A DNA stretch of 64,000 nt from a virus: the IMG/VR virus record IMGVR_UViG_3300044615_000294, positions 1-64,000 of that record, one strand, 5' to 3'. This document shows positions 1 through 64,000 of this stretch, piece after piece. How positions within the stretch are numbered: position 1 is the stretch's first letter; each line of letters opens with the position of its first letter. The notes under the pieces were generated by a model. It was not told the DNA's origin and did no database searches. It saw nothing but the letters and a program-made list of their open reading frames with translations. The position numbers were made by a program, and so were the translations under genes.

Positions 1-1105
1 TTTGTACAATAAGAGATCTTTTTGGATCTGGTCCTTGGAACTCAACCTTACCATTGAAGAAGTTATAGATTTCTCCACGGAATAAGTCAAGAGTAAAGTT
101 ATTTTTGTTGTATACTCTTTTGAACGCGTTGTTCAACTGTTGCCAAAGTCCAACAGATAATCTGATATCATCTGGACCATCTTGACGAACTTTACCTCCT
201 TGTCCCCACATTAAGTAAGTCTCAATGTCAGTAGCAATTTTGCTCAAGTGAGCTGCTTCCATATTGGTCAAGAAAGTTCTAGAAAGATCACCGTTATCAA
301 ATGCTTTTTTAACAGCGTCTTTACCCATAACTTTAACCATATCCTCTAAAGATGTGATTGATGGATCTAAAACATTTTTGTCAAATGTTCTCCAGATCTC
401 AGTTACAGGAACTGTACCATCTGCATTCATACCACCTTTGATCATTAAGTCTGCTCTTGAAGAGATAGAATAATGTACGTGAGCTTCTGCACCACCAACA
501 AAGTTATAGTATTCACGGAATCCTGCATTAGTCATGATGTCAGAGAATCTTTCACCATACTCACCTCTTGCAGAACCTTTTCTAAAGAATCTTGTACCAT
601 TAGCCAAGAATCTGTTATCAAGGAATCTATTGTTGTCATTGTTTACCAACTGAACAGTGTAAACATAACCATCACCTAAAGGAAGAATATCTTCATCTGT
701 AATGTACATCTCCACACCATTGTATTTGTCATAAGTGATGATATCACCATGTCCAAACTCTCTGCGGCTTAATTTAATTCTGAAGGTTGTACCATCAACA
801 CCTTTAAAAGTGTTAAGTGGTTCAATATCCTCAAGTACATATGGAAGATCTGTAGAGACAGGAGTCTGCCACTTATACTCTCCACGAGCATTATCAACCA
901 TAATTACATTTTTGCCACCAAAGCTAGAAAGCTGGTAAAGCGGCATTTCTACTTTTTGAGCCATAGCCCAAAGGTCAACTGGACCTAAATCCATAGGTTC
1001 AGCATCTTTTAACATATTCACTAAGTGATAAGAGTCTACATGCGATGACGCTTGGTAGGCTGTGTCTCTTAGGAATATCCCATTGTTTAAAATTGGAGTT
1101 GCCAT
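1..1105 (-). CDS. major capsid protein (3' end cut by window edge)
   Basis: The minus frame is open from an ATG at 1105 to the window edge, giving about 368 residues beginning MATPILNNGIFLRDTAYQAS. It follows the portal and scaffold-like genes, which is where crAss-like phages keep the major capsid protein, and the sequence (long capsid-like stretch with an LGDGYVYTVQLVNND segment and repeated RFF/RKG-type turns) agrees with my recollection of that family. It would form the icosahedral shell. The assignment rests on gene order plus family resemblance; the C-terminus is outside the window. Confidence 0.85.
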   Translation of the reverse strand, partial: MATPILNNGIFLRDTAYQASSHVDSYHLVNMLKDAEPMDLGPVDLWAMAQKVEMPLYQLSSFGGKNVIMVDNARGEYKWQTPVSTDLPYVLEDIEPLNTFKGVDGTTFRIKLSRREFGHGDIITYDKYNGVEMYITDEDILPLGDGYVYTVQLVNNDNNRFLDNRFLANGTRFFRKGSARGEYGERFSDIMTNAGFREYYNFVGGAEAHVHYSISSRADLMIKGGMNADGTVPVTEIWRTFDKNVLDPSITSLEDMVKVMGKDAVKKAFDNGDLSRTFLTNMEAAHLSKIATDIETYLMWGQGGKVRQDGPDDIRLSVGLWQQLNNAFKRVYNKNNFTLDLFRGEIYNFFNGKVEFQGPDPKRSLIVQ

Positions 1106-1133
1106 TTTTATATTTGTTTTTATTGTTACTTAA

Positions 1134-2381
1134 TTATCCTCTCTTGAAGAAATTTCCTCTTGAGATTGTTCTTTGTGGTTTTGCGGAAGAAGCTGTTGTT
1201 CTTCTTGGAGCCTCATCAGGCTCAACAATAGATGAACTAATTCTTCTACCTTGTTCCGTTTTTAATTGTCTTACTGCTTTTTCAGTAGCTTGTCTTGATC
1301 CTTGGTCTTTCATTTTATTTTTATAACCGTCTGGATCAGCAAGTAACCATAGTGCTTCTGCAATAAGATCGTGCCTTGGTTCTACAAACTGATACTTTTC
1401 TAACAAGTGCCCAAGTAAGTTTGTAGGTTTACCTGAAATAGAAGGATAGCTAGGCTGAACTAATCCTGAGAATAACATACCTTGAACTTTTCTATCTAAC
1501 TTGATTCCTCCAAGTTCTCCAGTAGAAAGTGTGTTATACACATTATCTTGGTATTGTTTTGCTGCTTGAGCTTGCTGTTCTCTTTTAATTTCTTGATCAG
1601 CTAATTGACGTTCAATTATTTCCTCTTGCATTCTATCCAATTTTGGTTTGAACTGTTGAGCTTTTTTCTCCAGTCTCCCCATGTCCATCCAATCTTCAAT
1701 TTCTGATTCTATCTCATCAGCTGTACCAAAGTTTGTTGCATATAAATATTGTCTTGCAATAACTACTTGATCATTCTCATCATAAGGATCTAGATCTCTC
1801 ATCTCTTCTACATGAGCAAGAGTTCTAAACAATCCTTTAAGATCAGTACCACCATCTGCAACATACTTAGCAGCAATTTGAAGTTCTTCTGGTAATGCTT
1901 GAAAAAATTCTTTTGGTGTATTTTCTCTAACTGCATTTTCTCTTTCTTGGAAGTTTGCTTCAAATAGTTCACGGAAATCTTTTGTAGTATAATCTTCTAA
2001 TGGTTTATCATCATCAAAAGGTACTAAAGATCCTTCCTCAATCATTTTACTTGCAAGTTCAGCAAGACCTGATTTGTCAACCTTTGGTCTTCCTTTATTA
2101 CCAGCGTCTTCTTCTTGAGAAATTAAACTATCTAACTCAGCAATAGTTTCTTCTACTTCTTCTTTCTTTTCTGCTTCTTCTTTAGAAACAGTCTTGTCAA
2201 GGAACGTTGTATCTACACTTTCTTTTGAAAACATAGTTTTTGGCTTTTCTTCATCTGCTGGTAGCATTACACTTTCTGCTCCTGGCATGCCAAACATTTC
2301 ATCTATGTTTACATCTACTTGTTCTACTCTTGTAGAGTCTTGTACTTGATCTTTATCAAGCACTTTGTCTAATTCATCCAT
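1134..2381 (-). CDS. acidic head scaffold-like protein
   Basis: This 415-residue protein is very acidic in its first 150 residues and helical with coiled-coil character in the middle (EEEIIERQLADQEIKREQQA region); it ends in a short basic tail, RGNFFKRG. It lies directly between the portal and capsid genes, the usual place of the scaffolding or head-assembly protein. An acidic coiled-coil body with a basic capsid-contacting tail is a common scaffold design. No protease motif was seen. The role is inferred from composition and position, not from a recognised domain. Confidence 0.6.
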   Translation of the reverse strand: MDELDKVLDKDQVQDSTRVEQVDVNIDEMFGMPGAESVMLPADEEKPKTMFSKESVDTTFLDKTVSKEEAEKKEEVEETIAELDSLISQEEDAGNKGRPKVDKSGLAELASKMIEEGSLVPFDDDKPLEDYTTKDFRELFEANFQERENAVRENTPKEFFQALPEELQIAAKYVADGGTDLKGLFRTLAHVEEMRDLDPYDENDQVVIARQYLYATNFGTADEIESEIEDWMDMGRLEKKAQQFKPKLDRMQEEIIERQLADQEIKREQQAQAAKQYQDNVYNTLSTGELGGIKLDRKVQGMLFSGLVQPSYPSISGKPTNLLGHLLEKYQFVEPRHDLIAEALWLLADPDGYKNKMKDQGSRQATEKAVRQLKTEQGRRISSSIVEPDEAPRRTTASSAKPQRTISRGNFFKRG

Positions 2382-2471
2382 ATTTGTTGGTTTTGTTTAT
2401 AATTTAATATAAGCAATAAACTTCAAAAATTTATCACCTCAAAATTATTTTTTTGCACTATATAGCTAATA

Positions 2472-5222
2472 TTATTTTTTATCTTTTGTTGATCCACCTT
2501 TGTCATATTTATTTTTATTGACTTGGGCAATTTGCAACTGTTTATCTGCTACTTCTCTTTGTGCATTTAGCTTCTCTCTTTCCAAATTCATCTTCTCTCT
2601 GTCAATAGTCATTCTATTGTCATCTTTAGTTTTTTGAAGTTCAGTCTGTGACTGATATTGTTGAGTAGCTCTAATGTCTTTCATAGCATCTGCATAGTCT
2701 GACATCTCATTTTTATTTACGTCAGCCATAGATCCATAACCAGCAGCTCTGATTTCTGCAACCAAGATATCTCTTTGTCTATCTTTTTCTTTCTCAGCAG
2801 CAACAGAATCAATTTTCATTTTCTCTATTTCCTGTTGAGATTTAATTTGTTCTTGTTGCATTTGCTGTTGCTGTTGCATTTCTTGTTCTTTCATCTCTTG
2901 TTGTTTTTGTTCAGAAGATTTAAGAACAGTATTAAGTTGTGCAATAGAGTCAGATTGAACAATTTTACCAAGATCATAGATAGAAGCCCCAGTAGTATTG
3001 TTCTGCATAGCCATTTGCTTAAGTTGTTCTAATACAGCTCTATGGTTTGCAGTAGTACTACAGAAGATATTAAGATCTCTCATTAATAGATCTGTACCAT
3101 TAATCTCAAAATTAACTTTCTCATCTGCTGTGGTTATATAAGTTAATCTTGTAGATGGTTTAGTTGAATGATAATATTGTGCTAGGTCAGTACGCATTTG
3201 GTGTACTCTAGGCATTAGATAATCACAGTGTTGGATAAAGAATACCTCTGTCTGTGCATAAGATGCTGCAGCTGCTTGTTCTACACCTGTAGCTGTCATC
3301 TGCGCTATCTGTTGACCCATTCTTTGTGGAGTAACACCAATTACTTCATATGCTTGTTGCTTAAAATGATTAGCTAACTGAATCCTAGACATTAATCTTT
3401 CTGTCTGAGATAGATCTAGTTTTTGGAAATGCTGGAAGTTTAATGCATTCTCTGTATTTGTAATAGATGTATCTAATGGTAACATCTGGAAGTTCTTCAT
3501 TGCAACATATGCCTTAGCATAGTTTCCTTTACCCCAGTCTTCACCAAGTGAATGTTTAGGTAAAGTATTCTGATCTAACATGATGATAGTACCAAGCTCA
3601 TCTACAAGGATATCAGCAATCTGATTGTTTACAATGTTGTATCCAATCTGATATGGCTTCATTAGATCAAGTAAAGCTGTAGATCTAGTATTTCTATCAG
3701 AGAATACAGAACCCTCTACAGGAAGCTTACATCCGTACAATGTGCTATCTCCTTTAAACTGGAAAGGAATTGGTCCAAGTTTGCTTTTATTTATTCCTAT
3801 GTACATTGGTGTAAATCCACCAGGATTATTCATACCCCAGAAACTAGGAATATTTGGTCCAATTTTAATTCCTCCCCAAACCTCATTAATCCAAATCCAG
3901 TCTATGTGTTCTCCATAGATTAGATTGTCTTTAGTTTTATTTTTGTTTAGTCTAGTATCATAGATTGGTTTAATAGTAGTTTCATAGTCTTCATCAACTA
4001 TATCCATCTTTACTTCACCATTATCATCTATAGAAATTAGATGCCCAACTTTTCTTTGTGATTTCCAATATATTGTAGTTACTCTTAATAAGTATGCAAT
4101 ACCTTGATCATAATAATCTTCTCCTTCAGAAAGTATTTGTGCAATAATATCTCCTCCACTATATACTGAGTTTGACATTGCAGTAGTATACTGTCTATAT
4201 GCTAATGAAGGCATGTTAACATTCCAGTCATGAGATTTAGTTCCATCATAGAATGTTCCATCATTCTGGTAACCACCAATTGTATAACCAGCAGATCTAA
4301 TTGGATATATAGCCTCTAGTGCTTTTAATTGCTCTTCATTAAGCAAGTAACCATATTTGTCAATAACATCTGATGGTGTCATCATATCTGTTTTACCAAC
4401 CCAGTTAGCTTGTGAGATATATCTTACATCAGGAGATTTGTGATAGAAAGTAACTACTGGATTCCAAAGTTCTACCTCATAGTCATCTTCCATCATTCTA
4501 AAATGCCAGAACTCTCTATCTGTAATAAGCATATCACGGAAAGCTCTTTCTTCTAGCTCATCCATTCTAAATCTTTCTACATCTACTTTGTGTTGGTGAG
4601 TAGCCCACTCTTCTATCATAGATCTGTAATCTTTCTTAAAGAACATTTCTATTTCAGGAAGAGACTTTAATTTTTCATCAGATGTTCCTTGTGTAAATTC
4701 TTCAGATGCCGGATCTAATCCTTGGTCCATTAATGCAGATGCTGTTTTTAATCTTGCATCTTCTAATAGAGTATCCTCTACCATCTTTCTCTTTTGCTCT
4801 AGCATCTCATTATATGAGAACTCATCTACAGCACGGTAAGTTAACTTAGTTGATCTTTTAGCAAATTCAGCTACTAAGACATTAATAACATTTGGAATAA
4901 TTGGATAGAACTTTAACTCTAATGCAGAAGCATCTTCCTTTGTAAGTAATTCTACTATATCTCTATACTCATTATTATCTTCTACAATATAATCTGATCT
5001 ATCTATGATACCTTTTGCAAGCTTATAGTTTTTCATTAGTCTTCTGGCATTTCTGCGGATTTGTTTTAATCCTTGCCATTCAACCCAGTCAAGATTCCAA
5101 GCAGCCCACTTTTCATCTTTTTCTTTTTTAGGTAAAAATTGTAAAGGTTGGGTAATAGTACCCATCCTATTGTTTTCAACTTTTGCTCCTTTCTTTAACT
5201 GTAATGCGTTATATACTTGCAT
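2472..5222 (-). CDS. portal protein
   Basis: The 916-residue product has the length and position of crAss-like portal proteins, which form the dodecameric DNA channel at one capsid vertex and dock the terminase. The first 700 residues are a mixed fold rich in aromatic residues. The last 200 are a long Gln/Glu/Lys helix (many QQ and EKMK repeats) that probably forms the portal barrel or an internal coiled coil. It is followed by the scaffold-like gene, and the terminase gene ends 3 bp upstream of its start, so the packaging genes are co-transcribed. Confidence 0.88.
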   Translation of the reverse strand: MQVYNALQLKKGAKVENNRMGTITQPLQFLPKKEKDEKWAAWNLDWVEWQGLKQIRRNARRLMKNYKLAKGIIDRSDYIVEDNNEYRDIVELLTKEDASALELKFYPIIPNVINVLVAEFAKRSTKLTYRAVDEFSYNEMLEQKRKMVEDTLLEDARLKTASALMDQGLDPASEEFTQGTSDEKLKSLPEIEMFFKKDYRSMIEEWATHQHKVDVERFRMDELEERAFRDMLITDREFWHFRMMEDDYEVELWNPVVTFYHKSPDVRYISQANWVGKTDMMTPSDVIDKYGYLLNEEQLKALEAIYPIRSAGYTIGGYQNDGTFYDGTKSHDWNVNMPSLAYRQYTTAMSNSVYSGGDIIAQILSEGEDYYDQGIAYLLRVTTIYWKSQRKVGHLISIDDNGEVKMDIVDEDYETTIKPIYDTRLNKNKTKDNLIYGEHIDWIWINEVWGGIKIGPNIPSFWGMNNPGGFTPMYIGINKSKLGPIPFQFKGDSTLYGCKLPVEGSVFSDRNTRSTALLDLMKPYQIGYNIVNNQIADILVDELGTIIMLDQNTLPKHSLGEDWGKGNYAKAYVAMKNFQMLPLDTSITNTENALNFQHFQKLDLSQTERLMSRIQLANHFKQQAYEVIGVTPQRMGQQIAQMTATGVEQAAAASYAQTEVFFIQHCDYLMPRVHQMRTDLAQYYHSTKPSTRLTYITTADEKVNFEINGTDLLMRDLNIFCSTTANHRAVLEQLKQMAMQNNTTGASIYDLGKIVQSDSIAQLNTVLKSSEQKQQEMKEQEMQQQQQMQQEQIKSQQEIEKMKIDSVAAEKEKDRQRDILVAEIRAAGYGSMADVNKNEMSDYADAMKDIRATQQYQSQTELQKTKDDNRMTIDREKMNLEREKLNAQREVADKQLQIAQVNKNKYDKGGSTKDKK

Positions 5223-5224
5223 AG

Positions 5225-7426
5225 TTATTTTATATTTTTAAATGGGGATTTTTTAAACACTGACCCATTTGTTAATCCACGGTTGCTGCCCATATGCCTA
5301 AATGGACTACTATTTAATTTAAACATTTTTTCTGACTTTTGCAAGTTTTTAGCAGTATCATCCATAATGACTTTTCTTGCATATCCTCTATTAGACTGCT
5401 GTATTCTCATGAAAGCAACTAATGCAGTAAATGCAACAAGTCTATCCACGTTGAGTCCTTCTACATATTCTTGCATCTCTTTGATTAACATTGGATCTGG
5501 AATTCTTTCTATTCCATATTTAGTTCTTACAATTGTTCCATCAGGTTTTGTTTCTACATCTAGTTCTTCTTTACAATACTCAATAACATAACTAAGCATG
5601 TGAGACTTGAATAAGTTACCAGTGTTTCTCCAACCATACTCCTGGTACACGTTAGTATTTGCACCAAGATCTTTAAGAAACATGATCTGTCCTTTTGGTA
5701 CAAGATATCTTTGCTTCTTTCTAGATATCATATACTGTATAAACAAAGACACGTTACTTTCTATAAGTGCCCATGCATTATACCATTCTATTATTAGTTC
5801 TAATCTCTGATGAGTTTTATTAATATCATCAAATCTACCACACCATGCGGCTACTATTCTATCTTGTTCAATGTAAGTTTCTGTTTCTACGCCAGTTACC
5901 TTCTGTACTTGAACAGGAGCTTTCATTATATATATTGAACATAGTGATTCTGAGGTAGTTGTTTTTCCTTCTGACACGGGGTCAATAGATGCATAATAGT
6001 CCCCAAATTGTATATCTTTAATTGGCCTTTCCCAAACAACTAATGTTCCTGTTTTATCTTCTAGTTTTTTAGATACAGGGAACTCCATAATTGGGAGTTT
6101 ATTTGTTTCCTTTACTGCAGGTTTGCCATTCTCATCATAGAATATATCTAAGAATTCATAGGCATATTCTTTCTCTTCTATTCTTCTTCTTTGTGCCGCT
6201 ACTAGATGTGGAGGAAATATAGATACTGATCTATGTGCAAATGCTTCCTCAATATTTCTAGGGTGCTGAGATATCCTTAACTGGTAATCTTCCGGAGATA
6301 ATTCTTTCTTCCATTTTTCAAATTGCTCTTCTAGGGCAATCAAAGCTTCTTCTACTTGTGAATTACCATATTGATCTATATGTGGTGGCATAGACCATTG
6401 CTCAGGAATAAACAAACCTGAGAGACCTTCTGTTCCTTTACTATCTATTAAATTAGTTTCTACAGCATAAATATCTTTTGAAGTAGGATTTAGGATCATA
6501 TCTTTGAGAGGATTACACTGAGATAAATCCCCCACTGAGCCCGCAGCTATAAACATACCTGTAGTAATTAAACCAGATCTCATTGCTGGTCTCATATACT
6601 CATATGTCTGATCCATCTTAGGAGCAATACCTGCCTCCTCATGGAAGAAGAACTTTACTGGACCCCCTACACCATTTGTAGGATCTTTCTCAAATGACAT
6701 ACCTTGCATAGTACCTTTGAGACCAACCTCATTCTTTCTATCTCCTTTTCTAACTTCTATCTTCTGTTGCCACATCATTACCTTATGTGGAGTCATTGGT
6801 CTATACCAAGCAGTATGCTCATTTAAGAATGCAGCATATTCATCCAAGAATTTCCAAGAGCCTTTCTCATTTATATAGTCTTTAAGACTTGCTCCTATCT
6901 TTAATGTGACCCCAGACTCAAACCAAATCTGGTTTAAAAGCTTAGCCATATGAAAGTAAGAGGAAGCTATCTGACGTTTCTTAAGAATAGCTACATGCTT
7001 GTAGTTGAGTTCTGCCAATAGTTCATAGAGGGCCATGTGATACTGTGCATCCCGTATTTTGGCAAAGTCAAAAATTTGCTGTTCTTTATCAAATATTGGT
7101 AGGAAGTTAAGCCACATGTAGTAGTCTCTAGTAAGGTACCATATGTTGTCTCCTGATTTATAGATAACTCCTCTCCTACATCTGAGTTTTTGTTCATCCC
7201 AGTAATTGATAAAATCTTTGGATTTAAATGGAGAGTCGCAGTAATACCCATTTTCTCTGAACTTTCTTGATTCAGAATTAAATAATAAGCTAGTTTCATC
7301 AAAGTTATATTTACCTGGTTCTTTAAATAAGTCTCTTAAAAACTTGGCAAACTCTTCTCTTGAAGAAAAGTCTGTAACAGTCCAAGTACCATTATCATAG
7401 GTTGGTATGTTTTCAAATATCTCCAT
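5225..7426 (-). CDS. terL: terminase large subunit
   Basis: This is the DNA-packaging motor: an N-terminal ATPase and a C-terminal RNase H-fold nuclease. In 733 residues I see a degenerate Walker A-like segment KKRQIASSYFH (about 149-159) instead of GxxxxGKT, a clear Walker B stretch FFFHEEAG (about 259-266), and a nuclease aspartate in YYASIDPVSEGKT (about Asp482). The atypical Walker A matches what I recall of crAss-like TerL. It overlaps the stop of the upstream gene by one base (ATGA-type junction) and is followed by the portal gene. Confidence 0.9.
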   Translation of the reverse strand: MEIFENIPTYDNGTWTVTDFSSREEFAKFLRDLFKEPGKYNFDETSLLFNSESRKFRENGYYCDSPFKSKDFINYWDEQKLRCRRGVIYKSGDNIWYLTRDYYMWLNFLPIFDKEQQIFDFAKIRDAQYHMALYELLAELNYKHVAILKKRQIASSYFHMAKLLNQIWFESGVTLKIGASLKDYINEKGSWKFLDEYAAFLNEHTAWYRPMTPHKVMMWQQKIEVRKGDRKNEVGLKGTMQGMSFEKDPTNGVGGPVKFFFHEEAGIAPKMDQTYEYMRPAMRSGLITTGMFIAAGSVGDLSQCNPLKDMILNPTSKDIYAVETNLIDSKGTEGLSGLFIPEQWSMPPHIDQYGNSQVEEALIALEEQFEKWKKELSPEDYQLRISQHPRNIEEAFAHRSVSIFPPHLVAAQRRRIEEKEYAYEFLDIFYDENGKPAVKETNKLPIMEFPVSKKLEDKTGTLVVWERPIKDIQFGDYYASIDPVSEGKTTTSESLCSIYIMKAPVQVQKVTGVETETYIEQDRIVAAWCGRFDDINKTHQRLELIIEWYNAWALIESNVSLFIQYMISRKKQRYLVPKGQIMFLKDLGANTNVYQEYGWRNTGNLFKSHMLSYVIEYCKEELDVETKPDGTIVRTKYGIERIPDPMLIKEMQEYVEGLNVDRLVAFTALVAFMRIQQSNRGYARKVIMDDTAKNLQKSEKMFKLNSSPFRHMGSNRGLTNGSVFKKSPFKNIK

Positions 7427-7941
7427 TACTGATCATATGCCATTCCTATTCCACCTCTTACTCTACTAGATTGTTCTTCCTGTAGATCTTTATATGCACC
7501 TTTAAAAGATGCTCTAATTGCTTCATAGTTTTTAGCAGCATTTACTAAAGCTGTAATATTACCATCTCGCCCGTGTGTGATAGGTGTAGTTTCCATGTAT
7601 CTACCTAATCTATCTAACATAGATGCAATTCCTTTATATGCTCTAGATGTAGGAGTTTCAAACATTCTCTGGCAAAACTGCAAGGCTATGTATATATCTT
7701 CATCTTCAGTAGAGAAGTCTGCTTCTATTTGATCTAGAATTAAAGACTCTTTATCTAAATCCGGAGTATAAAAGAATGGGTTTAGATCTGGATTAGGACA
7801 AGTCATATAGAATAAGTACTGATATATCTTGATATAATTATCAGGATAGTTATCCATAACCATCTTAAGAGCCTTTAGGGTATAGCAATGTTCTGTAGGA
7901 ATTACTTTACCATTCTGTATGTCAAATAGTTTTACTATCAT
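7426..7941 (-). CDS. conserved hypothetical next to terminase
   Basis: A 171-residue protein, mostly helical, that I do not recognise. It overlaps both neighbours by 1-4 bases, so it is translationally coupled between the PD-(D/E)XK gene and terL. The position would suit a small-terminase or packaging accessory role, but I see no clear helix-turn-helix to support that. It contains an acidic central stretch (DFSTEDEDIYIALQFCQRMF) and ends RVRGGIGMAYDQ. Confidence 0.7.
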   Translation of the reverse strand: MIVKLFDIQNGKVIPTEHCYTLKALKMVMDNYPDNYIKIYQYLFYMTCPNPDLNPFFYTPDLDKESLILDQIEADFSTEDEDIYIALQFCQRMFETPTSRAYKGIASMLDRLGRYMETTPITHGRDGNITALVNAAKNYEAIRASFKGAYKDLQEEQSSRVRGGIGMAYDQ

Positions 7942-8771
7942 TTCTTTTTAATTTTATCTCTGTTATCATGTAAGTAGTGCATAATAGCAATTACCTCATC
8001 TTTTAAATATGGTATTTCCATTTGTACTACATCCTTAACTATTGGATCTCCGTTATCATCATAACTAGTTAAAGGATATCCATATTTATCTACACCATCT
8101 GTTTCAAATACTATATGATGGATAAACATTTTCCCTGGTTGTAATTTAGGATTATGCTTTAGTATCATGTACATATAGATGCTTAACTGCAGACTGTAGT
8201 GATTAAAATTACAATCATCTAAACTAGATACAGGAGAGAGCATTTTTTCAGATACTCCCTCCCAATCTTTGTAAGATTCAGTCTTAATCTCTTTATTAGT
8301 TTTATAGTCAATAATGTTTACTTTACCATTAACTACTTCTACGAGATCTGACTGACCACAGATGCCTGCTGATTTAAGATAAACCATATGCTCTGGATAC
8401 ACGCCTGGTTCTAGTTTTTGTGAAGGTGCCAACTTAATACCGTCATTTAAATCTGTTGGTTTAAACACAGGTACAGTTACACCTTCTCTTTCTATTGAAG
8501 CTAAAGAACATAAGTCAGCTTCTCTTTGGTTGTGATAAAAGGTACCAAGAGACATTGCTCTTTCTGATTCAGCATTCCAAATAGATACTATCTCCTTTGG
8601 GGTATAGCCATACCATTTAGATCTTTTATTCTTACAAACCTTCTTTGCTACTTTCTCAGCATCAAAGGGTATCTTAAAATGTGATACCAAAGTTGTTACA
8701 CTTATCCAATTAATCTCTGAGCCGTCATTGCTTTTATAGCTATGATCCTTGGCATTAAATACTATACTCAT
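7938..8771 (-). CDS. PD-(D/E)XK nuclease (RecB/Cas4-like)
   Basis: The 277-residue protein has the core of a PD-(D/E)XK nuclease: GICGQSDLVEV places Asp142, then VNIIDYKTNKEI gives the D-x-K pair (Asp155, Lys157), followed by a helix with QLSIYMYM typical of the RecB-type QxxxY motif. Such enzymes cut or resect DNA; next to the terminase it may process packaging or recombination intermediates. crAss-like genomes commonly carry a PD-(D/E)XK gene here. It overlaps its neighbours by 4 bases on each side. Confidence 0.82.
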   Translation of the reverse strand: MSIVFNAKDHSYKSNDGSEINWISVTTLVSHFKIPFDAEKVAKKVCKNKRSKWYGYTPKEIVSIWNAESERAMSLGTFYHNQREADLCSLASIEREGVTVPVFKPTDLNDGIKLAPSQKLEPGVYPEHMVYLKSAGICGQSDLVEVVNGKVNIIDYKTNKEIKTESYKDWEGVSEKMLSPVSSLDDCNFNHYSLQLSIYMYMILKHNPKLQPGKMFIHHIVFETDGVDKYGYPLTSYDDNGDPIVKDVVQMEIPYLKDEVIAIMHYLHDNRDKIKKK

Positions 8772-9061
8772 AGCTTATCTAATTCTTCTTCTTGTTCTTC
8801 AGTAATTAAAGCATCCCATTTACCCAATGGACATGATGCAGATAGAGATCTAGTTTTAAAAGCAAGAGAACAACCACATTCATTACAGCATGGAGCTGTA
8901 CCTTTTACTGCACACTTCTTACCTTTTTCTGGACACTCATCACAAATATCATATCTGAGTCTAGAAATTTCTTCTACAGTCTCATCTCTAATAACTGAGT
9001 TTTTAATTCCTTCAAATATTTGAGATCTATTTTGCCAAATAAGATTAAGTACGTTTTTCAT
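8768..9061 (-). CDS. small cysteine-rich zinc-binding protein
   Basis: The 97-residue product has a helical N-terminus and a cysteine cluster: Cys40, 43, 50, 58, 59, 62, 64 and 77 in CxxC and CCxxCxC arrangements. This pattern points to one or two zinc sites (zinc-ribbon-like). It is coupled to the nuclease gene downstream (4-base overlap) and overlaps the IHF-like gene by 17 bases. I infer nucleic-acid or protein binding; the exact family is not recognised. Confidence 0.7.
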   Translation of the reverse strand: MKNVLNLIWQNRSQIFEGIKNSVIRDETVEEISRLRYDICDECPEKGKKCAVKGTAPCCNECGCSLAFKTRSLSASCPLGKWDALITEEQEEELDKL

Positions 9062-9419
9062 CTTTTTTAATTTTTAAAAATTCTTGTTTTTTACTTTCCT
9101 GGTCTAATATCTTTGAATGTAACTTTATTAATAGATCTAACTTAACTTCCATTGCTTTTTTATTATGGTAAGCTTTAAATGTAGAAGTGTCATGATCATC
9201 AAGAGATTTTGTAATTTTCTCAATAGAACCTGATACTGCTTTTGGTTTTGCAACAAACTGTCCTAAACCATCTACATTTATTCTTGGGTATTCTAAGTTA
9301 GTAAGTAACTTTCTTACATCCTTATAATAAAACTCTACTAAGTCTTCTACTAAATCTTTATTTAAATTTAAATCTTCCGCAACTGCTTCATAGATTTTTT
9401 TAACCTTCTTGGGATTCAT
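9045..9419 (-). CDS. IHF/HU-like DNA-binding protein
   Basis: The 124-residue protein resembles the HU/IHF fold. The helical N-terminal half (VEDLVEFYYKDVRKLLTNL) is followed by the beta-arm entry PRINVDGLGQFVAKPKAV, which matches the 'I-x-GLG-x-F' turn of bacteroidotal HU proteins. crAss-like genomes typically encode IHF-like subunits close to the terminase. It would bend DNA during packaging, replication or transcription. It overlaps its upstream neighbour by 20 bases. Confidence 0.72.
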   Translation of the reverse strand: MNPKKVKKIYEAVAEDLNLNKDLVEDLVEFYYKDVRKLLTNLEYPRINVDGLGQFVAKPKAVSGSIEKITKSLDDHDTSTFKAYHNKKAMEVKLDLLIKLHSKILDQESKKQEFLKIKKDEKRT

Positions 9420-9777
9420 CTCCTAAAAATTTATAATCTAAAAGTATTGTTCCTTCTGTTTGTATCTTTAAATTGGGATTTAGTTTAATTAACTTTTTGT
9501 TAGATGCATCTTTTATCACTAAACTATTTTTCTCAGCTTTATTAACACTGTTTCTTACAGTCTGTGGAGATTTAAAGATTGGCTCTTCTTCTGAAGATGC
9601 ATCATAACAAAAGTCTGTTAATTCTATTGGTTCATTAAAACTTAGTAAAGTCAAGCAATTAAGATCAGAATCACTAAGATTAATTCTCTTAATGTAGCAG
9701 TGAGTGAGGATCTGAAACTTCACAATATCCCACTTAGGCATTTTTACACGCTTCTGTACTTGATTTACTATAGCCAT
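9400..9777 (-). CDS. hypothetical, possible winged-helix protein
   Basis: A 125-residue protein beginning MAIVNQVQKRVKMPKW. A central segment (ELTDFCYDASSEEEPIFKSPQTVRNSVNKAEKNSLV, roughly 52-87) looks like a helix-turn-helix with a following wing, since SPQTVRNSVNKAEKNSLV reads like a recognition helix. It sits between the IHF-like gene and an acidic small gene in the same unit. I infer DNA binding with modest confidence; it could be a structural protein instead. Confidence 0.6.
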   Translation of the reverse strand: MAIVNQVQKRVKMPKWDIVKFQILTHCYIKRINLSDSDLNCLTLLSFNEPIELTDFCYDASSEEEPIFKSPQTVRNSVNKAEKNSLVIKDASNKKLIKLNPNLKIQTEGTILLDYKFLGDESQEG

Positions 9778-9779
9778 GA

Positions 9780-10064
9780 CTAACCTCTTTTAAGCTTTCT
9801 TCCCTCAGATTTTACTGGTTCAGAAGCATCCTCTTGATCATCATCTTCTTCATTCTGTGGAGGATTCATCATCATAGCAAATTGATATTGAATACTTGAT
9901 CTTTTAAATCTTGTTTCATCAATTTCTAAAAGCATTTTTTCATAATCCAATTGAGATTTTAAATATGGCATTGACTCTTTGTAGAACTCAAACATTTTTT
10001 CTTTTTGTTCTGCTAATTGTTCTGGGGTCATTTCCATTTCTGGTTGTTGGTTTTTTGTTTCCAT
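9780..10064 (-). CDS. small acidic hypothetical protein
   Basis: A 94-residue protein with a Glu/Gln/Met-rich helical start (EMTPEQLAEQKEKMFEFYKE), an acidic stretch (NEEDDDQEDASE) and a short basic tail (GRKLKRG). The mixture of acid body and basic end resembles small head-assembly or packaging accessory proteins. It is the first gene after the minus-strand terminator at 10132-10161, so transcription of the packaging genes may restart just before it. Confidence 0.62.
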   Translation of the reverse strand: METKNQQPEMEMTPEQLAEQKEKMFEFYKESMPYLKSQLDYEKMLLEIDETRFKRSSIQYQFAMMMNPPQNEEDDDQEDASEPVKSEGRKLKRG

Positions 10065-10131
10065 AAGACATTAATTTATATTAGTTTACACAAATATATA
10101 TAAAATAAGTTTAAATAAAACAAGTTTAAAT

Positions 10132-10161
10132 AAAAAATCCAGGCATACTATATACCTGGAT
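10132..10161 (-). terminator. intrinsic terminator, minus strand
   Basis: A 7-bp perfect stem (10137-10143 with 10155-10161, ATCCAGG/CCTGGAT) can extend by three more pairs around a mismatch. Read on the minus strand it is followed by a run of six T. It sits just after the small basic gene and separates the lysis/tail unit from the terminase/capsid unit. Confidence 0.75.
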
Positions 10162-10184
10162 CACTTTACTTAGAGAAGAGTAAT

Positions 10185-10433
10185 TTATTTTTTCTTTTTT
10201 GCTACTGAACCACCTTTGGCCATATTTGACATCCAAGTTCTACCAGGAGCTGGTCCTGTTCTAGATCTTGTAGTTTTTCCTCTTAAGGTTCTAGTCTTAC
10301 CACATTTTGGTCTTCCAGGTCCACAACTTTCTTCTGTTGCCATTCCTAGTTCAGCTTTTTTAAGTTTTTTAATTGGTCCACCACTCATGTATTTGGAAGA
10401 CATAGATGTTGCTTTTGAGTTTGTTTTTTTCAT
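10185..10433 (-). CDS. very basic small protein
   Basis: An 82-residue protein with many Lys, Arg, Gly and Ser residues; it ends NMAKGGSVAKKKK and has an arginine-rich middle (KTRTLRGKTTRSRTGPAPGR). There is no hydrophobic core. The composition suggests a nucleic-acid neutralising or capsid-internal protein; similar basic tails occur in small crAss-like virion proteins, but this is inference. It starts 2 bp after the stop of the 52-residue gene upstream and ends shortly before a terminator. Confidence 0.65.
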   Translation of the reverse strand: MKKTNSKATSMSSKYMSGGPIKKLKKAELGMATEESCGPGRPKCGKTRTLRGKTTRSRTGPAPGRTWMSNMAKGGSVAKKKK

Positions 10434-10435
10434 GA

Positions 10436-10594
10436 TTATCTGTTTTTTATAGTTAAGTTTAATATTGTAAGTAGATAAAAGTTTCTTGAGATGTCCATTT
10501 CAAATGTAAATATGTCTAATGATGATAATCTTATTCTAATCATTATTTTATCCCATTGCTTAGCGGACGATTTCCAAGAGTTTCTAAATTTCAT
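10436..10594 (-). CDS. 52-residue hypothetical protein
   Basis: ATG at 10594 lies one base after the amidase stop, and the TAA ends two bases before the next ATG, so this small frame is tightly packed in the operon, which supports it being real. The product begins MKFRNSWKSSAKQWDKIM and ends NLTIKNR. Alternating hydrophobic and charged residues suggest a small beta-rich protein. I do not recognise a function. Confidence 0.6.
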   Translation of the reverse strand: MKFRNSWKSSAKQWDKIMIRIRLSSLDIFTFEMDISRNFYLLTILNLTIKNR

Positions 10595-10595
10595 A

Positions 10596-11243
10596 TTATA
10601 GGTTTTTTAACATTTCTATTACTTTAGGATCTGGATACATATCACTCTTATCTTTTCTTACAGAGTTATGTGTATAGATTCCAGGTACTCCTTTGAATGC
10701 TTCTTTGTCAATAGCCCAGATTTCTGATCTATAAGTTTTAGGAATATCATATGTCTCACATAAATACTCTACTAATTGTCTTAAAGATTCTATCTGTGCA
10801 TCTGAATATTTGTACCAATATTTGGTACCTTTAAATGGTGTTTCTAATGTTGTAACATTTTCAGGTTTAACTACTCCATTTACATAGTTATAGTATTTAC
10901 CATTGCGGAGTTTTAATGGACCCCAGTTGCAAACTTCTATACCTACAGAAAGTTTATTAAGGTTCTGATACTTTGCACCATTCTTAGTAAAGTCTTCTGA
11001 ATCAACACCTAAATGCCAAGCCCAGTGTTTAGATGAGAAACATTGTACAATGTCCCCATTCTCACCAATAACAAATGCAGTTGCTATTCTTGTATCATTA
11101 CTATTCCAGTACCGTGATACAGCTACTGCATTTCCTCCACCTGCTGTATGATGCAGATAGATTTGTGTCTTCTTAGATTCTTCAGCAAAAAACTGATCTG
11201 AATCTAATCTTGCTTGTACTATTTTACTAATATCTAGTTTCAT
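10596..11243 (-). CDS. N-acetylmuramoyl-L-alanine amidase (endolysin)
   Basis: The 215-residue enzyme belongs to the amidase_2 / T7-lysozyme-like zinc family, which cuts the bond between MurNAc and the first L-Ala of peptidoglycan. Visible landmarks are QIYLHHTAGGG (zinc His about 31), GIEVCNWG (about 101-108) and THNSVRKDKSDMYPDP (His192 and a following Asp). It has no signal peptide, so it needs the holin for release. It follows the spanin and holin genes and overlaps the holin stop by one base, completing a lysis cassette. Confidence 0.88.
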   Translation of the reverse strand: MKLDISKIVQARLDSDQFFAEESKKTQIYLHHTAGGGNAVAVSRYWNSNDTRIATAFVIGENGDIVQCFSSKHWAWHLGVDSEDFTKNGAKYQNLNKLSVGIEVCNWGPLKLRNGKYYNYVNGVVKPENVTTLETPFKGTKYWYKYSDAQIESLRQLVEYLCETYDIPKTYRSEIWAIDKEAFKGVPGIYTHNSVRKDKSDMYPDPKVIEMLKNL

Positions 11244-11740
11244 TAGTTCTTGATGTCTTTGTAAGTATCTGATGCGTCTTTTAAACCTTTTCTAAGTTTC
11301 TTTACAGTATCAAAGGTTTTACTAAGTATATTATTACCTGTAATATCAAACCAGTTTTCATTAATTGAAGCTAGTTCTATAAGTGAAAATATACCAAGTA
11401 AAATATTTGTAAGTATTGCGGGTACAGAAATTACAAAACTAAATCCTGTAAATTCAAGCAATCCATTAAGAAATGGAGTGAGTGCATAATAGTCTAAAGG
11501 AAACACAACACCTGCAGCAATATAATATCCTAAAGATTTGTAAATATATCCTTGTCTAAGAATTCTAGATTTAAATACTTCTCTATATTTTCTGTTAGAT
11601 TCTTTAGCTATTTTTCTAAGGGATACTAATTTAACTATTGTATCTACAAAGATTATAAACATTAAAACTATTACCATTATCTGGATAGGTGCAAAGAAAG
11701 ATGTAATTGTCAAAACTGCCAGTGTTATATTTGTTCTCAT
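11243..11740 (-). CDS. holin-like multi-pass membrane protein
   Basis: The 165-residue protein has a hydrophobic first 40 residues (TITSFFAPIQIMVIVLMFII region), a basic cytoplasmic loop (KIAKESNRKYREVFKSRI), two further hydrophobic segments (about 70-85 and 95-120) and a charged C-terminal tail. Together with the adjacent amidase and spanin this identifies the holin that permeabilises the inner membrane at lysis. It overlaps the spanin by 4 bases and the amidase by 1 base. Confidence 0.75.
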   Translation of the reverse strand: MRTNITLAVLTITSFFAPIQIMVIVLMFIIFVDTIVKLVSLRKIAKESNRKYREVFKSRILRQGYIYKSLGYYIAAGVVFPLDYYALTPFLNGLLEFTGFSFVISVPAILTNILLGIFSLIELASINENWFDITGNNILSKTFDTVKKLRKGLKDASDTYKDIKN

Positions 11741-12225
11741 ATTGTAGGTATTTGAGCTTTAATCAGACGGTATATAATATATAATATAATAATTATTAAC
11801 CATATACCACCCAACCATGCAAGGAAATTAACCCAACCGGGGATGTATTTTATCTTTTGTGGCTTTTGAGTTTTTGTTACAAGTTTGGTTTTGTAAATAG
11901 TATTGCCTCTTACAGTTCTGTAGATAGTATCTACACGGGCAATTACTTTGTATTTATTATCTCTTACTCTTGATTGTAGTTTGATAATAGTACCATCTTT
12001 CTCAGCAAGTCTAGAAGCATATACATTACCTAATGAGTCACAGAATAATGTATCTTCTATATATACAGTTTCTCCGGGAATATTAATAGTTGTATCTCTA
12101 ATTTGAGTAATAAATACGGTACTATCTTTTTGTGTACATAGTGGGCAGTATTTCTCAAGTCTTCTTTCTAATGAACAAGAAGTGATAAATACTAGTAATA
12201 AAGAATATAAGAATAACTTTTTCAT
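11737..12225 (-). CDS. unimolecular spanin (outer-membrane lipoprotein with inner-membrane anchor)
   Basis: The 162-residue protein starts with a lipoprotein signal peptide, with the lipobox ending ITSC at Cys17, and ends with one transmembrane helix (WVNFLAWLGGIWLIIIILYI, about 131-150) plus a short basic tail. A lipidated N-terminus in the outer membrane and a C-terminal inner-membrane helix is the hallmark of u-spanins, which fuse the two membranes in the last step of lysis. The linker is beta-rich and repetitive (DTTINIPGETVYIEDTLF). It is the first gene of the spanin-holin-amidase cassette. Confidence 0.78.
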   Translation of the reverse strand: MKKLFLYSLLLVFITSCSLERRLEKYCPLCTQKDSTVFITQIRDTTINIPGETVYIEDTLFCDSLGNVYASRLAEKDGTIIKLQSRVRDNKYKVIARVDTIYRTVRGNTIYKTKLVTKTQKPQKIKYIPGWVNFLAWLGGIWLIIIILYIIYRLIKAQIPTI

Positions 12226-12692
12226 TATGCGCCAAAGGTTCTTATGTCATACTTAATTACAAATCTCAATGTGCCATTTCCAAGAGTAGGGTTAACATCT
12301 CCCCAGGTTCTTAATACAATAGGTTTATTTATCCATGTACCATTATATTGATAGTTAACAGAATTAGCTGTATCAAGAGCACCTTCAAAATGTGTAAAGT
12401 GCATTGCTTTATTTCCAGCAGTTGTCATAAATCCTTTTTGCATAAACATGTTTCCTGTAGCATTTGGATTAATAAAGATATATGGATTGGCACCTGTACC
12501 AATAGTATATGGTGTTCCATTATCTGTAAACTCCATGGCAACTGAATAAATAGCATAATATTTATTTGCTCCTGGTGCAGGTAAAATTACTGCAGGACTT
12601 GATCCAGTACTTAAAATTTGAGCAGCAGATAAATTTACAACAGTTTCTGTTACACTGCTCCCACCACCACTTAATTGTATTAACGTACTCAT
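12225..12692 (-). CDS. tail or appendage structural protein
   Basis: A 155-residue Gly/Ser/Thr/Asn-rich protein starting MSTLIQLSGGGSSVTETVVN. It is predicted to be nearly all beta strand, as in fibre or baseplate decorations. Its start resembles that of the next gene upstream (MSTIVSIGGSGS), suggesting a shared attachment signal. It overlaps the spanin start by one base, so virion and lysis genes are joined in one transcript. Confidence 0.62.
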   Translation of the reverse strand: MSTLIQLSGGGSSVTETVVNLSAAQILSTGSSPAVILPAPGANKYYAIYSVAMEFTDNGTPYTIGTGANPYIFINPNATGNMFMQKGFMTTAGNKAMHFTHFEGALDTANSVNYQYNGTWINKPIVLRTWGDVNPTLGNGTLRFVIKYDIRTFGA

Positions 12693-12718
12693 TTGAATTA
12701 ATATATTTTATTTATAAC

Positions 12719-13960
12719 CTATCTACTTACTTCTTCCCAGTCCATTGATGCAAATACACTTTCATTATTTGTACCTGCTGTTAAAACTATTGTAAACTCA
12801 TAAGGAGTTCCTGTTAATCCATCTCTTTCTAATTGATTACTAAACAATGCAGCCTTTAATATATCAATAGATACACTTGTACTTGCTGTAGCTGTAAAAT
12901 ATCCTGATGCTATAATTCTTCCCCCTGCAAAAGCAGTTCCTGTTAAGTTATATTCTACAGAAGTATTCGCTCCTGCACTAATCCAAGTTCCACCTGTAGT
13001 TGTTCCTGATGATATTAATTGCCAATTGTAATTAGCAGATGTATTCCCTATTATAGAAACAGCTGTAGCTATAGCTATTCCATCTAATCTAGTTGATTTT
13101 AATCTTAATGAAACTATAGGATACAATGTGCCTGCCGTAGTTAAGGTCTTAGGTGTTGTTATTGGCGTACCTACAGCCTGTTGTAAGCCACGAAGTTCAT
13201 ATCCTCCTTCAGATAGTACAGTAGAACATATTTGTTTTAATCTACTTGATGAACCTGTAGCGGATGTATTTGTTATTTCATATCTAAGAGGCAATGATGC
13301 TGTAGTAATATATGTAGATGTGATTAAGTTAGCATGGTTGAATCTATGACAAACATAATAATTTCCATCTATAATAAATCCTATCCTAACTGTTCCCACA
13401 CCTAACCACTCCAAGTCCATAAATAAAATTTGAGCTTTTGTTAAATCAAGTGTAATACCACTAGGGCCTGATCCATCCATAGGGTCTACATTCCAATTTG
13501 CTTGAGCAACTGGATTATTTACTAATGATCCTGAAACAGAACTTCTTTCAACAAAACTTACTGCGCTGTCATTCTGTTCTAGATAATATCCATTAGATGC
13601 CCCATAATAACCCACTCTTTGTCTAAGCCCTGTCTTAGCAGCATTCATTACAAATGTATTAAGAACAAGAAGACTCTTACCAGGTTGATAAGAAAACACC
13701 TTTGTGGTTTCTCTAATAACTTCAGAACCTGATGCTGCTGTTACACCTAAGTTTATTAAACCTTCATTAGCATCAAATGTAGTAGACCCACTTACAGCAG
13801 TAGCTGTTGACCACAAATTATTATCTGCAAACCTATGACTAGAGTCAAATAATGTAAATGGTTCACTTACCCTAACTCTACCAAATGCATCTGTAAGCAT
13901 TGGGTATTGTGCAAGAATGTCATTAGAACCTGAACCTCCTATGGAAACTATAGTACTCAT
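12719..13960 (-). CDS. virion structural (baseplate/fibre) protein
   Basis: The 413-residue protein opens with MSTIVSIGGSGSNDILAQYP and then DAFGRVRVSEPFTLFDSSHRF (about 23-43), a segment I recall from virion proteins of many aquatic tailed phages. The rest is beta-rich with long Ser/Thr/Gly stretches. It probably forms part of the baseplate or a receptor-contacting fibre. It lies in the appendage cluster, between two small beta-rich genes. Confidence 0.7.
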   Translation of the reverse strand: MSTIVSIGGSGSNDILAQYPMLTDAFGRVRVSEPFTLFDSSHRFADNNLWSTATAVSGSTTFDANEGLINLGVTAASGSEVIRETTKVFSYQPGKSLLVLNTFVMNAAKTGLRQRVGYYGASNGYYLEQNDSAVSFVERSSVSGSLVNNPVAQANWNVDPMDGSGPSGITLDLTKAQILFMDLEWLGVGTVRIGFIIDGNYYVCHRFNHANLITSTYITTASLPLRYEITNTSATGSSSRLKQICSTVLSEGGYELRGLQQAVGTPITTPKTLTTAGTLYPIVSLRLKSTRLDGIAIATAVSIIGNTSANYNWQLISSGTTTGGTWISAGANTSVEYNLTGTAFAGGRIIASGYFTATASTSVSIDILKAALFSNQLERDGLTGTPYEFTIVLTAGTNNESVFASMDWEEVSR

Positions 13961-13963
13961 TTC

Positions 13964-14302
13964 TTATACTATATAAGTAATTAAGAATGTAGTTCCTGTT
14001 GCATCATAAGTAATACCATTTAGATAGTTATTATTATCCGGAGCAAAATTTACAGTTGCTCCTGCAGGTAAGGTAACACCATTAACTAATCCAGCAGCAC
14101 CGCCAACATTGGCTATTGAAAAACCATATGTTATTGAAATACCTCCAGAACCAGTATCAGAAATAATTACAGGTGTTCTTTGTTGGGGAACACTGCTACC
14201 TATCAGGTAATCATAAATTCTTTGTATACCTTCTAATACTTTTAATTGCCAAGGAAAATTATTTCCCTTGTTTCCATAGTCTTTTAAATTTCCTATTGAC
14301 AT
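13964..14302 (-). CDS. small tail structural protein
   Basis: A 112-residue protein with a helical start containing WQLKVLEGIQRIYDYLIGSS (about 18-37) and a beta-sandwich-like remainder (NVGGAAGLVNGVTLPAGATV). The helical start may anchor it to the virion and the rest form a small globular tip. It is 3 bp upstream of the 413-residue virion gene. The function is inferred from context only. Confidence 0.6.
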   Translation of the reverse strand: MSIGNLKDYGNKGNNFPWQLKVLEGIQRIYDYLIGSSVPQQRTPVIISDTGSGGISITYGFSIANVGGAAGLVNGVTLPAGATVNFAPDNNNYLNGITYDATGTTFLITYIV

Positions 14303-14307
14303 AATTT

Positions 14308-14424
14308 TTATTTTTTAACTTGTTGAACATACTTTGCTTTTTGTTCAGTAAACTTTTTAGCAATGTCTTTTACTTTATTACCATATTTAGCAAGCAAGTA
14401 TTCATTTAAATTAGTCTTTTTCAT
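14308..14424 (-). CDS. 38-residue lysine-rich peptide
   Basis: A short minus-strand frame beginning MKKTNLNEYLLAKYGNKVKD fills the gap between two tail genes. It starts 9 bp after the stop of the 209-residue gene upstream (14434) and is preceded by an A/T-rich leader typical here. It is helical and basic, with no hydrophobic segment. It may be a small scaffold or chaperone peptide, but no family is recognised. Confidence 0.45.
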   Translation of the reverse strand: MKKTNLNEYLLAKYGNKVKDIAKKFTEQKAKYVQQVKK

Positions 14425-14433
14425 AGTTACTTA

Positions 14434-15063
14434 TTAATTAATAAATTGTATTACTGTTCCTTGTGGTACTGCTATTGTAAAATCAATAACAACCTGTGCT
14501 TCAAAAGGTACAGGTCCTGTCATAACTAAAGTAAACCAATGATCTTCAGGAGCTGAGATTGTATTATCATCTGCAATAAATGATGATAATGTAGAAATTA
14601 AAGCTCCTGTTCCATCTTTTACAAGAACATTAAAGTTCATAGCAGATGCTACTGTATCATAAACATTTGTATCTGGTGCTAATATAACAGTATCTTCTCT
14701 TACTCTTAAAACATCAGCCGAACCAACTGCTACACCAATAAGATATGCATAACTTGCAGCTCCAGTTATTTCAGCTGTTCCTTGAATTCTGTATCTATCA
14801 TATACATCACCATTTGAAGTAGTAATAGTTCCAGTTATAGGAGTCATTGTTGCTTGTACTTCTGGATCAAGTGAACCTTCTATGAAAGTTACAGAAGGTT
14901 CTCCTACTACAGCAGCAAAGTCTTCAACAGAGATAGCCACTGCAAGATAACCATCATCGCGTCTTCCATCTTTTAAACCTACAGGTAAAAGTGTTTTGGC
15001 AGGGTCTACAGTAGTAACTTGTCTACCCCCACGGATCCAAGAGATAAAATTTAAAATATCCAT
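14434..15063 (-). CDS. appendage protein with shared MDILNFISWI module (copy 3)
   Basis: This 209-residue protein begins MDILNFISWIRGGRQVTTVD and keeps the LLPVGLKDGRRDDGYLAVAI stretch (about 26-45) also found in the two genes upstream. The remaining 150 residues are beta-rich and unlike the others. I infer an N-terminal virion-attachment module and a variable C-terminal head that contacts the host or other tail parts. It is separated from its relatives by short leaders. Confidence 0.68.
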   Translation of the reverse strand: MDILNFISWIRGGRQVTTVDPAKTLLPVGLKDGRRDDGYLAVAISVEDFAAVVGEPSVTFIEGSLDPEVQATMTPITGTITTSNGDVYDRYRIQGTAEITGAASYAYLIGVAVGSADVLRVREDTVILAPDTNVYDTVASAMNFNVLVKDGTGALISTLSSFIADDNTISAPEDHWFTLVMTGPVPFEAQVVIDFTIAVPQGTVIQFIN

Positions 15064-15105
15064 GATTGTTTATTATTAAGAGTTTATATTGACATAGTTT
15101 CTTAT

Positions 15106-15576
15106 TTAATTAATTATCATAAAGTGTACTCTAACTACATTGTTTAATGCGGCACCTCCAGCATTTGCTATTGTAACACTAAAAAATCCTGCTCCTATAG
15201 TACCAGTACTAACTACAGGAAAACTAGCAGCTGCTCCTGGATATTGCACTGACACAAGAATTCTTGAGTCAGCAGTAACATTATCATTATTAACATTGAA
15301 TGATGCTTTAGCATTTGCAGCTAATGTAGAAGATACAGTAGTGATTACACCATTGAATGTATTTAAAGTAACAGCAGTTGAAATAGAAGTCAACTGAGTT
15401 ACAGTACCATTATCATATAATGATTGTAGAGGAGCTGCATTAACTGCTAGTGGTAACCAACCGTCATCTCTAGAAGAATCTTGAGCCCCAATAGGTAATA
15501 GGTTAGTAACATCTGTAGGGAGAGTTTCTCTATAATTTCCTGCTTTAATCCAGGAGATAAAATTTAAAATATCCAT
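15106..15576 (-). CDS. appendage protein with shared MDILNFISWI module (copy 2)
   Basis: The 156-residue product starts MDILNFISWIKAGNYRETLP and has LLPIGAQDSSRDDGWLPLAV in the same place as its neighbours. The C-terminal two thirds are a Ser/Thr/Ala-rich beta domain. The pattern of a common start and unrelated end suggests modular duplication. It lies between copies 1 and 3 in the same orientation with about 25-40 bp gaps. Confidence 0.68.
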   Translation of the reverse strand: MDILNFISWIKAGNYRETLPTDVTNLLPIGAQDSSRDDGWLPLAVNAAPLQSLYDNGTVTQLTSISTAVTLNTFNGVITTVSSTLAANAKASFNVNNDNVTADSRILVSVQYPGAAASFPVVSTGTIGAGFFSVTIANAGGAALNNVVRVHFMIIN

Positions 15577-15599
15577 GGTTATTTATTATTAAGATTTTA

Positions 15600-16616
15600 T
15601 TATGCTGATGCAACATTAATAATTCCTCCATCAGTTACTGTTACTAACCATCTTAAACCATTAGCAGAGCGCATTAGAATACCTTCACCTGGAGTTTCAA
15701 GTTCAATACTTTTAGTGTTTACAACAAGATTTGCAGAAGTAGTATCAGTTGGAACAGTATTACCTACAACAACTTGACCATTTGGAAATAGCATTAATTT
15801 CTCATTACCAATACCACCGCCACATGAAAACTTCATTACAACATTTTGAAAAGTATTGAAGTATATTGAATTATCCATTATAGGGTTCCCTGGAACTGGT
15901 GGATTTATTCCATATCCAAGAGCTGTTATATTAGTTGACATATTATTACTTAATGACCCACCAACAACAGTTGTTTGAGTTCTAATTCCCGCACTTGGTT
16001 GTAGACTGGTACTTTGTAAAATTCTTAATGCTTGACCAACAGTATTAACAGTATTAATACCAATTCTACCAAAATTATTTGTTAATGTAGAACTAGGTGT
16101 CCATTGTGCACCTGACCACAATAATGTTTGATATAATGCAGCACCATTAGCAATACTTCCACCACCTCCTGCTCCTGGAGGGCCTTGTGGACCTTGAATT
16201 CCTTGAGGACCTTGTGGACCAGTTGCTCCTTGAGAAGCTAATAAAGCCCAATTTCCAGGAGTTACGTTTGGAGCAGTTGTTCCTGATGTAGGAGCAATAC
16301 AAAACCAAGAAGCTCCAGCATAACCTACAGCATCATCAACAACATAAGATGCTCCTGATACCCATGCACCTTGCCAATTAAGACCTGCTGGTCCTACTGG
16401 TCCTGGTACACCTTGAGGTCCTATTGGGCCTTGTGCTCCTGGAGGAATTACAGCGGCAACTTGAGTTGCAAAGTTTTGTACAGAGATTCCTGCAGTTAAA
16501 TATGAGTCATCTCTTCTGTCATCCTTTAATGCAACAGGTAGCAAACTTGTTGCTGGATCAGCAGAAGTAACTACTCTACGACCTCTAATCCAAGAAATAA
16601 AATTTAAAATATCCAT
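15600..16616 (-). CDS. collagen-like fibre protein with MDILNFISWI module (copy 1)
   Basis: The 338-residue protein has the shared N-terminal module (MDILNFISWIRGRRVVTSAD, then DDRRDDSYLTAGISV), a first Gly-X-Y run (GAQGPIGPQGVPGPVGPAG, about 59-77), a carbohydrate-binding-like insert (WQGAWVSGASYVVDDAVGYAGASWFCI, about 80-106), a second Gly-X-Y run (GATGPQGPQGIQGPQGPPGAG) and a glycine-rich hinge before a beta-rich C-terminal half. The collagen repeats predict a trimeric rod. It is the first gene of the tail unit, after the 16716-16745 terminator. Confidence 0.78.
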   Translation of the reverse strand: MDILNFISWIRGRRVVTSADPATSLLPVALKDDRRDDSYLTAGISVQNFATQVAAVIPPGAQGPIGPQGVPGPVGPAGLNWQGAWVSGASYVVDDAVGYAGASWFCIAPTSGTTAPNVTPGNWALLASQGATGPQGPQGIQGPQGPPGAGGGGSIANGAALYQTLLWSGAQWTPSSTLTNNFGRIGINTVNTVGQALRILQSTSLQPSAGIRTQTTVVGGSLSNNMSTNITALGYGINPPVPGNPIMDNSIYFNTFQNVVMKFSCGGGIGNEKLMLFPNGQVVVGNTVPTDTTSANLVVNTKSIELETPGEGILMRSANGLRWLVTVTDGGIINVASA

Positions 16617-16715
16617 GACGTTTTGTTTTATAAATAATTTGTATACACTATATCTATAATATAATGAAAATTATTTAGATAACAAACTATTCAGAAACTA
16701 ATTCTTTAATATACA

Positions 16716-16745
16716 AAAAAATCCCCAGCTTTGCAACCGGGGATC
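16716..16745 (-). terminator. intrinsic terminator, minus strand
   Basis: Arms 16722-16727 (ATCCCC) and 16740-16745 (GGGGAT) form a GC-rich stem with a 12-nt loop, followed on the minus strand by seven T. It ends the accessory unit 16785-19319 and insulates it from the tail and lysis unit that begins at 16616. The 16617-16784 gap otherwise shows only A/T-rich leader sequence. Confidence 0.8.
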
Positions 16746-16784
16746 ATTTTGCTGTATTGCTAGAAACGAAGATAGAAACACAGA

Positions 16785-16979
16785 CTAGAGTAGTAGGCCA
16801 ATTGATAGTGCAATAGCTAACATAATAGCAATGCAAATATTTGCAATTTTAAAATCATCTTCATTAATTACATACTGCTGTGAGATTTTATCATACACAG
16901 GTTTATATAGTAAATGTGCTATTGCCCATAACATGGCAATAACTGTAAATAATATAATAATTGCAACTATTCTCATCAC
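16785..16979 (-). CDS. small two-helix membrane protein
   Basis: A 64-residue protein with two hydrophobic segments (about 4-24 and 46-63) joined by a polar loop (KPVYDKISQQYVINEDDFK). It would sit in the inner membrane with a hairpin topology. It overlaps the next gene by 4 bases and is the last gene before a terminator. Its function is unknown; a superinfection or host-membrane role is possible. Confidence 0.6.
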   Translation of the reverse strand: MMRIVAIIILFTVIAMLWAIAHLLYKPVYDKISQQYVINEDDFKIANICIAIMLAIALSIGLLL

Positions 16980-17230
16980 TTCATTTTTAATAATTTCTCA
17001 GATAATAATAATGTTCTTGTGATTTCTCCAATTGCTTGGTCAAATAAAAGACTTTTTACTGGTGATCTATTTTCATTATAGTTATCCTTAAGATCTTCTG
17101 CTAATTTAGAGAAGGTCTTTCTCAATTCAATAATTTGTTCAGACTCATTGATCTCTTCTGAGTCTAAACCTACTAAGATATCCCCGAAAGAATATATCTT
17201 AGTTTCTTTAAAGGCTGCTTGTTCACTCAT
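16976..17230 (-). CDS. hypothetical protein
   Basis: An 84-residue, mainly helical, acidic protein beginning MSEQAAFKETKIYSFGDILV. Heptad-like leucines in the second half (FSKLAEDLKDNYNE, LLLSEKLLKMK) suggest a helical hairpin or dimer. It overlaps both neighbours by 4 bases, so it is translationally coupled. No family is recognised. Confidence 0.6.
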   Translation of the reverse strand: MSEQAAFKETKIYSFGDILVGLDSEEINESEQIIELRKTFSKLAEDLKDNYNENRSPVKSLLFDQAIGEITRTLLLSEKLLKMK

Positions 17231-17535
17231 AATTTATCTATTCTTCGTTGTAAATATACTAAAGCTTTTTGTAAATCTTCTTTCTTAGTAGAAGTTTTTT
17301 TACCAGCTCTTACAATATACTTGATAACATTACCAAGATAAAAATCTTCATCTAATCCCCAAGATTCTAGTACATTAAATACCTCATAAGTATTTCCTGC
17401 TCCACCATAATACTGTGGTCTATCAAGATTTATGATCCTATCTTCAAGTGGTATCTGTTTAGATACTATCTTATCAAACGGTGTATACATTTTACTGCTA
17501 TACAGCTCTTCTGATTCTTCTGTTAAGTTTACCAT
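17227..17535 (-). CDS. DUF3310 (SaV-like) protein
   Basis: The 102-residue product carries the DUF3310 pattern: PQYYGGAGNTYEVFNVLESWGL, then FYLGNVIKYIVRAGKK and DLQKALVYLQRRI (about 40-100). This small domain is widespread in tailed phages and sometimes fused to nucleotide-metabolism enzymes; its activity is not established. It overlaps the GroES-like gene by 7 bases and the next gene by 4 bases. Confidence 0.82.
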   Translation of the reverse strand: MVNLTEESEELYSSKMYTPFDKIVSKQIPLEDRIINLDRPQYYGGAGNTYEVFNVLESWGLDEDFYLGNVIKYIVRAGKKTSTKKEDLQKALVYLQRRIDKL

Positions 17536-17909
17536 ACTATTGCAATATCTCTTTCAGCTACCATTAGTTTAACTCCATCTTCTAGCTCTACCGCTTCAGA
17601 TGCTTGAAGTCCAATGATTCCCATATACACTTTATCCCCTACCTTTACTGATTCTACTTCATCCCCTACAGCATAAACTTCTAACTTAGTCCATGTCTTT
17701 CTCATGTCCATTTCAATAGCCATCTTGTCAGCTTCACTTAATTCAAATGGAGATTCTTTTACTTCTGGTTTATTTAATAAAACCCTTTTTCCTTTTAGTT
17801 GCATTTTATTGGTTTTTAATTTTTCAAATAATTCTCTAGCTTGCAGGTTGTCTTCTGCAAGAGTAGTAGCCTTTTCCCAAAGTACTTTTTCTTCTAGAGT
17901 CACTGACAA
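17529..17909 (-). CDS. GroES-like co-chaperonin
   Basis: The 126-residue protein has an N-terminal helical extension of about 38 residues and then a GroES-type beta barrel: KRVLLNKPEV (about 41-50), a 20-residue mobile-loop-like insert (51-72), LEVYAVGDEV, VKVGDKVYM and a C-terminus VAERDIAIVW that closely parallels the GroES end. GroES caps GroEL; phage versions such as T4 gp31 adapt it to fold a bulky capsid protein. I infer that it serves folding of the capsid or another virion protein. The N-terminal helix is an addition to the classic family. Confidence 0.78.
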   Translation of the reverse strand: MSVTLEEKVLWEKATTLAEDNLQARELFEKLKTNKMQLKGKRVLLNKPEVKESPFELSEADKMAIEMDMRKTWTKLEVYAVGDEVESVKVGDKVYMGIIGLQASEAVELEDGVKLMVAERDIAIVW

Positions 17910-17924
17910 ATATAAACAAAATAT

Positions 17925-18062
17925 TTATTTACCTTGTCCTCTATATAACTTTTTATATTTTTTACTAGACTTTAATTTACTAGTTTTAGATTTAGCATGT
18001 ACACCTGGACGGGATACTTTAGATGTCTCTAGCTTTGTGGTAAGTTCTTTTATTTTTGCCAT
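17925..18062 (-). CDS. 45-residue basic protein (SRPGVHAKSKTSK type)
   Basis: ATG at 18062 opens a 45-residue frame, MAKIKELTTKLETSK followed by SRPGVHAKSKTSKLKSSKKY and ending YRGQGK. I recall the GVHAKxKTSKxKxSKxYKKxYRGQG pattern from many unrelated phage genomes, so it is a conserved small protein. It is highly basic and probably binds nucleic acid or ribosomes, but no role is established. It lies 15 bp before the GroES-like gene in the same unit. Confidence 0.65.
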   Translation of the reverse strand: MAKIKELTTKLETSKVSRPGVHAKSKTSKLKSSKKYKKLYRGQGK

Positions 18063-18097
18063 GATATAAATTATTAAGTACTATATAATATACTTAA

Positions 18098-18730
18098 TTA
18101 TTCGTTATCATAAAACATTCTTTCTGAATCTTCTGTATGCCACTTATCAAACCCCTCGCAATTATAATAATCTTTGTTCACCAAATAATCTGGTCTCTCA
18201 GGAAACGGCTTAGTAACAAAACTAGGCTCTGACCATTTGATTCTATTGTTTGGTTGTAGTGCTATCTGCCCGTTGTCAAGTAATATTACATGGTGGCTTT
18301 TATGCTCTAATGGATCTTCAGCTAAAGATATGTCAGTGTTAATATCTCCACTACCCCAGTTTATTGTAGCATAGTATTTACCAGGATAAAACTTATGATC
18401 CTTCATATACACTTCAACAGGAGTATCATAAAGATATGATAGATGTACTAGTGTAAAGTTATATGAGAAACAATTCCATATCTGTAGAAAGTGGAAAGGT
18501 AGATCTGGATCTGGTAACTCTGGTTCTGTCAGTAAGGCATGACTAGGTAGCTTATCTCGTAGCACGCCATTCTCTAACAATACCTGGAACAATGCAGCTT
18601 GTCCCGGTAGACATCTTACAGATATAATAACCCCCGGGGTAAATTCTCCATGACCTTTCTGATGTTGGTACATGTACTCATTCCTAACAAATACCTTGAG
18701 AGGAAAAAAGTTGTGTTCTATATATGCCAT
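18098..18730 (-). CDS. conserved hypothetical protein
   Basis: A 210-residue soluble protein rich in aromatic residues and histidine (FHFLQIWNCFSYNFTLVHLSYL in the middle). I have no firm family, though long sections look well structured (HKSHHVILLDNGQIALQPNN; RIKWSEPSFVTKPFPERPDY). It starts 1 bp after the metallopeptidase gene, so the two are co-translated. A virion or host-modifying role cannot be separated from sequence alone. Confidence 0.68.
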   Translation of the reverse strand: MAYIEHNFFPLKVFVRNEYMYQHQKGHGEFTPGVIISVRCLPGQAALFQVLLENGVLRDKLPSHALLTEPELPDPDLPFHFLQIWNCFSYNFTLVHLSYLYDTPVEVYMKDHKFYPGKYYATINWGSGDINTDISLAEDPLEHKSHHVILLDNGQIALQPNNRIKWSEPSFVTKPFPERPDYLVNKDYYNCEGFDKWHTEDSERMFYDNE

Positions 18731-18731
18731 A

Positions 18732-19178
18732 TTATTTTCTTGAGAAGAAGTTCTTCTTTGGTGCTTCTACCTTGGTAGTCTTTAGTTTCTCAATAATCTT
18801 GTTTGCTTCTTCTTCAGCAAATCCAATTGCCTCTTCTTCTTTGTCTTTGATATTCCAGTTGTTTAGTAAAAGGCTCATGTGCATAGTTTCATGCATAACA
18901 GCTGTGGCTTTCTCTGTAGGACTATACTTCTTGAAAGTACCCATGTTCAAAAACAAGAATGGTTTGTATGGATCTTTAGCTGTTAGCTTCTTATCCGCGG
19001 GATCATAGTTAGTCCACCCATATATGTAAACACCATTGCCCTTAGTCTTGTCTACTTCTTCAGCTTGAGCATCCTGACGATTTAAACCATGCATTTCCGG
19101 GACATTGTAATAGTCAAATATCTCAGTGGCATCATTACCAATGAGTACTATATACTTGCCCATGTCAATCTTCTTCAT
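18732..19178 (-). CDS. putative zinc metallopeptidase (HETMH)
   Basis: The 148-residue protein has a helix with AVMHETMHMSLLL (HExxH at residues 96-100) followed 16-17 residues later by a Glu-rich helix (DKEEEAIGFAEEEANKII) that can supply the third zinc ligand. This is the minimal architecture of a small gluzincin-like protease. There is no signal peptide, so it would act in the host cytoplasm or in the virion. The C-terminus is basic (KKNFFSRK). Confidence 0.65.
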   Translation of the reverse strand: MKKIDMGKYIVLIGNDATEIFDYYNVPEMHGLNRQDAQAEEVDKTKGNGVYIYGWTNYDPADKKLTAKDPYKPFLFLNMGTFKKYSPTEKATAVMHETMHMSLLLNNWNIKDKEEEAIGFAEEEANKIIEKLKTTKVEAPKKNFFSRK

Positions 19179-19193
19179 ATACTAATATACAAA

Positions 19194-19319
19194 TTATTTT
19201 GCACACTTACTATAGGCATCACACTTCTTAGTAGACTTACATCCCTGCATCATGTAGCCAATAGCAACTCCTACACATACACCTAATACATATAGGATAA
19301 ATAGTTTCCATTTTTCCAT
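19194..19319 (-). CDS. 41-residue membrane or lipoprotein-like peptide (CDAY type)
   Basis: A short frame from ATG 19319 gives MEKWKLFILYVLGVCVGVAI followed by GYMMQGCKSTKKCDAYSKCA. The hydrophobic N-terminus acts as a signal anchor, and the tail CKSTKKCDAYS resembles the CASGHHCDAYG tail encoded at 23535-23678. I infer a small envelope-directed peptide. It is the first gene of the minus-strand accessory unit, next to the divergent junction. Confidence 0.5.
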   Translation of the reverse strand: MEKWKLFILYVLGVCVGVAIGYMMQGCKSTKKCDAYSKCAK

Positions 19320-19340
19320 ATAACAAATATAACACAAATA

Positions 19341-19374
19341 ACAAAGGCCCGGGCTTTCAACTCCAGACCTTTGT
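19341..19374. repeat. inverted repeat at the divergent junction
   Basis: Seven-base arms (19341-19347 ACAAAGG, 19368-19374 CCTTTGT) flank a 20-nt centre with a GC-rich CCCGGGC core. There is no T-run on either side, so it is not a clear terminator. It may be an operator or leader hairpin of the minus-strand unit. Confidence 0.4.
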
Positions 19375-19382
19375 GCTATTTA

Positions 19383-19725
19383 TTAACCCTTAAAAATAAC
19401 ATGACAAATATAAAATTAAATTTTTAAATTCCAAACGGGGGTAAAATTATTTTATTGAAGAGGATCTGGAGGGTGATGCTACAGACACCCCCGGGGGCCG
19501 CGCCAAACTGGGTACACCCCCCATAAATCTGAGGCAGCAATGTCATATTCTAGGTGCAAAAACAAAAAATATTCTACCAGGAAAAATATGTTAACCCATA
19601 CATGCTAGGTTACATGCTATGTAGTATAGTATATATAGTATATGTATATCTAATATGTGTTGTGTCAAGATCTATGCTTGCCGCTGTGCTACATCAATCT
19701 ATCTATGTATGTATATGTAATACAG
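19383..19725. other. gene-free divergent region with GC-only palindrome
   Basis: No supported gene lies between the minus-strand block and the first plus-strand gene. The stretch contains the 10-bp GC-only palindrome CCCCCGGGGG (19488-19497) inside a GC-rich patch of about 40 bp, then AT-rich sequence with repeated TAG/TAT steps and TATGTATATG runs. It could hold divergent promoters or a replication origin, but no iterons were seen. Confidence 0.45.
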
Positions 19726-19741
19726 TAACTGTGTCATACTA
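19726..19741 (+). promoter_or_regulatory. early element 1
   Basis: TAACTGTGTCATACTA, 24 bp before the ATG at 19766. It is the first copy of the repeated early element. Confidence 0.7.
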
Positions 19742-19765
19742 TTCATAACCATTAAAACATTTATC

Positions 19766-19996
19766 ATGAAGATTTACTTTGCACTTATCACAGATTACTT
19801 AGGAAAACCTGTTCAACAATTAGCATACACTGCTACTGCTAAACACTCTGCATTCTTAGCACAAGAATACATTGACCATGTTCCACCTGCTTGCGGATTT
19901 ACAATATGCAAGAAATATGTAGATGCAAAACAAATAGCTAAGCTCCTTAACCAAGGGGCTTATGCCATACTCATAGTAACTGTGTTATACTATTAA
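19766..19996 (+). CDS. small early protein
   Basis: The 76-residue protein (MKIYFALITDYLGKPVQQLA...) has a compact alpha/beta look in its first 60 residues, including KHSAFLAQEYIDHVPPACG. Its last residues, VTVLYY, are encoded by the next copy of the early element, so the C-terminus may be a by-product of the promoter. It is the first gene rightward from the divergent junction. The function is unknown; position and promoter suggest immediate-early host takeover. Confidence 0.6.
   Translation: MKIYFALITDYLGKPVQQLAYTATAKHSAFLAQEYIDHVPPACGFTICKKYVDAKQIAKLLNQGAYAILIVTVLYY
19977..19992 (+). promoter_or_regulatory. early element 2
   Basis: TAACTGTGTTATACTA, 25 bp before the ATG at 20018. It lies inside the 3' end of the preceding gene. 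Confidence 0.7.
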
Positions 19997-20017
19997 TAAA
20001 CTTTAAAACTAAATACC

Positions 20018-20275
20018 ATGGACAAAGAAACTTTATACAAAGTAGTTGCTATGCTTGATGCAAGATACCAAGAGGCAGAAACATTTTTAGAAGATAATGA
20101 TTTAAATGATTTAGACTTTAATTATGTGCAAGGTTCCAAATTTGCACTTGCCGAATTCAAAGACCATTTACAAAAGGTTATTTATGCTGATGTATATGAC
20201 TCTGAACCACCAACTGAGTTTTGGGAACCAAGAAGACCAAGTGCTGATGAGTTAGAAGATGAGCTGCCTTTTTAA
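20018..20275 (+). CDS. small early acidic protein with SSB-like C-terminal tip
   Basis: The 85-residue protein starts MDKETLYKVVAMLDARYQEA and shares spaced residues with the next gene (MDxxTLxxVVAxxDA and HLQKxIxADV), so the two are tandem paralogues. It ends in a Pro-rich acidic tail, ADELEDELPF. A terminal D/E-x-LPF tip mimics the SSB C-terminus that recruits replication and repair proteins. It is driven by early element 2, and a wobble-containing hairpin (20261-20268 with 20276-20283) surrounds its stop. Confidence 0.65.
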   Translation: MDKETLYKVVAMLDARYQEAETFLEDNDLNDLDFNYVQGSKFALAEFKDHLQKVIYADVYDSEPPTEFWEPRRPSADELEDELPF

Positions 20276-20296
20276 GGTGGCTCATTACAAATATAA

Positions 20297-20312
20297 TAAC
20301 TATGTTATACTA
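20297..20312 (+). promoter_or_regulatory. early element 3
   Basis: TAACTATGTTATACTA, one change from consensus, 25 bp before the ATG at 20338. Confidence 0.68.
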
Positions 20313-20337
20313 CTAATAAAATTTAAAACTAAATACT

Positions 20338-20535
20338 ATGGACACAAAAACTTTAATTGACGTAGTTGCAAGAATTGATGCAATGATAGAGTACTGTAAT
20401 TACACTGCCGTTAGTGAGGATTGGATAGAAGACTACGGTAATGGCTACAAAGACTCTTTAAAAGAGTTAAGTGAGCATCTACAAAAGGGTATAGATGCTG
20501 ATGTAGCTGCAATGGAAACAAACATGGGGATGTAA
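20338..20535 (+). CDS. small early protein, paralogue of the upstream gene
   Basis: The 65-residue protein (MDTKTLIDVVARIDAMIEYC...) aligns by eye with the 20018-20275 product over most of its length, including the segment HLQKGIDADV, but lacks the acidic LPF tail. Its stop codon falls in the loop of its own terminator. Gene, early element and spacing were probably duplicated together. The function is unknown. Confidence 0.62.
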   Translation: MDTKTLIDVVARIDAMIEYCNYTAVSEDWIEDYGNGYKDSLKELSEHLQKGIDADVAAMETNMGM

Positions 20536-20547
20536 CAATCCCCTTTT
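20526..20547 (+). terminator. intrinsic terminator with stop codon in loop
   Basis: GGGGAT (20526-20531) pairs with ATCCCC (20538-20543); TTTT follows. The TAA stop (20533-20535) is in the 6-nt loop. Confidence 0.75.
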
Positions 20548-20552
20548 CATTA

Positions 20553-20568
20553 TAACTGTGTCATACTA
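20553..20568 (+). promoter_or_regulatory. early element 4
   Basis: TAACTGTGTCATACTA, identical to copy 1, 25 bp before the ATG at 20594. Confidence 0.7.
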
Positions 20569-20593
20569 CTAATAACCATTAAAATATAAAGTC

Positions 20594-20779
20594 ATGATTA
20601 AAACTATTCAGTATGTTTCTTTAAGTATCCTGTTAACAATCTTTCTAGAAGGTTTGTTAACTATGGGTTGGGCGTTTAACTTCAACAAGTATGGAGCATT
20701 TGCTTGGTTAGTTCAAGCAATTATACTTACTACAGTTGTTACAACAGCATTAAGGATTAGGCAAGAACAAGGGGATTAA
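20594..20779 (+). CDS. small early two-helix membrane protein
   Basis: The 61-residue product has two hydrophobic segments (about 5-25 and 36-52), the second followed by a basic tail (RIRQEQGD). It would insert into the host inner membrane early in infection. It has its own early element and a strong terminator. No family is recognised; superinfection exclusion is one possibility. Confidence 0.6.
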   Translation: MIKTIQYVSLSILLTIFLEGLLTMGWAFNFNKYGAFAWLVQAIILTTVVTTALRIRQEQGD

Positions 20780-20794
20780 TTTCCCCTTGTTTTA
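20766..20794 (+). terminator. strong intrinsic terminator with stop codon in loop
   Basis: Ten-base perfect arms (20766-20775 and 20782-20791) enclose the loop TTAATT that holds the TAA stop (20777-20779). A T-rich end follows. Confidence 0.82.
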
Positions 20795-20801
20795 AATACA
20801 G

Positions 20802-20817
20802 TAACTGTGTTTTACTA
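20802..20817 (+). promoter_or_regulatory. early element 5
   Basis: TAACTGTGTTTTACTA, 25 bp before the ATG at 20843. Confidence 0.7.
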
Positions 20818-20842
20818 CTGTTAAACCATTAAATTATTTATT

Positions 20843-21004
20843 ATGTTAGTACAAAGTATTATTGCTCTTATTAGAGCTGAAATCATTAAGTCAGGACAAA
20901 AACCTGATAGCAAGTATCTTAACTCATTAACCAAGTTAAAGAGAAAAGACTTGTATGACCTACTCAATTCCTATAAACAGGAAAACAAGCTTATGGTTGA
21001 TTAA
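20843..21004 (+). CDS. 53-residue early protein
   Basis: The frame MLVQSIIALIRAEIIKSGQK ... NKLMVD lies exactly between an early element (25 bp upstream) and a hairpin terminator that begins at its stop codon, so it is very likely a gene despite its size. It is helical, basic in the middle (KLKRKDLYDLL) and without a signal peptide; a small DNA- or protein-binding helix bundle fits. The function is unknown. Confidence 0.6.
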   Translation: MLVQSIIALIRAEIIKSGQKPDSKYLNSLTKLKRKDLYDLLNSYKQENKLMVD

Positions 21005-21022
21005 GGGGGAAACCCCTTTTTT
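21003..21022 (+). terminator. intrinsic terminator with GAAA loop
   Basis: AAGGGG (21003-21008) and CCCCTT (21013-21018) close a GAAA tetraloop, followed by a T-run to 21022. The first arm overlaps the stop codon of the upstream gene. Confidence 0.8.
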
Positions 21023-21032
21023 ATTTAATACA

Positions 21033-21048
21033 TAACTGTGCTTTACTA
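21033..21048 (+). promoter_or_regulatory. early element 6
   Basis: TAACTGTGCTTTACTA, 18 bp before the ATG at 21067, the shortest spacing of the set. Confidence 0.66.
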
Positions 21049-21066
21049 ATCTTAAAATTTAAAACT

Positions 21067-21249
21067 ATGATTGCAAAACTTATCTTTACTTGGTACCTAC
21101 TAACAGGTACAGTTCAACCTGTAGACAATGTTGACGGAAGAACAATCTATGCTATGCCTGATTCTAATATAGAGTATGCTTATGAAGCAGAACTCATAGA
21201 GTATATAGAGACAGGAACATTTGAATACAATGAAGACTTGGAGGATTAA
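21067..21249 (+). CDS. small early acidic protein
   Basis: The 60-residue protein begins with a short hydrophobic stretch (MIAKLIFTWYLLTG) and ends very acidic (EYIETGTFEYNEDLED). The start could be an uncleaved anchor or part of a small beta fold. A short hairpin (GAGGA 21241-21245 with TCCTC 21251-21255) holds the stop in its loop, without a T-run. The function is unknown. Confidence 0.58.
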   Translation: MIAKLIFTWYLLTGTVQPVDNVDGRTIYAMPDSNIEYAYEAELIEYIETGTFEYNEDLED

Positions 21250-21262
21250 TTCCTCTGAGTCT

Positions 21263-21278
21263 TAACTGTGTCTTACTA
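21263..21278 (+). promoter_or_regulatory. early element 7
   Basis: TAACTGTGTCTTACTA, 23 bp before the ATG at 21302. Confidence 0.7.
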
Positions 21279-21301
21279 TTATTAATTTAAAACTATTTAC
21301 T

Positions 21302-21583
21302 ATGAACAATTTAAAACCTTTCCATTCTCATGACTGTGAGAAATGCACACACTTAACATCTATATCTAAAGATGATTTAGAATATGATTTGTACTTCTGT
21401 ACAGGGGGCTTTGATGATGAGCCTTATTGCCATACTGTTATAGCAAGGTTTGGTGAATATGGAGCTTACATGTCAGGATTAGAGTTTTCAGATAAAGGTC
21501 CACTTAAAGAAGCTGCTATGCTTGCAATAGAAGCAGGACTCTTAGACCATGAAGTTTGGGTTGATCTAACTAGAAGAGATTGA
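21302..21583 (+). CDS. small early protein with His/Cys cluster
   Basis: The 93-residue protein begins MNNLKPFHSHDCEKCTHLTS; His8, His10, Cys12, Cys15 and later Cys33 and Cys43 could bind zinc. The following DLYFC, TVIARFGEYGAYMSG and AAMLAIEAGLLD segments match my memory of a small conserved phage family without an assigned function. It has its own early element and a terminator directly after the stop. Confidence 0.65.
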   Translation: MNNLKPFHSHDCEKCTHLTSISKDDLEYDLYFCTGGFDDEPYCHTVIARFGEYGAYMSGLEFSDKGPLKEAAMLAIEAGLLDHEVWVDLTRRD

Positions 21584-21584
21584 T

Positions 21585-21603
21585 AGGGGAGTAATCCCCT
21601 TTT
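21585..21603 (+). terminator. intrinsic terminator
   Basis: AGGGGA (21585-21590) pairs with TCCCCT (21595-21600) over a 4-nt loop GTAA; T-run follows. It starts one base after the stop codon at 21581-21583. Confidence 0.78.
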
Positions 21604-21639
21604 AACCTTCTGTAAATAAAAACAATTAAACTATATACT

Positions 21640-21711
21640 ATGATAACAGCAATTCTTTGGGGATTTGTATTCTTGTTGGGATACATTAAGTACTGGTTGA
21701 TAAGGGGGTAA
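21640..21711 (+). CDS. 23-residue membrane peptide (candidate)
   Basis: An ATG with an A/T-rich leader opens MITAILWGFVFLLGYIKYWL IRG, and the TAA lies in the loop of a terminator hairpin, the same design as in neighbouring genes. It would be a single hydrophobic helix. No early element is visible upstream, which weakens the case. Many such minimal membrane peptides are missed by gene finders. Confidence 0.4.
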   Translation: MITAILWGFVFLLGYIKYWLIRG

Positions 21712-21728
21712 TTCCCCTTTTCTTTTTT
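21702..21728 (+). terminator. intrinsic terminator with stop codon in loop
   Basis: AAGGGG (21702-21707) pairs with CCCCTT (21714-21719); the TAA of the 23-residue frame is in the loop. A long T-rich run (TTTTCTTTTTTT) follows. Confidence 0.8.
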
Positions 21729-21734
21729 TGAAAA

Positions 21735-21876
21735 GTTAGCCAAGGAGTGTTAAGTATCCACACGGTGGAGCAAGTAGACTTTGGTACTGATAATCAGCCA
21801 CTTACAAAATGTGATGGTTTACCCAAAATACCCTCACACTAGTCCACCACACTTTTAGAGCTTCGCGTCTTTTTTA
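21735..21876 (+). ncRNA. candidate small structured RNA
   Basis: No frame is supported here. Nested pairing is possible: GGTGGA with TCCACC around AGTGT/ACACT, and an inner TGTGA/TCACA helix enclosing GGTTTACC. The stretch ends in a bulged hairpin (AGAGC-TTC-GC-G-TCT, about 21857-21870) followed by six T, as at the end of an RNA. No promoter was identified. This is weak, sequence-only evidence. Confidence 0.35.
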
Positions 21877-21892
21877 TAACTGTGTTCTACTA
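21877..21892 (+). promoter_or_regulatory. early element 8
   Basis: TAACTGTGTTCTACTA, 41 bp before the ATG at 21934. It lies in a 46-bp segment (21858-21903) that recurs with six changes at 22280-22325. Confidence 0.7.
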
Positions 21893-21933
21893 CTATTGTT
21901 GTTTTATTTATTAACCCATTAAAATTATTAAAA

Positions 21934-22221
21934 ATGGAAAAAATTGTAAGTGGTATTTTGGTTTCTTGTTCTGACAATGCTAAGGCTAATGTTAATGGTA
22001 CTCAGTACTACAACTGCACCGTTGAGTATAACGGGGAACAGTTCAGTGCTATTATGTACTCTACTGTTTATGACCGTGGCTTTACAATAGGCAGTACTGT
22101 TAACTTCAGTGTTAAAGTTACTGATGCTGCAACAGGTGACGTTATATTATCTGTGTTAGGTGCAGGTGCTAAACGTGCTACTGCTAATGCATTTGGCATT
22201 GAACTTCCTGCTATTGCATAG
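21934..22221 (+). CDS. small early beta-rich protein, possible OB-fold
   Basis: The 95-residue protein begins MEKIVSGILVSCSDNAKANV and shows alternating hydrophobic strands (YYNCTVEYNGEQFSAIMY, GFTIGSTVNFSVKVTDAATG, DVILSVLGAG). The strand order and GS turn suggest an OB-fold or small beta barrel, as in ssDNA-binding proteins, but key aromatic positions are not clear. It has its own early element and a good terminator. Its codons look less A/T-biased than those of its neighbours. Confidence 0.6.
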   Translation: MEKIVSGILVSCSDNAKANVNGTQYYNCTVEYNGEQFSAIMYSTVYDRGFTIGSTVNFSVKVTDAATGDVILSVLGAGAKRATANAFGIELPAIA

Positions 22222-22234
22222 TAGGTTCCGTATT

Positions 22235-22272
22235 AAACAGTGTGTGTCTACCAAGGCATGCACTGTTTTTTT
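22235..22272 (+). terminator. intrinsic terminator
   Basis: AAACAGTG (22235-22242) pairs with CACTGTTT (22261-22268); a T-run to 22272 follows. The outer GTATT and AATAC can extend the stem. Confidence 0.75.
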
Positions 22273-22298
22273 AATACAGGAGCTACGCGTCTTTCTTT

Positions 22299-22314
22299 TA
22301 ACTGTGTTTTACTC
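22299..22314 (+). promoter_or_regulatory. early element 9
   Basis: TAACTGTGTTTTACTC. No ATG gene begins within 200 bp, so it may drive the leader or an RNA in 22315-22552. Confidence 0.6.
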
Positions 22315-22552
22315 CTCTTGTTGTTAGTTAACACCGGTCTACAACGCATTAACCCGGTCAACAGCTTTAAACACTTATGGATTAAAATAAATTCCGGAAT
22401 AAGTTAGTTTAAATAAGTGTATGTAACTAACTGATTATTAACCCCTCTTTATATCCTTACCTAATTATCTTACTGTATTTTACTATACTAGTATAGTATA
22501 GTTAAGGATTTTATATAGCTAACTTGTTACTTAACCCTTAATACATTTAACT
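22315..22552 (+). other. structured gene-free leader region
   Basis: No gene is supported. ACACTTAT (22371-22378) can pair with ATAAGTGT (22413-22420), which lies in the loop of a second stem AGTTAGTT (22402-22409) / AACTAACT (22425-22432), an H-type pseudoknot arrangement. ATTCCGGAAT (22391-22400) is a palindrome, and ACTATACTAGTATAGT (22482-22497) is a 16-bp perfect palindrome flanked by TCCTTA and TAAGGA. The set suggests a regulatory leader or RNA. Confidence 0.45.
22470..22485 (+). promoter_or_regulatory. early element 10 (variant)
   Basis: TTACTGTATTTTACTA, two changes from consensus, 67 bp before the ATG at 22553 and touching the 16-bp palindrome at 22482-22497. Confidence 0.5.
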
Positions 22553-22780
22553 ATGCATAGAGCTACTTACTTCCTATATGGAGTTCTATTCTCTCTTACA
22601 GTATATACTGTGTTTTACTCTATAGGAAAGACAGAGAGAAAGACTCCGGTCAAAGGTATAGACCGAGAATATTATTTAGAAGTTTCCCAAGATAGTATTT
22701 GGGTTGAATCTAGACAAGGTCAAATTTATAGTGGTAAATATACAGACTTAGACAGTCTTATTACCATTGATAACTTATAA
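22553..22780 (+). CDS. small early membrane-anchored protein
   Basis: The 75-residue protein begins with a hydrophobic segment (YFLYGVLFSLTVYTVFYSIG, about 6-25), followed by a polar domain with alternating residues (YYLEVSQDSIWVESRQGQIY). It would be anchored in the inner membrane with a small beta-rich periplasmic part. A further early-element-like string lies in its codons at 22605-22620, so an internal start cannot be excluded. The function is unknown. Confidence 0.55.
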   Translation: MHRATYFLYGVLFSLTVYTVFYSIGKTERKTPVKGIDREYYLEVSQDSIWVESRQGQIYSGKYTDLDSLITIDNL

Positions 22781-22784
22781 TTAA

Positions 22785-23160
22785 TTGCAATATAGTTTCT
22801 AACAGCCAGTAATGGTCATCCGAAGGTAGAGCTATAAGTTGAGAAGGATATACTTATCTAGGTATTGCAACCTTGTGAGAGTACAGATGGTGTAGAGATT
22901 GTAGTATAATGGACGCATTATATGAGGCTCTATATTCTATACAGGGGTCAGTATAGTCTTAAATTTTGTAACCTGAAGAGGGTTTTATAATACTAATCCT
23001 AGCAATGAGATACCCCATTGTTAGGTATTAATGCACCATTCCTGATTCCCAAGGTCAGGCAGTTGTAATAGACCAATATCGGGAATAGAAAGGCTTCTCA
23101 ACAGCACACTCTAATCTATTACAACTGAGTGCAGAGGGATAATCAACTTATAGAAACTTT
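22785..23160 (+). ncRNA. large structured RNA candidate (about 370 nt)
   Basis: No frame is supported. The ends pair: 22794-22801 with 23151-23158 (8 bp) and 22832-22842 with 23143-23153 (11 bp, perfect). Inside are a 13-bp helix 23060-23072/23115-23127, a 10-bp hairpin 22998-23007/23016-23025, hairpins 22905-22911/22916-22922, 22937-22942/22951-22956 and 23041-23045/23055-23059, and an 8-bp helix 22785-22792/22863-22870. Some helices compete, so alternative folds or pseudoknots are possible. It lies 1.1 kb before a tRNA gene. It could be a stand-alone RNA or the leader of the next gene. Confidence 0.6.
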
Positions 23161-23184
23161 ATTTATCAACTTAAAATTACACTT

Positions 23185-23529
23185 ATGAACAAAACAGTCC
23201 CTTTTGGTTACCATTCATTTGGTAGTCACACTCTGATTAAACTTAACATGAATCTTACATTTGAAGATGCTGTCGAACTTAGAAAACTATATGATTTCAA
23301 TGTCATGTACTGTAATAGTAAAAAGAAACCACATCTCTATAGAATAGAAGGTGTTATTTCATGGAATAACAGTGATGGAGAAAAATATATTAGTTGGTTT
23401 GAAAAACTAAAAGTTTGCCGAATTAATGCTAAGATGCACAAACTTGCATGTAAGAAACAAGCACTGTTAGATAGTGCATTAGGTATGGAAAATTATATCC
23501 AACCTGTTGATTTAGATTTACCCTTTTAA
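23185..23529 (+). CDS. hypothetical protein with SSB-like C-terminal tip
   Basis: The 114-residue protein begins MNKTVPFGYHSFGSHTLIKL and has a basic middle (YCNSKKKPHLYRIEG; KLKVCRINAKMHKLACKKQA). It ends QPVDLDLPF, a terminal acidic LPF tip like that of the early gene at 20018-20275. I infer possible binding to host or phage partners that recognise SSB tails. It starts 25 bp after the structured RNA, so that RNA may control it. Confidence 0.62.
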   Translation: MNKTVPFGYHSFGSHTLIKLNMNLTFEDAVELRKLYDFNVMYCNSKKKPHLYRIEGVISWNNSDGEKYISWFEKLKVCRINAKMHKLACKKQALLDSALGMENYIQPVDLDLPF

Positions 23530-23534
23530 AATTT

Positions 23535-23678
23535 ATGATTATGAAAACAATTGGAATTGTATTATTATGGTTTGTATTTATTGGCATACTAGCATCTTTT
23601 GTTAGTTGTGCCAGCGGTCACCACTGTGACGCTTATGGTCAGACAAAGCAAGTAGAAACTAAAACTGTAAGCAAATGA
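23535..23678 (+). CDS. 47-residue lipoprotein-like peptide (CDAYG type)
   Basis: The peptide starts MIMKTIGIVLLWFVFIGILA, then SFVSC, a lipobox-like end, and CASGHHCDAYG. It is likely exported and possibly lipidated. The CDAYG tail resembles that of the 41-residue peptide at 19194-19319 and, from memory, short envelope peptides of Bacteroidota. Its stop overlaps the next start (ATGA), so the two are translationally coupled. Confidence 0.55.
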   Translation: MIMKTIGIVLLWFVFIGILASFVSCASGHHCDAYGQTKQVETKTVSK

Positions 23679-23929
23679 TTTACAGTAAATTAAGAAAATT
23701 AGAACAGCAAAAGAGGGATATACAGTCCCTCATTATTGCTGCATACCAGTCAAGTGCAGATCCTGATGTTGTTATGATTAGAGTATCTGATTTACAGACA
23801 GACTTAGAATCTGTTAATGACGAGATACAGATGGAAGAAACATTTGTAAGACTCAAATGGGGTCTTGCATTCTTTGTTGTTGCATCATTGATATTAATTA
23901 TTGTTACACTATTTAAAACTTTATTATGA
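23675..23929 (+). CDS. C-tail-anchored coiled-coil protein
   Basis: The 84-residue protein is a helical hairpin or coiled coil (KLRKLEQQKRDIQSLIIAAY; RVSDLQTDLESVNDEIQ) followed by one transmembrane helix near the C-terminus (WGLAFFVVASLILIIVTLF, about 62-80). The bulk would face the cytoplasm. It overlaps its neighbours at both ends by 4 bases. The function is unknown. Confidence 0.6.
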   Translation: MIYSKLRKLEQQKRDIQSLIIAAYQSSADPDVVMIRVSDLQTDLESVNDEIQMEETFVRLKWGLAFFVVASLILIIVTLFKTLL

Positions 23930-24216
23930 TTAAGCTTTTATTATTTATTTTATTGATTGCCAATACTGCATTTTCTGGAGTAGCAGATGATGGTATGTAT
24001 AACGGATTAACAAAGTCCGAGAAAAAGTTTGTAAAAAATATAGAGATTATGCAGCAAGAACATATTGTTAGTATAAAAAGACAAAGTCCTAGCTATATAT
24101 TGGTAGTTTTCCCAACTGCTAAATATTTACTAAATACAGCTACAGGATTTGTATCAAATGTTTGGATTCTCAGTGATGATGATCTTACTTGGGAAGAAAT
24201 GGGACCAGAATATTAA
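23926..24216 (+). CDS. secreted hypothetical protein
   Basis: The 96-residue protein has a clear Sec signal peptide (MIKLLLFILLIANTAFSGVA, cleavage near residue 17-20). The mature part is basic, then acidic, with an aromatic C-terminus (LTWEEMGPEY). It would act in the periplasm. It ends the small envelope-protein cluster before the tRNA gene. Confidence 0.6.
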   Translation: MIKLLLFILLIANTAFSGVADDGMYNGLTKSEKKFVKNIEIMQQEHIVSIKRQSPSYILVVFPTAKYLLNTATGFVSNVWILSDDDLTWEEMGPEY

Positions 24217-24280
24217 TTATATTTGCGTGCACCTCCAACCGCAGTAAGCAGACAAAAGGTGTAATAGTCTGTTTAATATT

Positions 24281-24354
24281 GGTCCTGTAGCTCAGCTGGA
24301 TAGAGCAACTGCCTTCTAAGCAGTAGGTCTTTGGTTCGAATCCAAACAGGATCA
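24281..24354 (+). tRNA. tRNA-Arg (anticodon UCU)
   Basis: A full cloverleaf can be drawn: acceptor stem GGTCCTG/CAGGATC (one G-T pair), D-arm GCTC/GAGC, anticodon stem ACTGC/GCAGT with loop CTTCTAA (anticodon TCT at 24315-24317), T-arm TTTGG-TTCGAAT-CCAAA and discriminator A. CCA is not encoded. It would read AGA, which is frequent in these genes. Confidence 0.93.
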
Positions 24355-24378
24355 CTGTTATTAACCAAAATCACTTAT

Positions 24379-24606
24379 ATGGATTACAATGAAAAACTTA
24401 TAACATCTGTCATGGGATTTGACTTTAAAGTTTCTATTAAAGATGAGCATAACCAGTTGGTTAAACAAGGTATAAAATATACCATACAGAGAAAACAAGG
24501 TACTATAAATGCATTTAAGCAAAGAGTAACTGATAAGAAATGGTTTACCCATTTTAATGATGGTCTATATAACAAGATATTAGACTACAGAAAAAACAAT
24601 GACTAG
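24379..24606 (+). CDS. hypothetical protein
   Basis: I chose the ATG at 24379 because the longer frame would begin inside the tRNA gene. The 75-residue product (MDYNEKLITSVMGFDFKVSI...) is basic, with a KVSIKDEHNQLVKQGIKYTI segment suggesting a small alpha/beta domain. The gene is followed by a terminator 50 bp downstream. The function is unknown. Confidence 0.58.
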   Translation: MDYNEKLITSVMGFDFKVSIKDEHNQLVKQGIKYTIQRKQGTINAFKQRVTDKKWFTHFNDGLYNKILDYRKNND

Positions 24607-24657
24607 ATACTTAAGATAGTGTATTCCTGCGAATATGCTTTTCCTGACCAAATAATA

Positions 24658-24679
24658 GGGGGATTAAGTTCCCCCTTTT
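24658..24679 (+). terminator. intrinsic terminator
   Basis: GGGGG (24658-24662) pairs with CCCCC (24671-24675) over an 8-nt loop; TTTT follows. The stretch to 24763 holds A/T-rich sequence without a visible gene. Confidence 0.78.
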
Positions 24680-24763
24680 ATTGTTAGCTATATATTGCAT
24701 TATATTATTTTTCAGAAGCAATTGTACTTGATTTTATCACGTATTTTTACTACAGAATAAATA

Positions 24764-25036
24764 ATGTTATATCAGTTACCAAACGGGAAGGTTGTGCATC
24801 TAAGCATAGAGGAATTTCTAGATCTTACAGATCTTGATATACAGTTCTTAATGTCTATAGATTATGGTGAACATATCATAGACCCTTTTACCGGTTCTGC
24901 TGTTGAGAAAAACACCAGAGAAAAATATATTGATACAGACTTTCTTCCACTAGAAGATTATGACCTTAATGATATACCATCAGAGGATTTACCATTTGAT
25001 GATATCATTGACTTAGAGGATCCACTGGATAACTAG
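24764..25036 (+). CDS. acidic hypothetical protein
   Basis: The 90-residue protein is very acidic in its last third (DYDLNDIPSEDLPFDDIIDL), containing an internal EDLPF that echoes SSB-tail-like tips elsewhere in the window. The first part (MLYQLPNGKVVHLSIEEFLD) looks like a compact alpha/beta start. The last codons enter a hairpin (25035-25062). The function is unknown; DNA mimicry is possible given its charge. Confidence 0.58.
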   Translation: MLYQLPNGKVVHLSIEEFLDLTDLDIQFLMSIDYGEHIIDPFTGSAVEKNTREKYIDTDFLPLEDYDLNDIPSEDLPFDDIIDLEDPLDN

Positions 25037-25062
25037 TATTGCTAATCGCGATATGCAATACT
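25035..25062. repeat. 28-bp near-perfect palindrome
   Basis: AGTATTGC (25035-25042) pairs with GCAATACT (25055-25062), and the centre holds ATCGCGAT (25045-25052). Only the TA/AT steps break the symmetry. There is no T-run, so an operator or protein-binding site is more likely than a terminator. A run of TTTA repeats (25120-25141) precedes the next gene. Confidence 0.5.
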
Positions 25063-25153
25063 AACCACTTATCACTTAGCATGAGTAACTAATGATATAG
25101 TAAATCTACACTCAACAATCTATTTATTTATTTATTTATTAAAACCAAGAATT

Positions 25154-25627
25154 ATGAATTCAACAGTTAAAGTTGTAGCTGATGCTACTACAGGTGCAGT
25201 AGTTAGAGTTTCTGAAACCAATCCAGAGTTTGCTTCTGTAAGATTAGAGCAAGTACGTACAGTAATTGGAAACAATAACTTTATTGAGCGTAAAACAGTT
25301 TCTACCTTATTACAAGGTGCAACTGCTGACTTAACAGCAATGGGCTTTTATGCAGGTCAAGAGTTACCAGGTACTATTGTTATTGAAGAGTCTTTAACTC
25401 CATTTAACAAAAAGAATCCTGAGCGTGATCTTAAAATTGCTGGTGAGACAGGAATTATCTGTAGTGTAGGTGGTCAGCCAATTTACCGAAGAGCAGTATT
25501 TTCTACTGCATCTAATGCAACAGATACACTTATTAAGCATGATAATGTAGAGCAATTGCGTTCTGCATATTCTTCAGCAAATAGTTCTGCTATCAGAAAT
25601 GCGGCAGGACAAGACTTTAATATCTAA
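25154..25627 (+). CDS. conserved hypothetical protein (possibly abundant)
   Basis: The 157-residue protein begins MNSTVKVVADATTGAVVRVS. It is beta-rich with a central segment FYAGQELPGTIVIEESLTPF and a flexible Ser/Asn/Ala-rich end. It has its own leader and a strong terminator, a monocistronic layout that often means high expression. A DNA-binding OB-fold is conceivable, but no motif decides it. Confidence 0.62.
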   Translation: MNSTVKVVADATTGAVVRVSETNPEFASVRLEQVRTVIGNNNFIERKTVSTLLQGATADLTAMGFYAGQELPGTIVIEESLTPFNKKNPERDLKIAGETGIICSVGGQPIYRRAVFSTASNATDTLIKHDNVEQLRSAYSSANSSAIRNAAGQDFNI

Positions 25628-25650
25628 GATATTGGGTTGATGAAGTAATT

Positions 25651-25674
25651 GGGGGTGGGTAACTGCCCCCTTTT
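25651..25674 (+). terminator. intrinsic terminator
   Basis: GGGGG (25651-25655) pairs with CCCCC (25666-25670); TTTT follows at 25671-25674. It isolates the 157-residue gene from the replication block. Confidence 0.75.
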
Positions 25675-25695
25675 ATTTTTTATGATTATTAATTT

Positions 25696-26196
25696 ATGAA
25701 AAAAATGTATAAAATGGAAAAGTTAAAACAGCAGGTTAAAAATTATCAGTTAAATGCAGGTAAAACATACATGCAGTATGAATCAGATGGATACTCTCAG
25801 TATCAGAATTATTTATATAAGCGTGCTTTGTATGGCCTAAATGCGCTGACAAAAGAAGAGCTAGACACAATGTGTAGCAAAAAGAAACAAAGAATACTAA
25901 ATGTATATAAGCGTGCTCAAAGAGTACTTAATGTTTTTAAACAACAAGTTACTAATCAGTATAGCAATTATATATTCCAAACTTTGTTCCCCAAAAGTCC
26001 ATGGACAGAAGCTATGATAGCTTATTCTGAGGTAGATGAGAAGTATACTAATACTTTAACTTTTAAAGATTTAAACATTGGAAAGAGTGATATTATCAGT
26101 ATCTTTATGTCTGAAGGTATACTTCCTAAAAACTTTTTAAGTTTACAGGAAGCACCGGTCACTTTACCAAGACTAAAGAATGCAGCAAAAGCTTAA
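25696..26196 (+). CDS. basic hypothetical protein
   Basis: The 166-residue protein is Lys- and Tyr-rich and helical (KMEKLKQQVKNYQLNAGKTY; KKKQRILNVYKRAQRVLNVF). A helical, basic protein at the head of a replication block suggests nucleic-acid binding. It overlaps the HNH gene by 17 bases. No family is recognised. The first codons (MKKMYKM) offer three possible ATG starts; the longest is listed. Confidence 0.62.
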   Translation: MKKMYKMEKLKQQVKNYQLNAGKTYMQYESDGYSQYQNYLYKRALYGLNALTKEELDTMCSKKKQRILNVYKRAQRVLNVFKQQVTNQYSNYIFQTLFPKSPWTEAMIAYSEVDEKYTNTLTFKDLNIGKSDIISIFMSEGILPKNFLSLQEAPVTLPRLKNAAKA

Positions 26197-26590
26197 AGAA
26201 TGTGACGGTTGTGGAAAAGAAACCGTTATATGGAAGAACCATGGGGGATTCAAGTATTGTAAATATTGTTGGAGTTGCCAAAATCCCAAGAATAAAGATA
26301 ATATACAGAAACCAACTGATTATAAAATCCCCCAGGTTTCTTCTAAAAGGAAGAAAAAAGATGCAGAGTATCTTAAACTTAGACAAAGATATCTTACAGA
26401 CTTCAGTCTATGTCAGATAGCAGTAAAAGATTGTAGTATTAATGCCACAGATGTACACCATACATACGCTGGTGCTAATAGAGATGCTTTTTATTTGGTG
26501 CAGTCCACGTGGCTTGCCGTTTGTAGAAATTGTCATGACTGGGTTCATGCACATCCAAAAGAGTCTAGGGCTCTTGGCTATTTAAAATAA
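26180..26590 (+). CDS. HNH endonuclease-like protein
   Basis: The 136-residue product has an N-terminal zinc knuckle (Cys8, Cys11, Cys27, Cys30), a basic linker (SSKRKKKDAEYLK) and an HNH core: DVHHTYAGANR (His93, His94), then WLAVCRNCHDWVH (Asn117, His119, His123). Such proteins cut DNA in recombination, repair or homing; the double zinc layout recalls recombination-type HNH enzymes. It sits at the start of the replication block, just upstream of the ParB-like gene. Confidence 0.78.
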   Translation: MQQKLKECDGCGKETVIWKNHGGFKYCKYCWSCQNPKNKDNIQKPTDYKIPQVSSKRKKKDAEYLKLRQRYLTDFSLCQIAVKDCSINATDVHHTYAGANRDAFYLVQSTWLAVCRNCHDWVHAHPKESRALGYLK

Positions 26591-26600
26591 CTTAAAAAAT

Positions 26601-27344
26601 ATGATTATGAATTTGATTGGAAAAGAACTAAAATTAAAATTAACTACTGATTATTCAAAGTTTGCAGTACTTCCTATGAATAGAGGAATTGATAGCAAAC
26701 ATGTACAAAAGATGATTTCATCTATTAGATTAATGGGAGTAATAAGACCAGTAGTAACAACTACTACTAATGTTATTGAAGGAGAAACAAAGACTTATAT
26801 TATTGATGGTCAGCATCTTGCTACAGCACTAGAAAGAGAAGGTTTGTCAATACCACATGTTGATATTGCTGTTGAATCTGAAGAAGATTTAGTTGAAAAG
26901 ATGGCTTATTTAAATAACTCAAGCAAGTCTTGGGATTTAATGAACTACATCAATGCATGGAAAATGATCCGCCCAGATTACATGAAGTTATTCAAATGGA
27001 AAAACATGTATGATATAGAAATAACCATGCTAGCTGCAATTGGTATTAATAATGCAGGAATTAGAAATACTACTTCTAGCATTAAAACTGGTAATTTCCA
27101 AATTACTAATCCAAAAGCAGAAGATATGTGCAAAGCATTTAATGATATCTTCTTGAAGATTGGTATGTCAGACAGAAGTGTTAAGTTTCAGTTTCTTGCA
27201 GCATTCTTGCAGGCATATGGAACATATAATCACACAAAAGTTATGTCTAATATTGAAAAACATATGAAGACAGTTAAACTACTGACTGATGGAGATTCTA
27301 CTGGTGCATACATTAGAACTAAAATCTTTAATTTGCCAAAATAA
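26601..27344 (+). CDS. ParB/Srx-like protein
   Basis: The 247-residue protein begins with a ParB N-terminal-like region: KFAVLPMNRGIDSKHVQKMI, SIRLMGVIRPVVTT and IDGQHLATALEREG (about 70-83), where GQH replaces the usual GHRR. The GxxR/GQH box is the nucleotide-binding site of ParB/sulfiredoxin folds. The rest is helical. In phages such proteins act as nucleases, CTP-dependent clamps or regulators; which applies here is unknown. Its stop overlaps the helicase start by one base. Confidence 0.72.
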   Translation: MIMNLIGKELKLKLTTDYSKFAVLPMNRGIDSKHVQKMISSIRLMGVIRPVVTTTTNVIEGETKTYIIDGQHLATALEREGLSIPHVDIAVESEEDLVEKMAYLNNSSKSWDLMNYINAWKMIRPDYMKLFKWKNMYDIEITMLAAIGINNAGIRNTTSSIKTGNFQITNPKAEDMCKAFNDIFLKIGMSDRSVKFQFLAAFLQAYGTYNHTKVMSNIEKHMKTVKLLTDGDSTGAYIRTKIFNLPK

Positions 27345-28429
27345 TGGAGAGACAGGAAATACAAGATGAAGCTTTAAAGGCTACTGAGGGTAAACAGAAA
27401 TGCACTATTGTACTTGGTACAGGTGTAGGTAAAACTCTTGTAGGCTTAAAGCATATGGAGAAACATTATTCCCCATTGCAAAGTATTCTGATTGTTGCTC
27501 CCAAACTGTCTATCATTAGCTCATGGAGATATGAGGCTGAGAAATTTGGATTAAGTAACGTATTAGAAAATGCTACTTTCTCTACTTATCTTAGCTTAAA
27601 TAAACATAACCCTAATGACTTTGATGCAGTTTATTTTGATGAAGTGCATAGTTTATTAGATAGTCATAGACCATTTCTAAATAGTTTTACAGGGAGAGTG
27701 CTGGGTTTAACCGGCACTCCACCTAAACATAAAAACTCTGAGAAAGGTAGAATAGTATCTGAATATTGTCCAGTTGTCTTTACATTTAAGGCAGATGATG
27801 CAATAGAATCAGGTATTATTAATGATTATCAGATAATTGTGCATGAAGTTGATATAAGTACAGAAAAGAACTATAAAGTAGAGACAAAGAATAAATCATT
27901 TATGACTTCTGAAGCTCTAAATTATACTTATTGGGGTACAAGGATTGATACATCAGCGGGGCAAACTCACATACTTAGAGTAATGAGAATGAAAGCTATG
28001 ATGGAGTATCCAAGTAAAGAAAGATATGCTAGAGAACTATTAAAGAGTATTAATAGTAAGTGTATTGTATTTGCTAATACTCAAGATCAAGCAGATAGAA
28101 TGTGTACACATAGTTATCATAGTAATAACCCTGATTCTGAAACAAATTTGCAGGATTTTAAGGCTGGTAATATTACAAAGCTCTCATGTGTATTGCAATT
28201 AAATGAGGGTGTAAATATTCCAGGATTAAAACAGGGAATTATTATGCATGCATATGGGAATGAGCGTAAGGCTAGTCAGAGAATAGGAAGACTTTTGCGC
28301 TTAAACCCAAATGATAAAGCTATTGTGCACATACTATGTTATATAGGAACTGTAGATGAAAAGTGGGTTAAAGAAGCTTTGGAAGATTTTGATCAAAGCA
28401 AGATTGTGTGGCGGAAGTATAATCTATAA
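27344..28429 (+). CDS. SF2 DNA/RNA helicase
   Basis: The 361-residue protein has the superfamily 2 motifs: Walker A LGTGVGKT (24-31), Ia (ILIVAPKLS), DEVH box (99-102, motif II), motif III GLTGTPP (121-127), motif IV-like CIVFANTQDQADRM and motif VI QRIGRLLR (312-319). It is a short, two-domain translocase without extra domains. It likely remodels DNA or R-loops during replication or recombination. It is coupled to the ParB-like gene. Confidence 0.88.
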   Translation: MERQEIQDEALKATEGKQKCTIVLGTGVGKTLVGLKHMEKHYSPLQSILIVAPKLSIISSWRYEAEKFGLSNVLENATFSTYLSLNKHNPNDFDAVYFDEVHSLLDSHRPFLNSFTGRVLGLTGTPPKHKNSEKGRIVSEYCPVVFTFKADDAIESGIINDYQIIVHEVDISTEKNYKVETKNKSFMTSEALNYTYWGTRIDTSAGQTHILRVMRMKAMMEYPSKERYARELLKSINSKCIVFANTQDQADRMCTHSYHSNNPDSETNLQDFKAGNITKLSCVLQLNEGVNIPGLKQGIIMHAYGNERKASQRIGRLLRLNPNDKAIVHILCYIGTVDEKWVKEALEDFDQSKIVWRKYNL

Positions 28430-28444
28430 TTAGTATATTATTAT

Positions 28445-28699
28445 ATGGAAGAAAGTGTAACACATAAGATTATTCTGCATAATGATGACAAGAACACATT
28501 TGCATATGTAATGGCTTGTCTTATAAGATTTTGTGAACACCATCCTACACAGGCAGAGCAGTGTGCTTTGCTTGTGCATGAGATGGGAAAGTGTACAGTA
28601 AAGTATGGAGATTTTCTTACTATGTTGGAAATTTCACAAAGTCTGCGTAATTTAGATCTCAAAACAACAGTAGAGGAAAATGCGGGCAATATGTATTGA
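28445..28699 (+). CDS. clpS: ClpS-like N-degron adaptor
   Basis: The 84-residue protein aligns well with ClpS: HKIILHNDDKNTFAYVMACL (Asn13-Asp14-Asp15, the N-degron pocket), then QAEQCALLVHEMGKC (His45, Gly48, Lys49). ClpS delivers substrates with destabilising N-termini to ClpAP or ClpCP. The short form lacks the long flexible N-tail that ClpS uses to enter the unfoldase, so a block or redirection of host proteolysis is possible. The sequence most resembles my recollection of bacteroidotal ClpS, suggesting acquisition from the host. Confidence 0.85.
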   Translation: MEESVTHKIILHNDDKNTFAYVMACLIRFCEHHPTQAEQCALLVHEMGKCTVKYGDFLTMLEISQSLRNLDLKTTVEENAGNMY

Positions 28700-28955
28700 T
28701 GCTTCAAATAAACCAAGCAAGGTACCTGATAATGAGTGGGTTATAGAGGGTGAAGTATATACTATCACAAGAGTGGTAAGAATGGGATTACAGGATAACA
28801 AGTTTGGCGTACTTCTTAAAGAAGTTAAACTATCATCAAACTCTTTTCCATATGAACTCTATGATGCAGAAAGATTCTTACCTATGGATTTATTATCACA
28901 GGCATTTGAAGAAACAAAAGAAACAGTTAAAGAAGCTGACTTAGAACTAATTTAA
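28680..28955 (+). CDS. hypothetical small beta-barrel-like protein
   Basis: The 91-residue protein has a strand-rich core (EWVIEGEVYTITRVVRMGLQ; KFGVLLKEVKL) followed by SFPYELYDAERFLPMDLLSQ and an acidic helix. The layout, with YDAERFLP near the end, recalls a common small phage family of unknown role. It overlaps the ClpS-like gene by 20 bases, implying co-expression. Confidence 0.65.
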   Translation: MRAICIDASNKPSKVPDNEWVIEGEVYTITRVVRMGLQDNKFGVLLKEVKLSSNSFPYELYDAERFLPMDLLSQAFEETKETVKEADLELI

Positions 28956-28960
28956 ATTTT

Positions 28961-29449
28961 ATGGGAGATGATGTGTTGGCACTTTATAAAGTTGCGAATA
29001 AAGATATTGTAGATATCATTGAGGAGTTTAATCTTACATCTACTACAAGGGAAAGAGGGACAGTATATAAAAGATACTATCTATATGATGTTTTAACAAA
29101 GAGAAGACATCTTACAACTGGTATGACTGGTAAGTTTTTTGGAAAAGATCATTCATCTGTTATTCATGGAATTAAACAACATGAGTTTTGGTGGAAGGTA
29201 AAGGACAAAGGATATATTTCTCAAGTAAATACAATACATGAAGCATTAAAGAATGAAGTTATTCATGATGGCAAGTATGGTATTGAAATAAAACATCTTG
29301 GTGAAGAGGAAACCAAAGTTATCATTACTGGCAACTTTGATTGGAGAGTATTGGAAAAACTTCCAAGTAGATTAACAAAAGAAGAATTAATTAAAATGTT
29401 TAAGGAACATGGGAAGAATGAAAGAAGCATTCATTCAAATAATGAATGA
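28961..29449 (+). CDS. DnaA domain IV-like DNA-binding protein
   Basis: The 162-residue protein contains a helix-turn-helix with the DnaA signature: RRHLTTGMTGKFFGKDHSSV (about 48-67), where GKDHSSVIHGIK parallels GRDHTTVLHA of DnaA domain IV. The AAA+ part is absent. It may bind origin-like sequences or compete with host DnaA. Residues 90-162 have an unrelated alpha/beta look. It lies amid replication genes and overlaps the next gene by 41 bases. Confidence 0.7.
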   Translation: MGDDVLALYKVANKDIVDIIEEFNLTSTTRERGTVYKRYYLYDVLTKRRHLTTGMTGKFFGKDHSSVIHGIKQHEFWWKVKDKGYISQVNTIHEALKNEVIHDGKYGIEIKHLGEEETKVIITGNFDWRVLEKLPSRLTKEELIKMFKEHGKNERSIHSNNE

Positions 29450-29630
29450 TAATAATGGTATACCAGAGGATATGACTCTGGCTGATTTCTTGAAAATGAA
29501 AGAATTAAATATCTATAATTGGCAAGAGTATGAAAGAGCGCAAGAAAGAACCAGATTACAATCTAATAAACAAACAGATCTGGGAGAGACTGCAAAAGAT
29601 TCTGAAGGAAAGTCCCTCAGAAGAAAGTAA
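29409..29630 (+). CDS. hypothetical protein
   Basis: A 73-residue, charged, helical protein (MGRMKEAFIQIMNDNNGIPE... SLRRK). It starts inside the DnaA-like gene (41-bp overlap); an internal ATG at 29418 is an alternative start. No motif is recognised. Its place between a DnaA-like gene and envelope genes does not fix a role. Confidence 0.5.
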   Translation: MGRMKEAFIQIMNDNNGIPEDMTLADFLKMKELNIYNWQEYERAQERTRLQSNKQTDLGETAKDSEGKSLRRK

Positions 29631-29651
29631 AACAATTAAAAAACCAAAAAA

Positions 29652-30098
29652 ATGAAAAGTTTATTATTAAGTTTATCTTTAGTGTTAGTTAGTGTTTGTT
29701 ATTCACAAACAAAAGTTGTTACCAAGGAAAAAGAATATCTTGAATTACAAACACTAAAATATGAAATTTATTACGGCAGTACCAATACAAAGTATTATAC
29801 ATATACTTTTATGTCTGGATATGAATACCCAACTATACGGGAGGGTTATTACAGTTATGGTATTTTTACAAGATTGAGTGATTTAACTAAATTTTACACT
29901 GAGCTTTCTAACTTAGAAACTCAAGAAGATGGTTTATATAAGTTATCTCTAGTAGTATCAGGATTGGGTAATATTTATGCAGATAAATCATCTGAAAGAA
30001 TTACATTGCATAGTGAAAATAAAATCTTGAAATACAAAACATTCACAATGAGTGATATAAAAGAAGATTTAGAATTATTAAGTTCAATGCAAGAATAA
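29652..30098 (+). CDS. secreted hypothetical protein
   Basis: The 148-residue protein has a signal peptide (MKSLLLSLSLVLVSVCYSQT, cleavage near SQT). The mature part is Tyr/Thr-rich and beta-rich (YYGSTNTKYYTYTFMSGYEY; YYSYGIFTRLSDL). The fold is unknown. It is followed by a membrane protein and an RlpA-like protein, so this stretch encodes several envelope-directed proteins. Confidence 0.62.
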   Translation: MKSLLLSLSLVLVSVCYSQTKVVTKEKEYLELQTLKYEIYYGSTNTKYYTYTFMSGYEYPTIREGYYSYGIFTRLSDLTKFYTELSNLETQEDGLYKLSLVVSGLGNIYADKSSERITLHSENKILKYKTFTMSDIKEDLELLSSMQE

Positions 30099-30100
30099 TT

Positions 30101-30295
30101 GTGAAACACTTTGTTAAATATCTTATGGTATGGATAAGCCAAAACTTGTCCATACCTTTTTGGATGGTAGGGCATATACATTTATCCGTGAATGTATATG
30201 CTGACATCCATGAGATATTAATGTCTTTAGGTATGAACATCATAGTAGCTATAGGATTTACTATAGATTACTTAGAACAGAGAAAACAGAAATGA
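30101..30295 (+). CDS. small two-helix membrane protein (GTG start)
   Basis: The 64-residue protein (MKHFVKYLMVWISQNLSIPF...) begins with GTG two bases after the previous stop, and its end overlaps the RlpA-like start by 4 bases, so it is coupled on both sides. Hydrophobic stretches lie at about 4-27 and 39-54. A holin-like or anchoring role is possible; no family is recognised. Confidence 0.55.
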   Translation: MKHFVKYLMVWISQNLSIPFWMVGHIHLSVNVYADIHEILMSLGMNIIVAIGFTIDYLEQRKQK

Positions 30296-30654
30296 AAACA
30301 ATTTTATTATTAGTAATGCTATTTAGTTTTGCTGATCCAATCCCAACTGTTATTAAGGGTACGGTCAGCTATTATGGACAACATTGGACAGGTAGGAAAA
30401 CAGCATCAGGAGAAACATTTTATGCAGATAGTTTAACATGTGCACACAAGACTTACAAGTTTGGAACTTTATTAAAGGTGACAAACCTAAAGAATGATTC
30501 AGTAATATTTGTAAAGGTTAATGATAGACTACCAAAGTCATCACACTTTATTGCAGATTTAAGTTATGGATGTGCCAAGAAATTAAATTTTGTAAAGTCT
30601 GGAATAATATCTGTAACTTTAGAGATTGTTGATACAGTCAAAATAAACAAATGA
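30292..30654 (+). CDS. RlpA-like double-psi beta-barrel protein, exported
   Basis: The 120-residue protein has a short signal peptide (about 1-15) and a compact RlpA fold: GTVSYYGQHWTGRKTASGET, then LTCAHKTYKFGTLLKVTNL (His52, Lys53) and VKVNDRLP (Asp78), which parallels the catalytic NDRGP of RlpA. RlpA-type proteins are lytic transglycosylases that cut glycan strands lacking stem peptides. In a phage this could assist lysis or cell-wall remodelling. The RLP in place of RGP is a small change at the active site. Confidence 0.82.
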   Translation: MKTILLLVMLFSFADPIPTVIKGTVSYYGQHWTGRKTASGETFYADSLTCAHKTYKFGTLLKVTNLKNDSVIFVKVNDRLPKSSHFIADLSYGCAKKLNFVKSGIISVTLEIVDTVKINK

Positions 30655-30887
30655 TTATGAGTGATATGACAATGTGCCATGGGTTTGATTGCCCGGTAAA
30701 AGAAAAATGTAAAAGATTCAGTTCTATACCTAATGAGCATTGGCAGGCATACTTCCTAAATCCACCATATACTATTACAGATAAGGTATTTGAATGTAAT
30801 ATGTTCTGGGGAGATACACAAGATGCTATTATGAAACAGCTAATGGGTATAGTTACTGGTAAAGATGGAGAAGAATTACCTGAATAA
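30651..30887 (+). CDS. small cysteine-containing protein
   Basis: The 78-residue protein (MIMSDMTMCHGFDCPVKEKC...) has Cys at about 9, 14, 20 and 49 in a CxxxxCxxxxxC...C pattern, with conserved-looking RF and YF positions, typical of a small phage metal-binding or disulfide family. It overlaps the RlpA-like gene by 4 bases. An ATG six bases into the frame (30657) is an alternative start. The function is unknown. Confidence 0.6.
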   Translation: MIMSDMTMCHGFDCPVKEKCKRFSSIPNEHWQAYFLNPPYTITDKVFECNMFWGDTQDAIMKQLMGIVTGKDGEELPE

Positions 30888-30903
30888 TATCAGGTTATAG
30901 GCT

Positions 30904-30981
30904 TATAAACTTAAAAAACTTGACAAATTTTAAGTCTATAAACTTTTTATTTTGTCGCAAATATGGGAGATACTTGCGACA
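30904..30981 (+). other. two adjacent hairpins between genes
   Basis: ACTTAAAA (30909-30916) pairs with TTTTAAGT (30928-30935), extended by TATA/TATA outside. TGTCGCAA (30953-30960) pairs with TTGCGACA (30974-30981). No T-run follows either one. They could be an operator or leader structure for the next transcript. Confidence 0.45.
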
Positions 30982-31015
30982 TAATTAATTGAGAAACCTT
31001 TAAACAACAAGACAT

Positions 31016-31264
31016 ATGAAAAAACAAACAGCAGTAGAGTGGTTAAGACGAGAAACTATACAATTACTTGCTCAAGCTATGCAAGGAACATTAAATATAG
31101 ATACACTTAAAGGTGATGTTTATAGAATAGTAACTCAAGCCAAAGAAATGGAGAAAGAGCAAATTGTAAATGCTTATAACGATTGTGAATGGACTGGGGA
31201 CCATGAAGATGGAGAACAATACTACAATGAAACCTTTAACAAATCAATTAATAATAAGGGGTAA
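31016..31264 (+). CDS. conserved small phage protein
   Basis: The 82-residue protein (MKKQTAVEWLRRETIQLLAQ...) has the familiar KQTAVEWL start and a QAKEMEKEQIVNAYNDCE helix ending in EQYYNETF, a small family seen in many Bacteroidota phages without a known role. It ends at a weak GGGG/CCCC hairpin that contains its stop codon. Confidence 0.65.
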   Translation: MKKQTAVEWLRRETIQLLAQAMQGTLNIDTLKGDVYRIVTQAKEMEKEQIVNAYNDCEWTGDHEDGEQYYNETFNKSINNKG

Positions 31265-31294
31265 AAGTTGCCCCATTAATAAAATAGAAATGAT

Positions 31295-31516
31295 ATGAAA
31301 GCAAAATTAACATTCAATCTACCGGAAGATCAAGCAGAATTTGATTTTGCTACACAAGGTAGTAATATGTACTCAGCATTATGGGATATATCTCAAGAGC
31401 TGAGAACACTATGGAAGTATGAAGAACTTAAGCAAGAAGAATGGGATATGGTAGAAAGAATCCGGAATAAGTTTTTTGAGATACTAGATGATAACCAGAT
31501 AAAATTAGATAAGTAA
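31295..31516 (+). CDS. conserved small phage protein
   Basis: A 73-residue protein (MKAKLTFNLPEDQAEFDFAT...) with aromatic-rich helices (MYSALWDISQELRTLWKYEE). The KAKLTFNLPEDQAEF start recurs in many phage genomes, from memory. The function is unknown. It lies in a series of short plus-strand genes with A/T-rich leaders. Confidence 0.65.
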   Translation: MKAKLTFNLPEDQAEFDFATQGSNMYSALWDISQELRTLWKYEELKQEEWDMVERIRNKFFEILDDNQIKLDK

Positions 31517-31534
31517 CTAAATAAACCAACACAT

Positions 31535-31753
31535 ATGATTATTTTAAGGAAAGGAGAGGACAAGCAGGGTTACAGAGTATTAATGGTAAAACTTACACCA
31601 ATGTCAGAGACAAGATTCTCTGTACAGAAGAAAGTTAAATTCTTATGGTTCTTTACTAGATGGGAAGATGTGTTAGATAAACACGGAATGCCCAAGATAT
31701 TTGATTCCAATAAGAATGCATCAGCTTTTATTAACTTTCAGAAACGTTGGTAG
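31535..31753 (+). CDS. hypothetical small basic protein
   Basis: A 72-residue, basic protein with an alpha/beta pattern (MIILRKGEDKQGYRVLMVKL...), including KVKFLWFFTRWEDVL. Its stop overlaps the start of the radical SAM gene, so the two may be co-translated. No family is recognised. Confidence 0.55.
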   Translation: MIILRKGEDKQGYRVLMVKLTPMSETRFSVQKKVKFLWFFTRWEDVLDKHGMPKIFDSNKNASAFINFQKRW

Positions 31754-32610
31754 AGAAAGTTACTAGAAAAACTATGAAGATTAGACCAAGCGGGAGGAGC
31801 ACTGATTTCATTGCTCCTTCTTTTGGTCATGGCTGTTTGTATAACTGTTCTTACTGTTATATGAAGAGACATAAGCCGGAAGGATTATCTATAGCAACAA
31901 ATCCTATGGATATTCTGACAGCAATTAACAATCATGTTTGGTTTGCTGATGTTGAGAAGCCTAATCAAACAGGAGAATATATTACTTATGACATCTCATG
32001 CAATGAAGACTTTGCTTTACATGCTAAGTATCATGACTGGGAAAGAATATTTGAGTATTTTAGAGATCATCCACTTGCTATGGGTTCATTTGCTACTAAG
32101 TATGTGAATAAAGAATTTCTTAAGTTTAATCCACAAGGTAAGATTAGAATAAGGTTTAGTCTTATGCCTGAGCATTTAAGACAAATCTTAGAACCTAATA
32201 CTTCAACTATACCAGAAAGAATTAAGGCTGTTAAAAAATTTCAAGATGCTGGTTACGATGTTCATTTAAATTTTAGTCCGGTTATAGTAGAAAAAGATTG
32301 GTTGTTTTACTATGGATTTTTATTTAAAGAAATTGCAATTGCTGCTAAAGATATATTTAAGTGGAATGAAGGTGTCAAAGCAGAAGTAATATTTCTTACA
32401 CATAATGCAAAAAAACATGAGTATAATTTGGAACATAAAATTCCTGGCGAGGACCTTATTTGGAAGCCAGAAATCCAAGAAACCAAAATATCCCAGTATG
32501 GAGGAGAGAACATTAGATATGTATCATCAGACAAATCCAGATATATTGAAGAATTTAGAAAACTTCATGCTGATATTATACCCTGGAACACCATTAGGTA
32601 TATTTTCTAA
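31747..32610 (+). CDS. radical SAM protein, spore photoproduct lyase-like
   Basis: The 287-residue protein has the [4Fe-4S] motif GHGCLYNCSYCYMKRH (Cys30, Cys34, Cys37) near the N-terminus and the compact partial barrel of SPL-family radical SAM proteins (FVYAPSFG-like GHGC start, RIRFSLMPEHL, GYDVHLNFSPVIV). Such enzymes generate a 5'-deoxyadenosyl radical; the SPL branch reverses a thymine lesion. Its substrate here is unknown. The start at 31747 is TTG; ATG at 31774 is an alternative. Confidence 0.78.
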   Translation: MVEKVTRKTMKIRPSGRSTDFIAPSFGHGCLYNCSYCYMKRHKPEGLSIATNPMDILTAINNHVWFADVEKPNQTGEYITYDISCNEDFALHAKYHDWERIFEYFRDHPLAMGSFATKYVNKEFLKFNPQGKIRIRFSLMPEHLRQILEPNTSTIPERIKAVKKFQDAGYDVHLNFSPVIVEKDWLFYYGFLFKEIAIAAKDIFKWNEGVKAEVIFLTHNAKKHEYNLEHKIPGEDLIWKPEIQETKISQYGGENIRYVSSDKSRYIEEFRKLHADIIPWNTIRYIF

Positions 32611-32620
32611 ACTAAAATTT

Positions 32621-33028
32621 ATGAGAGATACAAAAGAAATGCTAAAACTTGTGGCAGCAATTGCCGAAGAACATTATAATATTACTGATGGTGCAGATGG
32701 TAATCTGAACTACCTATGGTATATGTACCATAAAGGGTCTAAGAAGGATGAGTTCCGCCCTTTTGTATATATGGCCGAGTTAATGTTACTTAATAAGTAT
32801 AATTATCTAAATGATGCTGAGATAAGAAACATCATAAGCATGATGAAATCAGAAGATGGAGACAATCTTGCTATAGTAACATTAAGCATACAGAATCTAA
32901 GAGATTTAAGAATCAAAGAACACGGGATATATTCTAAAGAGAATGAAGTATACAAAGATTTAAAATATACATATGCTTTTGAAATTTTGAATCATACTGT
33001 GTTTATGCAAACAATGGCAGAAAAATAA
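32621..33028 (+). CDS. hypothetical helical protein
   Basis: I chose ATG 32621, just after the radical SAM stop, giving a 135-residue helical protein (MRDTKEMLKLVAAIAEEHYN...). A longer frame begins inside the radical SAM gene and is less likely. The sequence has a central stretch HKGSKKDEFRPFVYMAELML. It may partner the radical SAM enzyme because it is immediately downstream, but this is inference. Confidence 0.58.
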   Translation: MRDTKEMLKLVAAIAEEHYNITDGADGNLNYLWYMYHKGSKKDEFRPFVYMAELMLLNKYNYLNDAEIRNIISMMKSEDGDNLAIVTLSIQNLRDLRIKEHGIYSKENEVYKDLKYTYAFEILNHTVFMQTMAEK

Positions 33029-33033
33029 ATAGA

Positions 33034-33210
33034 ATGGCAAATTTAAAAAAAGAGTATGTCATCAGGGAGATGAGACTTAAGAACAAAAATATAGCTGACA
33101 TGGTTCCAAGAGTAATTGAGGACTATGTTAAAACTAAATATAAGTGTTCAACTTATTTGGCCAAACAAATTTCTAAAGAATTAACAAATGACGGAACAAG
33201 AACTAGTTGA
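33034..33210 (+). CDS. 58-residue hypothetical protein
   Basis: The frame MANLKKEYVIREMRLKNKNI ... TNDGTRTS runs from ATG 33034 to TGA 33208-33210. It is basic and helical, with KYKCSTYLAKQISKEL. It starts 5 bp after the previous stop and overlaps the next gene by 23 bases, as do several real genes here. The function is unknown. Confidence 0.45.
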   Translation: MANLKKEYVIREMRLKNKNIADMVPRVIEDYVKTKYKCSTYLAKQISKELTNDGTRTS

Positions 33211-33451
33211 CTTTGGCTTTGATAAAGTAGAAGTCACAGATAATGAAAGCCAGAACGGCTATGATTATTATTATTATATATTAGATTTATTACCAGGTCT
33301 AAGTTTAATTTCATCAGCAAGTGATGAAAGCCTAGATGGTGAATGGAAGGTATATAACTTTGATTGGGATACTAAATCAGAATTAGCTAAACCTGCTATA
33401 GAGCATCTGATCCAGGTTGCAGTCCATCAAGGGTATCAACGTCATCAGTAA
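33188..33451 (+). CDS. acidic hypothetical protein
   Basis: An 87-residue, acidic, Tyr-rich protein (MTEQELVDFGFDKVEVTDNE...), with YYYYILDLLPGLSLISSASD. I recall similar small proteins in phages of Bacteroidota. It overlaps the minus-strand gene 33396-33707 by 56 bases at its 3' end, an antisense tail-to-tail overlap. The function is unknown. Confidence 0.58.
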   Translation: MTEQELVDFGFDKVEVTDNESQNGYDYYYYILDLLPGLSLISSASDESLDGEWKVYNFDWDTKSELAKPAIEHLIQVAVHQGYQRHQ

Positions 33452-33707
33452 TTTTAGATAGCTGTGCTTTTTCTGCTAGGATGTTAAACATTATCATAGC
33501 AGCAGCAGACTTATAACAATCATCTATTTCAGTTTGAACTATATCCATAGGAACGGGAGTTGTTAAAACTTCTCCTGTTCTTAAATGGATTCTAGTACCT
33601 GCATCAGTATTCCTTACATTAACAAATGAGGTTCTGGTAATGTGAGTTATATTGAGATGCTCAATATACTCTCCATCTTTGTCTTTTAGTACTATTGGTA
33701 GGAACAT
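33396..33707 (-). CDS. hypothetical protein, minus-strand insert
   Basis: A 103-residue, beta-rich protein (MFLPIVLKDKDGEYIEHLNI...) with TRIHLRTGEVLTTPVPMDIV. It overlaps the metallophosphoesterase gene by one base on the minus strand, so the two form a small operon against the surrounding transcription. No family is recognised. Confidence 0.6.
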   Translation of the reverse strand: MFLPIVLKDKDGEYIEHLNITHITRTSFVNVRNTDAGTRIHLRTGEVLTTPVPMDIVQTEIDDCYKSAAAMIMFNILAEKAQLSKITDDVDTLDGLQPGSDAL

Positions 33708-34732
33708 TAGATAATTGTGTTGTCTTCTATTTTGTAATTATTTACGGACACTAAATTATCAATTTTTGTTAGAATAGCAAACCCATGGTTCCATTCATTT
33801 ATTTCCATGTAATCTGGTGCTAGTTCACATAGACATCCAAGACTGTATGCTCTTATTGTACTAGACTCACCAGTTCCATAAACTCTTTGTGAGCTTTGAG
33901 AACTTTTATGAAAGTGATTTACAATACAATTGGTTTTAAGTCTCATTAAAGCAGTTCTTGCTGGTACTACACCACCTGCTCCAGGAATCTTATCACCATG
34001 CTCTATAAGGAAGTCACCAAAGATAACTTTGGTTCTGAATGGAAGATACTCTATTTTGTATTCAGCAACATGTAAGATTACATCTAACCTGAATTCATCC
34101 ATGTCAAGTAACTCAGATGCTTTTATTCTAAGATATCTTTCAAACCTGTTCTCATGGTTACCTGGTATAAAGTAAATGGGAATGTCTGGGAATCTAGAGC
34201 GAATATATTCAAAGAACTGTTTACCGGCTTCTATTTCATTTTTAAAGTGAACCTTTCTAGGATCTTTCTCATGGAAAGAAAGCTGATAGAAGTCTAATAA
34301 GTCTCCATTGATTAAGATGCTGTCCACGCCTTCTGCTTCCATTTTATCACAAGCAGTTTCTATAGCATCTTCATCATGGTATGGTATATGGAGATCACCA
34401 ATAACACCAAGTTTTCTACATCCTGTAGGGAATGTAAATGTTCCTCTTTTTTCTGATAAGGATGTAGGTAGGGATACAAAATTTTGCATTACTTTTGTTT
34501 TAAGTTCTTTTTGAAACTCTTTATTGTTTAAATGTTTTCTGTGATAATTTCCCATTTGACCTCTATAGTATCTTACTCTACTGTATACATTTTCAAAGGC
34601 TATAAAGTAAGCTTCATTTTCAGAATAGATTTTTTTTGCTAGAGTTTTACTTGGTGATTTAGGAAATTTTTCAAGATATTCTAAAATAATTTTAGTTGTC
34701 TCTTTAGCATTGTTGGATAATTTGTTTTCCAT
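33707..34732 (-). CDS. calcineurin-like metallophosphoesterase
   Basis: The 341-residue protein has the phosphoesterase motifs GVIGDLHIPYHD (112-115 GDLH), INGDLLDFYQ (142-147), FIPGNHENRF (about 186) and a later EHGDKIPG, which bind two metals. The first 90 residues are an N-terminal helical extension (RVRYYRGQMGNYHRKH) that may bind nucleic acid. Members cut phosphodiesters in nucleotides or DNA. It is on the minus strand within a plus-strand block, with 33396-33707 co-transcribed. Confidence 0.85.
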   Translation of the reverse strand: MENKLSNNAKETTKIILEYLEKFPKSPSKTLAKKIYSENEAYFIAFENVYSRVRYYRGQMGNYHRKHLNNKEFQKELKTKVMQNFVSLPTSLSEKRGTFTFPTGCRKLGVIGDLHIPYHDEDAIETACDKMEAEGVDSILINGDLLDFYQLSFHEKDPRKVHFKNEIEAGKQFFEYIRSRFPDIPIYFIPGNHENRFERYLRIKASELLDMDEFRLDVILHVAEYKIEYLPFRTKVIFGDFLIEHGDKIPGAGGVVPARTALMRLKTNCIVNHFHKSSQSSQRVYGTGESSTIRAYSLGCLCELAPDYMEINEWNHGFAILTKIDNLVSVNNYKIEDNTII

Positions 34733-34763
34733 AAGTACATTATAATATACAAAAAATAATCAT

Positions 34764-35138
34764 ATGTTTAGTTTCAAACTTACAAAGAAGAATGGAAATT
34801 TAGTGCATATTAATGAAAGCACAAAGATTTCTTATCAATTATTTCTTGATAAACTTCAAGAGGGTCAGGAAGTTGAGGTCTTTATGGGACTGACTTCAGA
34901 CAATGGTAGCTTAGCACAACTAGCTAAGATACATGCATGCATTAGAGAATTAGCCAAAGAATCAGGCTATACATTTGATGAGATGAAATTTATAGTTAAA
35001 AAGCATTCAGGCCTCTGTTATGATGGAGGTGGTGCAGAATACTGTAAATCTTTTAAAGAATGTAGTAAAGATGAATTAGCAATGGCAATAGAATCTGCTA
35101 TTGAAATTGGAAGAGATTTAAATATTAATCTTGCTTAA
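34764..35138 (+). CDS. hypothetical protein (NinB-like features)
   Basis: The 124-residue protein has the pattern LAQLAKIHACIRELAKESGY, TFDEMKFIVKKHSGLCY and KSFKECSKDELAMAIESAIE, which resembles my memory of a small phage recombination-associated family (NinB-like). I cannot confirm this by eye. It is divergent from the phosphoesterase gene, 31 bp away, so a shared bidirectional promoter is possible. Confidence 0.55.
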   Translation: MFSFKLTKKNGNLVHINESTKISYQLFLDKLQEGQEVEVFMGLTSDNGSLAQLAKIHACIRELAKESGYTFDEMKFIVKKHSGLCYDGGGAEYCKSFKECSKDELAMAIESAIEIGRDLNINLA

Positions 35139-35436
35139 CAGCAGACTTAATTACGTCATCTATATCTTTTTCTTCAAATTGATTTGTTTTATCAGCTTGA
35201 GCTTCTATTTCAGCTAATAAAAGAAAAATAGTTTTAAATGCAAACTCTTGTTCTGTATGTGGATCATTATCTGAATTTTTATCTGTTACTTTTTTGATAA
35301 GTTCAGTAATTTTTTCATTATCAAGCTCTTGCTTAAAAATGTACATCAGAGTTTTCTTTAACATTAGATAAAACACTTTATTGATTTTGATTTCAATAAT
35401 TGCATTATCTTTTATTTCTTTAACCTTTTCACCCAT
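35125..35436 (-). CDS. small minus-strand hypothetical protein
   Basis: A 103-residue, lysine- and glutamate-rich helical protein (MGEKVKEIKDNAIIEIKINK...) overlapping the preceding plus-strand gene by 14 bases tail-to-tail. Its mixed-charge helices suggest an oligomer. It is the second minus-strand insert in this block. The function is unknown. Confidence 0.55.
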   Translation of the reverse strand: MGEKVKEIKDNAIIEIKINKVFYLMLKKTLMYIFKQELDNEKITELIKKVTDKNSDNDPHTEQEFAFKTIFLLLAEIEAQADKTNQFEEKDIDDVIKSAVKQD

Positions 35437-35467
35437 AGTATTAATCTTTTAACAAATTTAATAAAAA

Positions 35468-36181
35468 ATGAAGATAGAATTAGAAATTGATAGTTTTAAA
35501 CAAAAAATATTTGAAAAACTACAACCAAGTGGTTGGGGTACTGTGTTTAAATCTTATATATTTAGTAGTGATTTTGAAGAGTTACTTACTAGATTATATA
35601 AAATGTCAAGCAGTGGAGAAAGATTCACTCCAGGATTGAAAGATGTGTTTAGAGCATTTGAAGAATGTCCTTATGATGAATTAAAGCTAGTAGTTGTGGG
35701 TCAAGATCCATATCCTACATTAGGTGTGGCAGATGGTATTGCATTTAGTTGTAGTAAGACAAATGCATTGCAGCCTAGTCTACGGTATATGCTTGATGAG
35801 ATTAATAGAACTATCTATAATGGTGAACAGCTATCTACAGATGTTGATTTAACCAGATGGTCAAACCAGGGTATACTAATGCTTAATACATCTCTCACAA
35901 CTGAAGTGGGTAAAATAGGAAAGCACTATCATGTATGGGAAGGATTTGTTGGATTTTTATTTGACCATCTTAATCATAATAAAAAAGAACTTACATATCT
36001 TTACCTGGGTAAAAAAGCACAAGAGTGGGCAGAATATGTTGGAGATAATAACCACAAAGTATTTGCAAGCCATCCAGCAAGTGCAGCTTACAACAAACAG
36101 AGAGAGTGGAATTCAGATAATGCATTCTTAAAGGTGCAACATCTAGTTGCAGAAACAACAGGATATAATATTAATTGGTAG
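35468..36181 (+). CDS. ung: uracil-DNA glycosylase (family 1)
   Basis: The 237-residue enzyme shows LVVVGQDPYPTLGVADGIAF (motif A GQDPYP, 78-83), a central NQGILMLNTSLTTEVGKIG stretch, and SHPASAAY (motif B, His202), all family 1 landmarks. It removes uracil from DNA. In the phage it guards replicated DNA against dUTP incorporation or cytosine deamination. It is followed at 2 bp by the next gene in the replication block. Confidence 0.9.
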   Translation: MKIELEIDSFKQKIFEKLQPSGWGTVFKSYIFSSDFEELLTRLYKMSSSGERFTPGLKDVFRAFEECPYDELKLVVVGQDPYPTLGVADGIAFSCSKTNALQPSLRYMLDEINRTIYNGEQLSTDVDLTRWSNQGILMLNTSLTTEVGKIGKHYHVWEGFVGFLFDHLNHNKKELTYLYLGKKAQEWAEYVGDNNHKVFASHPASAAYNKQREWNSDNAFLKVQHLVAETTGYNINW

Positions 36182-36182
36182 T

Positions 36183-36770
36183 ATGGAAGATATATTTTTA
36201 AAATTTGTTAGGGAGAAAATAACACCCAATAGTTATTATGTTTTGCATTGTATAAAGAATAAGATGGTACCATCTTCATTTGTAAACAAGGAATTAGAAA
36301 CTAAAAGATTAATATCTGAAAATTGGATAAATGATGACTTGTCATTAACAGATAAAAGTATTATCTTTACTACTGAAATTGAAGGCTTCTTTAAGAAGTC
36401 TAAAAAGAAAACATCTAGAAACTTACTGGGAGATAATTTTGAAGACAGCATTAAGAAGTATACTGAAATATTTCCTGCCGTCAAGTTATCTAGTGGTAAG
36501 TACGCAAGATCTAATCCTAAAAACTTAGAGAATGCATTTAGATGGTTCTTTGAAACTTATGATTATGACTGGGAAATAGTTTTGTTAGCAACAAAGAAAT
36601 ATGTTTTGGAATACAGAGAGATTAGTTATCAATATATGAGAACATCTCAATATTTTATTAGAAAGCAAAACACAGACAAAACTTGGGACTCAGATTTAGC
36701 TGATTATTGTGAAATGATTATAAACAAACCAGATGATGAGATAATATTTATTAAAGAAAGACTATTTTGA
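36183..36770 (+). CDS. replication-associated hypothetical protein
   Basis: I use ATG 36183, immediately after the ung stop; a longer frame starts inside ung. The 195-residue protein (MEDIFLKFVREKITPNSYYV...) has a helical N-terminus that looks like a winged-helix start and later a stretch DWEIVLLATKKYVLEYREIS with YMRTSQYFIRK. A helicase loader or replisome organiser upstream of a DnaB-like helicase is a common arrangement, so I infer that role with low confidence. Confidence 0.6.
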   Translation: MEDIFLKFVREKITPNSYYVLHCIKNKMVPSSFVNKELETKRLISENWINDDLSLTDKSIIFTTEIEGFFKKSKKKTSRNLLGDNFEDSIKKYTEIFPAVKLSSGKYARSNPKNLENAFRWFFETYDYDWEIVLLATKKYVLEYREISYQYMRTSQYFIRKQNTDKTWDSDLADYCEMIINKPDDEIIFIKERLF

Positions 36771-36955
36771 TACATATAAATTTAAAGAAGTTACTTATTG
36801 GGATTATTGGGAGTGTGTGTTTGTATCTAATAATTAACAATTACATTATAGAAGTGAGCATTTTACAGTATGTAGCTATAGAAGCTATAATTACTTTGTC
36901 TCACTATTTATATGAAAGAATTCAACCTTCAATAGAAGGTACTCCAGAAGATTAA
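36767..36955 (+). CDS. small membrane protein (TTG start)
   Basis: A 62-residue protein starting from TTG at 36767 (overlap of 4 bases with the previous stop). It is hydrophobic in the middle (IGIIGSVCLYLIINNYIIEV) and ends polar (QPSIEGTPED). It is between replication genes, so co-expression rather than location drives the context. The function is unknown. Confidence 0.5.
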   Translation: MIHINLKKLLIGIIGSVCLYLIINNYIIEVSILQYVAIEAIITLSHYLYERIQPSIEGTPED

Positions 36956-36965
36956 TCTATAGAAT

Positions 36966-37940
36966 ATGTATAATAATGCGAGCCCTTTAAAGGCTGTGAG
37001 TGAAAGAGATGCTCTTAAAAAAGCTCTCTACAAAATGAAAGCTAGACACAATGGTGAATTAAAATCATTGAAGACAGCTTGGGTGAATTTTAATAATGCT
37101 TTTTGTGATGGTCTAGAATGGAGAACTATTACAGTTGTTGGTGCAAGACCAGGAACAGGTAAAACTTTATTTATGGAACAATTGGTTAATGATGTCATAA
37201 AGATTAATCCTGACCAAAAGTTCAGAATACTAAAGTTTCAGTTTGAGATGCTGGATGAGACAAATGGTATTAGAAAATTGTCTATGAATGTTGGTTCTGA
37301 TTACAATACTCTGATGAGTAAGGAGAAGCCTGTGGACAAAGGTGTTTTTCAAAAGTGTGTGCAGTTTTATGAAAGTACTGCAAGTTATGACATAGTAGAT
37401 GTGGTGTATGATCCATGTACAGTGGATGAGATGTGTGCTACTATTCATGCTTATATGGAGAAGCATAAAAGTGAAGATGGATTTACAAACACTTTAGTTA
37501 CTATAGATCACTCAGCTTTATTTAAAGTTGGTAAGGGGCAGAAGGATAAGTTTGAGATGCTCTATGGTTTAGGTGAAGCCCTTACAGAAATGAAGAAGAA
37601 GTTTCCTGTGGCATTCTTAGTTCTTAGTCAGTTAAACAGAAATGTTGAAACTATAGAAAGGGCTAAAGATGGTACATATGGAAACTATATTCTAGATTCT
37701 GATTTATATGGTTCTGATGCTTTATTACAACATGCAGATGTAGTGCTTGGTATTAACCGTCCCTTTAATAGAAGGATTAAATTCTATGGACCTGAGAAGT
37801 ATATTATCAATGACCCAGATTTGTTAGTATTTCACATACTAAAGTCTAGAAATGGCTACATGGGCATGAACTTCTTCAAGTTAGATAGAGATGTCATGAG
37901 GATTATGGAAGTTGATGCACCACCTACATCATCGCATTAA
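36966..37940 (+). CDS. DnaB-like replicative helicase
   Basis: The 324-residue protein has a RecA-type ATPase core: WRTITVVGARPGTGKTLFME (Walker A 59-67), FKFQFEM-like switch, VTIDHSALFK (Walker B), and FLVLSQLNR with downstream polar fingers typical of DnaB. The usual N-terminal domain is nearly absent (about 50 residues), so it is a short version, as in several phage families. It would unwind DNA at the fork with the primase encoded at 40012-40995. Confidence 0.85.
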   Translation: MYNNASPLKAVSERDALKKALYKMKARHNGELKSLKTAWVNFNNAFCDGLEWRTITVVGARPGTGKTLFMEQLVNDVIKINPDQKFRILKFQFEMLDETNGIRKLSMNVGSDYNTLMSKEKPVDKGVFQKCVQFYESTASYDIVDVVYDPCTVDEMCATIHAYMEKHKSEDGFTNTLVTIDHSALFKVGKGQKDKFEMLYGLGEALTEMKKKFPVAFLVLSQLNRNVETIERAKDGTYGNYILDSDLYGSDALLQHADVVLGINRPFNRRIKFYGPEKYIINDPDLLVFHILKSRNGYMGMNFFKLDRDVMRIMEVDAPPTSSH

Positions 37941-37951
37941 AATTAAAAATT

Positions 37952-38527
37952 ATGTATAACAGAAAAGACAAAGAAAGAGAGTTGATGGAACATCACTCTA
38001 AGTTTTTAGAAAAACTAACCGGTGGTTATCAGTTTACAGCTAAGACTGCATTCTATAGCAAGGGTAAGTTTGGAAGACAGATTCAGTTTTTTGAGAATGA
38101 ATTAAACAAGGGAACTGATATCTATGTAGAATTAGTGGACATTGAGAGGGATGCAAGAGGAGCTGAGATAAATATGGTTCCTATGTTTTGGGAGAGACCA
38201 CTATTCAAGTATAGATACAATCCCTATTTTAAGGAAGAGTATGAAGTTAAGACTTCTACAAATTCTAGAGGCGAGGAGTATTCTGCATATGTTATTCCAA
38301 CTTCAGAACTTGTTTGTGTAAACAAAGGGTCTGAAGAAATTCCTTATAATAGCTATGAGACACAGAGAACTGAAGAGCCAAAAGAACAAAAGAAGCTAAG
38401 TGTCTTTCCAGATTTTGAGGAAGAGTTTGTTCCTAAGCTCAAGACTCAAGAAACTGATGAAGATGTATCTAGCATTCTTTTGCAAATTGCTGAAGGTTTT
38501 CAAAAACTAGCACAAAAATTTAAGTAA
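37952..38527 (+). CDS. conserved hypothetical protein with acidic tail
   Basis: A 191-residue protein (MYNRKDKERELMEHHSKFLE...) with a beta-rich centre (IYVELVDIERDARGAEINMV) and an acidic C-terminal part (SVFPDFEEEFVPKLKTQETD). It lies 11 bp after the helicase and 1 bp before the Sak4-like gene, so it probably functions with them. I do not recognise its family. Confidence 0.62.
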   Translation: MYNRKDKERELMEHHSKFLEKLTGGYQFTAKTAFYSKGKFGRQIQFFENELNKGTDIYVELVDIERDARGAEINMVPMFWERPLFKYRYNPYFKEEYEVKTSTNSRGEEYSAYVIPTSELVCVNKGSEEIPYNSYETQRTEEPKEQKKLSVFPDFEEEFVPKLKTQETDEDVSSILLQIAEGFQKLAQKFK

Positions 38528-38528
38528 A

Positions 38529-39248
38529 ATGGGTATAGTACTTCCAACTAAAAAAGTAAAAGCTAACAGGGTTAATCCTAAAAGATTAATTGTGTATTCA
38601 AAGCCTAAAACAGGTAAGACAACTGCATTTGCAGGTCTTGAAGATAATTTAATTATTGACTTAGAAAATGGTGCAGACTATGTGGAAGCACTTAAAGTCA
38701 AAGCTAATAATCTTCAGGAGTTAAAAGAAGTTGGCAAAGCAATCAAAGATGCTGGTTATCCATATCAATATATTACTATTGATACTGTGACAGCTTTGGA
38801 AGATATGGTTATGCCACTTGCAATTAACTTATATAAGCAAACGCCAATGGGTAAGAATTATTCTGGAGACAGTATTCTTACATTGCCTAATGGTGCGGGT
38901 TACTTATATGTTAGGCAAGCATTCTTTCAAGTTTTAGATTTTATTGATACCTTAGCTCCCCATATTATTTTATCTGGTCACATTAAGGACAAGCAGGTAG
39001 ATGATAAAGGAGAGATGGTTATGTCTGCAAACATAGATTTGACGGGCAAGATAAAATCTCTAATTTGTGCTAACGCAGATGCAATTGGTTATATGTATAG
39101 AAAGGGTAATGAAACCATTCTTAGCTTTAAAACTAATGAAGAAGTGACTTGTGGCGCAAGGCCAGAGCACTTGCAGAATGAAGAAATAGTAATTTCTGAG
39201 ATGAAAGATGGTAAGTTAAAGACTTACTGGAATAAAGTGTATAAATAA
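38529..39248 (+). CDS. Sak4-like RecA-family ATPase
   Basis: The 239-residue protein has RLIVYSKPKTGKTTAFAGL (Walker A 24-31), IIDLENGADYVEA, YITIDTVTALEDM (Walker B) and HIILSGHIKDKQ. This is the Sak4-type single-domain RecA-like fold used in phage recombination with an SSB partner. The next gene encodes an SSB-like protein, the usual pairing. Confidence 0.85.
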   Translation: MGIVLPTKKVKANRVNPKRLIVYSKPKTGKTTAFAGLEDNLIIDLENGADYVEALKVKANNLQELKEVGKAIKDAGYPYQYITIDTVTALEDMVMPLAINLYKQTPMGKNYSGDSILTLPNGAGYLYVRQAFFQVLDFIDTLAPHIILSGHIKDKQVDDKGEMVMSANIDLTGKIKSLICANADAIGYMYRKGNETILSFKTNEEVTCGARPEHLQNEEIVISEMKDGKLKTYWNKVYK

Positions 39249-39262
39249 TAAAAACAAACAAA

Positions 39263-39955
39263 ATGGGTTTAAGTACAAAAGATCTAGTAAATGAGAATGG
39301 TGGTGGTGGAATGGCAAAAACTATTGCTCCAGGAAACCACACATTAAAAATCAACAGTGTAGTGTTAGAAGACTTTCAATTTATTGATGGTGCAAAACAC
39401 TTAGTACTAAATGTTGAAACAGAACCAATTGAAGGATTTGAAGGTTTTCTGATTGATAAAGATGATGAAAGCAAAGGAAAATATAAAGGTCAAATTGGTC
39501 GGGTAAAAGCTAGTCAATATGCATTTGCTGATGGACAAACAAAGTCTGGAATTAAAATTCAAAGAGATAGATCTTTGATGATGTTCTTGGCTAACTTGTC
39601 TAAGGCAACTGGAATAATGAAATGGTTTGAGGAGCAAGATAACAAGTTTAATACAATTGAAGATTTTGTAAAGAACTTTAGTAACAATGCTCCACTTAAA
39701 GATAAGTATCTAGATTTTTGTGTTGCCGGTAAGGAATATGAAAACAAGTCTGGCTATACTGCATATGACATGTGGTTACCAAAAGCAGAAAACAATAAGT
39801 ATGCTTATGGTGAAGAAGGTTCTGATAGAATTCTTAAGTATGATGAAGCAAAGTATCTTAAGAAACTTGAGGTAAAGCCAGTAGATAACTTTGGTGATGA
39901 TGATGATGACTTTCCAACACCAGGTAAAACATCTTCAGATTTTAGTTTAGATTAA
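39263..39955 (+). CDS. ssDNA-binding protein (phage SSB-like)
   Basis: The 230-residue protein has a beta-rich N-terminal half with an OB-like pattern (NHTLKINSVVLEDFQFIDGA; KHLVLNVETEPIEGFEGFLI; GQIGRVKASQYAFADG) and a long acidic tail (DNFGDDDDDFPTPGKTSSDF). Acidic C-tails are typical of SSBs that recruit partners. Its position right after the Sak4-like gene supports a recombination SSB. A terminator follows it. Confidence 0.72.
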   Translation: MGLSTKDLVNENGGGGMAKTIAPGNHTLKINSVVLEDFQFIDGAKHLVLNVETEPIEGFEGFLIDKDDESKGKYKGQIGRVKASQYAFADGQTKSGIKIQRDRSLMMFLANLSKATGIMKWFEEQDNKFNTIEDFVKNFSNNAPLKDKYLDFCVAGKEYENKSGYTAYDMWLPKAENNKYAYGEEGSDRILKYDEAKYLKKLEVKPVDNFGDDDDDFPTPGKTSSDFSLD

Positions 39956-39965
39956 CAACTCCTAG

Positions 39966-39992
39966 ATAAAGGGGTTGTAATGGCCCCTTTAT
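39966..39992 (+). terminator. intrinsic terminator
   Basis: ATAAAGGGG (39966-39974) pairs with CCCCTTTAT (39984-39992), a 9-bp perfect stem with a 9-nt loop. The following run is T-rich (TTTATTTAC). It separates the Sak4/SSB unit from the primase. Confidence 0.78.
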
Positions 39993-40011
39993 TTACTTAA
40001 ATTGGGTTGCT

Positions 40012-40995
40012 ATGATTTCTACAAAGAATTTAATATATGATTTAGCTGATGTCCCAAGAGAATGGGCATTTGAACATTATCTTAACCTAACAGAAAAGCT
40101 TACAGGACAAGATATTAAAATGAAATCAATATTTAATCCACGGGAGAAGACACCTTCTATGTGTATTTATATTGACAGAAATAATATCTATAGGTTCAAA
40201 GATTTTTCTTCAGGTAATGGTGGTGATTCTATTGCTCTTGTCCAAAGTCTATTTAATTTACCCACTAGAGGTTCCGCAAGTTATAAGATTATAGAAGACT
40301 ATAACCAGTATGTTTTAAACAATGGTCATAATCCTATAAAGTCTTATAAGCAACACAGTAAGTTTAAAGTTACTGATTATGAAATGCGGCACTGGAATAC
40401 TCTTGATCAGAAGTATTGGATGGGATATCACATTGGTTCTAGATTATTGTCTAGATATAATGTGGTTCCACTAGAATATTATGTGATGACAAAGACAGAT
40501 GAAAATGATGTTGTGTCAAATATAACTATTAAGGGTAACTATATCTATGGTTATTTTAGAGAGGACGGGAATCTTTATAAGATTTATCAGCCAAAAGTAA
40601 AAGACAGTAAATTTATCAAGGTAAGAGATTATATACAAGGTACTGAGCAATTAGTATTTGATAAACCCTATTTGATTATTACATCTTCACTTAAAGATTT
40701 AATGGCATATCAAAAACTAAAGATTAGTAATTCAGAAGCAATTGCACCAGATAGTGAGAATACTATGATACCAGAGAATATAATGAGTAGCATTAGTTCT
40801 AAGTATCAGAAAGTATGTGTGTTGTTTGATAATGATGAGGCTGGTATAAAAGCTGCGGAGAAGTACAAATCTAGATATGGTTTTGAGTATGTTGTTCTAG
40901 AGATGGAGAAGGATTTATCAGATGCTATTAAAGTACATGGTATAGATAAAGTTAGAGACAATCTATTACCGTTATTAAAACAAGCATTATTATGA
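40012..40995 (+). CDS. DNA primase (DnaG-type TOPRIM)
   Basis: The 327-residue protein combines a DnaG-like N-terminal fold without zinc cysteines (FNPREKTPSMCIYIDRNNIY, FKDFSSGNGGDSIALVQSLF) and a TOPRIM domain with KVCVLFDNDEAGIKAAEKY (Asp273, Asp275), which binds the catalytic metals. It makes primers for the PolB encoded downstream. The loss of the CHC zinc ligands is notable but not unique to this protein. Its stop overlaps the next gene by 4 bases. Confidence 0.85.
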   Translation: MISTKNLIYDLADVPREWAFEHYLNLTEKLTGQDIKMKSIFNPREKTPSMCIYIDRNNIYRFKDFSSGNGGDSIALVQSLFNLPTRGSASYKIIEDYNQYVLNNGHNPIKSYKQHSKFKVTDYEMRHWNTLDQKYWMGYHIGSRLLSRYNVVPLEYYVMTKTDENDVVSNITIKGNYIYGYFREDGNLYKIYQPKVKDSKFIKVRDYIQGTEQLVFDKPYLIITSSLKDLMAYQKLKISNSEAIAPDSENTMIPENIMSSISSKYQKVCVLFDNDEAGIKAAEKYKSRYGFEYVVLEMEKDLSDAIKVHGIDKVRDNLLPLLKQALL

Positions 40996-41420
40996 GTAAA
41001 TGGTCATACCAAGGACAAGACTTTGAAAGCTCCATGATTCCAGAAGGAGCAGAAGGTTTTGTGTATGAGATGCAGGCTATAATAAATGGAAAGCTTGTAA
41101 GGTATGTTGGAAAGAAGAACTTTTATTCTACGACAAAGAAGAGAATGGGTAAGAGAGCTGTAGCACAATTACAGGATAAGAGAACTAAGAAATATACCAT
41201 ACAAAAGAAGCTATCATATATAGATTATTATAGTAGCAATGCAGAATTAAAGGCTGCACATAAAGCCGGAATAGAAATTAGAAGATATATCATTAAGATA
41301 TGTTTCTCTAAGACTGAACTTACTTATTATGAGACTAAGTATCAGTTTATAAGAGAAGTACTTGAGAGTGATGAGTTTCTAAATGGAAATATTCTAGGCA
41401 GGTTTTACAAATTCAAATAA
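40992..41420 (+). CDS. GIY-YIG-like endonuclease
   Basis: The 142-residue protein has GFVYEM (22-27) and RYVGKK (37-42) at the spacing of GIY and YIG, followed by basic helices and YYETKYQF (about 112-119), where Glu can bind the metal. This reads as a small GIY-YIG nuclease, similar to phage seg-type proteins. It may process recombination intermediates; homing is possible but it is not inside another gene. It is coupled to the primase gene (4-base overlap). Confidence 0.68.
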   Translation: MSKWSYQGQDFESSMIPEGAEGFVYEMQAIINGKLVRYVGKKNFYSTTKKRMGKRAVAQLQDKRTKKYTIQKKLSYIDYYSSNAELKAAHKAGIEIRRYIIKICFSKTELTYYETKYQFIREVLESDEFLNGNILGRFYKFK

Positions 41421-41422
41421 TT

Positions 41423-41824
41423 ATGACAGAAGAACAATTAATGGAAGTCTTGATCCAATTGGCGGATCAGGGGGTTACTGGTATTAAGGTACATTATGAT
41501 GGTAGTGGAGATAGTGGAGCTATTGAAGGTATAGTATATACAGATATAGAAGATGCAAACTTTTCTGATATTGATCTTGTAAGTGCATGGGATCAAGACA
41601 AGAATCTTGCAGAATTAAACTCTAGTGCATATGCAACTATTCAGAATTTTGCTCATGAAACAATACTTGATAATATTGAAGATTGGTGGAATAATGAAGG
41701 TGGTTATGGGGAGTTGTTAATTAAAGTTCCTTCAGGTGAGTATCTTGTAAATAACAATATCAGAAGCATGAAAGTTGAAGAGTATAATCATCATGGTAAC
41801 TTATTTAAAAAAACAGAAGAATAA
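41423..41824 (+). CDS. DUF6878-like protein
   Basis: A 133-residue acidic protein with KVHYDGSGDSGAIE (about 23-36) and later IEDWWNNEGGYGELLIKV, matching my recollection of the DUF6878 family from phages and plasmids. No activity is established. It overlaps the next gene by one base, and the two families are often adjacent. Confidence 0.7.
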   Translation: MTEEQLMEVLIQLADQGVTGIKVHYDGSGDSGAIEGIVYTDIEDANFSDIDLVSAWDQDKNLAELNSSAYATIQNFAHETILDNIEDWWNNEGGYGELLIKVPSGEYLVNNNIRSMKVEEYNHHGNLFKKTEE

Positions 41825-42165
41825 TGTCACATCCTTGGCAACATGCAAGATCTTCAGCTAGAAAGTTTGGAGGTTTTCCAATTGATTACATAAAAATTCA
41901 TGAGTGGTTTGATGAAACTAAGGCTTGGATAGGACATAGTAAGCATAGAATGTTCCGTCACCATAGTGAGGGAATATTTGAATGTGAGAAAAAGTTTGGG
42001 CCAAGTTTTGAAAATTCAGAGGGTAAAACAGTATATACAAGATATGTTGGAGAACAACATGTAAAAGAGGATTGCAATGGTTATATACCAAGTGCAAAAG
42101 AGTGGGTGGATAATATAAATACACCTACAGAATGGATGATAAAAACTTTAAAAATTGAAGACTAA
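41824..42165 (+). CDS. DUF6915-like protein
   Basis: A 113-residue protein with conserved-looking HPWQHARSSARKFGGFPIDY, KIHEWFDETKAWIGHSKHRM and a later YVGEQHVKEDCNGYIPSAKEW. The His-rich spacing recalls a metal-binding helical protein of the DUF6915 type. It is adjacent to the DUF6878-like gene (one-base overlap), and the pair may act together. No function is established. Confidence 0.7.
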   Translation: MSHPWQHARSSARKFGGFPIDYIKIHEWFDETKAWIGHSKHRMFRHHSEGIFECEKKFGPSFENSEGKTVYTRYVGEQHVKEDCNGYIPSAKEWVDNINTPTEWMIKTLKIED

Positions 42166-42494
42166 TGGAAGATGTAAAGACAATTGAATTAAAAAATGAG
42201 AAAATCAGAATTGTTTTCACAAATGAAGAAAATCCTGATGAATCACAATTAGTGATGACATTTACTGTAACAAAAGATGGAGAAAAAAAGATAACCTCAG
42301 TAGGATTAGACACTTCTCTTATTAATAGAGAAGTATCATTTATGGGTGAAATGTATATGAAAACTATTGATCTTTTATATACTGTGAAAGAAATATTTGA
42401 TTTAGGTCAAACATATGAGGGACTACATGTATTAACTAGAGCAGAATATAAAGAATATGTAACAAAAGTATTGGGACATAAAATTGAAGACTAA
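42165..42494 (+). CDS. hypothetical protein
   Basis: A 109-residue, mixed alpha/beta protein beginning MEDVKTIELKNEKIRIVFTN and containing ESQLVMTFTVTKDGEKKITS. It overlaps both neighbours by one base, so it is translated with them. No family is recognised. Some genes in this stretch may serve the MoxR/VWA pair that follows. Confidence 0.6.
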   Translation: MEDVKTIELKNEKIRIVFTNEENPDESQLVMTFTVTKDGEKKITSVGLDTSLINREVSFMGEMYMKTIDLLYTVKEIFDLGQTYEGLHVLTRAEYKEYVTKVLGHKIED

Positions 42495-42922
42495 TGATTT
42501 TAAGTAGAGATGAAGTTAAAAATTTAGTAAATATGATGAAGTCATCAGATAAAGAGAATCACTATCTGGTGTATAAAGTTTTAGAAGATTTAGATTTAGA
42601 AACAAATCTTGGAGAAGTACTAGTTATTTTTAGATATGGTAACTATAGGTTAGATGAGTGGGAAGAGGATTGTCCAAAGGTTTATGATTTTATAATAAAT
42701 AAACTACATGATTACAATGGTGGATGGGATTCAAAACCTACTACAAGTGATATCTTATCATTACTGACCAAGAATAATGCTTCTAAAGATTCTATAGAAT
42801 TGTTTCTAGAGTACTTTATGATGAATCTTGGTAGAATGTTGGACAATATGGGATATCCAACAGACAAGTTTGAATTAACAGTTAAATTAAAAGACAATGG
42901 ACAAACAGCAAAGTCTAAGTAA
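42494..42922 (+). CDS. hypothetical protein
   Basis: A 142-residue acidic helical protein (MILSRDEVKNLVNMMKSSDK...), with YHLVYKVLEDLDL-like helices and DCPKVYDFIINKLHDYNGGW in the centre. It overlaps the VWA-like gene by 26 bases. No family is recognised; the link to the downstream pair is by position only. Confidence 0.6.
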   Translation: MILSRDEVKNLVNMMKSSDKENHYLVYKVLEDLDLETNLGEVLVIFRYGNYRLDEWEEDCPKVYDFIINKLHDYNGGWDSKPTTSDILSLLTKNNASKDSIELFLEYFMMNLGRMLDNMGYPTDKFELTVKLKDNGQTAKSK

Positions 42923-44075
42923 AATTAGTAAAGAGCTAATGTTGAGAGAGCCCTATTATGGGTTCTTTCTTATTATGCTCAACAAAATGTGGAGAAAAGA
43001 TCTTCCTACGGCAGGTGTGAGTAAGAATGGTATCAACTATCAGTTGGCTATCAATGAGGAGTTTTGGACAAGTCTTAGTGAGAAGCATCAAATGGGATTG
43101 CTTAAGCATGAGTTATTGCATATTGCTTTTGGACATTTAGTGAGTTTTGGTTCTTTTAGAAACAAGAAACTTGCTAATGTTGCAATGGACATGGAGATCA
43201 ATCAGTATATTGATCCAGAATATTTGCCAGATGGAGGTATAGATATAAATAACTATGAAGATCTTGATCTTGATATTAAAGCAGGTTGTAGATATTATTA
43301 TGATAAACTACAACAGCTTAAAGATGAGAAAGACAAGAACGGTACATGTGGAAATGAGGAGATGGATAAGTTGCTAGACAACATAGACAATGGAGATGTT
43401 CCTGATCATAGTACATGGGAAGAGTTTGATGATCTTAGTGAAGCTGAGAAAAAACTAATTGAGAAGCAAATTCAAAAAGTTTTAGCAGATGCTAAAGAAC
43501 AAACTATTAAGAAGCGGGGGAATGTTCCAGGTGAGATAGAAGGTGTTATAATTATTGAAGAAATAGTTAAACCTAAATTTGACTGGAGAAGTTATGTCAG
43601 AAGATTTTCTGGTACAAGTACTAAAGTATTTACCAAGAAGATTAGAAGAAAAGAGAATAGAAGGTATGATGAAAATCCTGGCCTTAAAATTAAAATGAAA
43701 CAGCATATGTTGTTGGCCATTGATACTTCAGGTTCTGTAAGTGATGCAGAGTTAAATGAATTTATGAATGAGATACACCATATCTATAAAGCTGGAGTAG
43801 ATATTACAATAGTTCAATGTGACACAAGTATTAATTCTATAGAAGAATACAAAGGTAAGAATGAACTAAATGTAAAAGGTAGAGGTGGGACTGAGTTTGA
43901 TCCAGTTCTAGATTATTATAATGCTAACCAAAAGAAATATACAAGCCTGGTGTATTTTACTGACGGAGAGTGTTATACATCTGTAAAGCCAAAAGGACGT
44001 ATCCTGTGGGTTTTGTCAGAGAGATCAAGTATGAATGAAAGTTTACCAGGTCATGTAATTAAATTAGAACTATAA
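42897..44075 (+). CDS. DUF2201-type metallopeptidase-like and VWA protein
   Basis: The 392-residue protein has an N-terminal zinc-peptidase-like site HELLHIAFGH (HExxH 71-75), a central acidic linker, and a C-terminal VWA domain with the MIDAS motif LLAIDTSGSVSD (276-280) and later GRGGTEFDPV and YFTDGECY. In bacteria DUF2201/VWA proteins pair with MoxR ATPases, as here with the next gene. The pair would remodel or activate a target complex; the target is unknown. Confidence 0.8.
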   Translation: MDKQQSLSKISKELMLREPYYGFFLIMLNKMWRKDLPTAGVSKNGINYQLAINEEFWTSLSEKHQMGLLKHELLHIAFGHLVSFGSFRNKKLANVAMDMEINQYIDPEYLPDGGIDINNYEDLDLDIKAGCRYYYDKLQQLKDEKDKNGTCGNEEMDKLLDNIDNGDVPDHSTWEEFDDLSEAEKKLIEKQIQKVLADAKEQTIKKRGNVPGEIEGVIIIEEIVKPKFDWRSYVRRFSGTSTKVFTKKIRRKENRRYDENPGLKIKMKQHMLLAIDTSGSVSDAELNEFMNEIHHIYKAGVDITIVQCDTSINSIEEYKGKNELNVKGRGGTEFDPVLDYYNANQKKYTSLVYFTDGECYTSVKPKGRILWVLSERSSMNESLPGHVIKLEL

Positions 44076-44086
44076 AAAGAAAAACT

Positions 44087-45256
44087 ATGAGCACAGTACA
44101 ATTAAACGTAGAAGAGTTAAAAGGATTTATCCGCCATATGGTTGCAAACAACCAGTATATCCAAAGCCAAGGAAAAGTTCCAGTGGCAATTAATATTGAA
44201 GGTGATGCCGGTCTTGGTAAGACTTCAGCTATCATGCAGTTAGGTAAAGAACTTGACATGGATGTAGTAAAGCTTAATTTATCTCAGATAGAAGAATTAG
44301 GTGACTTAGTTGGTTTTCCTGTTAAAGAATTCTTGGTAAGAAATCAAGAAGGTAAAGAGCGTTGGATAAATGAAGCTCAGATTCAAGGAGCTCTTAATGC
44401 TAAGTTTACTGTTGTAGATAAGAGAATGGCTCATGCTGCTCCAGAGTGGATTCAAGGTAAAGGTGAAGGTGGTTTCTTGGTATTGGATGACTATACTCGT
44501 GCAGACCATAGATTTATGCAAGCCACTATGGAGATCTTAGATAGACAAGAATATGTTTCTTGGAAGCTACCTAAGAACTGGCACGTAATCTTAACCACTA
44601 ATCCAGACAATGGTGACTATAATGTTACTTCTTTGGATGTTGCTCAGAAGACCAGATTTATTTCTGTAGAGATGAAGTATGATGTTAATGTGTGGGGTAA
44701 ATGGGCTGAGACAGCAGGAATAGATGGTAGATGTATTAACTTTATGTTGATGCACCCAGAGCTTGTAACTCAAAGAGTTAATCCAAGAGCTATTACTACG
44801 TTCTTTAATGCTATCAGTTCTATTCCAAAGTTTGAAGATAATCTTCCACTAATCCAAATGATTGGTGAAGGTTCTGTTGGTGCTGACTTTAGTTCTATGT
44901 TTACTATGTTTATTAACAATAAACTAGATAAGATTATCTCTCCGGATGATATTCTTAACAAGGATGAAGCATATGTAATGGGAGCTTTGACAAGTGCAGT
45001 TGGTAAAGATGATGATTTCAGGGCAGATATTTCAAGTGTAATTGCAACCAGATTGGTTAATTATTCACTTGTTATGGCTGAGAAAGGTTCTGTTGCTGCA
45101 CCTATTATTGACAGATTAGCTAAGCTTACTACAGACTGTGAAGCATTTACAAATGACTTGAGATATTATATGATCAAAGAGATTGTAAATGGAAACAAGG
45201 TGAAGTTTGCTAAACTCATGCAGAATACTAATGTGGTGAAGATGGCTATCAGCTAA
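44087..45256 (+). CDS. MoxR-like AAA+ ATPase
   Basis: The 389-residue protein has Walker A INIEGDAGLGKTSAIM (39-46), Walker B GGFLVLDDYTRAD (about 130-140), and a sensor-1-like HVILTTNPDNG, characteristic of MoxR-type AAA+ proteins. It forms a hexamer that works with a VWA partner, encoded directly upstream. The operon-like spacing (11 bp) supports this. Its natural substrate in the phage cycle is unknown. Confidence 0.83.
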   Translation: MSTVQLNVEELKGFIRHMVANNQYIQSQGKVPVAINIEGDAGLGKTSAIMQLGKELDMDVVKLNLSQIEELGDLVGFPVKEFLVRNQEGKERWINEAQIQGALNAKFTVVDKRMAHAAPEWIQGKGEGGFLVLDDYTRADHRFMQATMEILDRQEYVSWKLPKNWHVILTTNPDNGDYNVTSLDVAQKTRFISVEMKYDVNVWGKWAETAGIDGRCINFMLMHPELVTQRVNPRAITTFFNAISSIPKFEDNLPLIQMIGEGSVGADFSSMFTMFINNKLDKIISPDDILNKDEAYVMGALTSAVGKDDDFRADISSVIATRLVNYSLVMAEKGSVAAPIIDRLAKLTTDCEAFTNDLRYYMIKEIVNGNKVKFAKLMQNTNVVKMAIS

Positions 45257-45315
45257 AACAGTGATAGAACATTTACCCCTTTAATCAAACATCAAACAAA
45301 TTAATAACTAAGATG

Positions 45316-45335
45316 GGGGAAGGTAATGCTTCCCC
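45316..45335 (+). terminator. hairpin, probable terminator
   Basis: GGGGAAG (45316-45322) pairs with CTTCCCC (45329-45335) over GTAATG. The following T content is modest (TATTCTTTAT). It overlaps an ATG at 45313 that I reject as a gene start. Confidence 0.6.
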
Positions 45336-45354
45336 TATTCTTTATAAAACAAGT

Positions 45355-46605
45355 ATGGAAAAATACGTTCATATAGAATTACATGGTGAGAATCACCATA
45401 GTCATATTAGTGGATTCAATGTAAAAGTTATAGAAGCATTAGGAACAGATGTTCCGGATTTTGTAAATTCAAAAGGATATGTTCCTAAACAAGGAGACAT
45501 GATATATTTATTACCTGGCGTAAATATTCCCCGGGTAAAACTAAAAGATTTAGCTTTAAATCTTGGTATTAGAGTTGTCAGAGATCCAGAGAAAGCCAAT
45601 ATTATATTCAGTGGTAAGAGCAGTATGGGCAAGATGACAGGTTCTAGTTGGTATTATATTGCAGATGCAGAACTTATTCTTAATCGTGTTAAAGAAATTT
45701 GTGATGACGGGTATTATATTGAGAAATTAGAAACAGCTATTGAAGGATCAGGTGCTACTAAAATTTGTTCAGATTGGTCAGACATGAGAAATTGTTTAGC
45801 AAGTAATCATAGTCACTATGACAGTGGTTATATCTATGCTGTTGAAGAAGACCATGCAGATACATATAATGCAATGCAAGGTAAACCAATTTATAATGAG
45901 ACAGAGTTAATTACTAATATCAATGGTGATGACTCTACTATAATAGATGAAGAAGTTTTTCAGCAATTGAAAAATATGTTTGAGAGCTCAGACAGTGACA
46001 ATCATATTTTAGCTATGGAGATTATGGCAAACTCTCATTATGAGAAGAGTGTTCTTTATCTGCAAATGCTATTGAGCAATTATTGTTATCAGATCAGTAA
46101 CTCTCATACTAAGAGTCATGTGAACTTTAAATCAATGCTTAGTTATTTTAATTGGATTCCAAGAAATATTGGTAACAGAAATGCAGAGAAGATTGTTGAG
46201 ATCATTGATGAGAAAGGTTTACTTACTGTAGATATGATAAAGAGATTGTATAAAGAATATACTCATTCTATTCATGGGAATATTAATTATAGTGATGTAT
46301 TTGAGGCTAAAGAGATTACTATCAAACAAGAGTATCTTGATAAGCTTAATCTATCTTCTCTAAATTTAATTAATCCTGAGCCTGAAGAAAATCTTGAGGT
46401 CACAGATCCGGTGGATGAAATAGTTACAGATGAACTTATAGAAGCTGCATTAACTAATATTAACCGCAATGAACTCAAGTCAGAGTTAATAACTCTTGAA
46501 GAAGAAATATTAGCTGAAAAAGATTTGGCCACTTTTAAAGAAGAAGAATCAAATAACAATCAAATAGAAGAAACAAATGACGGGAATGACCTTGACTGGT
46601 TCTGA
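45355..46605 (+). CDS. conserved hypothetical protein
   Basis: I use ATG 45355, because the earlier ATG falls inside a terminator hairpin. The 416-residue protein (MEKYVHIELHGENHHSHISG...) has an alpha/beta N-terminal half with YLLPGVNIPRVKLKDLALNL and DPEKANIIFSGKSSMGKM, and an acidic C-terminus (NLEVTDPVDEIVTDELIEAA). It overlaps the exonuclease gene by 29 bases and may partner it. No motif identifies a function. Confidence 0.6.
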   Translation: MEKYVHIELHGENHHSHISGFNVKVIEALGTDVPDFVNSKGYVPKQGDMIYLLPGVNIPRVKLKDLALNLGIRVVRDPEKANIIFSGKSSMGKMTGSSWYYIADAELILNRVKEICDDGYYIEKLETAIEGSGATKICSDWSDMRNCLASNHSHYDSGYIYAVEEDHADTYNAMQGKPIYNETELITNINGDDSTIIDEEVFQQLKNMFESSDSDNHILAMEIMANSHYEKSVLYLQMLLSNYCYQISNSHTKSHVNFKSMLSYFNWIPRNIGNRNAEKIVEIIDEKGLLTVDMIKRLYKEYTHSIHGNINYSDVFEAKEITIKQEYLDKLNLSSLNLINPEPEENLEVTDPVDEIVTDELIEAALTNINRNELKSELITLEEEILAEKDLATFKEEESNNNQIEETNDGNDLDWF

Positions 46606-47596
46606 GGAACTAGAGAAGTTTTATAAAGAGAAGTTTTATTTCAGCTATAGTAGTCTGAGTAAACTTCTTTATTCTCCCGTGGCATTCTATAATCATTATG
46701 TGCTCAAGAAGAAAGAAGACATTGTGGGACCCCATCTGGTAGCAGGTAGGGTTCTGCACTGTCTCTTATTTGAAGAGGATAAGTATGATGATTATTTTAC
46801 AAGCCTTCCGGGAAAACTACCAACTGATAGTCAGAAAAAAATTATTGATAATATTTTCAAGATACACTTGTCAGTAGAAAATAATACATTATCTTTGGAA
46901 GACTATTCAGCAGATATACTCACAGAGCTACTCACAGCTAATCTTTATCAGACACTCAAGACAGACCAACAGAGACTTGATAAAATACTCACAGAAGAAA
47001 ACAAAAATTACTTTAAGTTCTTAAAAGAAAGTCAAGACAAACTAGTAGTTGATGAACCTACTCTAAGTGGCTGTAGAGAAGGTGTTATGGTTCTAAAATC
47101 CAATCCGGAAATTAGACAGCTACTACAACTTGACAGGACAGAGGAAGATACTCATCTAGAAGTTTACAGTGAGTTGCTTGTAAATATAGATGTAGATTAT
47201 CTACCTTATGGTTTTAAGGGAATTATAGATAATCTTGTGATAGATAAAGAATCTAAGACAGTCTTTATTAATGACCTTAAGACAACGGGTAAATCTCTTT
47301 TAGAATTCCCGGACTCTGTGCAGTATTACAAGTATTGGTTACAAGCCGTGGTATATGAGAAACTTGTGTTTCATAAATTTCTAAAAGACTTACCTGATCT
47401 GGATGAGTGGAAATTGTATTTTACATTTATTGTAATAGACAAGTACAACCAAGCTTATCCATTCCAAGTCTCAGGAGAGACAATGGCCATATGGCAACAA
47501 GACTTTGATGACATAATGGATATGGCAAAGTATCATTATGAAAGCAAAGACTTTACACTGCCATATGATTTAATTATGGGTAATGTAAAATTGTAG
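46577..47596 (+). CDS. PD-(D/E)XK exonuclease
   Basis: The 339-residue protein begins with a helical domain including GRVLHCLLFE (57-66), then has GFKGIIDNLVID and FINDLKTTGKS, the D...DxK site, followed by QYYKYWLQAVVYE, which matches the RecB-like Q-x-x-x-Y helix. It is a YqaJ/exodeoxyribonuclease VIII-like nuclease that would resect DNA for Sak4-type recombination. The first ATG is at 46577; ATG at 46586 is an alternative. Confidence 0.8.
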   Translation: MTGMTLTGSEELEKFYKEKFYFSYSSLSKLLYSPVAFYNHYVLKKKEDIVGPHLVAGRVLHCLLFEEDKYDDYFTSLPGKLPTDSQKKIIDNIFKIHLSVENNTLSLEDYSADILTELLTANLYQTLKTDQQRLDKILTEENKNYFKFLKESQDKLVVDEPTLSGCREGVMVLKSNPEIRQLLQLDRTEEDTHLEVYSELLVNIDVDYLPYGFKGIIDNLVIDKESKTVFINDLKTTGKSLLEFPDSVQYYKYWLQAVVYEKLVFHKFLKDLPDLDEWKLYFTFIVIDKYNQAYPFQVSGETMAIWQQDFDDIMDMAKYHYESKDFTLPYDLIMGNVKL

Positions 47597-47601
47597 AAAT
47601 T

Positions 47602-48168
47602 ATGGTAATTAATGCACTGTATAGTAAATACTTTCAAAAGTCCAAGATATTCTTATATCCGCTCTTGGGCATTAAAAGGGGGACAAGTGTAACTCCAGAT
47701 GAGACTTATCTCAGTTGGAATGAAAAATATTCTCCCGAGGATATGAAGTTGGTGTGTGTTTATAAAACAAGAACAGATTCAGAGTATATAAACTTTGAAG
47801 CTAATGTTTTACTTAAGCACAACAGATTATATGATTATGTGAAAGTTAATGAGTCAAGCAGTGTATTTATATTTGATTTTTCAGATCTTAAAAATGATTG
47901 GGATTATTTCTCTAGCGGAAAATATAGTAAGCTAGACAATAAGATCAAAAACAAAATCTTAGATTTCTTTGAGAAGAACAGCGGTAATTATGTTTATGTC
48001 CACAGCTTTTTGTATCCAAATAAATGGTATCAAAGATATGCTGAGTTATTAAATGTAAGTAAAGATCTGCTAGAAGAAGTTGGTGAGTTGTGTGATATAC
48101 CAGATTTAGATAAAGAAAATTTACTAATTATGGTTGCAGATTTGGAAAATATAAGAATTCTAGAGTAA
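47602..48168 (+). CDS. hypothetical protein
   Basis: The 188-residue protein (MVINALYSKYFQKSKIFLYP...) is soluble, with aromatic-rich strands and a Lys/Asn-rich middle (NDWDYFSSGKYSKLDNKIKN). It ends with an acidic helical tail. It lies 5 bp after the exonuclease gene. No family is recognised. Confidence 0.58.
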   Translation: MVINALYSKYFQKSKIFLYPLLGIKRGTSVTPDETYLSWNEKYSPEDMKLVCVYKTRTDSEYINFEANVLLKHNRLYDYVKVNESSSVFIFDFSDLKNDWDYFSSGKYSKLDNKIKNKILDFFEKNSGNYVYVHSFLYPNKWYQRYAELLNVSKDLLEEVGELCDIPDLDKENLLIMVADLENIRILE

Positions 48169-48195
48169 ATTTGTAATAATTAAAAAACCAAAAAA

Positions 48196-48558
48196 ATGAG
48201 TGAAAAATCAATGATGCTAGTTCAATCAAGCTGGCAAGAAAACCAAACCTTTAGACTTATCCCTATCACGGATAATTGTCCTTATGTAGAATGTATCTTT
48301 GATCCAGGTACAAAAGTATTTGTTATTATCTCTAAAACTACAAAGCAGAGTTTACACATGCTTCCTAAGTTAGATGATTACGGACAAGTAATTACTGGTT
48401 CAAAAGGAACTAAACAAGACAGACATAAGATTGAAGTATTTCAGGAGTTCTATATTGAGAATGCTGAAGCTATCACAGAGATAGTAGAGCATTTTGCAAT
48501 TAACGCCAAGAAATTTAACTACAAGTCTTTCATGGCTGAAGAAACAAAATCTAAGTAA
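48196..48558 (+). CDS. conserved hypothetical protein
   Basis: The 120-residue protein (MSEKSMMLVQSSWQENQTFR...) is beta-rich in its first half (VECIFDPGTKVFVIISKTTK) and helical in its second. It is followed by a good terminator and precedes PolB, so it may be a small replication accessory. It has a clear A-rich leader. No motif is recognised. Confidence 0.6.
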   Translation: MSEKSMMLVQSSWQENQTFRLIPITDNCPYVECIFDPGTKVFVIISKTTKQSLHMLPKLDDYGQVITGSKGTKQDRHKIEVFQEFYIENAEAITEIVEHFAINAKKFNYKSFMAEETKSK

Positions 48559-48569
48559 TTTAGGTCACG

Positions 48570-48599
48570 ATGGGGTGGCTTAGGTTGCCCCATTTTTTT
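48570..48599 (+). terminator. intrinsic terminator
   Basis: ATGGGG (48570-48575) pairs with CCCCAT (48588-48593) with inner GG/CC pairs; seven T follow (48593-48599). It separates the previous gene from PolB. Confidence 0.78.
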
Positions 48600-48630
48600 A
48601 TACACGGGGAAACAGCTTAACTGAATTATT

Positions 48631-50529
48631 ATGAGGCAACACTATGTAATGGACTATGAAACTTTATGCTCTTGTTTCATAGCAGTCTTTGAAGGAGTAA
48701 AATCTGAAGAGCCAATAATCTTTACTATTCACGAAAGCAAAAATGAGATTCTAGAACTGGTAACTTTTCTAGAAAGGAACATTGCATATGATGAATGGCA
48801 TGTAAGTTTTAATGGTATTGGATTTGATAGCCAAATAACTGAACACATCTTAAGAAATAAAGAGCAGCTTCTTGAGCAATCTGGTGATACTATTGCTAGA
48901 TTCATCTATAGAAAAGCACAAGATGTAATTAATAGAAGTAACAATGGTGAGTTCCAGGAGTATTCTCCCAGGGACCTAAGCATCAGACAACTTGATGTAT
49001 TTAAACTAAACCATTGGGACAACAATGCAAAAAGATCTAGCTTAAAGTGGATACAGTATACTATGGACTGGCACAACATTATTGATATGCCCATTCATCA
49101 TACTACTGAAGTTACTACAGAACAAATACCTGAGATAATCAGATACTGTATTAATGATGTTAAGTCTACTAAGCAGATCATGTTTCTGTGTAAAGATCAA
49201 ATAGATCTGCGGAGACAACTAACAGATGAGTATGGAATAGATCTATACTCAGCATCTGAACCAAGAATATCTAAAGAGTTGTTTTTATTGTTCCTTAGTA
49301 AGCAAACTGGAATCAAGAAATATGAGCTCAGACAGATGAGAACTAATAGGTTAAAGATCACAGTCCGTGATATTATACTACCTTATATAGAATTTAAGAC
49401 AGCTACTTTTCAAAATCTTTTGAAGAAGTTTCAGGATGTGGTTATATATCCAGGTGAAACTAAAGGTGGTTTTAAATATTCTGTAAGGTATAAAGGTGTA
49501 CAGACAGACTTTGGTCTTGGTGGTGTTCATGGTGCACGCTCTACTAAAGTATATGAGGCTAATCAGGAGATGATAATAATGACGTCTGACGTTACTAGTT
49601 TCTATCCCAATCTAGCTATTAGAAATAAGTGGGCTCCTGCACATTTACCTAAAGAAGAATTTTGTAATCTGTATGAATGGTTCTTTGAGGAAAGGAAAAA
49701 GATTCCTAAGAAAGACCCGAAGAATTATGTGTACAAGATTATCTTGAACTCTACCTATGGTTTATCTAATGATGAGAACAGTTTCTTGTATGACCCAGAG
49801 TTTACTATGAGAATCACTATTAATGGTCAGCTTAGTCTTACTATGTTGTATGAGATGATCTGTGAAGAGATTCCTAATGCACTTCCACTTATGCAAAACA
49901 CAGATGGTTTGGAGACAATGATCCCTAAACATTATGAAGATAAGTATATGGAAATCTGCAGAAGGTGGGAGAAGCTAACCAATCTACAGCTGGAGCATGA
50001 TAAGTATTCTAAGATTATCCTAGGTGATGTGAATAATTACATTGCTATTACAGAAGATGCTAAATCTAAATGTAAGGGTAGGTTTGAGTTTGCTAATCTT
50101 GCTATGCATAAGAACAAGAGTTTTCTTGTTATTCCTAAAGCAATACATGCTTATTTTGTAGATGGTATCAAGCCTGAAGACTTTATTAAATCTAACACAA
50201 ATATATTTGACTTCTGTGGTGGTGTAAAAATCAAGGGAGACTGGAATTTTTATGAGCACAAGGTGGTTAGTGGAGAGTATTTAATTGAAAAAGTACAACA
50301 TACTATCAGATATTTTATATCTAACACAGGTAGTAAGGTGATTAAGAAGAACAATACTGACAACAGAGAAATACAAATTGAGGCTGGCAAATGGTTACAG
50401 ACTCTGATGATAGACTATAAGGATAAACCTTTTAGTGAATATGATATTAATTATGATTATTATTTGGACAAGATCAATAAGGAGATCCGTGATCTTGAAC
50501 CTATTGTAACACAACTTAGTTTATTTTAA
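48631..50529 (+). CDS. family B DNA polymerase
   Basis: The 632-residue polymerase has an exonuclease start VMDYETLC (Asp8, Glu10), FNGIGFDSQ (exo II-like), IRYCINDVKST (exo III-like), then motif A SDVTSFYPNL (Asp320), motif B KIILNSTYGL (Lys369) and motif C QNTDGLET (Asp425). Motif C lacks the first Asp of the usual D-x-D (Asn replaces it), an atypical active site that nevertheless fits short phage PolB enzymes. It would copy the phage genome with the helicase and primase encoded upstream. It is shorter than protein-primed PolB and lacks their terminal-protein insertions as far as I can tell. Confidence 0.88.
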   Translation: MRQHYVMDYETLCSCFIAVFEGVKSEEPIIFTIHESKNEILELVTFLERNIAYDEWHVSFNGIGFDSQITEHILRNKEQLLEQSGDTIARFIYRKAQDVINRSNNGEFQEYSPRDLSIRQLDVFKLNHWDNNAKRSSLKWIQYTMDWHNIIDMPIHHTTEVTTEQIPEIIRYCINDVKSTKQIMFLCKDQIDLRRQLTDEYGIDLYSASEPRISKELFLLFLSKQTGIKKYELRQMRTNRLKITVRDIILPYIEFKTATFQNLLKKFQDVVIYPGETKGGFKYSVRYKGVQTDFGLGGVHGARSTKVYEANQEMIIMTSDVTSFYPNLAIRNKWAPAHLPKEEFCNLYEWFFEERKKIPKKDPKNYVYKIILNSTYGLSNDENSFLYDPEFTMRITINGQLSLTMLYEMICEEIPNALPLMQNTDGLETMIPKHYEDKYMEICRRWEKLTNLQLEHDKYSKIILGDVNNYIAITEDAKSKCKGRFEFANLAMHKNKSFLVIPKAIHAYFVDGIKPEDFIKSNTNIFDFCGGVKIKGDWNFYEHKVVSGEYLIEKVQHTIRYFISNTGSKVIKKNNTDNREIQIEAGKWLQTLMIDYKDKPFSEYDINYDYYLDKINKEIRDLEPIVTQLSLF

Positions 50530-50531
50530 TT

Positions 50532-51767
50532 ATGCCAAAGAAAATTGCTGAATGTACAAAGGCGCACTTAGTTAGTGTGCCTTTACCAAACCATGGTGCT
50601 ACTTATACTGTAATTAGTCACCAATCTGTAATGGATTATGTATATACTGAGCTTGCTGCTGCAGGCTTTGGAGTTGTTAGTGAAGAGTACAGATGTACTG
50701 CTGATGGACAAATTGCTCATGGGATTTACAAGTTGAATTTCAACAATGACCCTGAGCTATCAATGATGTTTGCATGGACAAACAGTTATAACAAACAAGT
50801 AAGATTTAAGTGTGGTGTGGGTGGTTATATCAACCTAACAGGTACTACTATGGTATGTGGGGATATGGGAAGCTGGGCCAGAAAACATACTGGTACTGCG
50901 GATGAAGAGACAGTTAAAACCATACAAGAGCAAATAGCTAATGCACACATGTATTATAATCAGCTATGTTCTGACAAAGAATCTATGAAAGGTATTACTC
51001 TAAACAAGAGAAAACAAGCTCAGCTACTAGGTATCCTATTTGCGGAGTATCAGATTCTTACTACAGAGCAGGCTAGTATTGTAAGACAACAAATGGATAG
51101 ACCAAGTCATGTTTATGCTGATAGTAATAGCTTATGGGCATTCTATAACTATGTGACTATTGCATTACAGCATTCACATCCTAAGACTTGGATGGAAGAC
51201 CAACGTGTCTTGCATTATTTTATTTCTACCGTAAATAATTTTCAGCAGTGCAGTGCACCTGCACAGGTAGTTCCTGTAGTTGCACCTCAAGAGGAAGAAG
51301 TTATTGAAGCTACAGAAGCTTTTACTGACCCTAATCAGATAACAATCTTTGATGTTATAGCTGAAGAAGAGGCAAAAGAAGCTGAGGCAACTCAAATAAC
51401 TTATACTGACCCTGCTGGTAATACTTTTGAATCAATAGATTTTCACAATGAAGTTGTTAATAACTACACTGAAGATCCAGAAGATGAAGAAGATTTAAAT
51501 GATTGGATGAATCTACCACTAGAATCAGATGATGCAGATAATGCACCTATGTATATTCCAGATGAGAATCAAGAGTATACAGGTGAGAATGCTTCTCATA
51601 TGAGTTTGGAAGTTTCTCCTGAAGAAAGAGATAAAGCAGAACTGGATATTATAAATGCTGAAGAAGCTAAAGAATATCAAGAAGATGCAGTAAGAGCTGC
51701 TAACTTTGATGATTTAATTTTTAACATTAATGATGAAGAAGATGATGATACATCTGACTTCTTCTAA
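50532..51767 (+). CDS. DUF932-like protein with acidic tail
   Basis: The 411-residue protein matches the DUF932 pattern: YKLNFNNDPELSMMFAWTNS, NKQVRFKCGVGGYINL, TMVCGDM, and later SNSLWAFYNYVTIAL (about 199-213). DUF932 proteins occur in phages and plasmids near recombination genes; their role is not established. The last 150 residues are strongly acidic, ending DDTSDFF, possibly an SSB-like tail for protein recruitment. It starts 2 bp after the PolB stop. Confidence 0.75.
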   Translation: MPKKIAECTKAHLVSVPLPNHGATYTVISHQSVMDYVYTELAAAGFGVVSEEYRCTADGQIAHGIYKLNFNNDPELSMMFAWTNSYNKQVRFKCGVGGYINLTGTTMVCGDMGSWARKHTGTADEETVKTIQEQIANAHMYYNQLCSDKESMKGITLNKRKQAQLLGILFAEYQILTTEQASIVRQQMDRPSHVYADSNSLWAFYNYVTIALQHSHPKTWMEDQRVLHYFISTVNNFQQCSAPAQVVPVVAPQEEEVIEATEAFTDPNQITIFDVIAEEEAKEAEATQITYTDPAGNTFESIDFHNEVVNNYTEDPEDEEDLNDWMNLPLESDDADNAPMYIPDENQEYTGENASHMSLEVSPEERDKAELDIINAEEAKEYQEDAVRAANFDDLIFNINDEEDDDTSDFF

Positions 51768-51806
51768 AGATACCTGTATGGGTAAATAAACAACAACGAA
51801 AAGATG

Positions 51807-51842
51807 GGGGAATGGCTTAGGCTGTTCCCCTATTTTTTTTTT
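51807..51842 (+). terminator. intrinsic terminator
   Basis: GGGGAA (51807-51812) pairs with TTCCCC (51825-51830); TATTTTTTTTTT follows. It ends the PolB and DUF932-like unit. Confidence 0.82.
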
Positions 51843-51853
51843 AATTTTACAAC

Positions 51854-52264
51854 ATGAAAGAACAATTAAAAGCAGTGGCAGAGTTCCACAAAGCATTCAA
51901 ACAAAAAGATGGTAAGTGGCCACAACCACTTGAGCAGAGTGAGTATGTATTAAGACATGCTCTAATGAAAGAGGAAAATGATGAATACCTAGAAGCCTGT
52001 GAGAAGAACTCTCTTGTAGAAATAGCAGATGCTCTTGGGGATCAGTTATATATTCTCTGCGGTACTATTCTAAAACATGGTATGCAAGATGTAATAATAG
52101 ATGTATTTAATGAGATACAAGCTAGTAACATGAGTAAATTAGGTGATGATGGTAAGCCTGTGCTTAGAGAAGATGGAAAAATACTTAAGGGTCCTGGTTA
52201 TTTCAGACCAAATCTTAGTAAATTTATAAACCAATCATATGAAAAAAAAGAAAATGAAAATTGA
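51854..52264 (+). CDS. MazG-like NTP pyrophosphohydrolase
   Basis: The 136-residue protein has the MazG-type helices LMKEENDEYLEACE (Glu40, Glu41, Glu44) and LVEIADALGDQLYI (Glu56, Asp59, Asp63), which bind the metal ions. Phage MazG-like enzymes cleave NTPs or dNTPs and may shape the nucleotide pool or alarmone signalling. It sits after PolB and overlaps the next small gene by 26 bases. Together with ung it suggests control of dUTP or deaminated nucleotides. Confidence 0.85.
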   Translation: MKEQLKAVAEFHKAFKQKDGKWPQPLEQSEYVLRHALMKEENDEYLEACEKNSLVEIADALGDQLYILCGTILKHGMQDVIIDVFNEIQASNMSKLGDDGKPVLREDGKILKGPGYFRPNLSKFINQSYEKKENEN

Positions 52265-52430
52265 ATTTAATGGTCAGGAGCTATATATCAACTTTGTATC
52301 AGAAGATAGTAGCTATGTTCTTGTAAGCAAAGACAAAGAAGGTACACTTGGTAAGTTTAAACTTGATACAAGTGAACTTGTAGGAGTTGATGTAAGTAAA
52401 CTTAAAAAAGTTAAAAAGGGGAAGAGATAA
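52239..52430 (+). CDS. small hypothetical protein
   Basis: A 63-residue, lysine-rich protein (MKKKKMKIEFNGQELYINFV...) with beta strands and a basic end (LKKVKKGKR). Its stop codon lies in the loop of a bidirectional terminator. The start overlaps the MazG-like gene by 26 bases; the ATG at 52254 is an alternative. The function is unknown. Confidence 0.55.
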   Translation: MKKKKMKIEFNGQELYINFVSEDSSYVLVSKDKEGTLGKFKLDTSELVGVDVSKLKKVKKGKR

Positions 52431-52448
52431 TCTTCCCCTTATTTTTTT
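52416..52448. terminator. bidirectional intrinsic terminator
   Basis: AAGGGGAAGA (52416-52425) pairs perfectly with TCTTCCCCTT (52431-52440). Plus-strand transcripts meet a T-run (52442-52448) and minus-strand transcripts the complement of the A-run (52413-52417). It separates the convergent plus block and the giant minus genes. Confidence 0.85.
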
Positions 52449-55400
52449 ACTTTAAATTTTCAAACATTTGGTATTTCTTAATAGCCCAAATAGCACCTTC
52501 ATCAAAGTTTTCTTGACCTTCAATACCAAGATCTATTACATTTTTACCTTTAAGACCATACATTGAACCAAGGTGATTCCAAAGCTTGTATTGTCCTTGT
52601 CTTTGCCACTTATATGGTCCAACATCTTGGCTATATCTTGCTTCTCCCTCATTACCCGCTCCAATATTATAAAGATCTTGACCTATCTTAGTGTACAATA
52701 CAACTGTATTATCTAATGCTATTGTCGTTGTTTTAAAATATTTTGTTCCTTGCTCTGGAAGATAGACAGGTATAAAAGATTCATTTTCCATTTTAGTCAT
52801 TATCAAAAGATAAAGTAAATGATTCTCAAGTTGACCTTGTGTTGTAGTTGCTCTTGCTTTTAATTTTTTCCACTTATCTTCATCATCTGGATCATAACCA
52901 AAATACCATGAACCAATAATCATTGCTAATAAGAAGTATCCAACATTTTCAATAATTACTTTTTTGGCTGCAGCTTTTTCATCTTCAGTCATTATTGCGG
53001 TATCTTTACCTACTGATCTAATGAGTCTTAATGCATTTTGCATAGTATTCATGTAATAACCTTTATCTAAAGTATTAGTGTCCCAGTTATATACATACCC
53101 ACCTAGATTACCTTTATCAGTATCTATTTGGTATTTATCAAGAAACATTCCTGTAGCAAATCTTTTATAAAAAGTAAATGCGCGGTACCCTAAATATTTT
53201 TCAGCTTGTGGTGTATCAAATACATCCATTAAACCTGTTGTCTTTTTCTGTGCAGATTGTAATAAGAATTTCATATTTAAAAATCCTTCCATGTTACCCA
53301 CAGTGATTTTATCTCCAGGCTCAAGTTTTGATATATCAGTTATACCACTTCTTTTTTTAACTTGTTCAGCTGTTATATTATATCTTTTAGCAATGCTTTC
53401 AAAAGTATCTCCTCTCTTATACTCATGCTCTACTTTTTTATAGTCATACATTGGATCAATACCATCTTTTAATTTTAAAATTCCTCTATCATCTGTTTCC
53501 CATGCATCAGCATAAGCTATATCTTCAGAAGAACCAGCTTGTGGAATGTATTTGTTATACATCATGCCCCAGAACATCTCTAGAGCAGCCTCAAGTTCCA
53601 TTGTTCTTCTAAAGTCATAAGCATATGTTAAATCTGCTAAGTCTTTTAGTTTTGATCTTGATGATGATTTACCAAAGTTTTTACCAAACATTGCTGTAGG
53701 ATCCATCCTTTCTACTAACTGTATGTCAGCTGATTTAATTCCTTGCTCATATACATCTTTAAATACCCAGAACATTGCAGATTGTTTGGCTTTTGCATAC
53801 CCCTTTGCTAATGACATTGGTGTAACATTTTTACCACCTGCTGCATATATAGCATTTTGATAAAGCATCCCCCAACGGTTTTTAATAGCTGACTGTGGAT
53901 CAAATGCAATAAATGCTCTTGAAGATCTTCTAAATAATCCTTGAATAATTTTAGTTAACCATGCATTTTCTTCATCAAATGTTCCAGTAGTTTTACCATA
54001 AAAGATTTTTTTAACTTGATGTTTTACTGCACCTAATCTTCTATTATCATCTTTAGATAAGAACTTCCTTTTACGTGTTCTTTGAAATTCTTGTTGATCA
54101 ATATTTGTTAAATCTTTAATACCATTTTGAGAAAGGACACTTTCCAAAGCTTTAGCAATTGGTTCATTTTCCAATAATACTTTTTGTTCTTCTAAGGATA
54201 AAAGATAATCATACATCCCCCGTAATACATCTTTAGAAACACGTTTTTGATCTAAATTGTATAAGCCTCTAATTCTAACTTTATTAACTGGTCTTCCATC
54301 TAAGTCTGTTGGAACCAAATTAAAATTAACATCATGATTAAATCCAAACTCTGCATCATCTACATCTTTACCAAACCATGTTTTCCATAAACCTTTAAAT
54401 CCACCAACTCTATCTATCAAATTTTCTTTAGCTTCTCCAGACGCAACATATTCTAAATTACCTCTTTTTCTAAACCTTGGCATTTCTAAGTACAATCTAC
54501 TTGAAACAGGTTTATTTTTTTGAATTTGAATCATAGATTCAGTTATAGCATTTAATAAATCAAATTCTGGCCCACCAGCATTTTTCATTTCTTCATATTC
54601 TTCATTTTGATATTTTTTATCAAATGCTGAATTTGGATCACCAATATTATACTCTCTAGGTAAATAGTTACCTTTATTATCTACAATAGTACCTACATAA
54701 TTATCCCAACTTTCACCTCTTGGTATTGTTAAAAATTCACTTTTTATTCTACTCTTAGTATATTTACCAGCTGGTCTTCCTATAATTTTTCTTTCTGTCT
54801 TAGTTAAAGGGTCAATGATTTCTGTTACAACATAATGATCAGGATTGTTTGGAATCTTCATTGTCCAGGCTGCAATTCTAAAGTTTTTAATTACATTCCT
54901 ATTTAAGTCCACATCATATACTTCCTTTTGATAATGATTTCTACCATACCATTTTGCAAACTCTGGATTTTCTAAAGCTTTAACTAAATTTTCTCCATTT
55001 ATCCATTTATCTGCATTATCTGTAGTCATTTCAGGAAGTTCCATATCTCTTATAGCATAATTAAATGCTTCAAGATAATAGTCTGTTGGAATTTTACTTT
55101 CAAGTTCTCTTAATTCTGCAAATCTTGATTTAAGTGCTGCTAATTCTGCAGGAGTTAAACCCATCTCATTTTTAATAGAAAGGATTTCTGCATAATCTTT
55201 TCTTTCTTCTGGAGTTAATTGAGTTCCAGCAGCGGCTTTTGCAATATAAGAGTCATATCTAGATGTTTGATCTTTTGTTAATCCAGTTTTTCTATCAAAC
55301 TGTTCTTCCAATCTTACTATTTCATCTTCTATTTTCTTTAAAAGATTAATTTGTTCAGGAGAAAGGTTTAATCCATTAGGTTGCCCGTTAGCATCTGATG

Positions 55401-58400
55401 TAGAGGTAGATAAATTAAATCTAGTTTTATAAAGTTCAGCTAAGTCTAATGCTATTTGAGATTTTTTATCAGCAACCTTTGCAGTTATTTTTCTGATCTC
55501 CTCTAATATTCTTTTTCTTTCAGCATAAAACTTAGATGTATACGCTGTTTTAAAATTAGACCTTAAGAATTTATCAATCTGCTTTTGATATTCATTTTTA
55601 GTTTCCCCTTCTTTAGGTTCAGCTTCCGGGTCTATACCTTTGGCTATCAATCTATTATGAAAATTATCTAGATCTTTTTGTACTCTATCTGAATCTATAT
55701 CATAGTCATACATGTTTCTTGACAGCTCTCTGTGTTTTTTTCTTAGCAAAACTCTTTGAAGTTCTTCACCTTCTTTTGGCTCACCTTGTAAATTGTATAT
55801 ATCAAATAATCTGTTGTACTCTAATCTTGCTTGTTCTTCTGAATCATTAAAGTCATATAAGTCTTCTAAGTCTAAAAAGTTTACATTCTTTAATGTATTC
55901 ATTTTAGATAAAGCATTTTGCCTTTCTACATATGAATCAAAAGCAATTTTAGGAGAAATTGTTATTTCTTGTCCTGTAAAAGGATCTGTTACTACAGCTC
56001 CTGTATTCCAAATTTTTTGAATGTCATAGAATTCTTTTGTATATCTTCTATGCATATACTTTTCTTCAAAGTCTTGAATAGCTTGATAAGCATCTTTCAT
56101 AGCCTGCTTATCATTTTTAGCCCTAGCTTCTTGAAAATTATTTTGAAGTTTAGCTAAATCATATCTATAGTTTTTAAACTTATTCTTAAATGTCCAAACT
56201 TCTTTTTCTTGAAAGTCTCCATTGTTATCCACATAACCAACTTTATCTAAAAACAATAGCATGTCACCAAGCTGATTTGTTTTATATGGTTGATAACCAA
56301 CAGCATTTAATAATGGTAGTAACTTATATGTTATTTCATCTGCCTGATCTTGTGCAGCTTGTTGAGCTTCAAATATTTTAGTCTTTACAAATCTTGTAAA
56401 TGAACCAGCAATTGGATCATCCATGTTTGCATACGGAGTAATAAATGCTGTGTAGAATGATAAATCTCCTCTCTCCCCTCTTAAGTATTCTTCAATTTGT
56501 TTTTTACCTAAGCGTTTAAACATATACTCATTTACTGCTTTAACAACTAGCTTAGCTCTTCTAGGAGTTATATCAGTTAACTTAAGGTCTTTCAATGTAT
56601 AGGTCTCTCTATCTTCAGTGTTAATTACATTTTCTATAAAGTTATTTACATCTTCTTCAGAGTAACCTTCTGCTTTTAAAATTATACCAACTCTTTCTTT
56701 TAAACTTTTTTCAATAGAATCTTGCATTAACTCTGTTTCATCTGCAAAGAAGTCAGAGATAAACTTAAATTCTATTTCCGCTATTTTTTTATTAGCATTT
56801 TCAACTGAGTTTTGTATTGAGTTAAGAGTCTTATAAAACAAAGTTTCCTTATCAAGAGGTAAATCTTTTAACTTATCAAGCAGAACCTGTTGATTTTGTA
56901 AAGATGTTTTATAATAAATAACTCTTGAAATATTTTCATTAGTTTGACTTTCTACTTTTGTCAAGTCATCAAGAATTTTTTCAATGCTTTCAACAAATGT
57001 TTCTATTTCATTTAATGAGTTTGTAAGTGCTAATGCTCTAAGTCTTGTTTCAGATTCTATATCTTCTACAGCTCTAATAACATTTTCTGGATCTATATCT
57101 TCTGCTTTTACATTTACTGTTTGATACTTAGAAAGTTCTTCACGGATGTAATTTAAAATTTTTGTTCCGCCACTTTTAACTAATAGGTCCTTTACTTTAA
57201 ATGGAACTTGCTTCAAACTATTAAGCTGACGCATGTTATTATCATAGATTCTATTAATCTCTTCTTGTAATCTTTCAACTGGAATACCTTTAAGCTCATT
57301 AATCCTTCTAGCTACTTCACTTTCTAGTTTTTTAAACTCAGGATTATTAACATTAAAAATTTCAAAAGATTCAATCTGAAACTCCTCATTAGCAAGCATA
57401 TTGGCTAATTGATCTAAAGTAGTACTTTGACTTAGTTTATTTAAATTAATCTTTGCTGCCACCTTTGGACTAAATGCTTTTCTAATAACTTTCTTAATAG
57501 CAAACATTAGTTTATCTAAGAACTTTTTAAAAGCTGAAGATGGAGCTGTCCCCTTTCTTTCAATAGAGGTAACTAATGCTTCCCTCATAAATGCTTTTGA
57601 TCCCTTTTGAAGTTTGGGATATAGTCTTTCTATATATGCTATAACATCCATACCTTCTGGAGTCATACTTAATTCAGCATATAGATTATTAAATAGCTCA
57701 GGGTTTTCTTGTTCAATACCTTTTATTAAAGGATGTGCAAATTCGTGTAGTACATTATCTACTGATAGATTACCTTCTACAAAATATACTTTATTGCCAA
57801 AGAAGAATGCTGGTTCTCCATCATATTCTGTTGCAGTATTTTTTAATAATATTTCTGCAGCTTCAGGAGTTACTAACTCCCATTCTACATTCATGGCATC
57901 TGATAATTTATCAGCAAGCGTAGTAGCAATTTCTATTGCTCTTTCACTTTCAGCATTATATGTATCTGCAGAAGCTTCTTCAGCTGTCATTCTTGTTACA
58001 ATAGCAGCTTGTCTTCTAAACTCTGCTTCTGTAATGTTTGGATCCACACCTAATGTTTCTTCAGAGTTTCTGCCAAATAAATAATCATCTGTATAATCTA
58101 CACCTGCTCTTTTAGCATCTTCCTCTTGTATCTTTCTAGCCTCCTCTTCATATAATTCTTGTTCAGGAGTTTTCTCTTTAAACTCTGGTTTTATATAAGC
58201 CCCTGTCTTAATTATATTTTCTAAATCTGACACAGGTTTATTTGATTGAGTAGCATCTACAATTCTAGACTGCGCTCTTTCTATTTTACCTTCAATGTCT
58301 AATTTACCTTTAACCTTTCTAAGACCCCAAGTATTTAAATCTGCTTGACCAATTTGTTCTAGATTGTATAACATGTATACTGTCGAAATATTATTGGCTT

Positions 58401-58674
58401 TGTTATAGTTATTTTTTGTAGAGACAGCTTTCATCAAACTAATCTTTTGACTGTAGCTTATCTCTTTAGGGAAACTTTTACCAATTTCTTCTTTAACTTT
58501 AGAAATTGGAACTAAACCTAATGCTTCTTTAACATTTTTATTTTTAATGAAATCATTATAGCTAGGTGTTTCACTATTAAAAAATTCCTGAATAAGATTA
58601 GAGACTTTTGTTTCTCCAAAATCTTTTACCATTTTTTGTACATCAGGATCACCAAAGTTTAAACAGAATGACAT
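52447..58674 (-). CDS. giant virion protein with HEFAH metallopeptidase-like motif and LysM
   Basis: The 2075-residue protein is one of two giant minus-strand genes typical of crAss-like phages, where such proteins are capsid- or tail-internal cargo. I see a zinc motif NVLHEFAHPLIKG (HExxH 310-314), long coiled-coil regions (about 450-1200), a LysM-like segment (HEYKRGDTFESIAKRYNITA, about 1748-1795) and a hydrophobic segment YFLLAMIIGSWYFGY near 1905. These would allow peptide cutting, peptidoglycan binding and membrane contact during DNA entry. The protease role is inferred from the motif alone. Confidence 0.75.
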   Translation of the reverse strand: MSFCLNFGDPDVQKMVKDFGETKVSNLIQEFFNSETPSYNDFIKNKNVKEALGLVPISKVKEEIGKSFPKEISYSQKISLMKAVSTKNNYNKANNISTVYMLYNLEQIGQADLNTWGLRKVKGKLDIEGKIERAQSRIVDATQSNKPVSDLENIIKTGAYIKPEFKEKTPEQELYEEEARKIQEEDAKRAGVDYTDDYLFGRNSEETLGVDPNITEAEFRRQAAIVTRMTAEEASADTYNAESERAIEIATTLADKLSDAMNVEWELVTPEAAEILLKNTATEYDGEPAFFFGNKVYFVEGNLSVDNVLHEFAHPLIKGIEQENPELFNNLYAELSMTPEGMDVIAYIERLYPKLQKGSKAFMREALVTSIERKGTAPSSAFKKFLDKLMFAIKKVIRKAFSPKVAAKINLNKLSQSTTLDQLANMLANEEFQIESFEIFNVNNPEFKKLESEVARRINELKGIPVERLQEEINRIYDNNMRQLNSLKQVPFKVKDLLVKSGGTKILNYIREELSKYQTVNVKAEDIDPENVIRAVEDIESETRLRALALTNSLNEIETFVESIEKILDDLTKVESQTNENISRVIYYKTSLQNQQVLLDKLKDLPLDKETLFYKTLNSIQNSVENANKKIAEIEFKFISDFFADETELMQDSIEKSLKERVGIILKAEGYSEEDVNNFIENVINTEDRETYTLKDLKLTDITPRRAKLVVKAVNEYMFKRLGKKQIEEYLRGERGDLSFYTAFITPYANMDDPIAGSFTRFVKTKIFEAQQAAQDQADEITYKLLPLLNAVGYQPYKTNQLGDMLLFLDKVGYVDNNGDFQEKEVWTFKNKFKNYRYDLAKLQNNFQEARAKNDKQAMKDAYQAIQDFEEKYMHRRYTKEFYDIQKIWNTGAVVTDPFTGQEITISPKIAFDSYVERQNALSKMNTLKNVNFLDLEDLYDFNDSEEQARLEYNRLFDIYNLQGEPKEGEELQRVLLRKKHRELSRNMYDYDIDSDRVQKDLDNFHNRLIAKGIDPEAEPKEGETKNEYQKQIDKFLRSNFKTAYTSKFYAERKRILEEIRKITAKVADKKSQIALDLAELYKTRFNLSTSTSDANGQPNGLNLSPEQINLLKKIEDEIVRLEEQFDRKTGLTKDQTSRYDSYIAKAAAGTQLTPEERKDYAEILSIKNEMGLTPAELAALKSRFAELRELESKIPTDYYLEAFNYAIRDMELPEMTTDNADKWINGENLVKALENPEFAKWYGRNHYQKEVYDVDLNRNVIKNFRIAAWTMKIPNNPDHYVVTEIIDPLTKTERKIIGRPAGKYTKSRIKSEFLTIPRGESWDNYVGTIVDNKGNYLPREYNIGDPNSAFDKKYQNEEYEEMKNAGGPEFDLLNAITESMIQIQKNKPVSSRLYLEMPRFRKRGNLEYVASGEAKENLIDRVGGFKGLWKTWFGKDVDDAEFGFNHDVNFNLVPTDLDGRPVNKVRIRGLYNLDQKRVSKDVLRGMYDYLLSLEEQKVLLENEPIAKALESVLSQNGIKDLTNIDQQEFQRTRKRKFLSKDDNRRLGAVKHQVKKIFYGKTTGTFDEENAWLTKIIQGLFRRSSRAFIAFDPQSAIKNRWGMLYQNAIYAAGGKNVTPMSLAKGYAKAKQSAMFWVFKDVYEQGIKSADIQLVERMDPTAMFGKNFGKSSSRSKLKDLADLTYAYDFRRTMELEAALEMFWGMMYNKYIPQAGSSEDIAYADAWETDDRGILKLKDGIDPMYDYKKVEHEYKRGDTFESIAKRYNITAEQVKKRSGITDISKLEPGDKITVGNMEGFLNMKFLLQSAQKKTTGLMDVFDTPQAEKYLGYRAFTFYKRFATGMFLDKYQIDTDKGNLGGYVYNWDTNTLDKGYYMNTMQNALRLIRSVGKDTAIMTEDEKAAAKKVIIENVGYFLLAMIIGSWYFGYDPDDEDKWKKLKARATTTQGQLENHLLYLLIMTKMENESFIPVYLPEQGTKYFKTTTIALDNTVVLYTKIGQDLYNIGAGNEGEARYSQDVGPYKWQRQGQYKLWNHLGSMYGLKGKNVIDLGIEGQENFDEGAIWAIKKYQMFENLK

Positions 58675-58679
58675 AATCT

Positions 58680-61600
58680 TTATCTTTTACATTTCATATA
58701 ATAATCTAGAGCATCCATTATATCTAGATCTGGATTTTTAACTTCTTCATTTGCAAACCAATCTTTAAACTCTTTTGAATTTAATACAATGGTTTTATTT
58801 TGATTTTCCAAAGTTAAATTATTTTCTTCTTCTTCTTGACTAAATAAATCTAATTGTTCTCCTGGTCCAGGTTTTTGAGTACCTCTAAGCTCTTCTCTAA
58901 CTTCCATAAGTAATTTTGGAAACTCTTTACCCCATTTAGTTTTATCTTGAGTATGTGTAAGAGTAGCATTACCTGTAGCAAGTAATTTAGCAAGGGCATC
59001 TGGATTTTGTTCAAAAGAAAGTGTAAGTATATTTTTCATTACTCCTGATGAATCTCTATCCCAAGTTGCAGTTGATAAATCTTTAATTTTAGCTCCTAAA
59101 CTTTTTGCTTGAGCTCCAGTTGCAGTTTTTAATTTTTCAAGTATCTCTAAATTTTCTTTACTTGCAGGAGCACCTAATAAAACAGCATTTGTAAAAAATA
59201 TTTTCATAGCTTGGAAAGCACCTTCAGGAGTTCTGAATGTTTGACCATTAAGCGTTACAGCTCTGTCAGCAAAATTACTTAACTCAGCATTTTCTCCTGT
59301 ACCAGCATAAATATTGATTTTAATATCAGATCCTGGTAAATTAGTACTAGGTTGAGTAGTAATTAGTTTATCAAAATTCTCATTAAATACTATATTAGAA
59401 GGTATTGGTCCTGCATTAATAAACATATCTGCCATTTCTTGACCTGTATAACCATTAAGATTAGTTCCAGAGTAATCAGATACTAAAAATTCTTTAGTTG
59501 GATTTTCTTTAGCATACTCATACAACTTTTTAACACCCTCTATAATTTCTTGAGGAGTTTTACTTTTCTTTTTTCCAGGACTAGTTACAGTAGTTATACC
59601 CCATGCTTTTCCTGAATCAGACAATCTATTATCCATTTTTTCACCTTGCTTAACACCAGCAATTCTGTATGCAACTAATGCTGCTCCTCCTGTACCTTTA
59701 GAAGGATTTCCATTAATACCAAGTGGATTAGAACCAAATACAAATATTTGATTAGGCTGTAAACTTGTTACTTTTCCTGAATAAGTTTTTCTTTCAGTAG
59801 GTTGAGTAGTAGGTGCAGTAGCTTTTCTCCAAGTACCGATAGGTTGACCATCAATTTTTATCTCAGAATAATTATATCCTTTAGCTTCAAGATTTTGATA
59901 CAATCTTTTTTCACCAGTATTATAACTACTTGAATCTATGTAAGCTTTATTATCTGTAAGAATAGTAGCTCCAGCTTCTATGGCTTTAATTGCTTCTCTG
60001 ATAGTTTTATCTTGTTCTCTTTTAACAACGGTTGCATCACCTCTTAGTCCAGGAACAGATACAAAGATTACATCTGTACCACTATATTTACCAGTATTTG
60101 CTAAAGTACCAGCTTGTTCTCTATAGATCTGTGTAGTACTACGTTTACCATCTTTACCAACTATACCTTCTCCAAAACCAATAAACTGTGTAGCTATGCT
60201 CGCTTTTGTTACAGCTTTAGCATCTTTAACTCCCGCTTGAGGAATAACTGTAAATCTGTCTTTCTTTTCAAATGTTGGAGTAGTAGATACAAATGCAGCT
60301 GATACAAAGTTTTTAAAGATTCTATTTCTAGGATTCATACTTATATTAAATACTCTATCCATGTATCTTTGTTTATCTTCAAAGTTTTGGTTGTTAAAGT
60401 CTACTGCTGCATTATTCATAATTGCAACATAGTCTTCAAATGGTAAGATTTCATTAAAACCAAATCTACTATACCCTACTCCATTCTGATATACTGCAAC
60501 AAGTGGTAGTGCACGGAACATGTCACTGATGTACTTATTTTGTATTGGATCAGCTACTTTAGATACATTAGGATCAGCTAGATCTTTAATGTTTTGATAG
60601 TATTGTTCTGCCACATTTCCTTTACTTAATAATCTAGAATTATTTAAAGTAAGAATTTTCTGACCATCTTTAACTTCTGGAATAGATAGTTGTGATAATA
60701 AACTATATTTATCTTTTAACTCAGGATGTTGATTTATAATATCAAAAATATCTTCTGCAAATGAGTATCCTGTATTTTGGAAGAACACATCTTTTGTAAA
60801 GTATTTAGCTAAAATATCTGAAGGAATGTTTAACAAATCTTTTTCAGATTGTACATACCCCACCATATAATTTTGGAACACAGAATTAACCATGTTATTT
60901 TTTATATCAGATATGAATGTTTCAGTATCACCAAATCTTTTTACTATTTGAAAACTATTAGTCTTTATAAGACTTATAATGATATCACTTATGTCTTTTG
61001 AATTTCTTAATGGAAACACTGGCTGTACTAAATCCTGAACAATTTGATTGTCAAAAAATGTAGATAAGATAGATTCTTTTCTTAAAGCTTTTACTACTTT
61101 ACCTTCTACTCTTGAGTCATTTTCAATTTCATCAAGAAGTACATTTCTATTAATTACTTGCTGTAAAGTTTTAGATATTGCAGTATCCGGATTAGATAAT
61201 CTCATTAACTCTTGGTATCCTGAGAACTGTTTTTCTAATTCTAATACATGAAGTAATGTAGCAATTTGATGATCTCTAAATTTAGGGTCATTTGGATTAT
61301 CAAGAATTTTATTTAAATCTTCAATATTAAATTGCCCATCTTCATTTAAGATGTTACCTTTTTCTATAAGAGCGTCTAATGCTTTTTGTTCTTCTCTAAC
61401 TAACTTTGGTGCTTCTTTTGAATCAACAATAAATTTTGATAACACTCTAGCTGCTGCAACTTCTTTATCAGGAATTTTTATTTCTAGACCACTTTGACTA
61501 ATTTTAGTTCTAGGTATACCGCTGTTGTCAGTAATAAGATCTGAGTAAGAACTTTTTAAAAGTCTTTGTTCTTTTGCATACTCCCTTACTAATGGTTGTG

Positions 61601-64000
61601 ACAAAAACTTAATTGCATATTCTCTTGTAACTCCTGACTTAAATAACATAGCCATTAACCCAATCATTTCTTCATTACCTTGGATAAAGAATATCCATGC
61701 ATTTTTCTCAACATCCACAGAACCATTCATTAATTGTGAATATAGTTCTGATATTAAATCTCCATCTACTGTAGTAATATCTGAAAGTGATATTCTACCA
61801 TCTTTAGTTTTATTATGAGGTAATAATATTCTTGATTCTCTTCCTTTTTGTTTTTTATAGGTGTATGTTTTAGGCATTGCTGCACCTAAAGTATTTAGTA
61901 CCGGGTGTAAAGCATTGTAGATAGCTACAATACCCAATACCCTCTTACCAATCATATTTGCTTCATGCTTGTGTAAGTTGTATAATGGCTCTAATACTCT
62001 AGTGGGGCTAATAGCTTTTTCACCTTTTGTGTTTAGTCTTCTATCTTCACCATGATAGTTTTTAAATCTATCATAGTCTGTTACCTTGTCTTCTAATTTA
62101 TCTGCCAATTCATCTTTCAAAAGATATGTAGCATTTGGTCTAACAAGAGATGCATAGTTCTCTGGTAAACTAAGTATGTTAGATAGGCTAGTAATTAGTT
62201 TATTCTCTAAAGCTGCCTTTTGAGTACTCAGTAATCTAGCAGTCATTTGCTTTCCTTCTTCTGTATCTTTATTTTGATCAATAAGATTTTGAAGTCTCTC
62301 ATTAGACATTGCTGATTCTATAAACTTTCCAGATTTATCCAATGATGGCATAAATGTAGTAAGTTTATCAACGTCAAAGTCAGCTCCTGACTTAGCAACT
62401 ATTTCTGATGGTGGTATAATAATTGGACCAGCAGCCTCATCTAAGAACTCATATACTTCCATATATTCCATAGAGTTAAGGCCTTGCACAGGAATCCTAA
62501 CAGCAATCATGGTAATTGCTTTTCTATTAGCTCCATCATTTGCATTTAACCATTCATCATCTTTAATAGCCTGGTTTAGCCTTTCTCTTGTACCAATTTT
62601 TTCCCCTTTGTAATCTAAGTTTAAAAGATTAACAAAGTCTCCCTGAAGAGCAATAGCAACTTTCATTGCTGAAGTTCTATCTTTATCATAGTTATAGAAA
62701 GGTAAGTTATTAGTTCCCATGAACTTTCTTACTTGTTCTACATCAGCTTTATCAAATTGAATTTGATTATCCCAGATACCATTAGTCATTGCACTAGATA
62801 CCTGTACTAATGCTTCACCTTTGATTTTTTGTCTTACTAATCTTTTTTCAATTAATGAAACAATAATTTTTTCAATCTCATCTGCTCTTAAATGGAAAGA
62901 TAAATCTGTTTTCAAAGAGTTATCTGGATTCATATTGATAAACTCAATATGGTGTTCTGGGATATTCTTTCTACCCAACTCTCTTTGTACAAGCTCTAAG
63001 AAGTTTTTAAAATTTCCAATGTATTTACCATCTTCAAACTTATAACCAATCTCATTAAGTAGTTCCATTTTTAAGAACTCACCATATGCATCTACTGCAT
63101 CTTCATAATCTTTAACTAAAACTTGATTTTTAACTGTAAGTTCACCATTTCTATATAAGTTAGATAGGATAAGTTTTCTTAACTGAGTAGCAAATACTGT
63201 TTTGTTTTTATAAGATACAGGAACTTTAGTAACATCTTTAAGATACTCAAGGTATACTGTGTTTGGAGTAAACTTAATATCTGTCTTTAATGATTTTTGT
63301 TCATCATCATTATAAATTTTATCAGCTACTGCTTTTCCTTTTTCATTAACCTCAGATGTAACACTACCAACTTTAGAACCAGTCTGGAAAGTAACATACT
63401 GAATGTTTTCCTTAATCATTTGCTTATGTAAAGATTCTAAATCAGAATTCTTTATCATTGATGGAATAAGAGGAGCTAAGGCAAACTTATGCATTGCCAT
63501 TACTGGTAGTGATGTATTAGCCAAGTGTCCAAAATTTTGCACTTTATATACCGGGAATGCTTCAATAATATCAGAATACTTAACAGGTTCTTTTCTTATT
63601 ACCTTTACATATAATTGTTCTTGTAAATCACTCCACTGGTTAGATGCAATTTTAAGATTTCTATAAGCATCAAATGTAATCCATCCTTGACCATCTCCTT
63701 CCTCCATTTTTCCATAAGGCTTAAGATCCTGAGCCACACGCATTTCTACTTCCTCAGATAGTTTATCAGCTGGAACTTTTCCTTTAAGTCTCTCTGTATA
63801 ATCTTTTCTTAATTCTCTTTCAATTATAGGAGAATAAACAGATTCTCTCACAATATCTTGAATAATGGCAGAATTAAATTTACCTGTGTAAGCAAGAGTT
63901 TCTAATCCTTCTGCTTGTGCATAAGATAATTTACCATTCAATCCAGTTAAATAATTTCTTATTGACTGATCTGTTCTAATCTTTAATCCACCAGAAGTTC
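58680..64000 (-). CDS. virion RNA polymerase with NADAR-like C-terminal module (5' end outside window)
   Basis: The frame stays open past 63941 (a TTG there is not a convincing start) to the window edge. Counting from 63941, VAKSGADFDVDKLTTF (DFDVD 521-525, about 62367-62381) is the crAss-like RNA polymerase catalytic loop, preceded by the beta-prime-like VRIPVQGLNSMEYMEVYEF. The C-terminal part adds three domains: a Rossmann-like GATILTDN segment (about 1246-1375), an A1S_2505/DUF7831-like FVFGSNPLGING domain (about 1397-1525), and a NADAR-like domain (about 1541-1687, AELSNFADRAV, RTPEGAFQAMK, THTQDKTKWG). The polymerase would transcribe early genes after injection. Confidence 0.85.
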   Translation of the reverse strand, partial: TSGGLKIRTDQSIRNYLTGLNGKLSYAQAEGLETLAYTGKFNSAIIQDIVRESVYSPIIERELRKDYTERLKGKVPADKLSEEVEMRVAQDLKPYGKMEEGDGQGWITFDAYRNLKIASNQWSDLQEQLYVKVIRKEPVKYSDIIEAFPVYKVQNFGHLANTSLPVMAMHKFALAPLIPSMIKNSDLESLHKQMIKENIQYVTFQTGSKVGSVTSEVNEKGKAVADKIYNDDEQKSLKTDIKFTPNTVYLEYLKDVTKVPVSYKNKTVFATQLRKLILSNLYRNGELTVKNQVLVKDYEDAVDAYGEFLKMELLNEIGYKFEDGKYIGNFKNFLELVQRELGRKNIPEHHIEFINMNPDNSLKTDLSFHLRADEIEKIIVSLIEKRLVRQKIKGEALVQVSSAMTNGIWDNQIQFDKADVEQVRKFMGTNNLPFYNYDKDRTSAMKVAIALQGDFVNLLNLDYKGEKIGTRERLNQAIKDDEWLNANDGANRKAITMIAVRIPVQGLNSMEYMEVYEFLDEAAGPIIIPPSEIVAKSGADFDVDKLTTFMPSLDKSGKFIESAMSNERLQNLIDQNKDTEEGKQMTARLLSTQKAALENKLITSLSNILSLPENYASLVRPNATYLLKDELADKLEDKVTDYDRFKNYHGEDRRLNTKGEKAISPTRVLEPLYNLHKHEANMIGKRVLGIVAIYNALHPVLNTLGAAMPKTYTYKKQKGRESRILLPHNKTKDGRISLSDITTVDGDLISELYSQLMNGSVDVEKNAWIFFIQGNEEMIGLMAMLFKSGVTREYAIKFLSQPLVREYAKEQRLLKSSYSDLITDNSGIPRTKISQSGLEIKIPDKEVAAARVLSKFIVDSKEAPKLVREEQKALDALIEKGNILNEDGQFNIEDLNKILDNPNDPKFRDHQIATLLHVLELEKQFSGYQELMRLSNPDTAISKTLQQVINRNVLLDEIENDSRVEGKVVKALRKESILSTFFDNQIVQDLVQPVFPLRNSKDISDIIISLIKTNSFQIVKRFGDTETFISDIKNNMVNSVFQNYMVGYVQSEKDLLNIPSDILAKYFTKDVFFQNTGYSFAEDIFDIINQHPELKDKYSLLSQLSIPEVKDGQKILTLNNSRLLSKGNVAEQYYQNIKDLADPNVSKVADPIQNKYISDMFRALPLVAVYQNGVGYSRFGFNEILPFEDYVAIMNNAAVDFNNQNFEDKQRYMDRVFNISMNPRNRIFKNFVSAAFVSTTPTFEKKDRFTVIPQAGVKDAKAVTKASIATQFIGFGEGIVGKDGKRSTTQIYREQAGTLANTGKYSGTDVIFVSVPGLRGDATVVKREQDKTIREAIKAIEAGATILTDNKAYIDSSSYNTGEKRLYQNLEAKGYNYSEIKIDGQPIGTWRKATAPTTQPTERKTYSGKVTSLQPNQIFVFGSNPLGINGNPSKGTGGAALVAYRIAGVKQGEKMDNRLSDSGKAWGITTVTSPGKKKSKTPQEIIEGVKKLYEYAKENPTKEFLVSDYSGTNLNGYTGQEMADMFINAGPIPSNIVFNENFDKLITTQPSTNLPGSDIKINIYAGTGENAELSNFADRAVTLNGQTFRTPEGAFQAMKIFFTNAVLLGAPASKENLEILEKLKTATGAQAKSLGAKIKDLSTATWDRDSSGVMKNILTLSFEQNPDALAKLLATGNATLTHTQDKTKWGKEFPKLLMEVREELRGTQKPGPGEQLDLFSQEEEENNLTLENQNKTIVLNSKEFKDWFANEEVKNPDLDIMDALDYYMKCKR

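What the first reader, a model, noticed from the sequence alone, without database searches (positions are those of the whole stretch)
19726..22485. Array of about ten near-identical early elements, each before its own small gene
The 16-bp string TAACTGTGTNNTACTA recurs at 19726, 19977, 20297, 20553, 20802, 21033, 21263, 21877 and 22299, with a variant at 22470. Spacing to the ATG is 23-25 bp in six of eight gene-linked cases (18 and 41 bp in the others). It is not the bacteroidotal TTTG / TAnnTTTG promoter. Since the same genome encodes a virion RNA polymerase, these are good candidates for its recognition sites.
Basis: partly seen in the sequence, partly recalled or inferred. Interest (0 to 1): 0.88.

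Follow-up and report, generated by a model that had tools for sequence, protein, structure and literature searches.

The report
Phage promoters that follow their polymerase
A crAss-like bacteriophage carries a row of nine nearly identical short DNA signals, eight of them right before a small gene; in related phages the signals change together and in step with the phage's own RNA polymerase, so they are very probably that enzyme's start sites.

Summary
The array is real: nine copies of TAACTGTGTNNTACTA (6 exact, 3 with one mismatch), all on +, in 2.6 kb; 0.1 expected in the window. Eight precede a small gene. The region is a chain of cassettes: element, leader, gene, usually a hairpin. TAnnTTTG does not occur on + in 19700-22800; one such promoter points the other way at 19434.
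Relatives carry arrays of other elements at the same place: 20 of 41 ferredoxin-anchored regions, 0 of 41 on the other strand, 0 of 320 control stretches. Among five close genomes each array holds only its genome's own upstream box, while TACTA and genes are shared.
The 3438-aa ORF is homologous to the phi14:2 RNA polymerase (6VR4, E 2.4e-48). Element similarity follows RNAP identity (rho 0.705, 16 genomes) but not the ferredoxin-like gene 1 kb away. The portal gene also correlates, and the upstream box alone hardly follows the RNAP. Three arrays looked for after a noted prediction fitted it, two well, one partly.
Most likely these are promoters of the phage RNAP. Start sites and virion location are untested.

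The parts
19726..19741 (+). element 1, TAACTGTGTCATACTA, 24 bp before ATG 19766
19977..19992 (+). element 2, 25 bp before ATG 20018; lies inside the 3' end of the previous ORF
20297..20312 (+). element 3 (one mismatch), 25 bp before ATG 20338
20553..20568 (+). element 4, 25 bp before ATG 20594
20802..20817 (+). element 5, 25 bp before ATG 20843
21033..21048 (+). element 6 (one mismatch), 18 bp before ATG 21067
21263..21278 (+). element 7, 23 bp before ATG 21302
21877..21892 (+). element 8, 41 bp before ATG 21934
22299..22314 (+). element 9 (last base C), no convincing ORF directly after it; the DNA behind it is conserved in relatives
22470..22485 (+). degenerate copy (two mismatches); a similar copy stands in G007 (L240)
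22605..22620 (+). degenerate copy (three mismatches) inside ORF 22553-22780; a similar copy stands in G007; significance uncertain
19766..19996 (+). small gene 1, 76 aa
   Evidence: ten small proteins scanned: no Pfam match above cut-off, PHROGs only at E >= 0.039
20018..20275 (+). small gene 2, 85 aa
20338..20535 (+). small gene 3, 65 aa
20594..20779 (+). small gene 4, 61 aa
20843..21004 (+). small gene 5, 53 aa
21067..21249 (+). small gene 6, 60 aa; identical over 60 aa in L358, which has a different element type
21302..21583 (+). small gene 7, 93 aa
21934..22221 (+). small gene 8, 95 aa
20526..20543 (+). terminator-like hairpin at the end of gene 3
20771..20785 (+). terminator-like hairpin at the end of gene 4
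21003..21019 (+). terminator-like hairpin after gene 5, ending 13 bp before element 6
21702..21720 (+). terminator-like hairpin at the end of a 23-codon ORF that starts at 21640 (no element before it)
22235..22268 (+). terminator-like hairpin after gene 8, ending 30 bp before element 9
19405..19434 (-). divergent Bacteroidota-type promoter TTG-N19-TATATTTG facing the structural genes; identical (30/30) in G003, whose early element is of another class
58680..64000 (-). part of the RNA polymerase ORF (continues to 68996 of the record, 3438 aa); EIVAKSGADFDVDKL catalytic loop; profile matches 6VR4
52447..58674 (-). 2075-aa companion ORF of the RNAP block

Best explanation
The elements are the promoters of the phage's own two-barrel RNA polymerase, the relative of the phi14:2 virion RNAP. 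The enzyme enters with the DNA (inferred from homologues). It binds a compact element made of an upstream specificity box (TAACTGTGT here), two free bases and a downstream block (TACTAyTatTAA) that is probably melted, and starts an RNA a few bases further on. Each RNA carries a short A-rich leader and one small gene and mostly ends at a hairpin just before the next element, so the early region is a row of single-gene cassettes. Structural genes are left to the host RNAP through a TAnnTTTG promoter. In evolution, when the polymerase is replaced or changes specificity, the elements of the array change together.
For: Copies far above chance, one strand, nearly fixed spacing to ATG; only one two-mismatch match elsewhere in the record. 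Terminator-like sites: 13 listed against 2.0 in shuffles, 11 of them on + at six places, one inside gene 4; hairpin z below -2.2 before 7 of 9 elements (single-base shuffles), ending 0-30 bp before the element, which leaves little room for a -35 box. No TAnnTTTG on + in 19700-22800, while a divergent TTG-N16-22-TAnnTTTG lies within 450 bp before the first element in 9 of 16 genomes (0.62 expected). Arrays in 20 of 41 ferredoxin-anchored regions, 0 of 41 on the other strand, 0 of 320 control strand-stretches. Element similarity follows RNAP identity: rho 0.488, p 0.0002 in 15 genomes; 0.705, p 0.0001 in 16 with the two weakest left out and three later finds added; nearest neighbour the same in 11 of 16. 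The ferredoxin-like gene 1 kb from the array does not follow (rho -0.117, p 0.81, 12 genomes), nor significantly does the DNA polymerase (0.134, p 0.16, 10 genomes; 0.339, p 0.14, 8 genomes). Pair own/G003: DNA polymerase 98%, ferredoxin-like 93%, divergent host-type promoter identical, RNAP 43%, element of another class (G003 has one or two elements, not an array). Prediction for new genomes noted before the arrays were seen: looked for in 3 of 10 new contigs, two well met, one partly. RNAP homology to 6VR4, E 2.4e-48.
Against: No transcript data. The portal gene also correlates with the element (rho 0.431, p 0.0025; 0.306, p 0.021 after RNAP is removed), and so does the neighbouring 2075-aa ORF (0.346, p 0.005), so the test does not single out the catalytic ORF. 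Without G003 and G045 and before the later finds, the ferredoxin set gave only rho 0.366, p 0.046 (8 genomes). The upstream half alone tracks the RNAP weakly (0.249, p 0.043; 0.225, p 0.11 without two genomes); the downstream block carries the signal (0.744). 21 of 41 ferredoxin-anchored regions show no array by the test used, and the early regions scanned of crAss001, phi14:2, cr1_1 and Fpv20 show none. Only 15 of 31 genomes with RNAP stretches entered the first test; for the other 16 no element set was identified (early region off the contig, not located, or nothing seen). The element patterns for the matrices were written by hand after seeing the families, and several genomes are near-duplicates (G052/G053/G044, own/G007).
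Confidence: 0.8

Rival explanations
1. The elements are promoters or activator sites read through a separate phage-encoded specificity factor (injected or made very early) that binds the fast-changing upstream half; the polymerase contacts only the downstream block.
For: The upstream half changes between genomes with near-identical genes and correlates poorly with RNAP identity, whereas the downstream block correlates well. The companion ORF of the RNAP block and the portal gene also correlate.
Against: No sigma factor in 30 middle-region proteins scanned with Pfam; only weak matches below cut-off to DnaA-C and ParB-like families could hint at DNA binding. No family above cut-off in ten small proteins of the early region. 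Not all proteins of the record were scanned.
Confidence: 0.12
2. Operators or stoperator-like sites of a phage repressor, with immunity groups changing site and repressor together as in Cluster A mycobacteriophages.
For: Many near-identical asymmetric sites in one orientation that differ between relatives resemble stoperators (PMC6550527, passages seen).
Against: Sites are confined to the early array at nearly fixed distance from ATG, one per cassette, mostly just after a hairpin; no other promoter candidate of TAnnTTTG type is there on +. A repressor gene was not searched for beyond the Pfam and PHROG scans.
Confidence: 0.04
3. Promoters for the host RNAP with an unusual host sigma factor; differences between phages reflect different hosts.
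For: AT-rich downstream block (TACTAT, TATTGT, TAACCT) resembles a loose -10 box (own reading). Hosts are unknown.
Against: The divergent TTG-N-TAnnTTTG promoter is found in 9 of 16 genomes across element classes and is identical between own and G003, whose elements differ; arrays are uniform within a genome but differ in the upstream half between close relatives; co-variation with the phage RNAP.
Confidence: 0.03
4. An RNA-level leader element (translation or processing signal) repeated before each small gene.
For: Nearly fixed spacing to ATG in most cassettes.
Against: Spacing of 18 and 41 bp also occurs; copies precede stretches without an evident ORF (22299 here, and in relatives); in 7 of 9 cases a hairpin ends 0-30 bp before the element, so a promoter would have to lie at or after it.
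Confidence: 0.01

Closest known systems
[quoted passage not shown] Drobysheva et al. 2021, not held; known here through passages of the review PMC10136315)
   Same: Homologous catalytic region including the DFDxDK loop; giant ORFs on the opposite strand right after the replication genes; early genes on one strand starting at a divergent point.
   Different: The early regions scanned of phi14:2 and crAss001 show no repeated element array of this kind. No promoter sequence for the crAss-like RNAP came up in the papers searched.
Promoters of the tail-fused virion RNAP of Thermus phage P23-45 (PMC10770324, section 9 read, passages)
   Same: A conserved motif before a series of start sites, kept in relatives that have the virion RNAP and missing in relatives without it; a special motif at seven terminators.
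   Different: There start sites were mapped. Here the motif differs strongly between relatives and follows the RNAP, and the terminators look like ordinary hairpins with T runs.
N4 virion RNAP promoters (recalled, no call)
   Same: Early promoters for an injected polymerase.
   Different: N4 promoters are defined by a small hairpin. Here hairpins lie upstream at variable distance and no significant one is found before elements 1 and 8.
Cluster A mycobacteriophage stoperators (PMC6550527, passages seen)
   Same: Many near-identical asymmetric sites, mostly in one orientation, with motifs that differ between relatives.
   Different: Stoperators are spread over the genome and bound by a repressor. 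Here the sites are in the early array and follow a polymerase.

Membership tests
Promoters of a crAss-like virion RNAP | conserved sequence at fixed distance before early genes, absent elsewhere | tested here: met
   eight of nine copies 18-41 bp before an ATG; one two-mismatch match outside the array. That the genes are early is inferred from layout.
Promoters of a crAss-like virion RNAP | changes together with the RNAP | tested here: met
   but the portal also correlates and the upstream half only weakly follows the RNAP
Promoters of a crAss-like virion RNAP | transcripts start at the element, rifampicin-resistant | not testable with these tools
   no isolate, no RNA data
crAss-like (phi14:2-type) RNA polymerase | sequence homology to 6VR4 across the catalytic region with DxDxD | tested here: met
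   E 2.4e-48, the only distinct PDB sequence at E up to 10; loop pattern in 30 of 31 stretches examined (own and 30 relatives; missing in G063)
crAss-like (phi14:2-type) RNA polymerase | present in the virion and injected | not testable with these tools
   inferred; phi14:2 gp076-078 are annotated as structural by mass spectrometry in the record
crAss-like phages (Crassvirales) | TerL related to Crassvirales, RNAP block, gene order | tested here: met
   the first 13 TerL hits are crAss-like or uncultured gut phages at 24-26% identity, cr1_1 first (cr1_1 is Crassvirales); RNAP; layout like cr1_1. The RNAP segment finds no named phage by tblastn. Family within the order not assigned.
Bacteroidota housekeeping promoter | TTTG / TAnnTTTG | tested here: not met
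   no TAnnTTTG on + in 19700-22800
N4-type hairpin promoter | hairpin as part of each promoter | tested here: not met
   no significant hairpin in the 70 nt before elements 1 and 8; variable distance otherwise
Stoperators | sites spread through the genome | tested here: not met
   at up to 2 mismatches 10 of 11 matches lie in the array
Stoperators | bound by an immunity repressor | not tested
   no repressor was searched for beyond the family scans

The most novel reading that the evidence does not exclude
These phages have exchangeable promoter identities: polymerase and early promoters form a matched pair that is swapped or re-coded between otherwise closely related phages (own against G003: DNA polymerase 98%, RNAP 43%, different element class; L358 against own: a gene identical over 60 aa with a re-coded upstream box). 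Selection, perhaps against cross-reading by co-infecting relatives or against a defence that senses the element, drives all cassettes of an array to change together, giving many natural orthogonal RNAP-promoter pairs.
Probability: 0.45. Interest if true: 0.9.

Novelty: new variant of a known kind. Interest (0 to 1): 0.8.

Why it matters
crAss-like phages carry an unusual RNA polymerase that is injected in the phages studied so far, and I found no published recognition sequence for it in the held papers. This set gives concrete promoter candidates for 18 genomes in which both polymerase and element are known, so specificity can be tested directly by swapping templates. Arrays that differ from their relatives in one short box in every cassette, while genes stay nearly the same, show promoter identity as an evolving trait and could supply orthogonal RNAP-promoter pairs for Bacteroidota.

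Tried and rejected
The DNA-level search of the array in named phages found nothing. The RNAP segment found no named phage by tblastn; homology needed a profile. Elements as part of a hairpin promoter: rejected. RNA structure of the noncoding stretches at 21722 and 22315: no signal (z -0.11 each). Rfam on 19000-25500: only a tRNA. Of 20 stretches taken at guessed places, five showed an array at once (L240, L241, L242, L250, L253) and two later (L243 and L252); in the other 13 none was identified, and most may not be the early region. The elements of G003 and G045 were found by eye with the clade-mate element in mind and are left out in the repeated tests. The reverse-strand control is meaningless (a repeat family is found on both strands), so one search was done with the ORF-start condition; its 41 regions include near-duplicates (for example L350/353/354/355, L359/361/362, L411/414/416, L400-405). 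In one search the patterns were type-specific, so the absence of foreign types was checked apart. The gene at 12719-13960 was first taken for the capsid gene; its best hits are structural proteins of HMO-2011 and cyanophages. The literature searches were for coevolution of phage RNAPs and for stoperators; PMC12118408 held none of the terms sought.


Full report
OBSERVATION. The 16-mer TAACTGTGTNNTACTA occurs nine times on + between 19726 and 22314 with at most one mismatch; 0.10 are expected in the window, and the largest count in 100 shuffles is 1. At two mismatches 11 are found against 1.25 expected; at three the pattern is close to chance (20 against 14.5). In the whole 91,341-base record there are 11 forward and no reverse matches at two mismatches, one of them (60126) outside the array. 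Eight copies precede an ORF with 24, 25, 25, 25, 25, 18, 23 and 41 bp between element and ATG. The ninth (22299) precedes a stretch with no convincing ORF; 22470 and 22605 are degenerate. Conservation continues past the 16-mer as cTatTAA.

ANATOMY. The record looks like a crAss-like phage: TerL finds cr1_1 and other gut phages first, at 24-26% identity; cr1_1 belongs to Crassvirales. Portal and TerL PHROGs match. The layout is structural genes on -, then the array, then replication genes on +, then three giant ORFs of 2075, 3438 and 2231 aa on -, as in cr1_1 and phi14:2. The eight small genes behind the elements and two further small ORFs (22553, 23185) match no Pfam family above cut-off and PHROGs only at E >= 0.039. 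Between the small genes lie terminator-like hairpins: 13 sites listed in 19300-23200 against 2.0 in shuffles, 11 of them on + at six places, one of these inside gene 4. In the 70 nt before 7 of 9 elements a hairpin folds with z below -2.2 (single-base shuffles), not before elements 1 and 8; it ends 0-30 bp before the element. The early region is thus mostly a chain of element, leader, gene and hairpin. TAnnTTTG does not occur on + in 19700-22800. On the other strand TTG-N19-TATATTTG at 19434 faces the structural genes. That the genes are expressed early is inferred from this layout and from crAss001, whose early genes are transcribed within 10 min (PMC8375218, passages).

THE POLYMERASE. The 3438-aa ORF holds EIVAKSGADFDVDKL. 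A profile of 20 sequences (own and 19 relatives, A1) finds one distinct PDB sequence at E up to 10: 6VR4, named DNA-dependent RNA polymerase, E 2.4e-48, aligned through the DFDxDK loop; the phi14:2 protein with the same loop is gp077. [quoted passage not shown]

RELATIVES HAVE ARRAYS WITH OTHER ELEMENTS. Starting from the DNA polymerase, a structural gene and the ferredoxin-like gene next to the array, I took early regions of IMG/VR relatives. A test without a preset motif (at least four copies of a 16-mer family, each 14-46 bp before an ORF start) finds arrays in 20 of 41 ferredoxin-anchored regions of 3.5 kb or more, 0 of 41 on the other strand, and 0 of 320 control strand-stretches (both ends and both strands of 80 DNA polymerase loci). 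The 41 include near-duplicates. The 21 without an array include the regions of G003 and G045, which carry one or two CTAACCC-type elements, and regions in which nothing was seen. Element types include GTACTGTGTNNTACTA (G007), ATACAACTTNTTACTA (G016), TACARCTTNNNACTNCTATGGA (G015, G035), TACTTCTTNNTACTT (G013), AACCTCTCANNACTTG (G051), CAACTTYTATTGTA (G044, G052, G053), CTARCCCTNAAC (G028, G064) and TAACACCTTAAT (G055).

CONCERTED CHANGE. Five close genomes share genes but fall into four types of upstream box: TAACTGTG (own, L363), GTACTGTG (G007), TCACCTTG (L352), TCCCCTTG (L358). Each array holds one type only: 8, 11, 9, 5 and 7 copies of its own octamer in own, L363, G007, L352 and L358, and none of the other three (one further own copy, 20297, has a variant octamer). 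Among 30 pairs of corresponding cassettes (protein identity 0.55 or more) 26 join different types; the upstream 9 bp differ by 1-5 bases in all 26, while TACTA is identical in 24 of 26 (its patterns were type-specific, hence the separate check). For the gene at 21067 and its L358 counterpart the protein is identical over 60 aa, the 30 bp after the element are identical, and five of the nine upstream bases differ.

THE ELEMENT FOLLOWS THE RNAP. Of 31 genomes with RNAP stretches (own and 30), 15 had an element set; for the other 16 none was identified. Identity to own (RNAP catalytic region / DNA polymerase / ferredoxin-like): G007 90/92/-, G003 43/98/93, G013 43/92/97, G045 44/88/94, G064 43/-/95, G016 55/79/90, G015 53/81/85. 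Rank Mantel tests: 15 genomes, element against RNAP rho 0.488, p 0.0002; ferredoxin set of 10: RNAP 0.455 (p 0.0015), ferredoxin -0.053 (p 0.67); DNA polymerase set of 10: RNAP 0.522 (p 0.0001), DNA polymerase 0.134 (p 0.16). Without G003 and G045: 0.504, p 0.0018 (13 genomes); also without G007 and G053: 0.504, p 0.005 (11 genomes). In the smaller sets without G003 and G045 support is thinner: ferredoxin set of 8, RNAP 0.366 (p 0.046), ferredoxin -0.21 (p 0.82); DNA polymerase set of 8, RNAP 0.602 (p 0.043), DNA polymerase 0.339 (p 0.14). With three later genomes: 18 genomes 0.649, p 0.0001; 16 without G003 and G045 0.705, p 0.0001; the nearest neighbour by RNAP and by element is the same in 11 of 16; ferredoxin set of 12, RNAP 0.63 (p 0.0001), ferredoxin -0.117 (p 0.81); of 10, 0.67 (p 0.0002) and -0.266 (p 0.93).

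AGAINST A PURE RNAP READING. The portal gene correlates with the element too: 14 genomes, 0.431 (p 0.0025) against 0.48 (p 0.0004) for the RNAP; partial values are 0.378 (p 0.0024) for RNAP given portal and 0.306 (p 0.021) for portal given RNAP; without G003 and G045 the partials are 0.373 (p 0.011) and 0.313 (p 0.047). The companion ORF of the RNAP block gives 0.346 (p 0.005; 14 genomes). Split by columns, the downstream block tracks the RNAP (0.744) and the upstream box hardly does (0.249, p 0.043; 0.225, p 0.11 without two genomes). The box may be read by a fast-changing part of the RNAP outside the aligned catalytic region, or by another factor. Label permutation does not remove all shared ancestry, some genomes are near-duplicates, and the element patterns for the matrices were written by hand.

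PREDICTION. From the RNAP tree alone I noted before looking that the contigs of L457 and L458 should carry elements with the own-type downstream block, close to own and G016, and those of L459-L465 a TAC..CT..NNACT type. I looked at 3 of the 10 new contigs: two that hold the ferredoxin-like gene and one at a guessed place (G084, of L465). The 16-mer family search found an array in each; consensus: ATACAGCTTtttACTanTaTtAat (G076, of L457), ATACAgCTTTttACTAaTatTaAt (G077, of L458), tnACCATTTTATAACTgatATTAAt (G084). The first two meet the prediction, with the first T of TACTA relaxed; the third meets it in part.

HOST-PROMOTER CONTROL. A divergent TTG-N16-22-TAnnTTTG lies within 450 bp before the first element in 9 of 16 genomes (0.62 expected), across element classes, and is identical (30/30) between own and G003; in 7 of 16 the strict pattern is missing. 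The hosts of those nine therefore seem to offer the same housekeeping promoter type while the array elements differ.

KNOWN RELATIVES OF THE IDEA. P23-45 has a conserved motif ascribed to its virion RNAP, kept in relatives that have that RNAP and missing in two that lack it (PMC10770324, section 9 read). Stoperators are many near-identical repressor sites whose motifs differ between phages (PMC6550527, passages). In the early regions scanned of crAss001, phi14:2, cr1_1 and Fpv20 no 16-mer family exceeds six copies at 3 mismatches and none stands before genes as here; at 4 mismatches larger low-complexity families appear in the two tested. The ORF-start test was not run on them. My searches for a crAss-like RNAP promoter in the held papers and the passages of PMC8375218, PMC10136315 and PMC7886860 showed none; the key paper (Drobysheva et al. 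2021) is not held, so a published phi14:2 promoter cannot be ruled out.

VERDICT. Shown: the array, its cassette anatomy, arrays with other elements in relatives, uniformity within and difference between close genomes, homology of the RNAP, and co-variation of element and RNAP. Inferred: that the element is a promoter, that the genes are early, that the RNAP is injected, that it reads the element without help, and where transcription starts.

Noticed in passing
window 22781-23184: Noncoding stretch with blocks of 90-177 nt that are 100% identical to relatives with other early genes or elements (L355, L349, L240, L363); no Rfam match.
   Followed up: partly
window about 21755-21811: A noncoding core of about 57 nt found by blastn in 25 loci with different element types; no significant fold. 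In L250/L350 it follows an element closely, so it may be an early noncoding RNA.
   Followed up: partly
window about 58.9-59.3 kb, C-terminal part of the RNAP ORF: NADAR domain (PF08719, E 3.8e-11, above cut-off) in the RNAP ORF, with a stretch before it that looks macro-like by eye; possibly an injected ADP-ribose hydrolase against a defence system.
   Followed up: partly
window 28445-28699 and 31774-32610: Phage-borne ClpS adaptor (PF02617) and a spore-photoproduct-lyase-like radical SAM protein (PF20903).
   Followed up: no
L422 (crAss001), record about 96185-96760: Four similar repeats (around ACTTACTTCA) just upstream of the TROVE-domain gene gp96, some next to tRNA-like sequence by eye; candidates for Y-RNA-like partners of the TROVE protein.
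   Followed up: no
window 22470-22510: The degenerate element at 22470 runs into a TATACTAGTATAGTATAG inverted repeat that is also present in G007.
   Followed up: no
L246 (G046) and L480 (G076) about 5.9-6.5 kb: Another repeated leader, like TTAACCTTTAAATCAGAATAGAATG, directly before the ATG of several genes.
   Followed up: no

Follow-up and report, generated by a model that had tools for sequence, protein, structure and literature searches.

A divergent twister-type ribozyme candidate in a chain of RNA modules ahead of a small phage gene

Anatomy of a non-coding stretch between two small phage genes

The window (the whole stretch of DNA that was analysed, 64,000 nucleotides) is part of a 91,341-base virus record whose large terminase subunit is distantly related, at about 23-26% identity, to homologues in crAss-like gut phages and Flavobacterium phages. 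The region of interest lies between two small genes and comprises the following features:

22785-23160, plus strand: non-coding stretch, with a 75-aa ORF ending at 22780 as its 5' neighbour and a 114-aa ORF from 23185 as its 3' neighbour
22785..22870, plus strand: module Z, with TTGCAATA/TATTGCAA as its closing stem and a length of 86 nt; near-identical copies occur in relatives
22865..22884, plus strand: 3' remnant of module A, TTGCAACCTTGTGAGAGTAC, the 5' half TACTCTCATCCAAGCAGG being absent from the window
about 22885..23028, plus strand: module M3, several hairpins, with compensatory changes in contigs L228 and L119
22998..23025, plus strand: hairpin CCTAGCAATG..CATTGTTAGG, its 3' end lying 4 nt from the predicted cut, with compensated changes in L119
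23026..23141, plus strand: module B, putatively twister-type from covariation in 148 listed copies and comparison with the twister core
23144-23183: leader CAACTTATAGAAACTT, preceding the 114-aa ORF
23185..23529, plus strand: downstream gene (114-aa ORF), starting 46 nt past the GAGGG of module B, with homologues in 11 contigs
24281-24355: tRNA-Arg, downstream of the stretch

An original prediction described this stretch as a large structured RNA without a plausible reading frame, upstream of a tRNA gene and without a match to RNase P, tmRNA or group I introns. Indeed, no ORF of at least 40 aa was found between 22780 and 23185, the tRNA gene is present, and an Rfam search of the stretch gave no match. 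A decayed gene was ruled out by the absence of an ORF together with the conservation of the pieces as RNA. Two long helices noted at the outset are both exact, and the 13-bp helix (23060-23072/23115-23127) is conserved in type. The 11-bp helix (22832-22842/23143-23153) had been proposed to close the ends, but it is not conserved: its 3' arm is missing from the nearest relative, L002, which is 99.1% identical over 443 nt, and belongs to a leader-like sequence found 5' of other genes in relatives.

For the plus strand the fold energy is -102.2 kcal/mol (z = -2.75 versus shuffles, with 1/100 shuffles as good), and the minus strand has a z of -3.53. Because both strands score low, fold energy cannot choose between them, and on its own it would have been insufficient to demonstrate a functional RNA. 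Pairing density had also been described as far above the surroundings, which was not borne out by a sliding fold scan of the whole window on both strands. Relative to the composition trend, the stretch and its neighbours lie only about 0.7-1.1 s.d. below, and many lower stretches occur elsewhere, so that the pairing is unexceptional for this genome.

We fetched the loci of relatives via two neighbouring proteins and compared contigs from dozens of related phages. In them, short parts of the stretch occur in several copies, apart from each other and in differing order and with variable spacing, which marks the boundaries of the modules. Judged from these sequences, a series of distinct, folded RNA modules occupies the space between the two small phage genes. 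The first proposal, a single ornate RNA some 370 nt long, would fit the unbroken non-coding sequence and its end-to-end fold, but the separateness of the modules, their other spacings in relatives and the loss of the 11-bp closing helix in L002 leave it with hardly any probability. What stands of that proposal is a conserved, structured RNA region with compensatory changes in sister phages. Such an anatomy leads one to expect a cut at 23029/23030 and not a discrete 370-nt transcript.

Module Z is 100% identical in L025, L023 and L187 and 98.9% identical in L002, after which different sequences follow. In L025, Z precedes a complete module A, in which a variable segment separates the 5' motif TACTCTCATCCAAGCAGG from the 3' motif CAAGGRTTGCAACCTTGTGAGAGTA. 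The window keeps the 3' end of module A alone, with Z and A as if joined at TTGCAA. Module M3 stands by itself directly upstream of a gene in L228, and its compensatory changes include TAATG/CATTA to TGATG/CATCA and TATAC/GTATA to TTTAC/GTAAA. M3 also contains a hammerhead-like CUGAAGA, but a hammerhead was rejected, no GAAA partner being seen. Within the whole 91,341-base record there is one exact match to the B core and one module A remnant. Searches of phage isolates gave no matches to the stretch and six, at chance level only, to the region of modules A and B in L012. Among cellular genomes, one contig of an Alphaproteobacteria metagenome-assembled genome (MAG) matched.

Module B and the twister ribozymes

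Module B has the following parts, all on the plus strand:

23026-23028/23139-23141: P1, three A-U pairs
23029-23031: UAA
23029..23030: predicted cleavage site U|A, placed by the U-A cut site of twister (PMC5408937)
23032-23035/23130-23133: P2
23036-23037 (CC) with 23053-23054 (GG): T2
23041-23045/23055-23059: P4
23048-23050 (CCC) with 23136-23138 (GGG): T1
23060-23072/23115-23127: P5, a hypervariable extra hairpin
23134-23138: GAGGG, the 3' side of L1

Pattern scans of viral contigs yielded at least about 150 distinct copies of module B, 148 of which were aligned; all counts were obtained with pattern searches and scripts. The invariant letters are, in order, UAA, UGCA, P4 with the loop uUCCCAAgg, UGCA and GAGGG. 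P4 is paired in 99-100% of the 148 listed copies versus 63-84% after shuffling, a control that ignores shared ancestry. Individual P4 positions show as many as four kinds of Watson-Crick pair, and P4 has many fully complementary variants. P1, P2 and P5 also covary in the listed copies, with changes on both sides, and compensatory changes in T1 were found in L039, L161, L187 and L058. The conservation of P2, T2 and L4 is partly due to selection, since the scan pattern fixed parts of them. Outside the pattern, and among the matches listed, UAA is present in 128/133 copies and exact GAGTGCAGAGGG in 125 of 132. GAGGG, the part of L1 opposite the predicted cut site in UAA, is present in 126/130 listed copies. 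T2 is complementary as CC/GG in nearly all listed copies, with a few UC/GG or UC/GA; position 36 shows covariation with the P2 side as well, and the pair differs from the conserved GC. Identical P5 inserts occur with different P4 stems in three sets of contigs (L131, L193 and L264; L148, L159 and L199; L023, L091 and L268), which suggests that recombination shuffles the pieces.

The order and letters of module B equal those of a published twister sequence (PMC12236469) and the structural account of twister (PMC5408937). In that structure, P2 has 4 bp, a dinucleotide of L2 pairs with two bulged L4 nucleotides, and T1 comprises three Watson-Crick pairs; cleavage occurs at U-A, and UAA and the first G of GAGGG are tied to catalysis (PMC5408937). 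Module B has P1, P2 (4 bp) and P4 in twister order, although P1 of the window has only three pairs, and it has the L4 CCCAA and T1 (CCC with GGG), the L4 letters having belonged to the scan pattern. Specifically, it shares with twister types P1 and P5 (RF03160, RF02684; PMC5408937) the succession of P1, UAA, a 4-bp P2, a putative T2 dinucleotide, P4 with an L4 UCCCAA, P2', GAGGG and P1', as well as the T1 pseudoknot, an optional P5 at the same place and the predicted U-A cut site. It differs in having CC/GG for GC/GC in T2, an extra U in L4 and a long hypervariable P5, in going undetected by Rfam models, and in sitting in the small-gene leaders of this phage lineage.

The Rfam twister models gave no match to module B in its own or related records, compact copies included. 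The Rfam consensus carries UAAUGC, UCcCAA and GCAGAGgG as module B does. T2 CC/GG, the extra U of L4 and the P5 insert may account for the failure of the models. A scan in which the letters of T2 were left free recovered L301, which reads UAA-UGCA-GC...TCCCAA-GC...UGCA-GAGGG. It has the same UAAUGCA, P2 and UGCAGAGGG as module B but a T2 of GC/GC, and it scores 37.3 bits to Rfam Twister-P5, just below the cut-off of 37.6. Elsewhere, the record of L301 scores up to 52.3 bits to twister-P1, which is below the cut-off of that family. This 77-kb virus record (G006) holds five twister-P1 matches within 6 kb, at 42510-48469, with scores of 20.8-52.3 bits, which makes it a candidate twister cluster in a different phage.

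Given these comparisons, we read module B as a twister-type self-cleaving ribozyme of type P1, carried in a small phage gene's leader behind other structured modules and predicted to cut at U23029|A23030, with a probability of roughly 0.8. This reading is argued for by the twister core and its covariation, the intergenic position, the hairpins enriched just 5' of the predicted cut and the hatchets in the same regions of relatives. Counting against it are the failure of the Rfam twister models to match module B, the CC/GG of T2 and the large distance of half of the listed copies from the next ATG. In addition, P1 of the window consists of three A-U pairs and the adjacent hairpin may compete with it, so this copy could be slow. 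Alternatively, the twister scaffold could have lost self-cutting and survive in mRNA leaders for its stability as a 5' structure or for binding a protein. The weak P1 of the window and a T2 unlike the conserved GC/GC would suit such a fold, which we nevertheless think unlikely: the UAA and first G of GAGGG are kept in nearly all listed copies, and P1, which is important for the cut, covaries. As current models miss this T2 variant, a candidate twister subgroup, the number of ribozymes in viromes is probably underestimated.

Module A and other structured RNAs in related phages

Only a remnant of module A lies in the window, and a complete copy (L025:3497-3608) and about 110 others were found in relatives. 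Its closing stem covaries, as in TACTCTCA/TGAGAGTA, AACTCTCA/TGAGAGTT, TACTCTTG/CAAGAGTA and TGTTCTTG/CAAGAACA. It includes a hairpin, CAAGG-RUUGCAA-CCUUG, and a loop that probably pairs with the GCA of the 5' motif; one loop-loop change is compensated in L160 and L129. Module A is absent from Rfam, and the alignments point to a conserved, covarying RNA that is new to that database. Modules A and M3 may both be further new elements.

Hatchet ribozymes (RF02678) gave no match in the window, and related contigs contain them at 78-83 bits, above the curated cut-off (L012:2169-2305, L089:3166-3303, L003:258-395 and L094:5635-5767). They lie 113-353 nt from the next ORF. These hatchets occupy the same regions of relatives as module B; their fold and core differ from those of module B. 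Hatchets usually carry a hairpin, P0, just 5' of the cut, and module B copies often have one before their predicted cut; the 2015 paper describing them considered its role not clear and reported no hatchet in any completely sequenced organism (PMC4604424). The theta ribozymes of gut phages (PMC10879173) are likewise small and self-cleaving, occur in phages of Bacteroidota and Bacillota, and have been proposed to process transcripts. Unlike the putatively twister-type module B, which stands before protein genes, they have an HDV-like fold and cut beside the 3' ends of tRNAs.

GOLLD (RF02032; PMC12286853) also had no match in the window. Sub-threshold matches to it (cut-off 150) end a few bases 5' of module B in L056:4466-4860 (100.8 bits) and L039:3635-4027 (88 bits). 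GOLLD is much larger than module B, which is a separate module.

Position before genes and predicted transcript processing

Well over 100 contigs of related phages carry close relatives of module B immediately 5' of small genes. Among the matches listed, 146/150 copies are intergenic and nearly always on the strand of the next gene. Module A occupies the same place before genes, with 106 of 110 copies intergenic and, nearly always, the strand of the next gene. Measured from the end of a module to the following ATG, the shortest distances concentrate around 27-60 nt, a range that includes the 46 nt of the window's module B. Median distances are 118 nt for module B, with half of the listed copies farther away, and 258 nt for module A. 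These larger medians reflect, in the examples read, that a further module often follows.

The leader position and the succession of several modules would also suit a riboswitch, attenuator or antiterminator that controls the downstream gene and merely resembles twister. We consider this very unlikely, as a full twister core with compensated T1 would be unexpected in an unrelated RNA, annotated hatchet ribozymes occur in the same regions of relatives, and the genes downstream of module B are varied.

The 42 nt before the predicted cut of module B have a mean fold z of -1.52, versus about -0.6 in control stretches. The contrast is weaker 5' of module A (-1.44 versus about -0.9). Under the preferred reading of module B as a self-cleaving ribozyme, it would fold during transcription through two pseudoknots and cleave at U23029|A23030. 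Such a cut would leave the upstream RNA with a terminal hairpin and a 2',3'-cyclic phosphate. The downstream mRNA would carry a 5'-hydroxyl followed by the compact body of the ribozyme, with about 155 nt separating this new 5' end from the start codon. RNA ends bearing a 5'-hydroxyl resist monophosphate-dependent decay. If the region is transcribed as long units, the ribozymes would split early phage transcripts, and the folding of the new ends would make the resulting pieces less accessible to exonucleases. That many related phages carry such modules at the same place makes the division of transcripts their likely use.

The clustering of ribozymes near one another and near phage genes has been described as having an unknown reason (PMC10085705). 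The many twister-type copies before genes, often with a hairpin at the predicted cut and with hatchets in the same regions, suggest a concrete role, namely making folded mRNA ends. More speculatively, modules A, M3 and perhaps Z could be unrecognised classes of self-cleaving ribozyme found at the same leader position as twister and hatchet. All of these would then make up a system of interchangeable ribozymes, each behind a protective hairpin, cutting phage transcripts into stable mRNAs; we regard this extension as possible but doubtful.

Two further sequences recur in these leaders. The leader CAACTTATAGAAACTT is found in 35 distinct contexts in relatives and is perhaps a promoter or translation signal. 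A hairpin, GAGCATG..AAACTGCTC, recurs just 5' of A and B modules and of genes in L003, L009, L092, L118 and others, with 87 distinct flanks.
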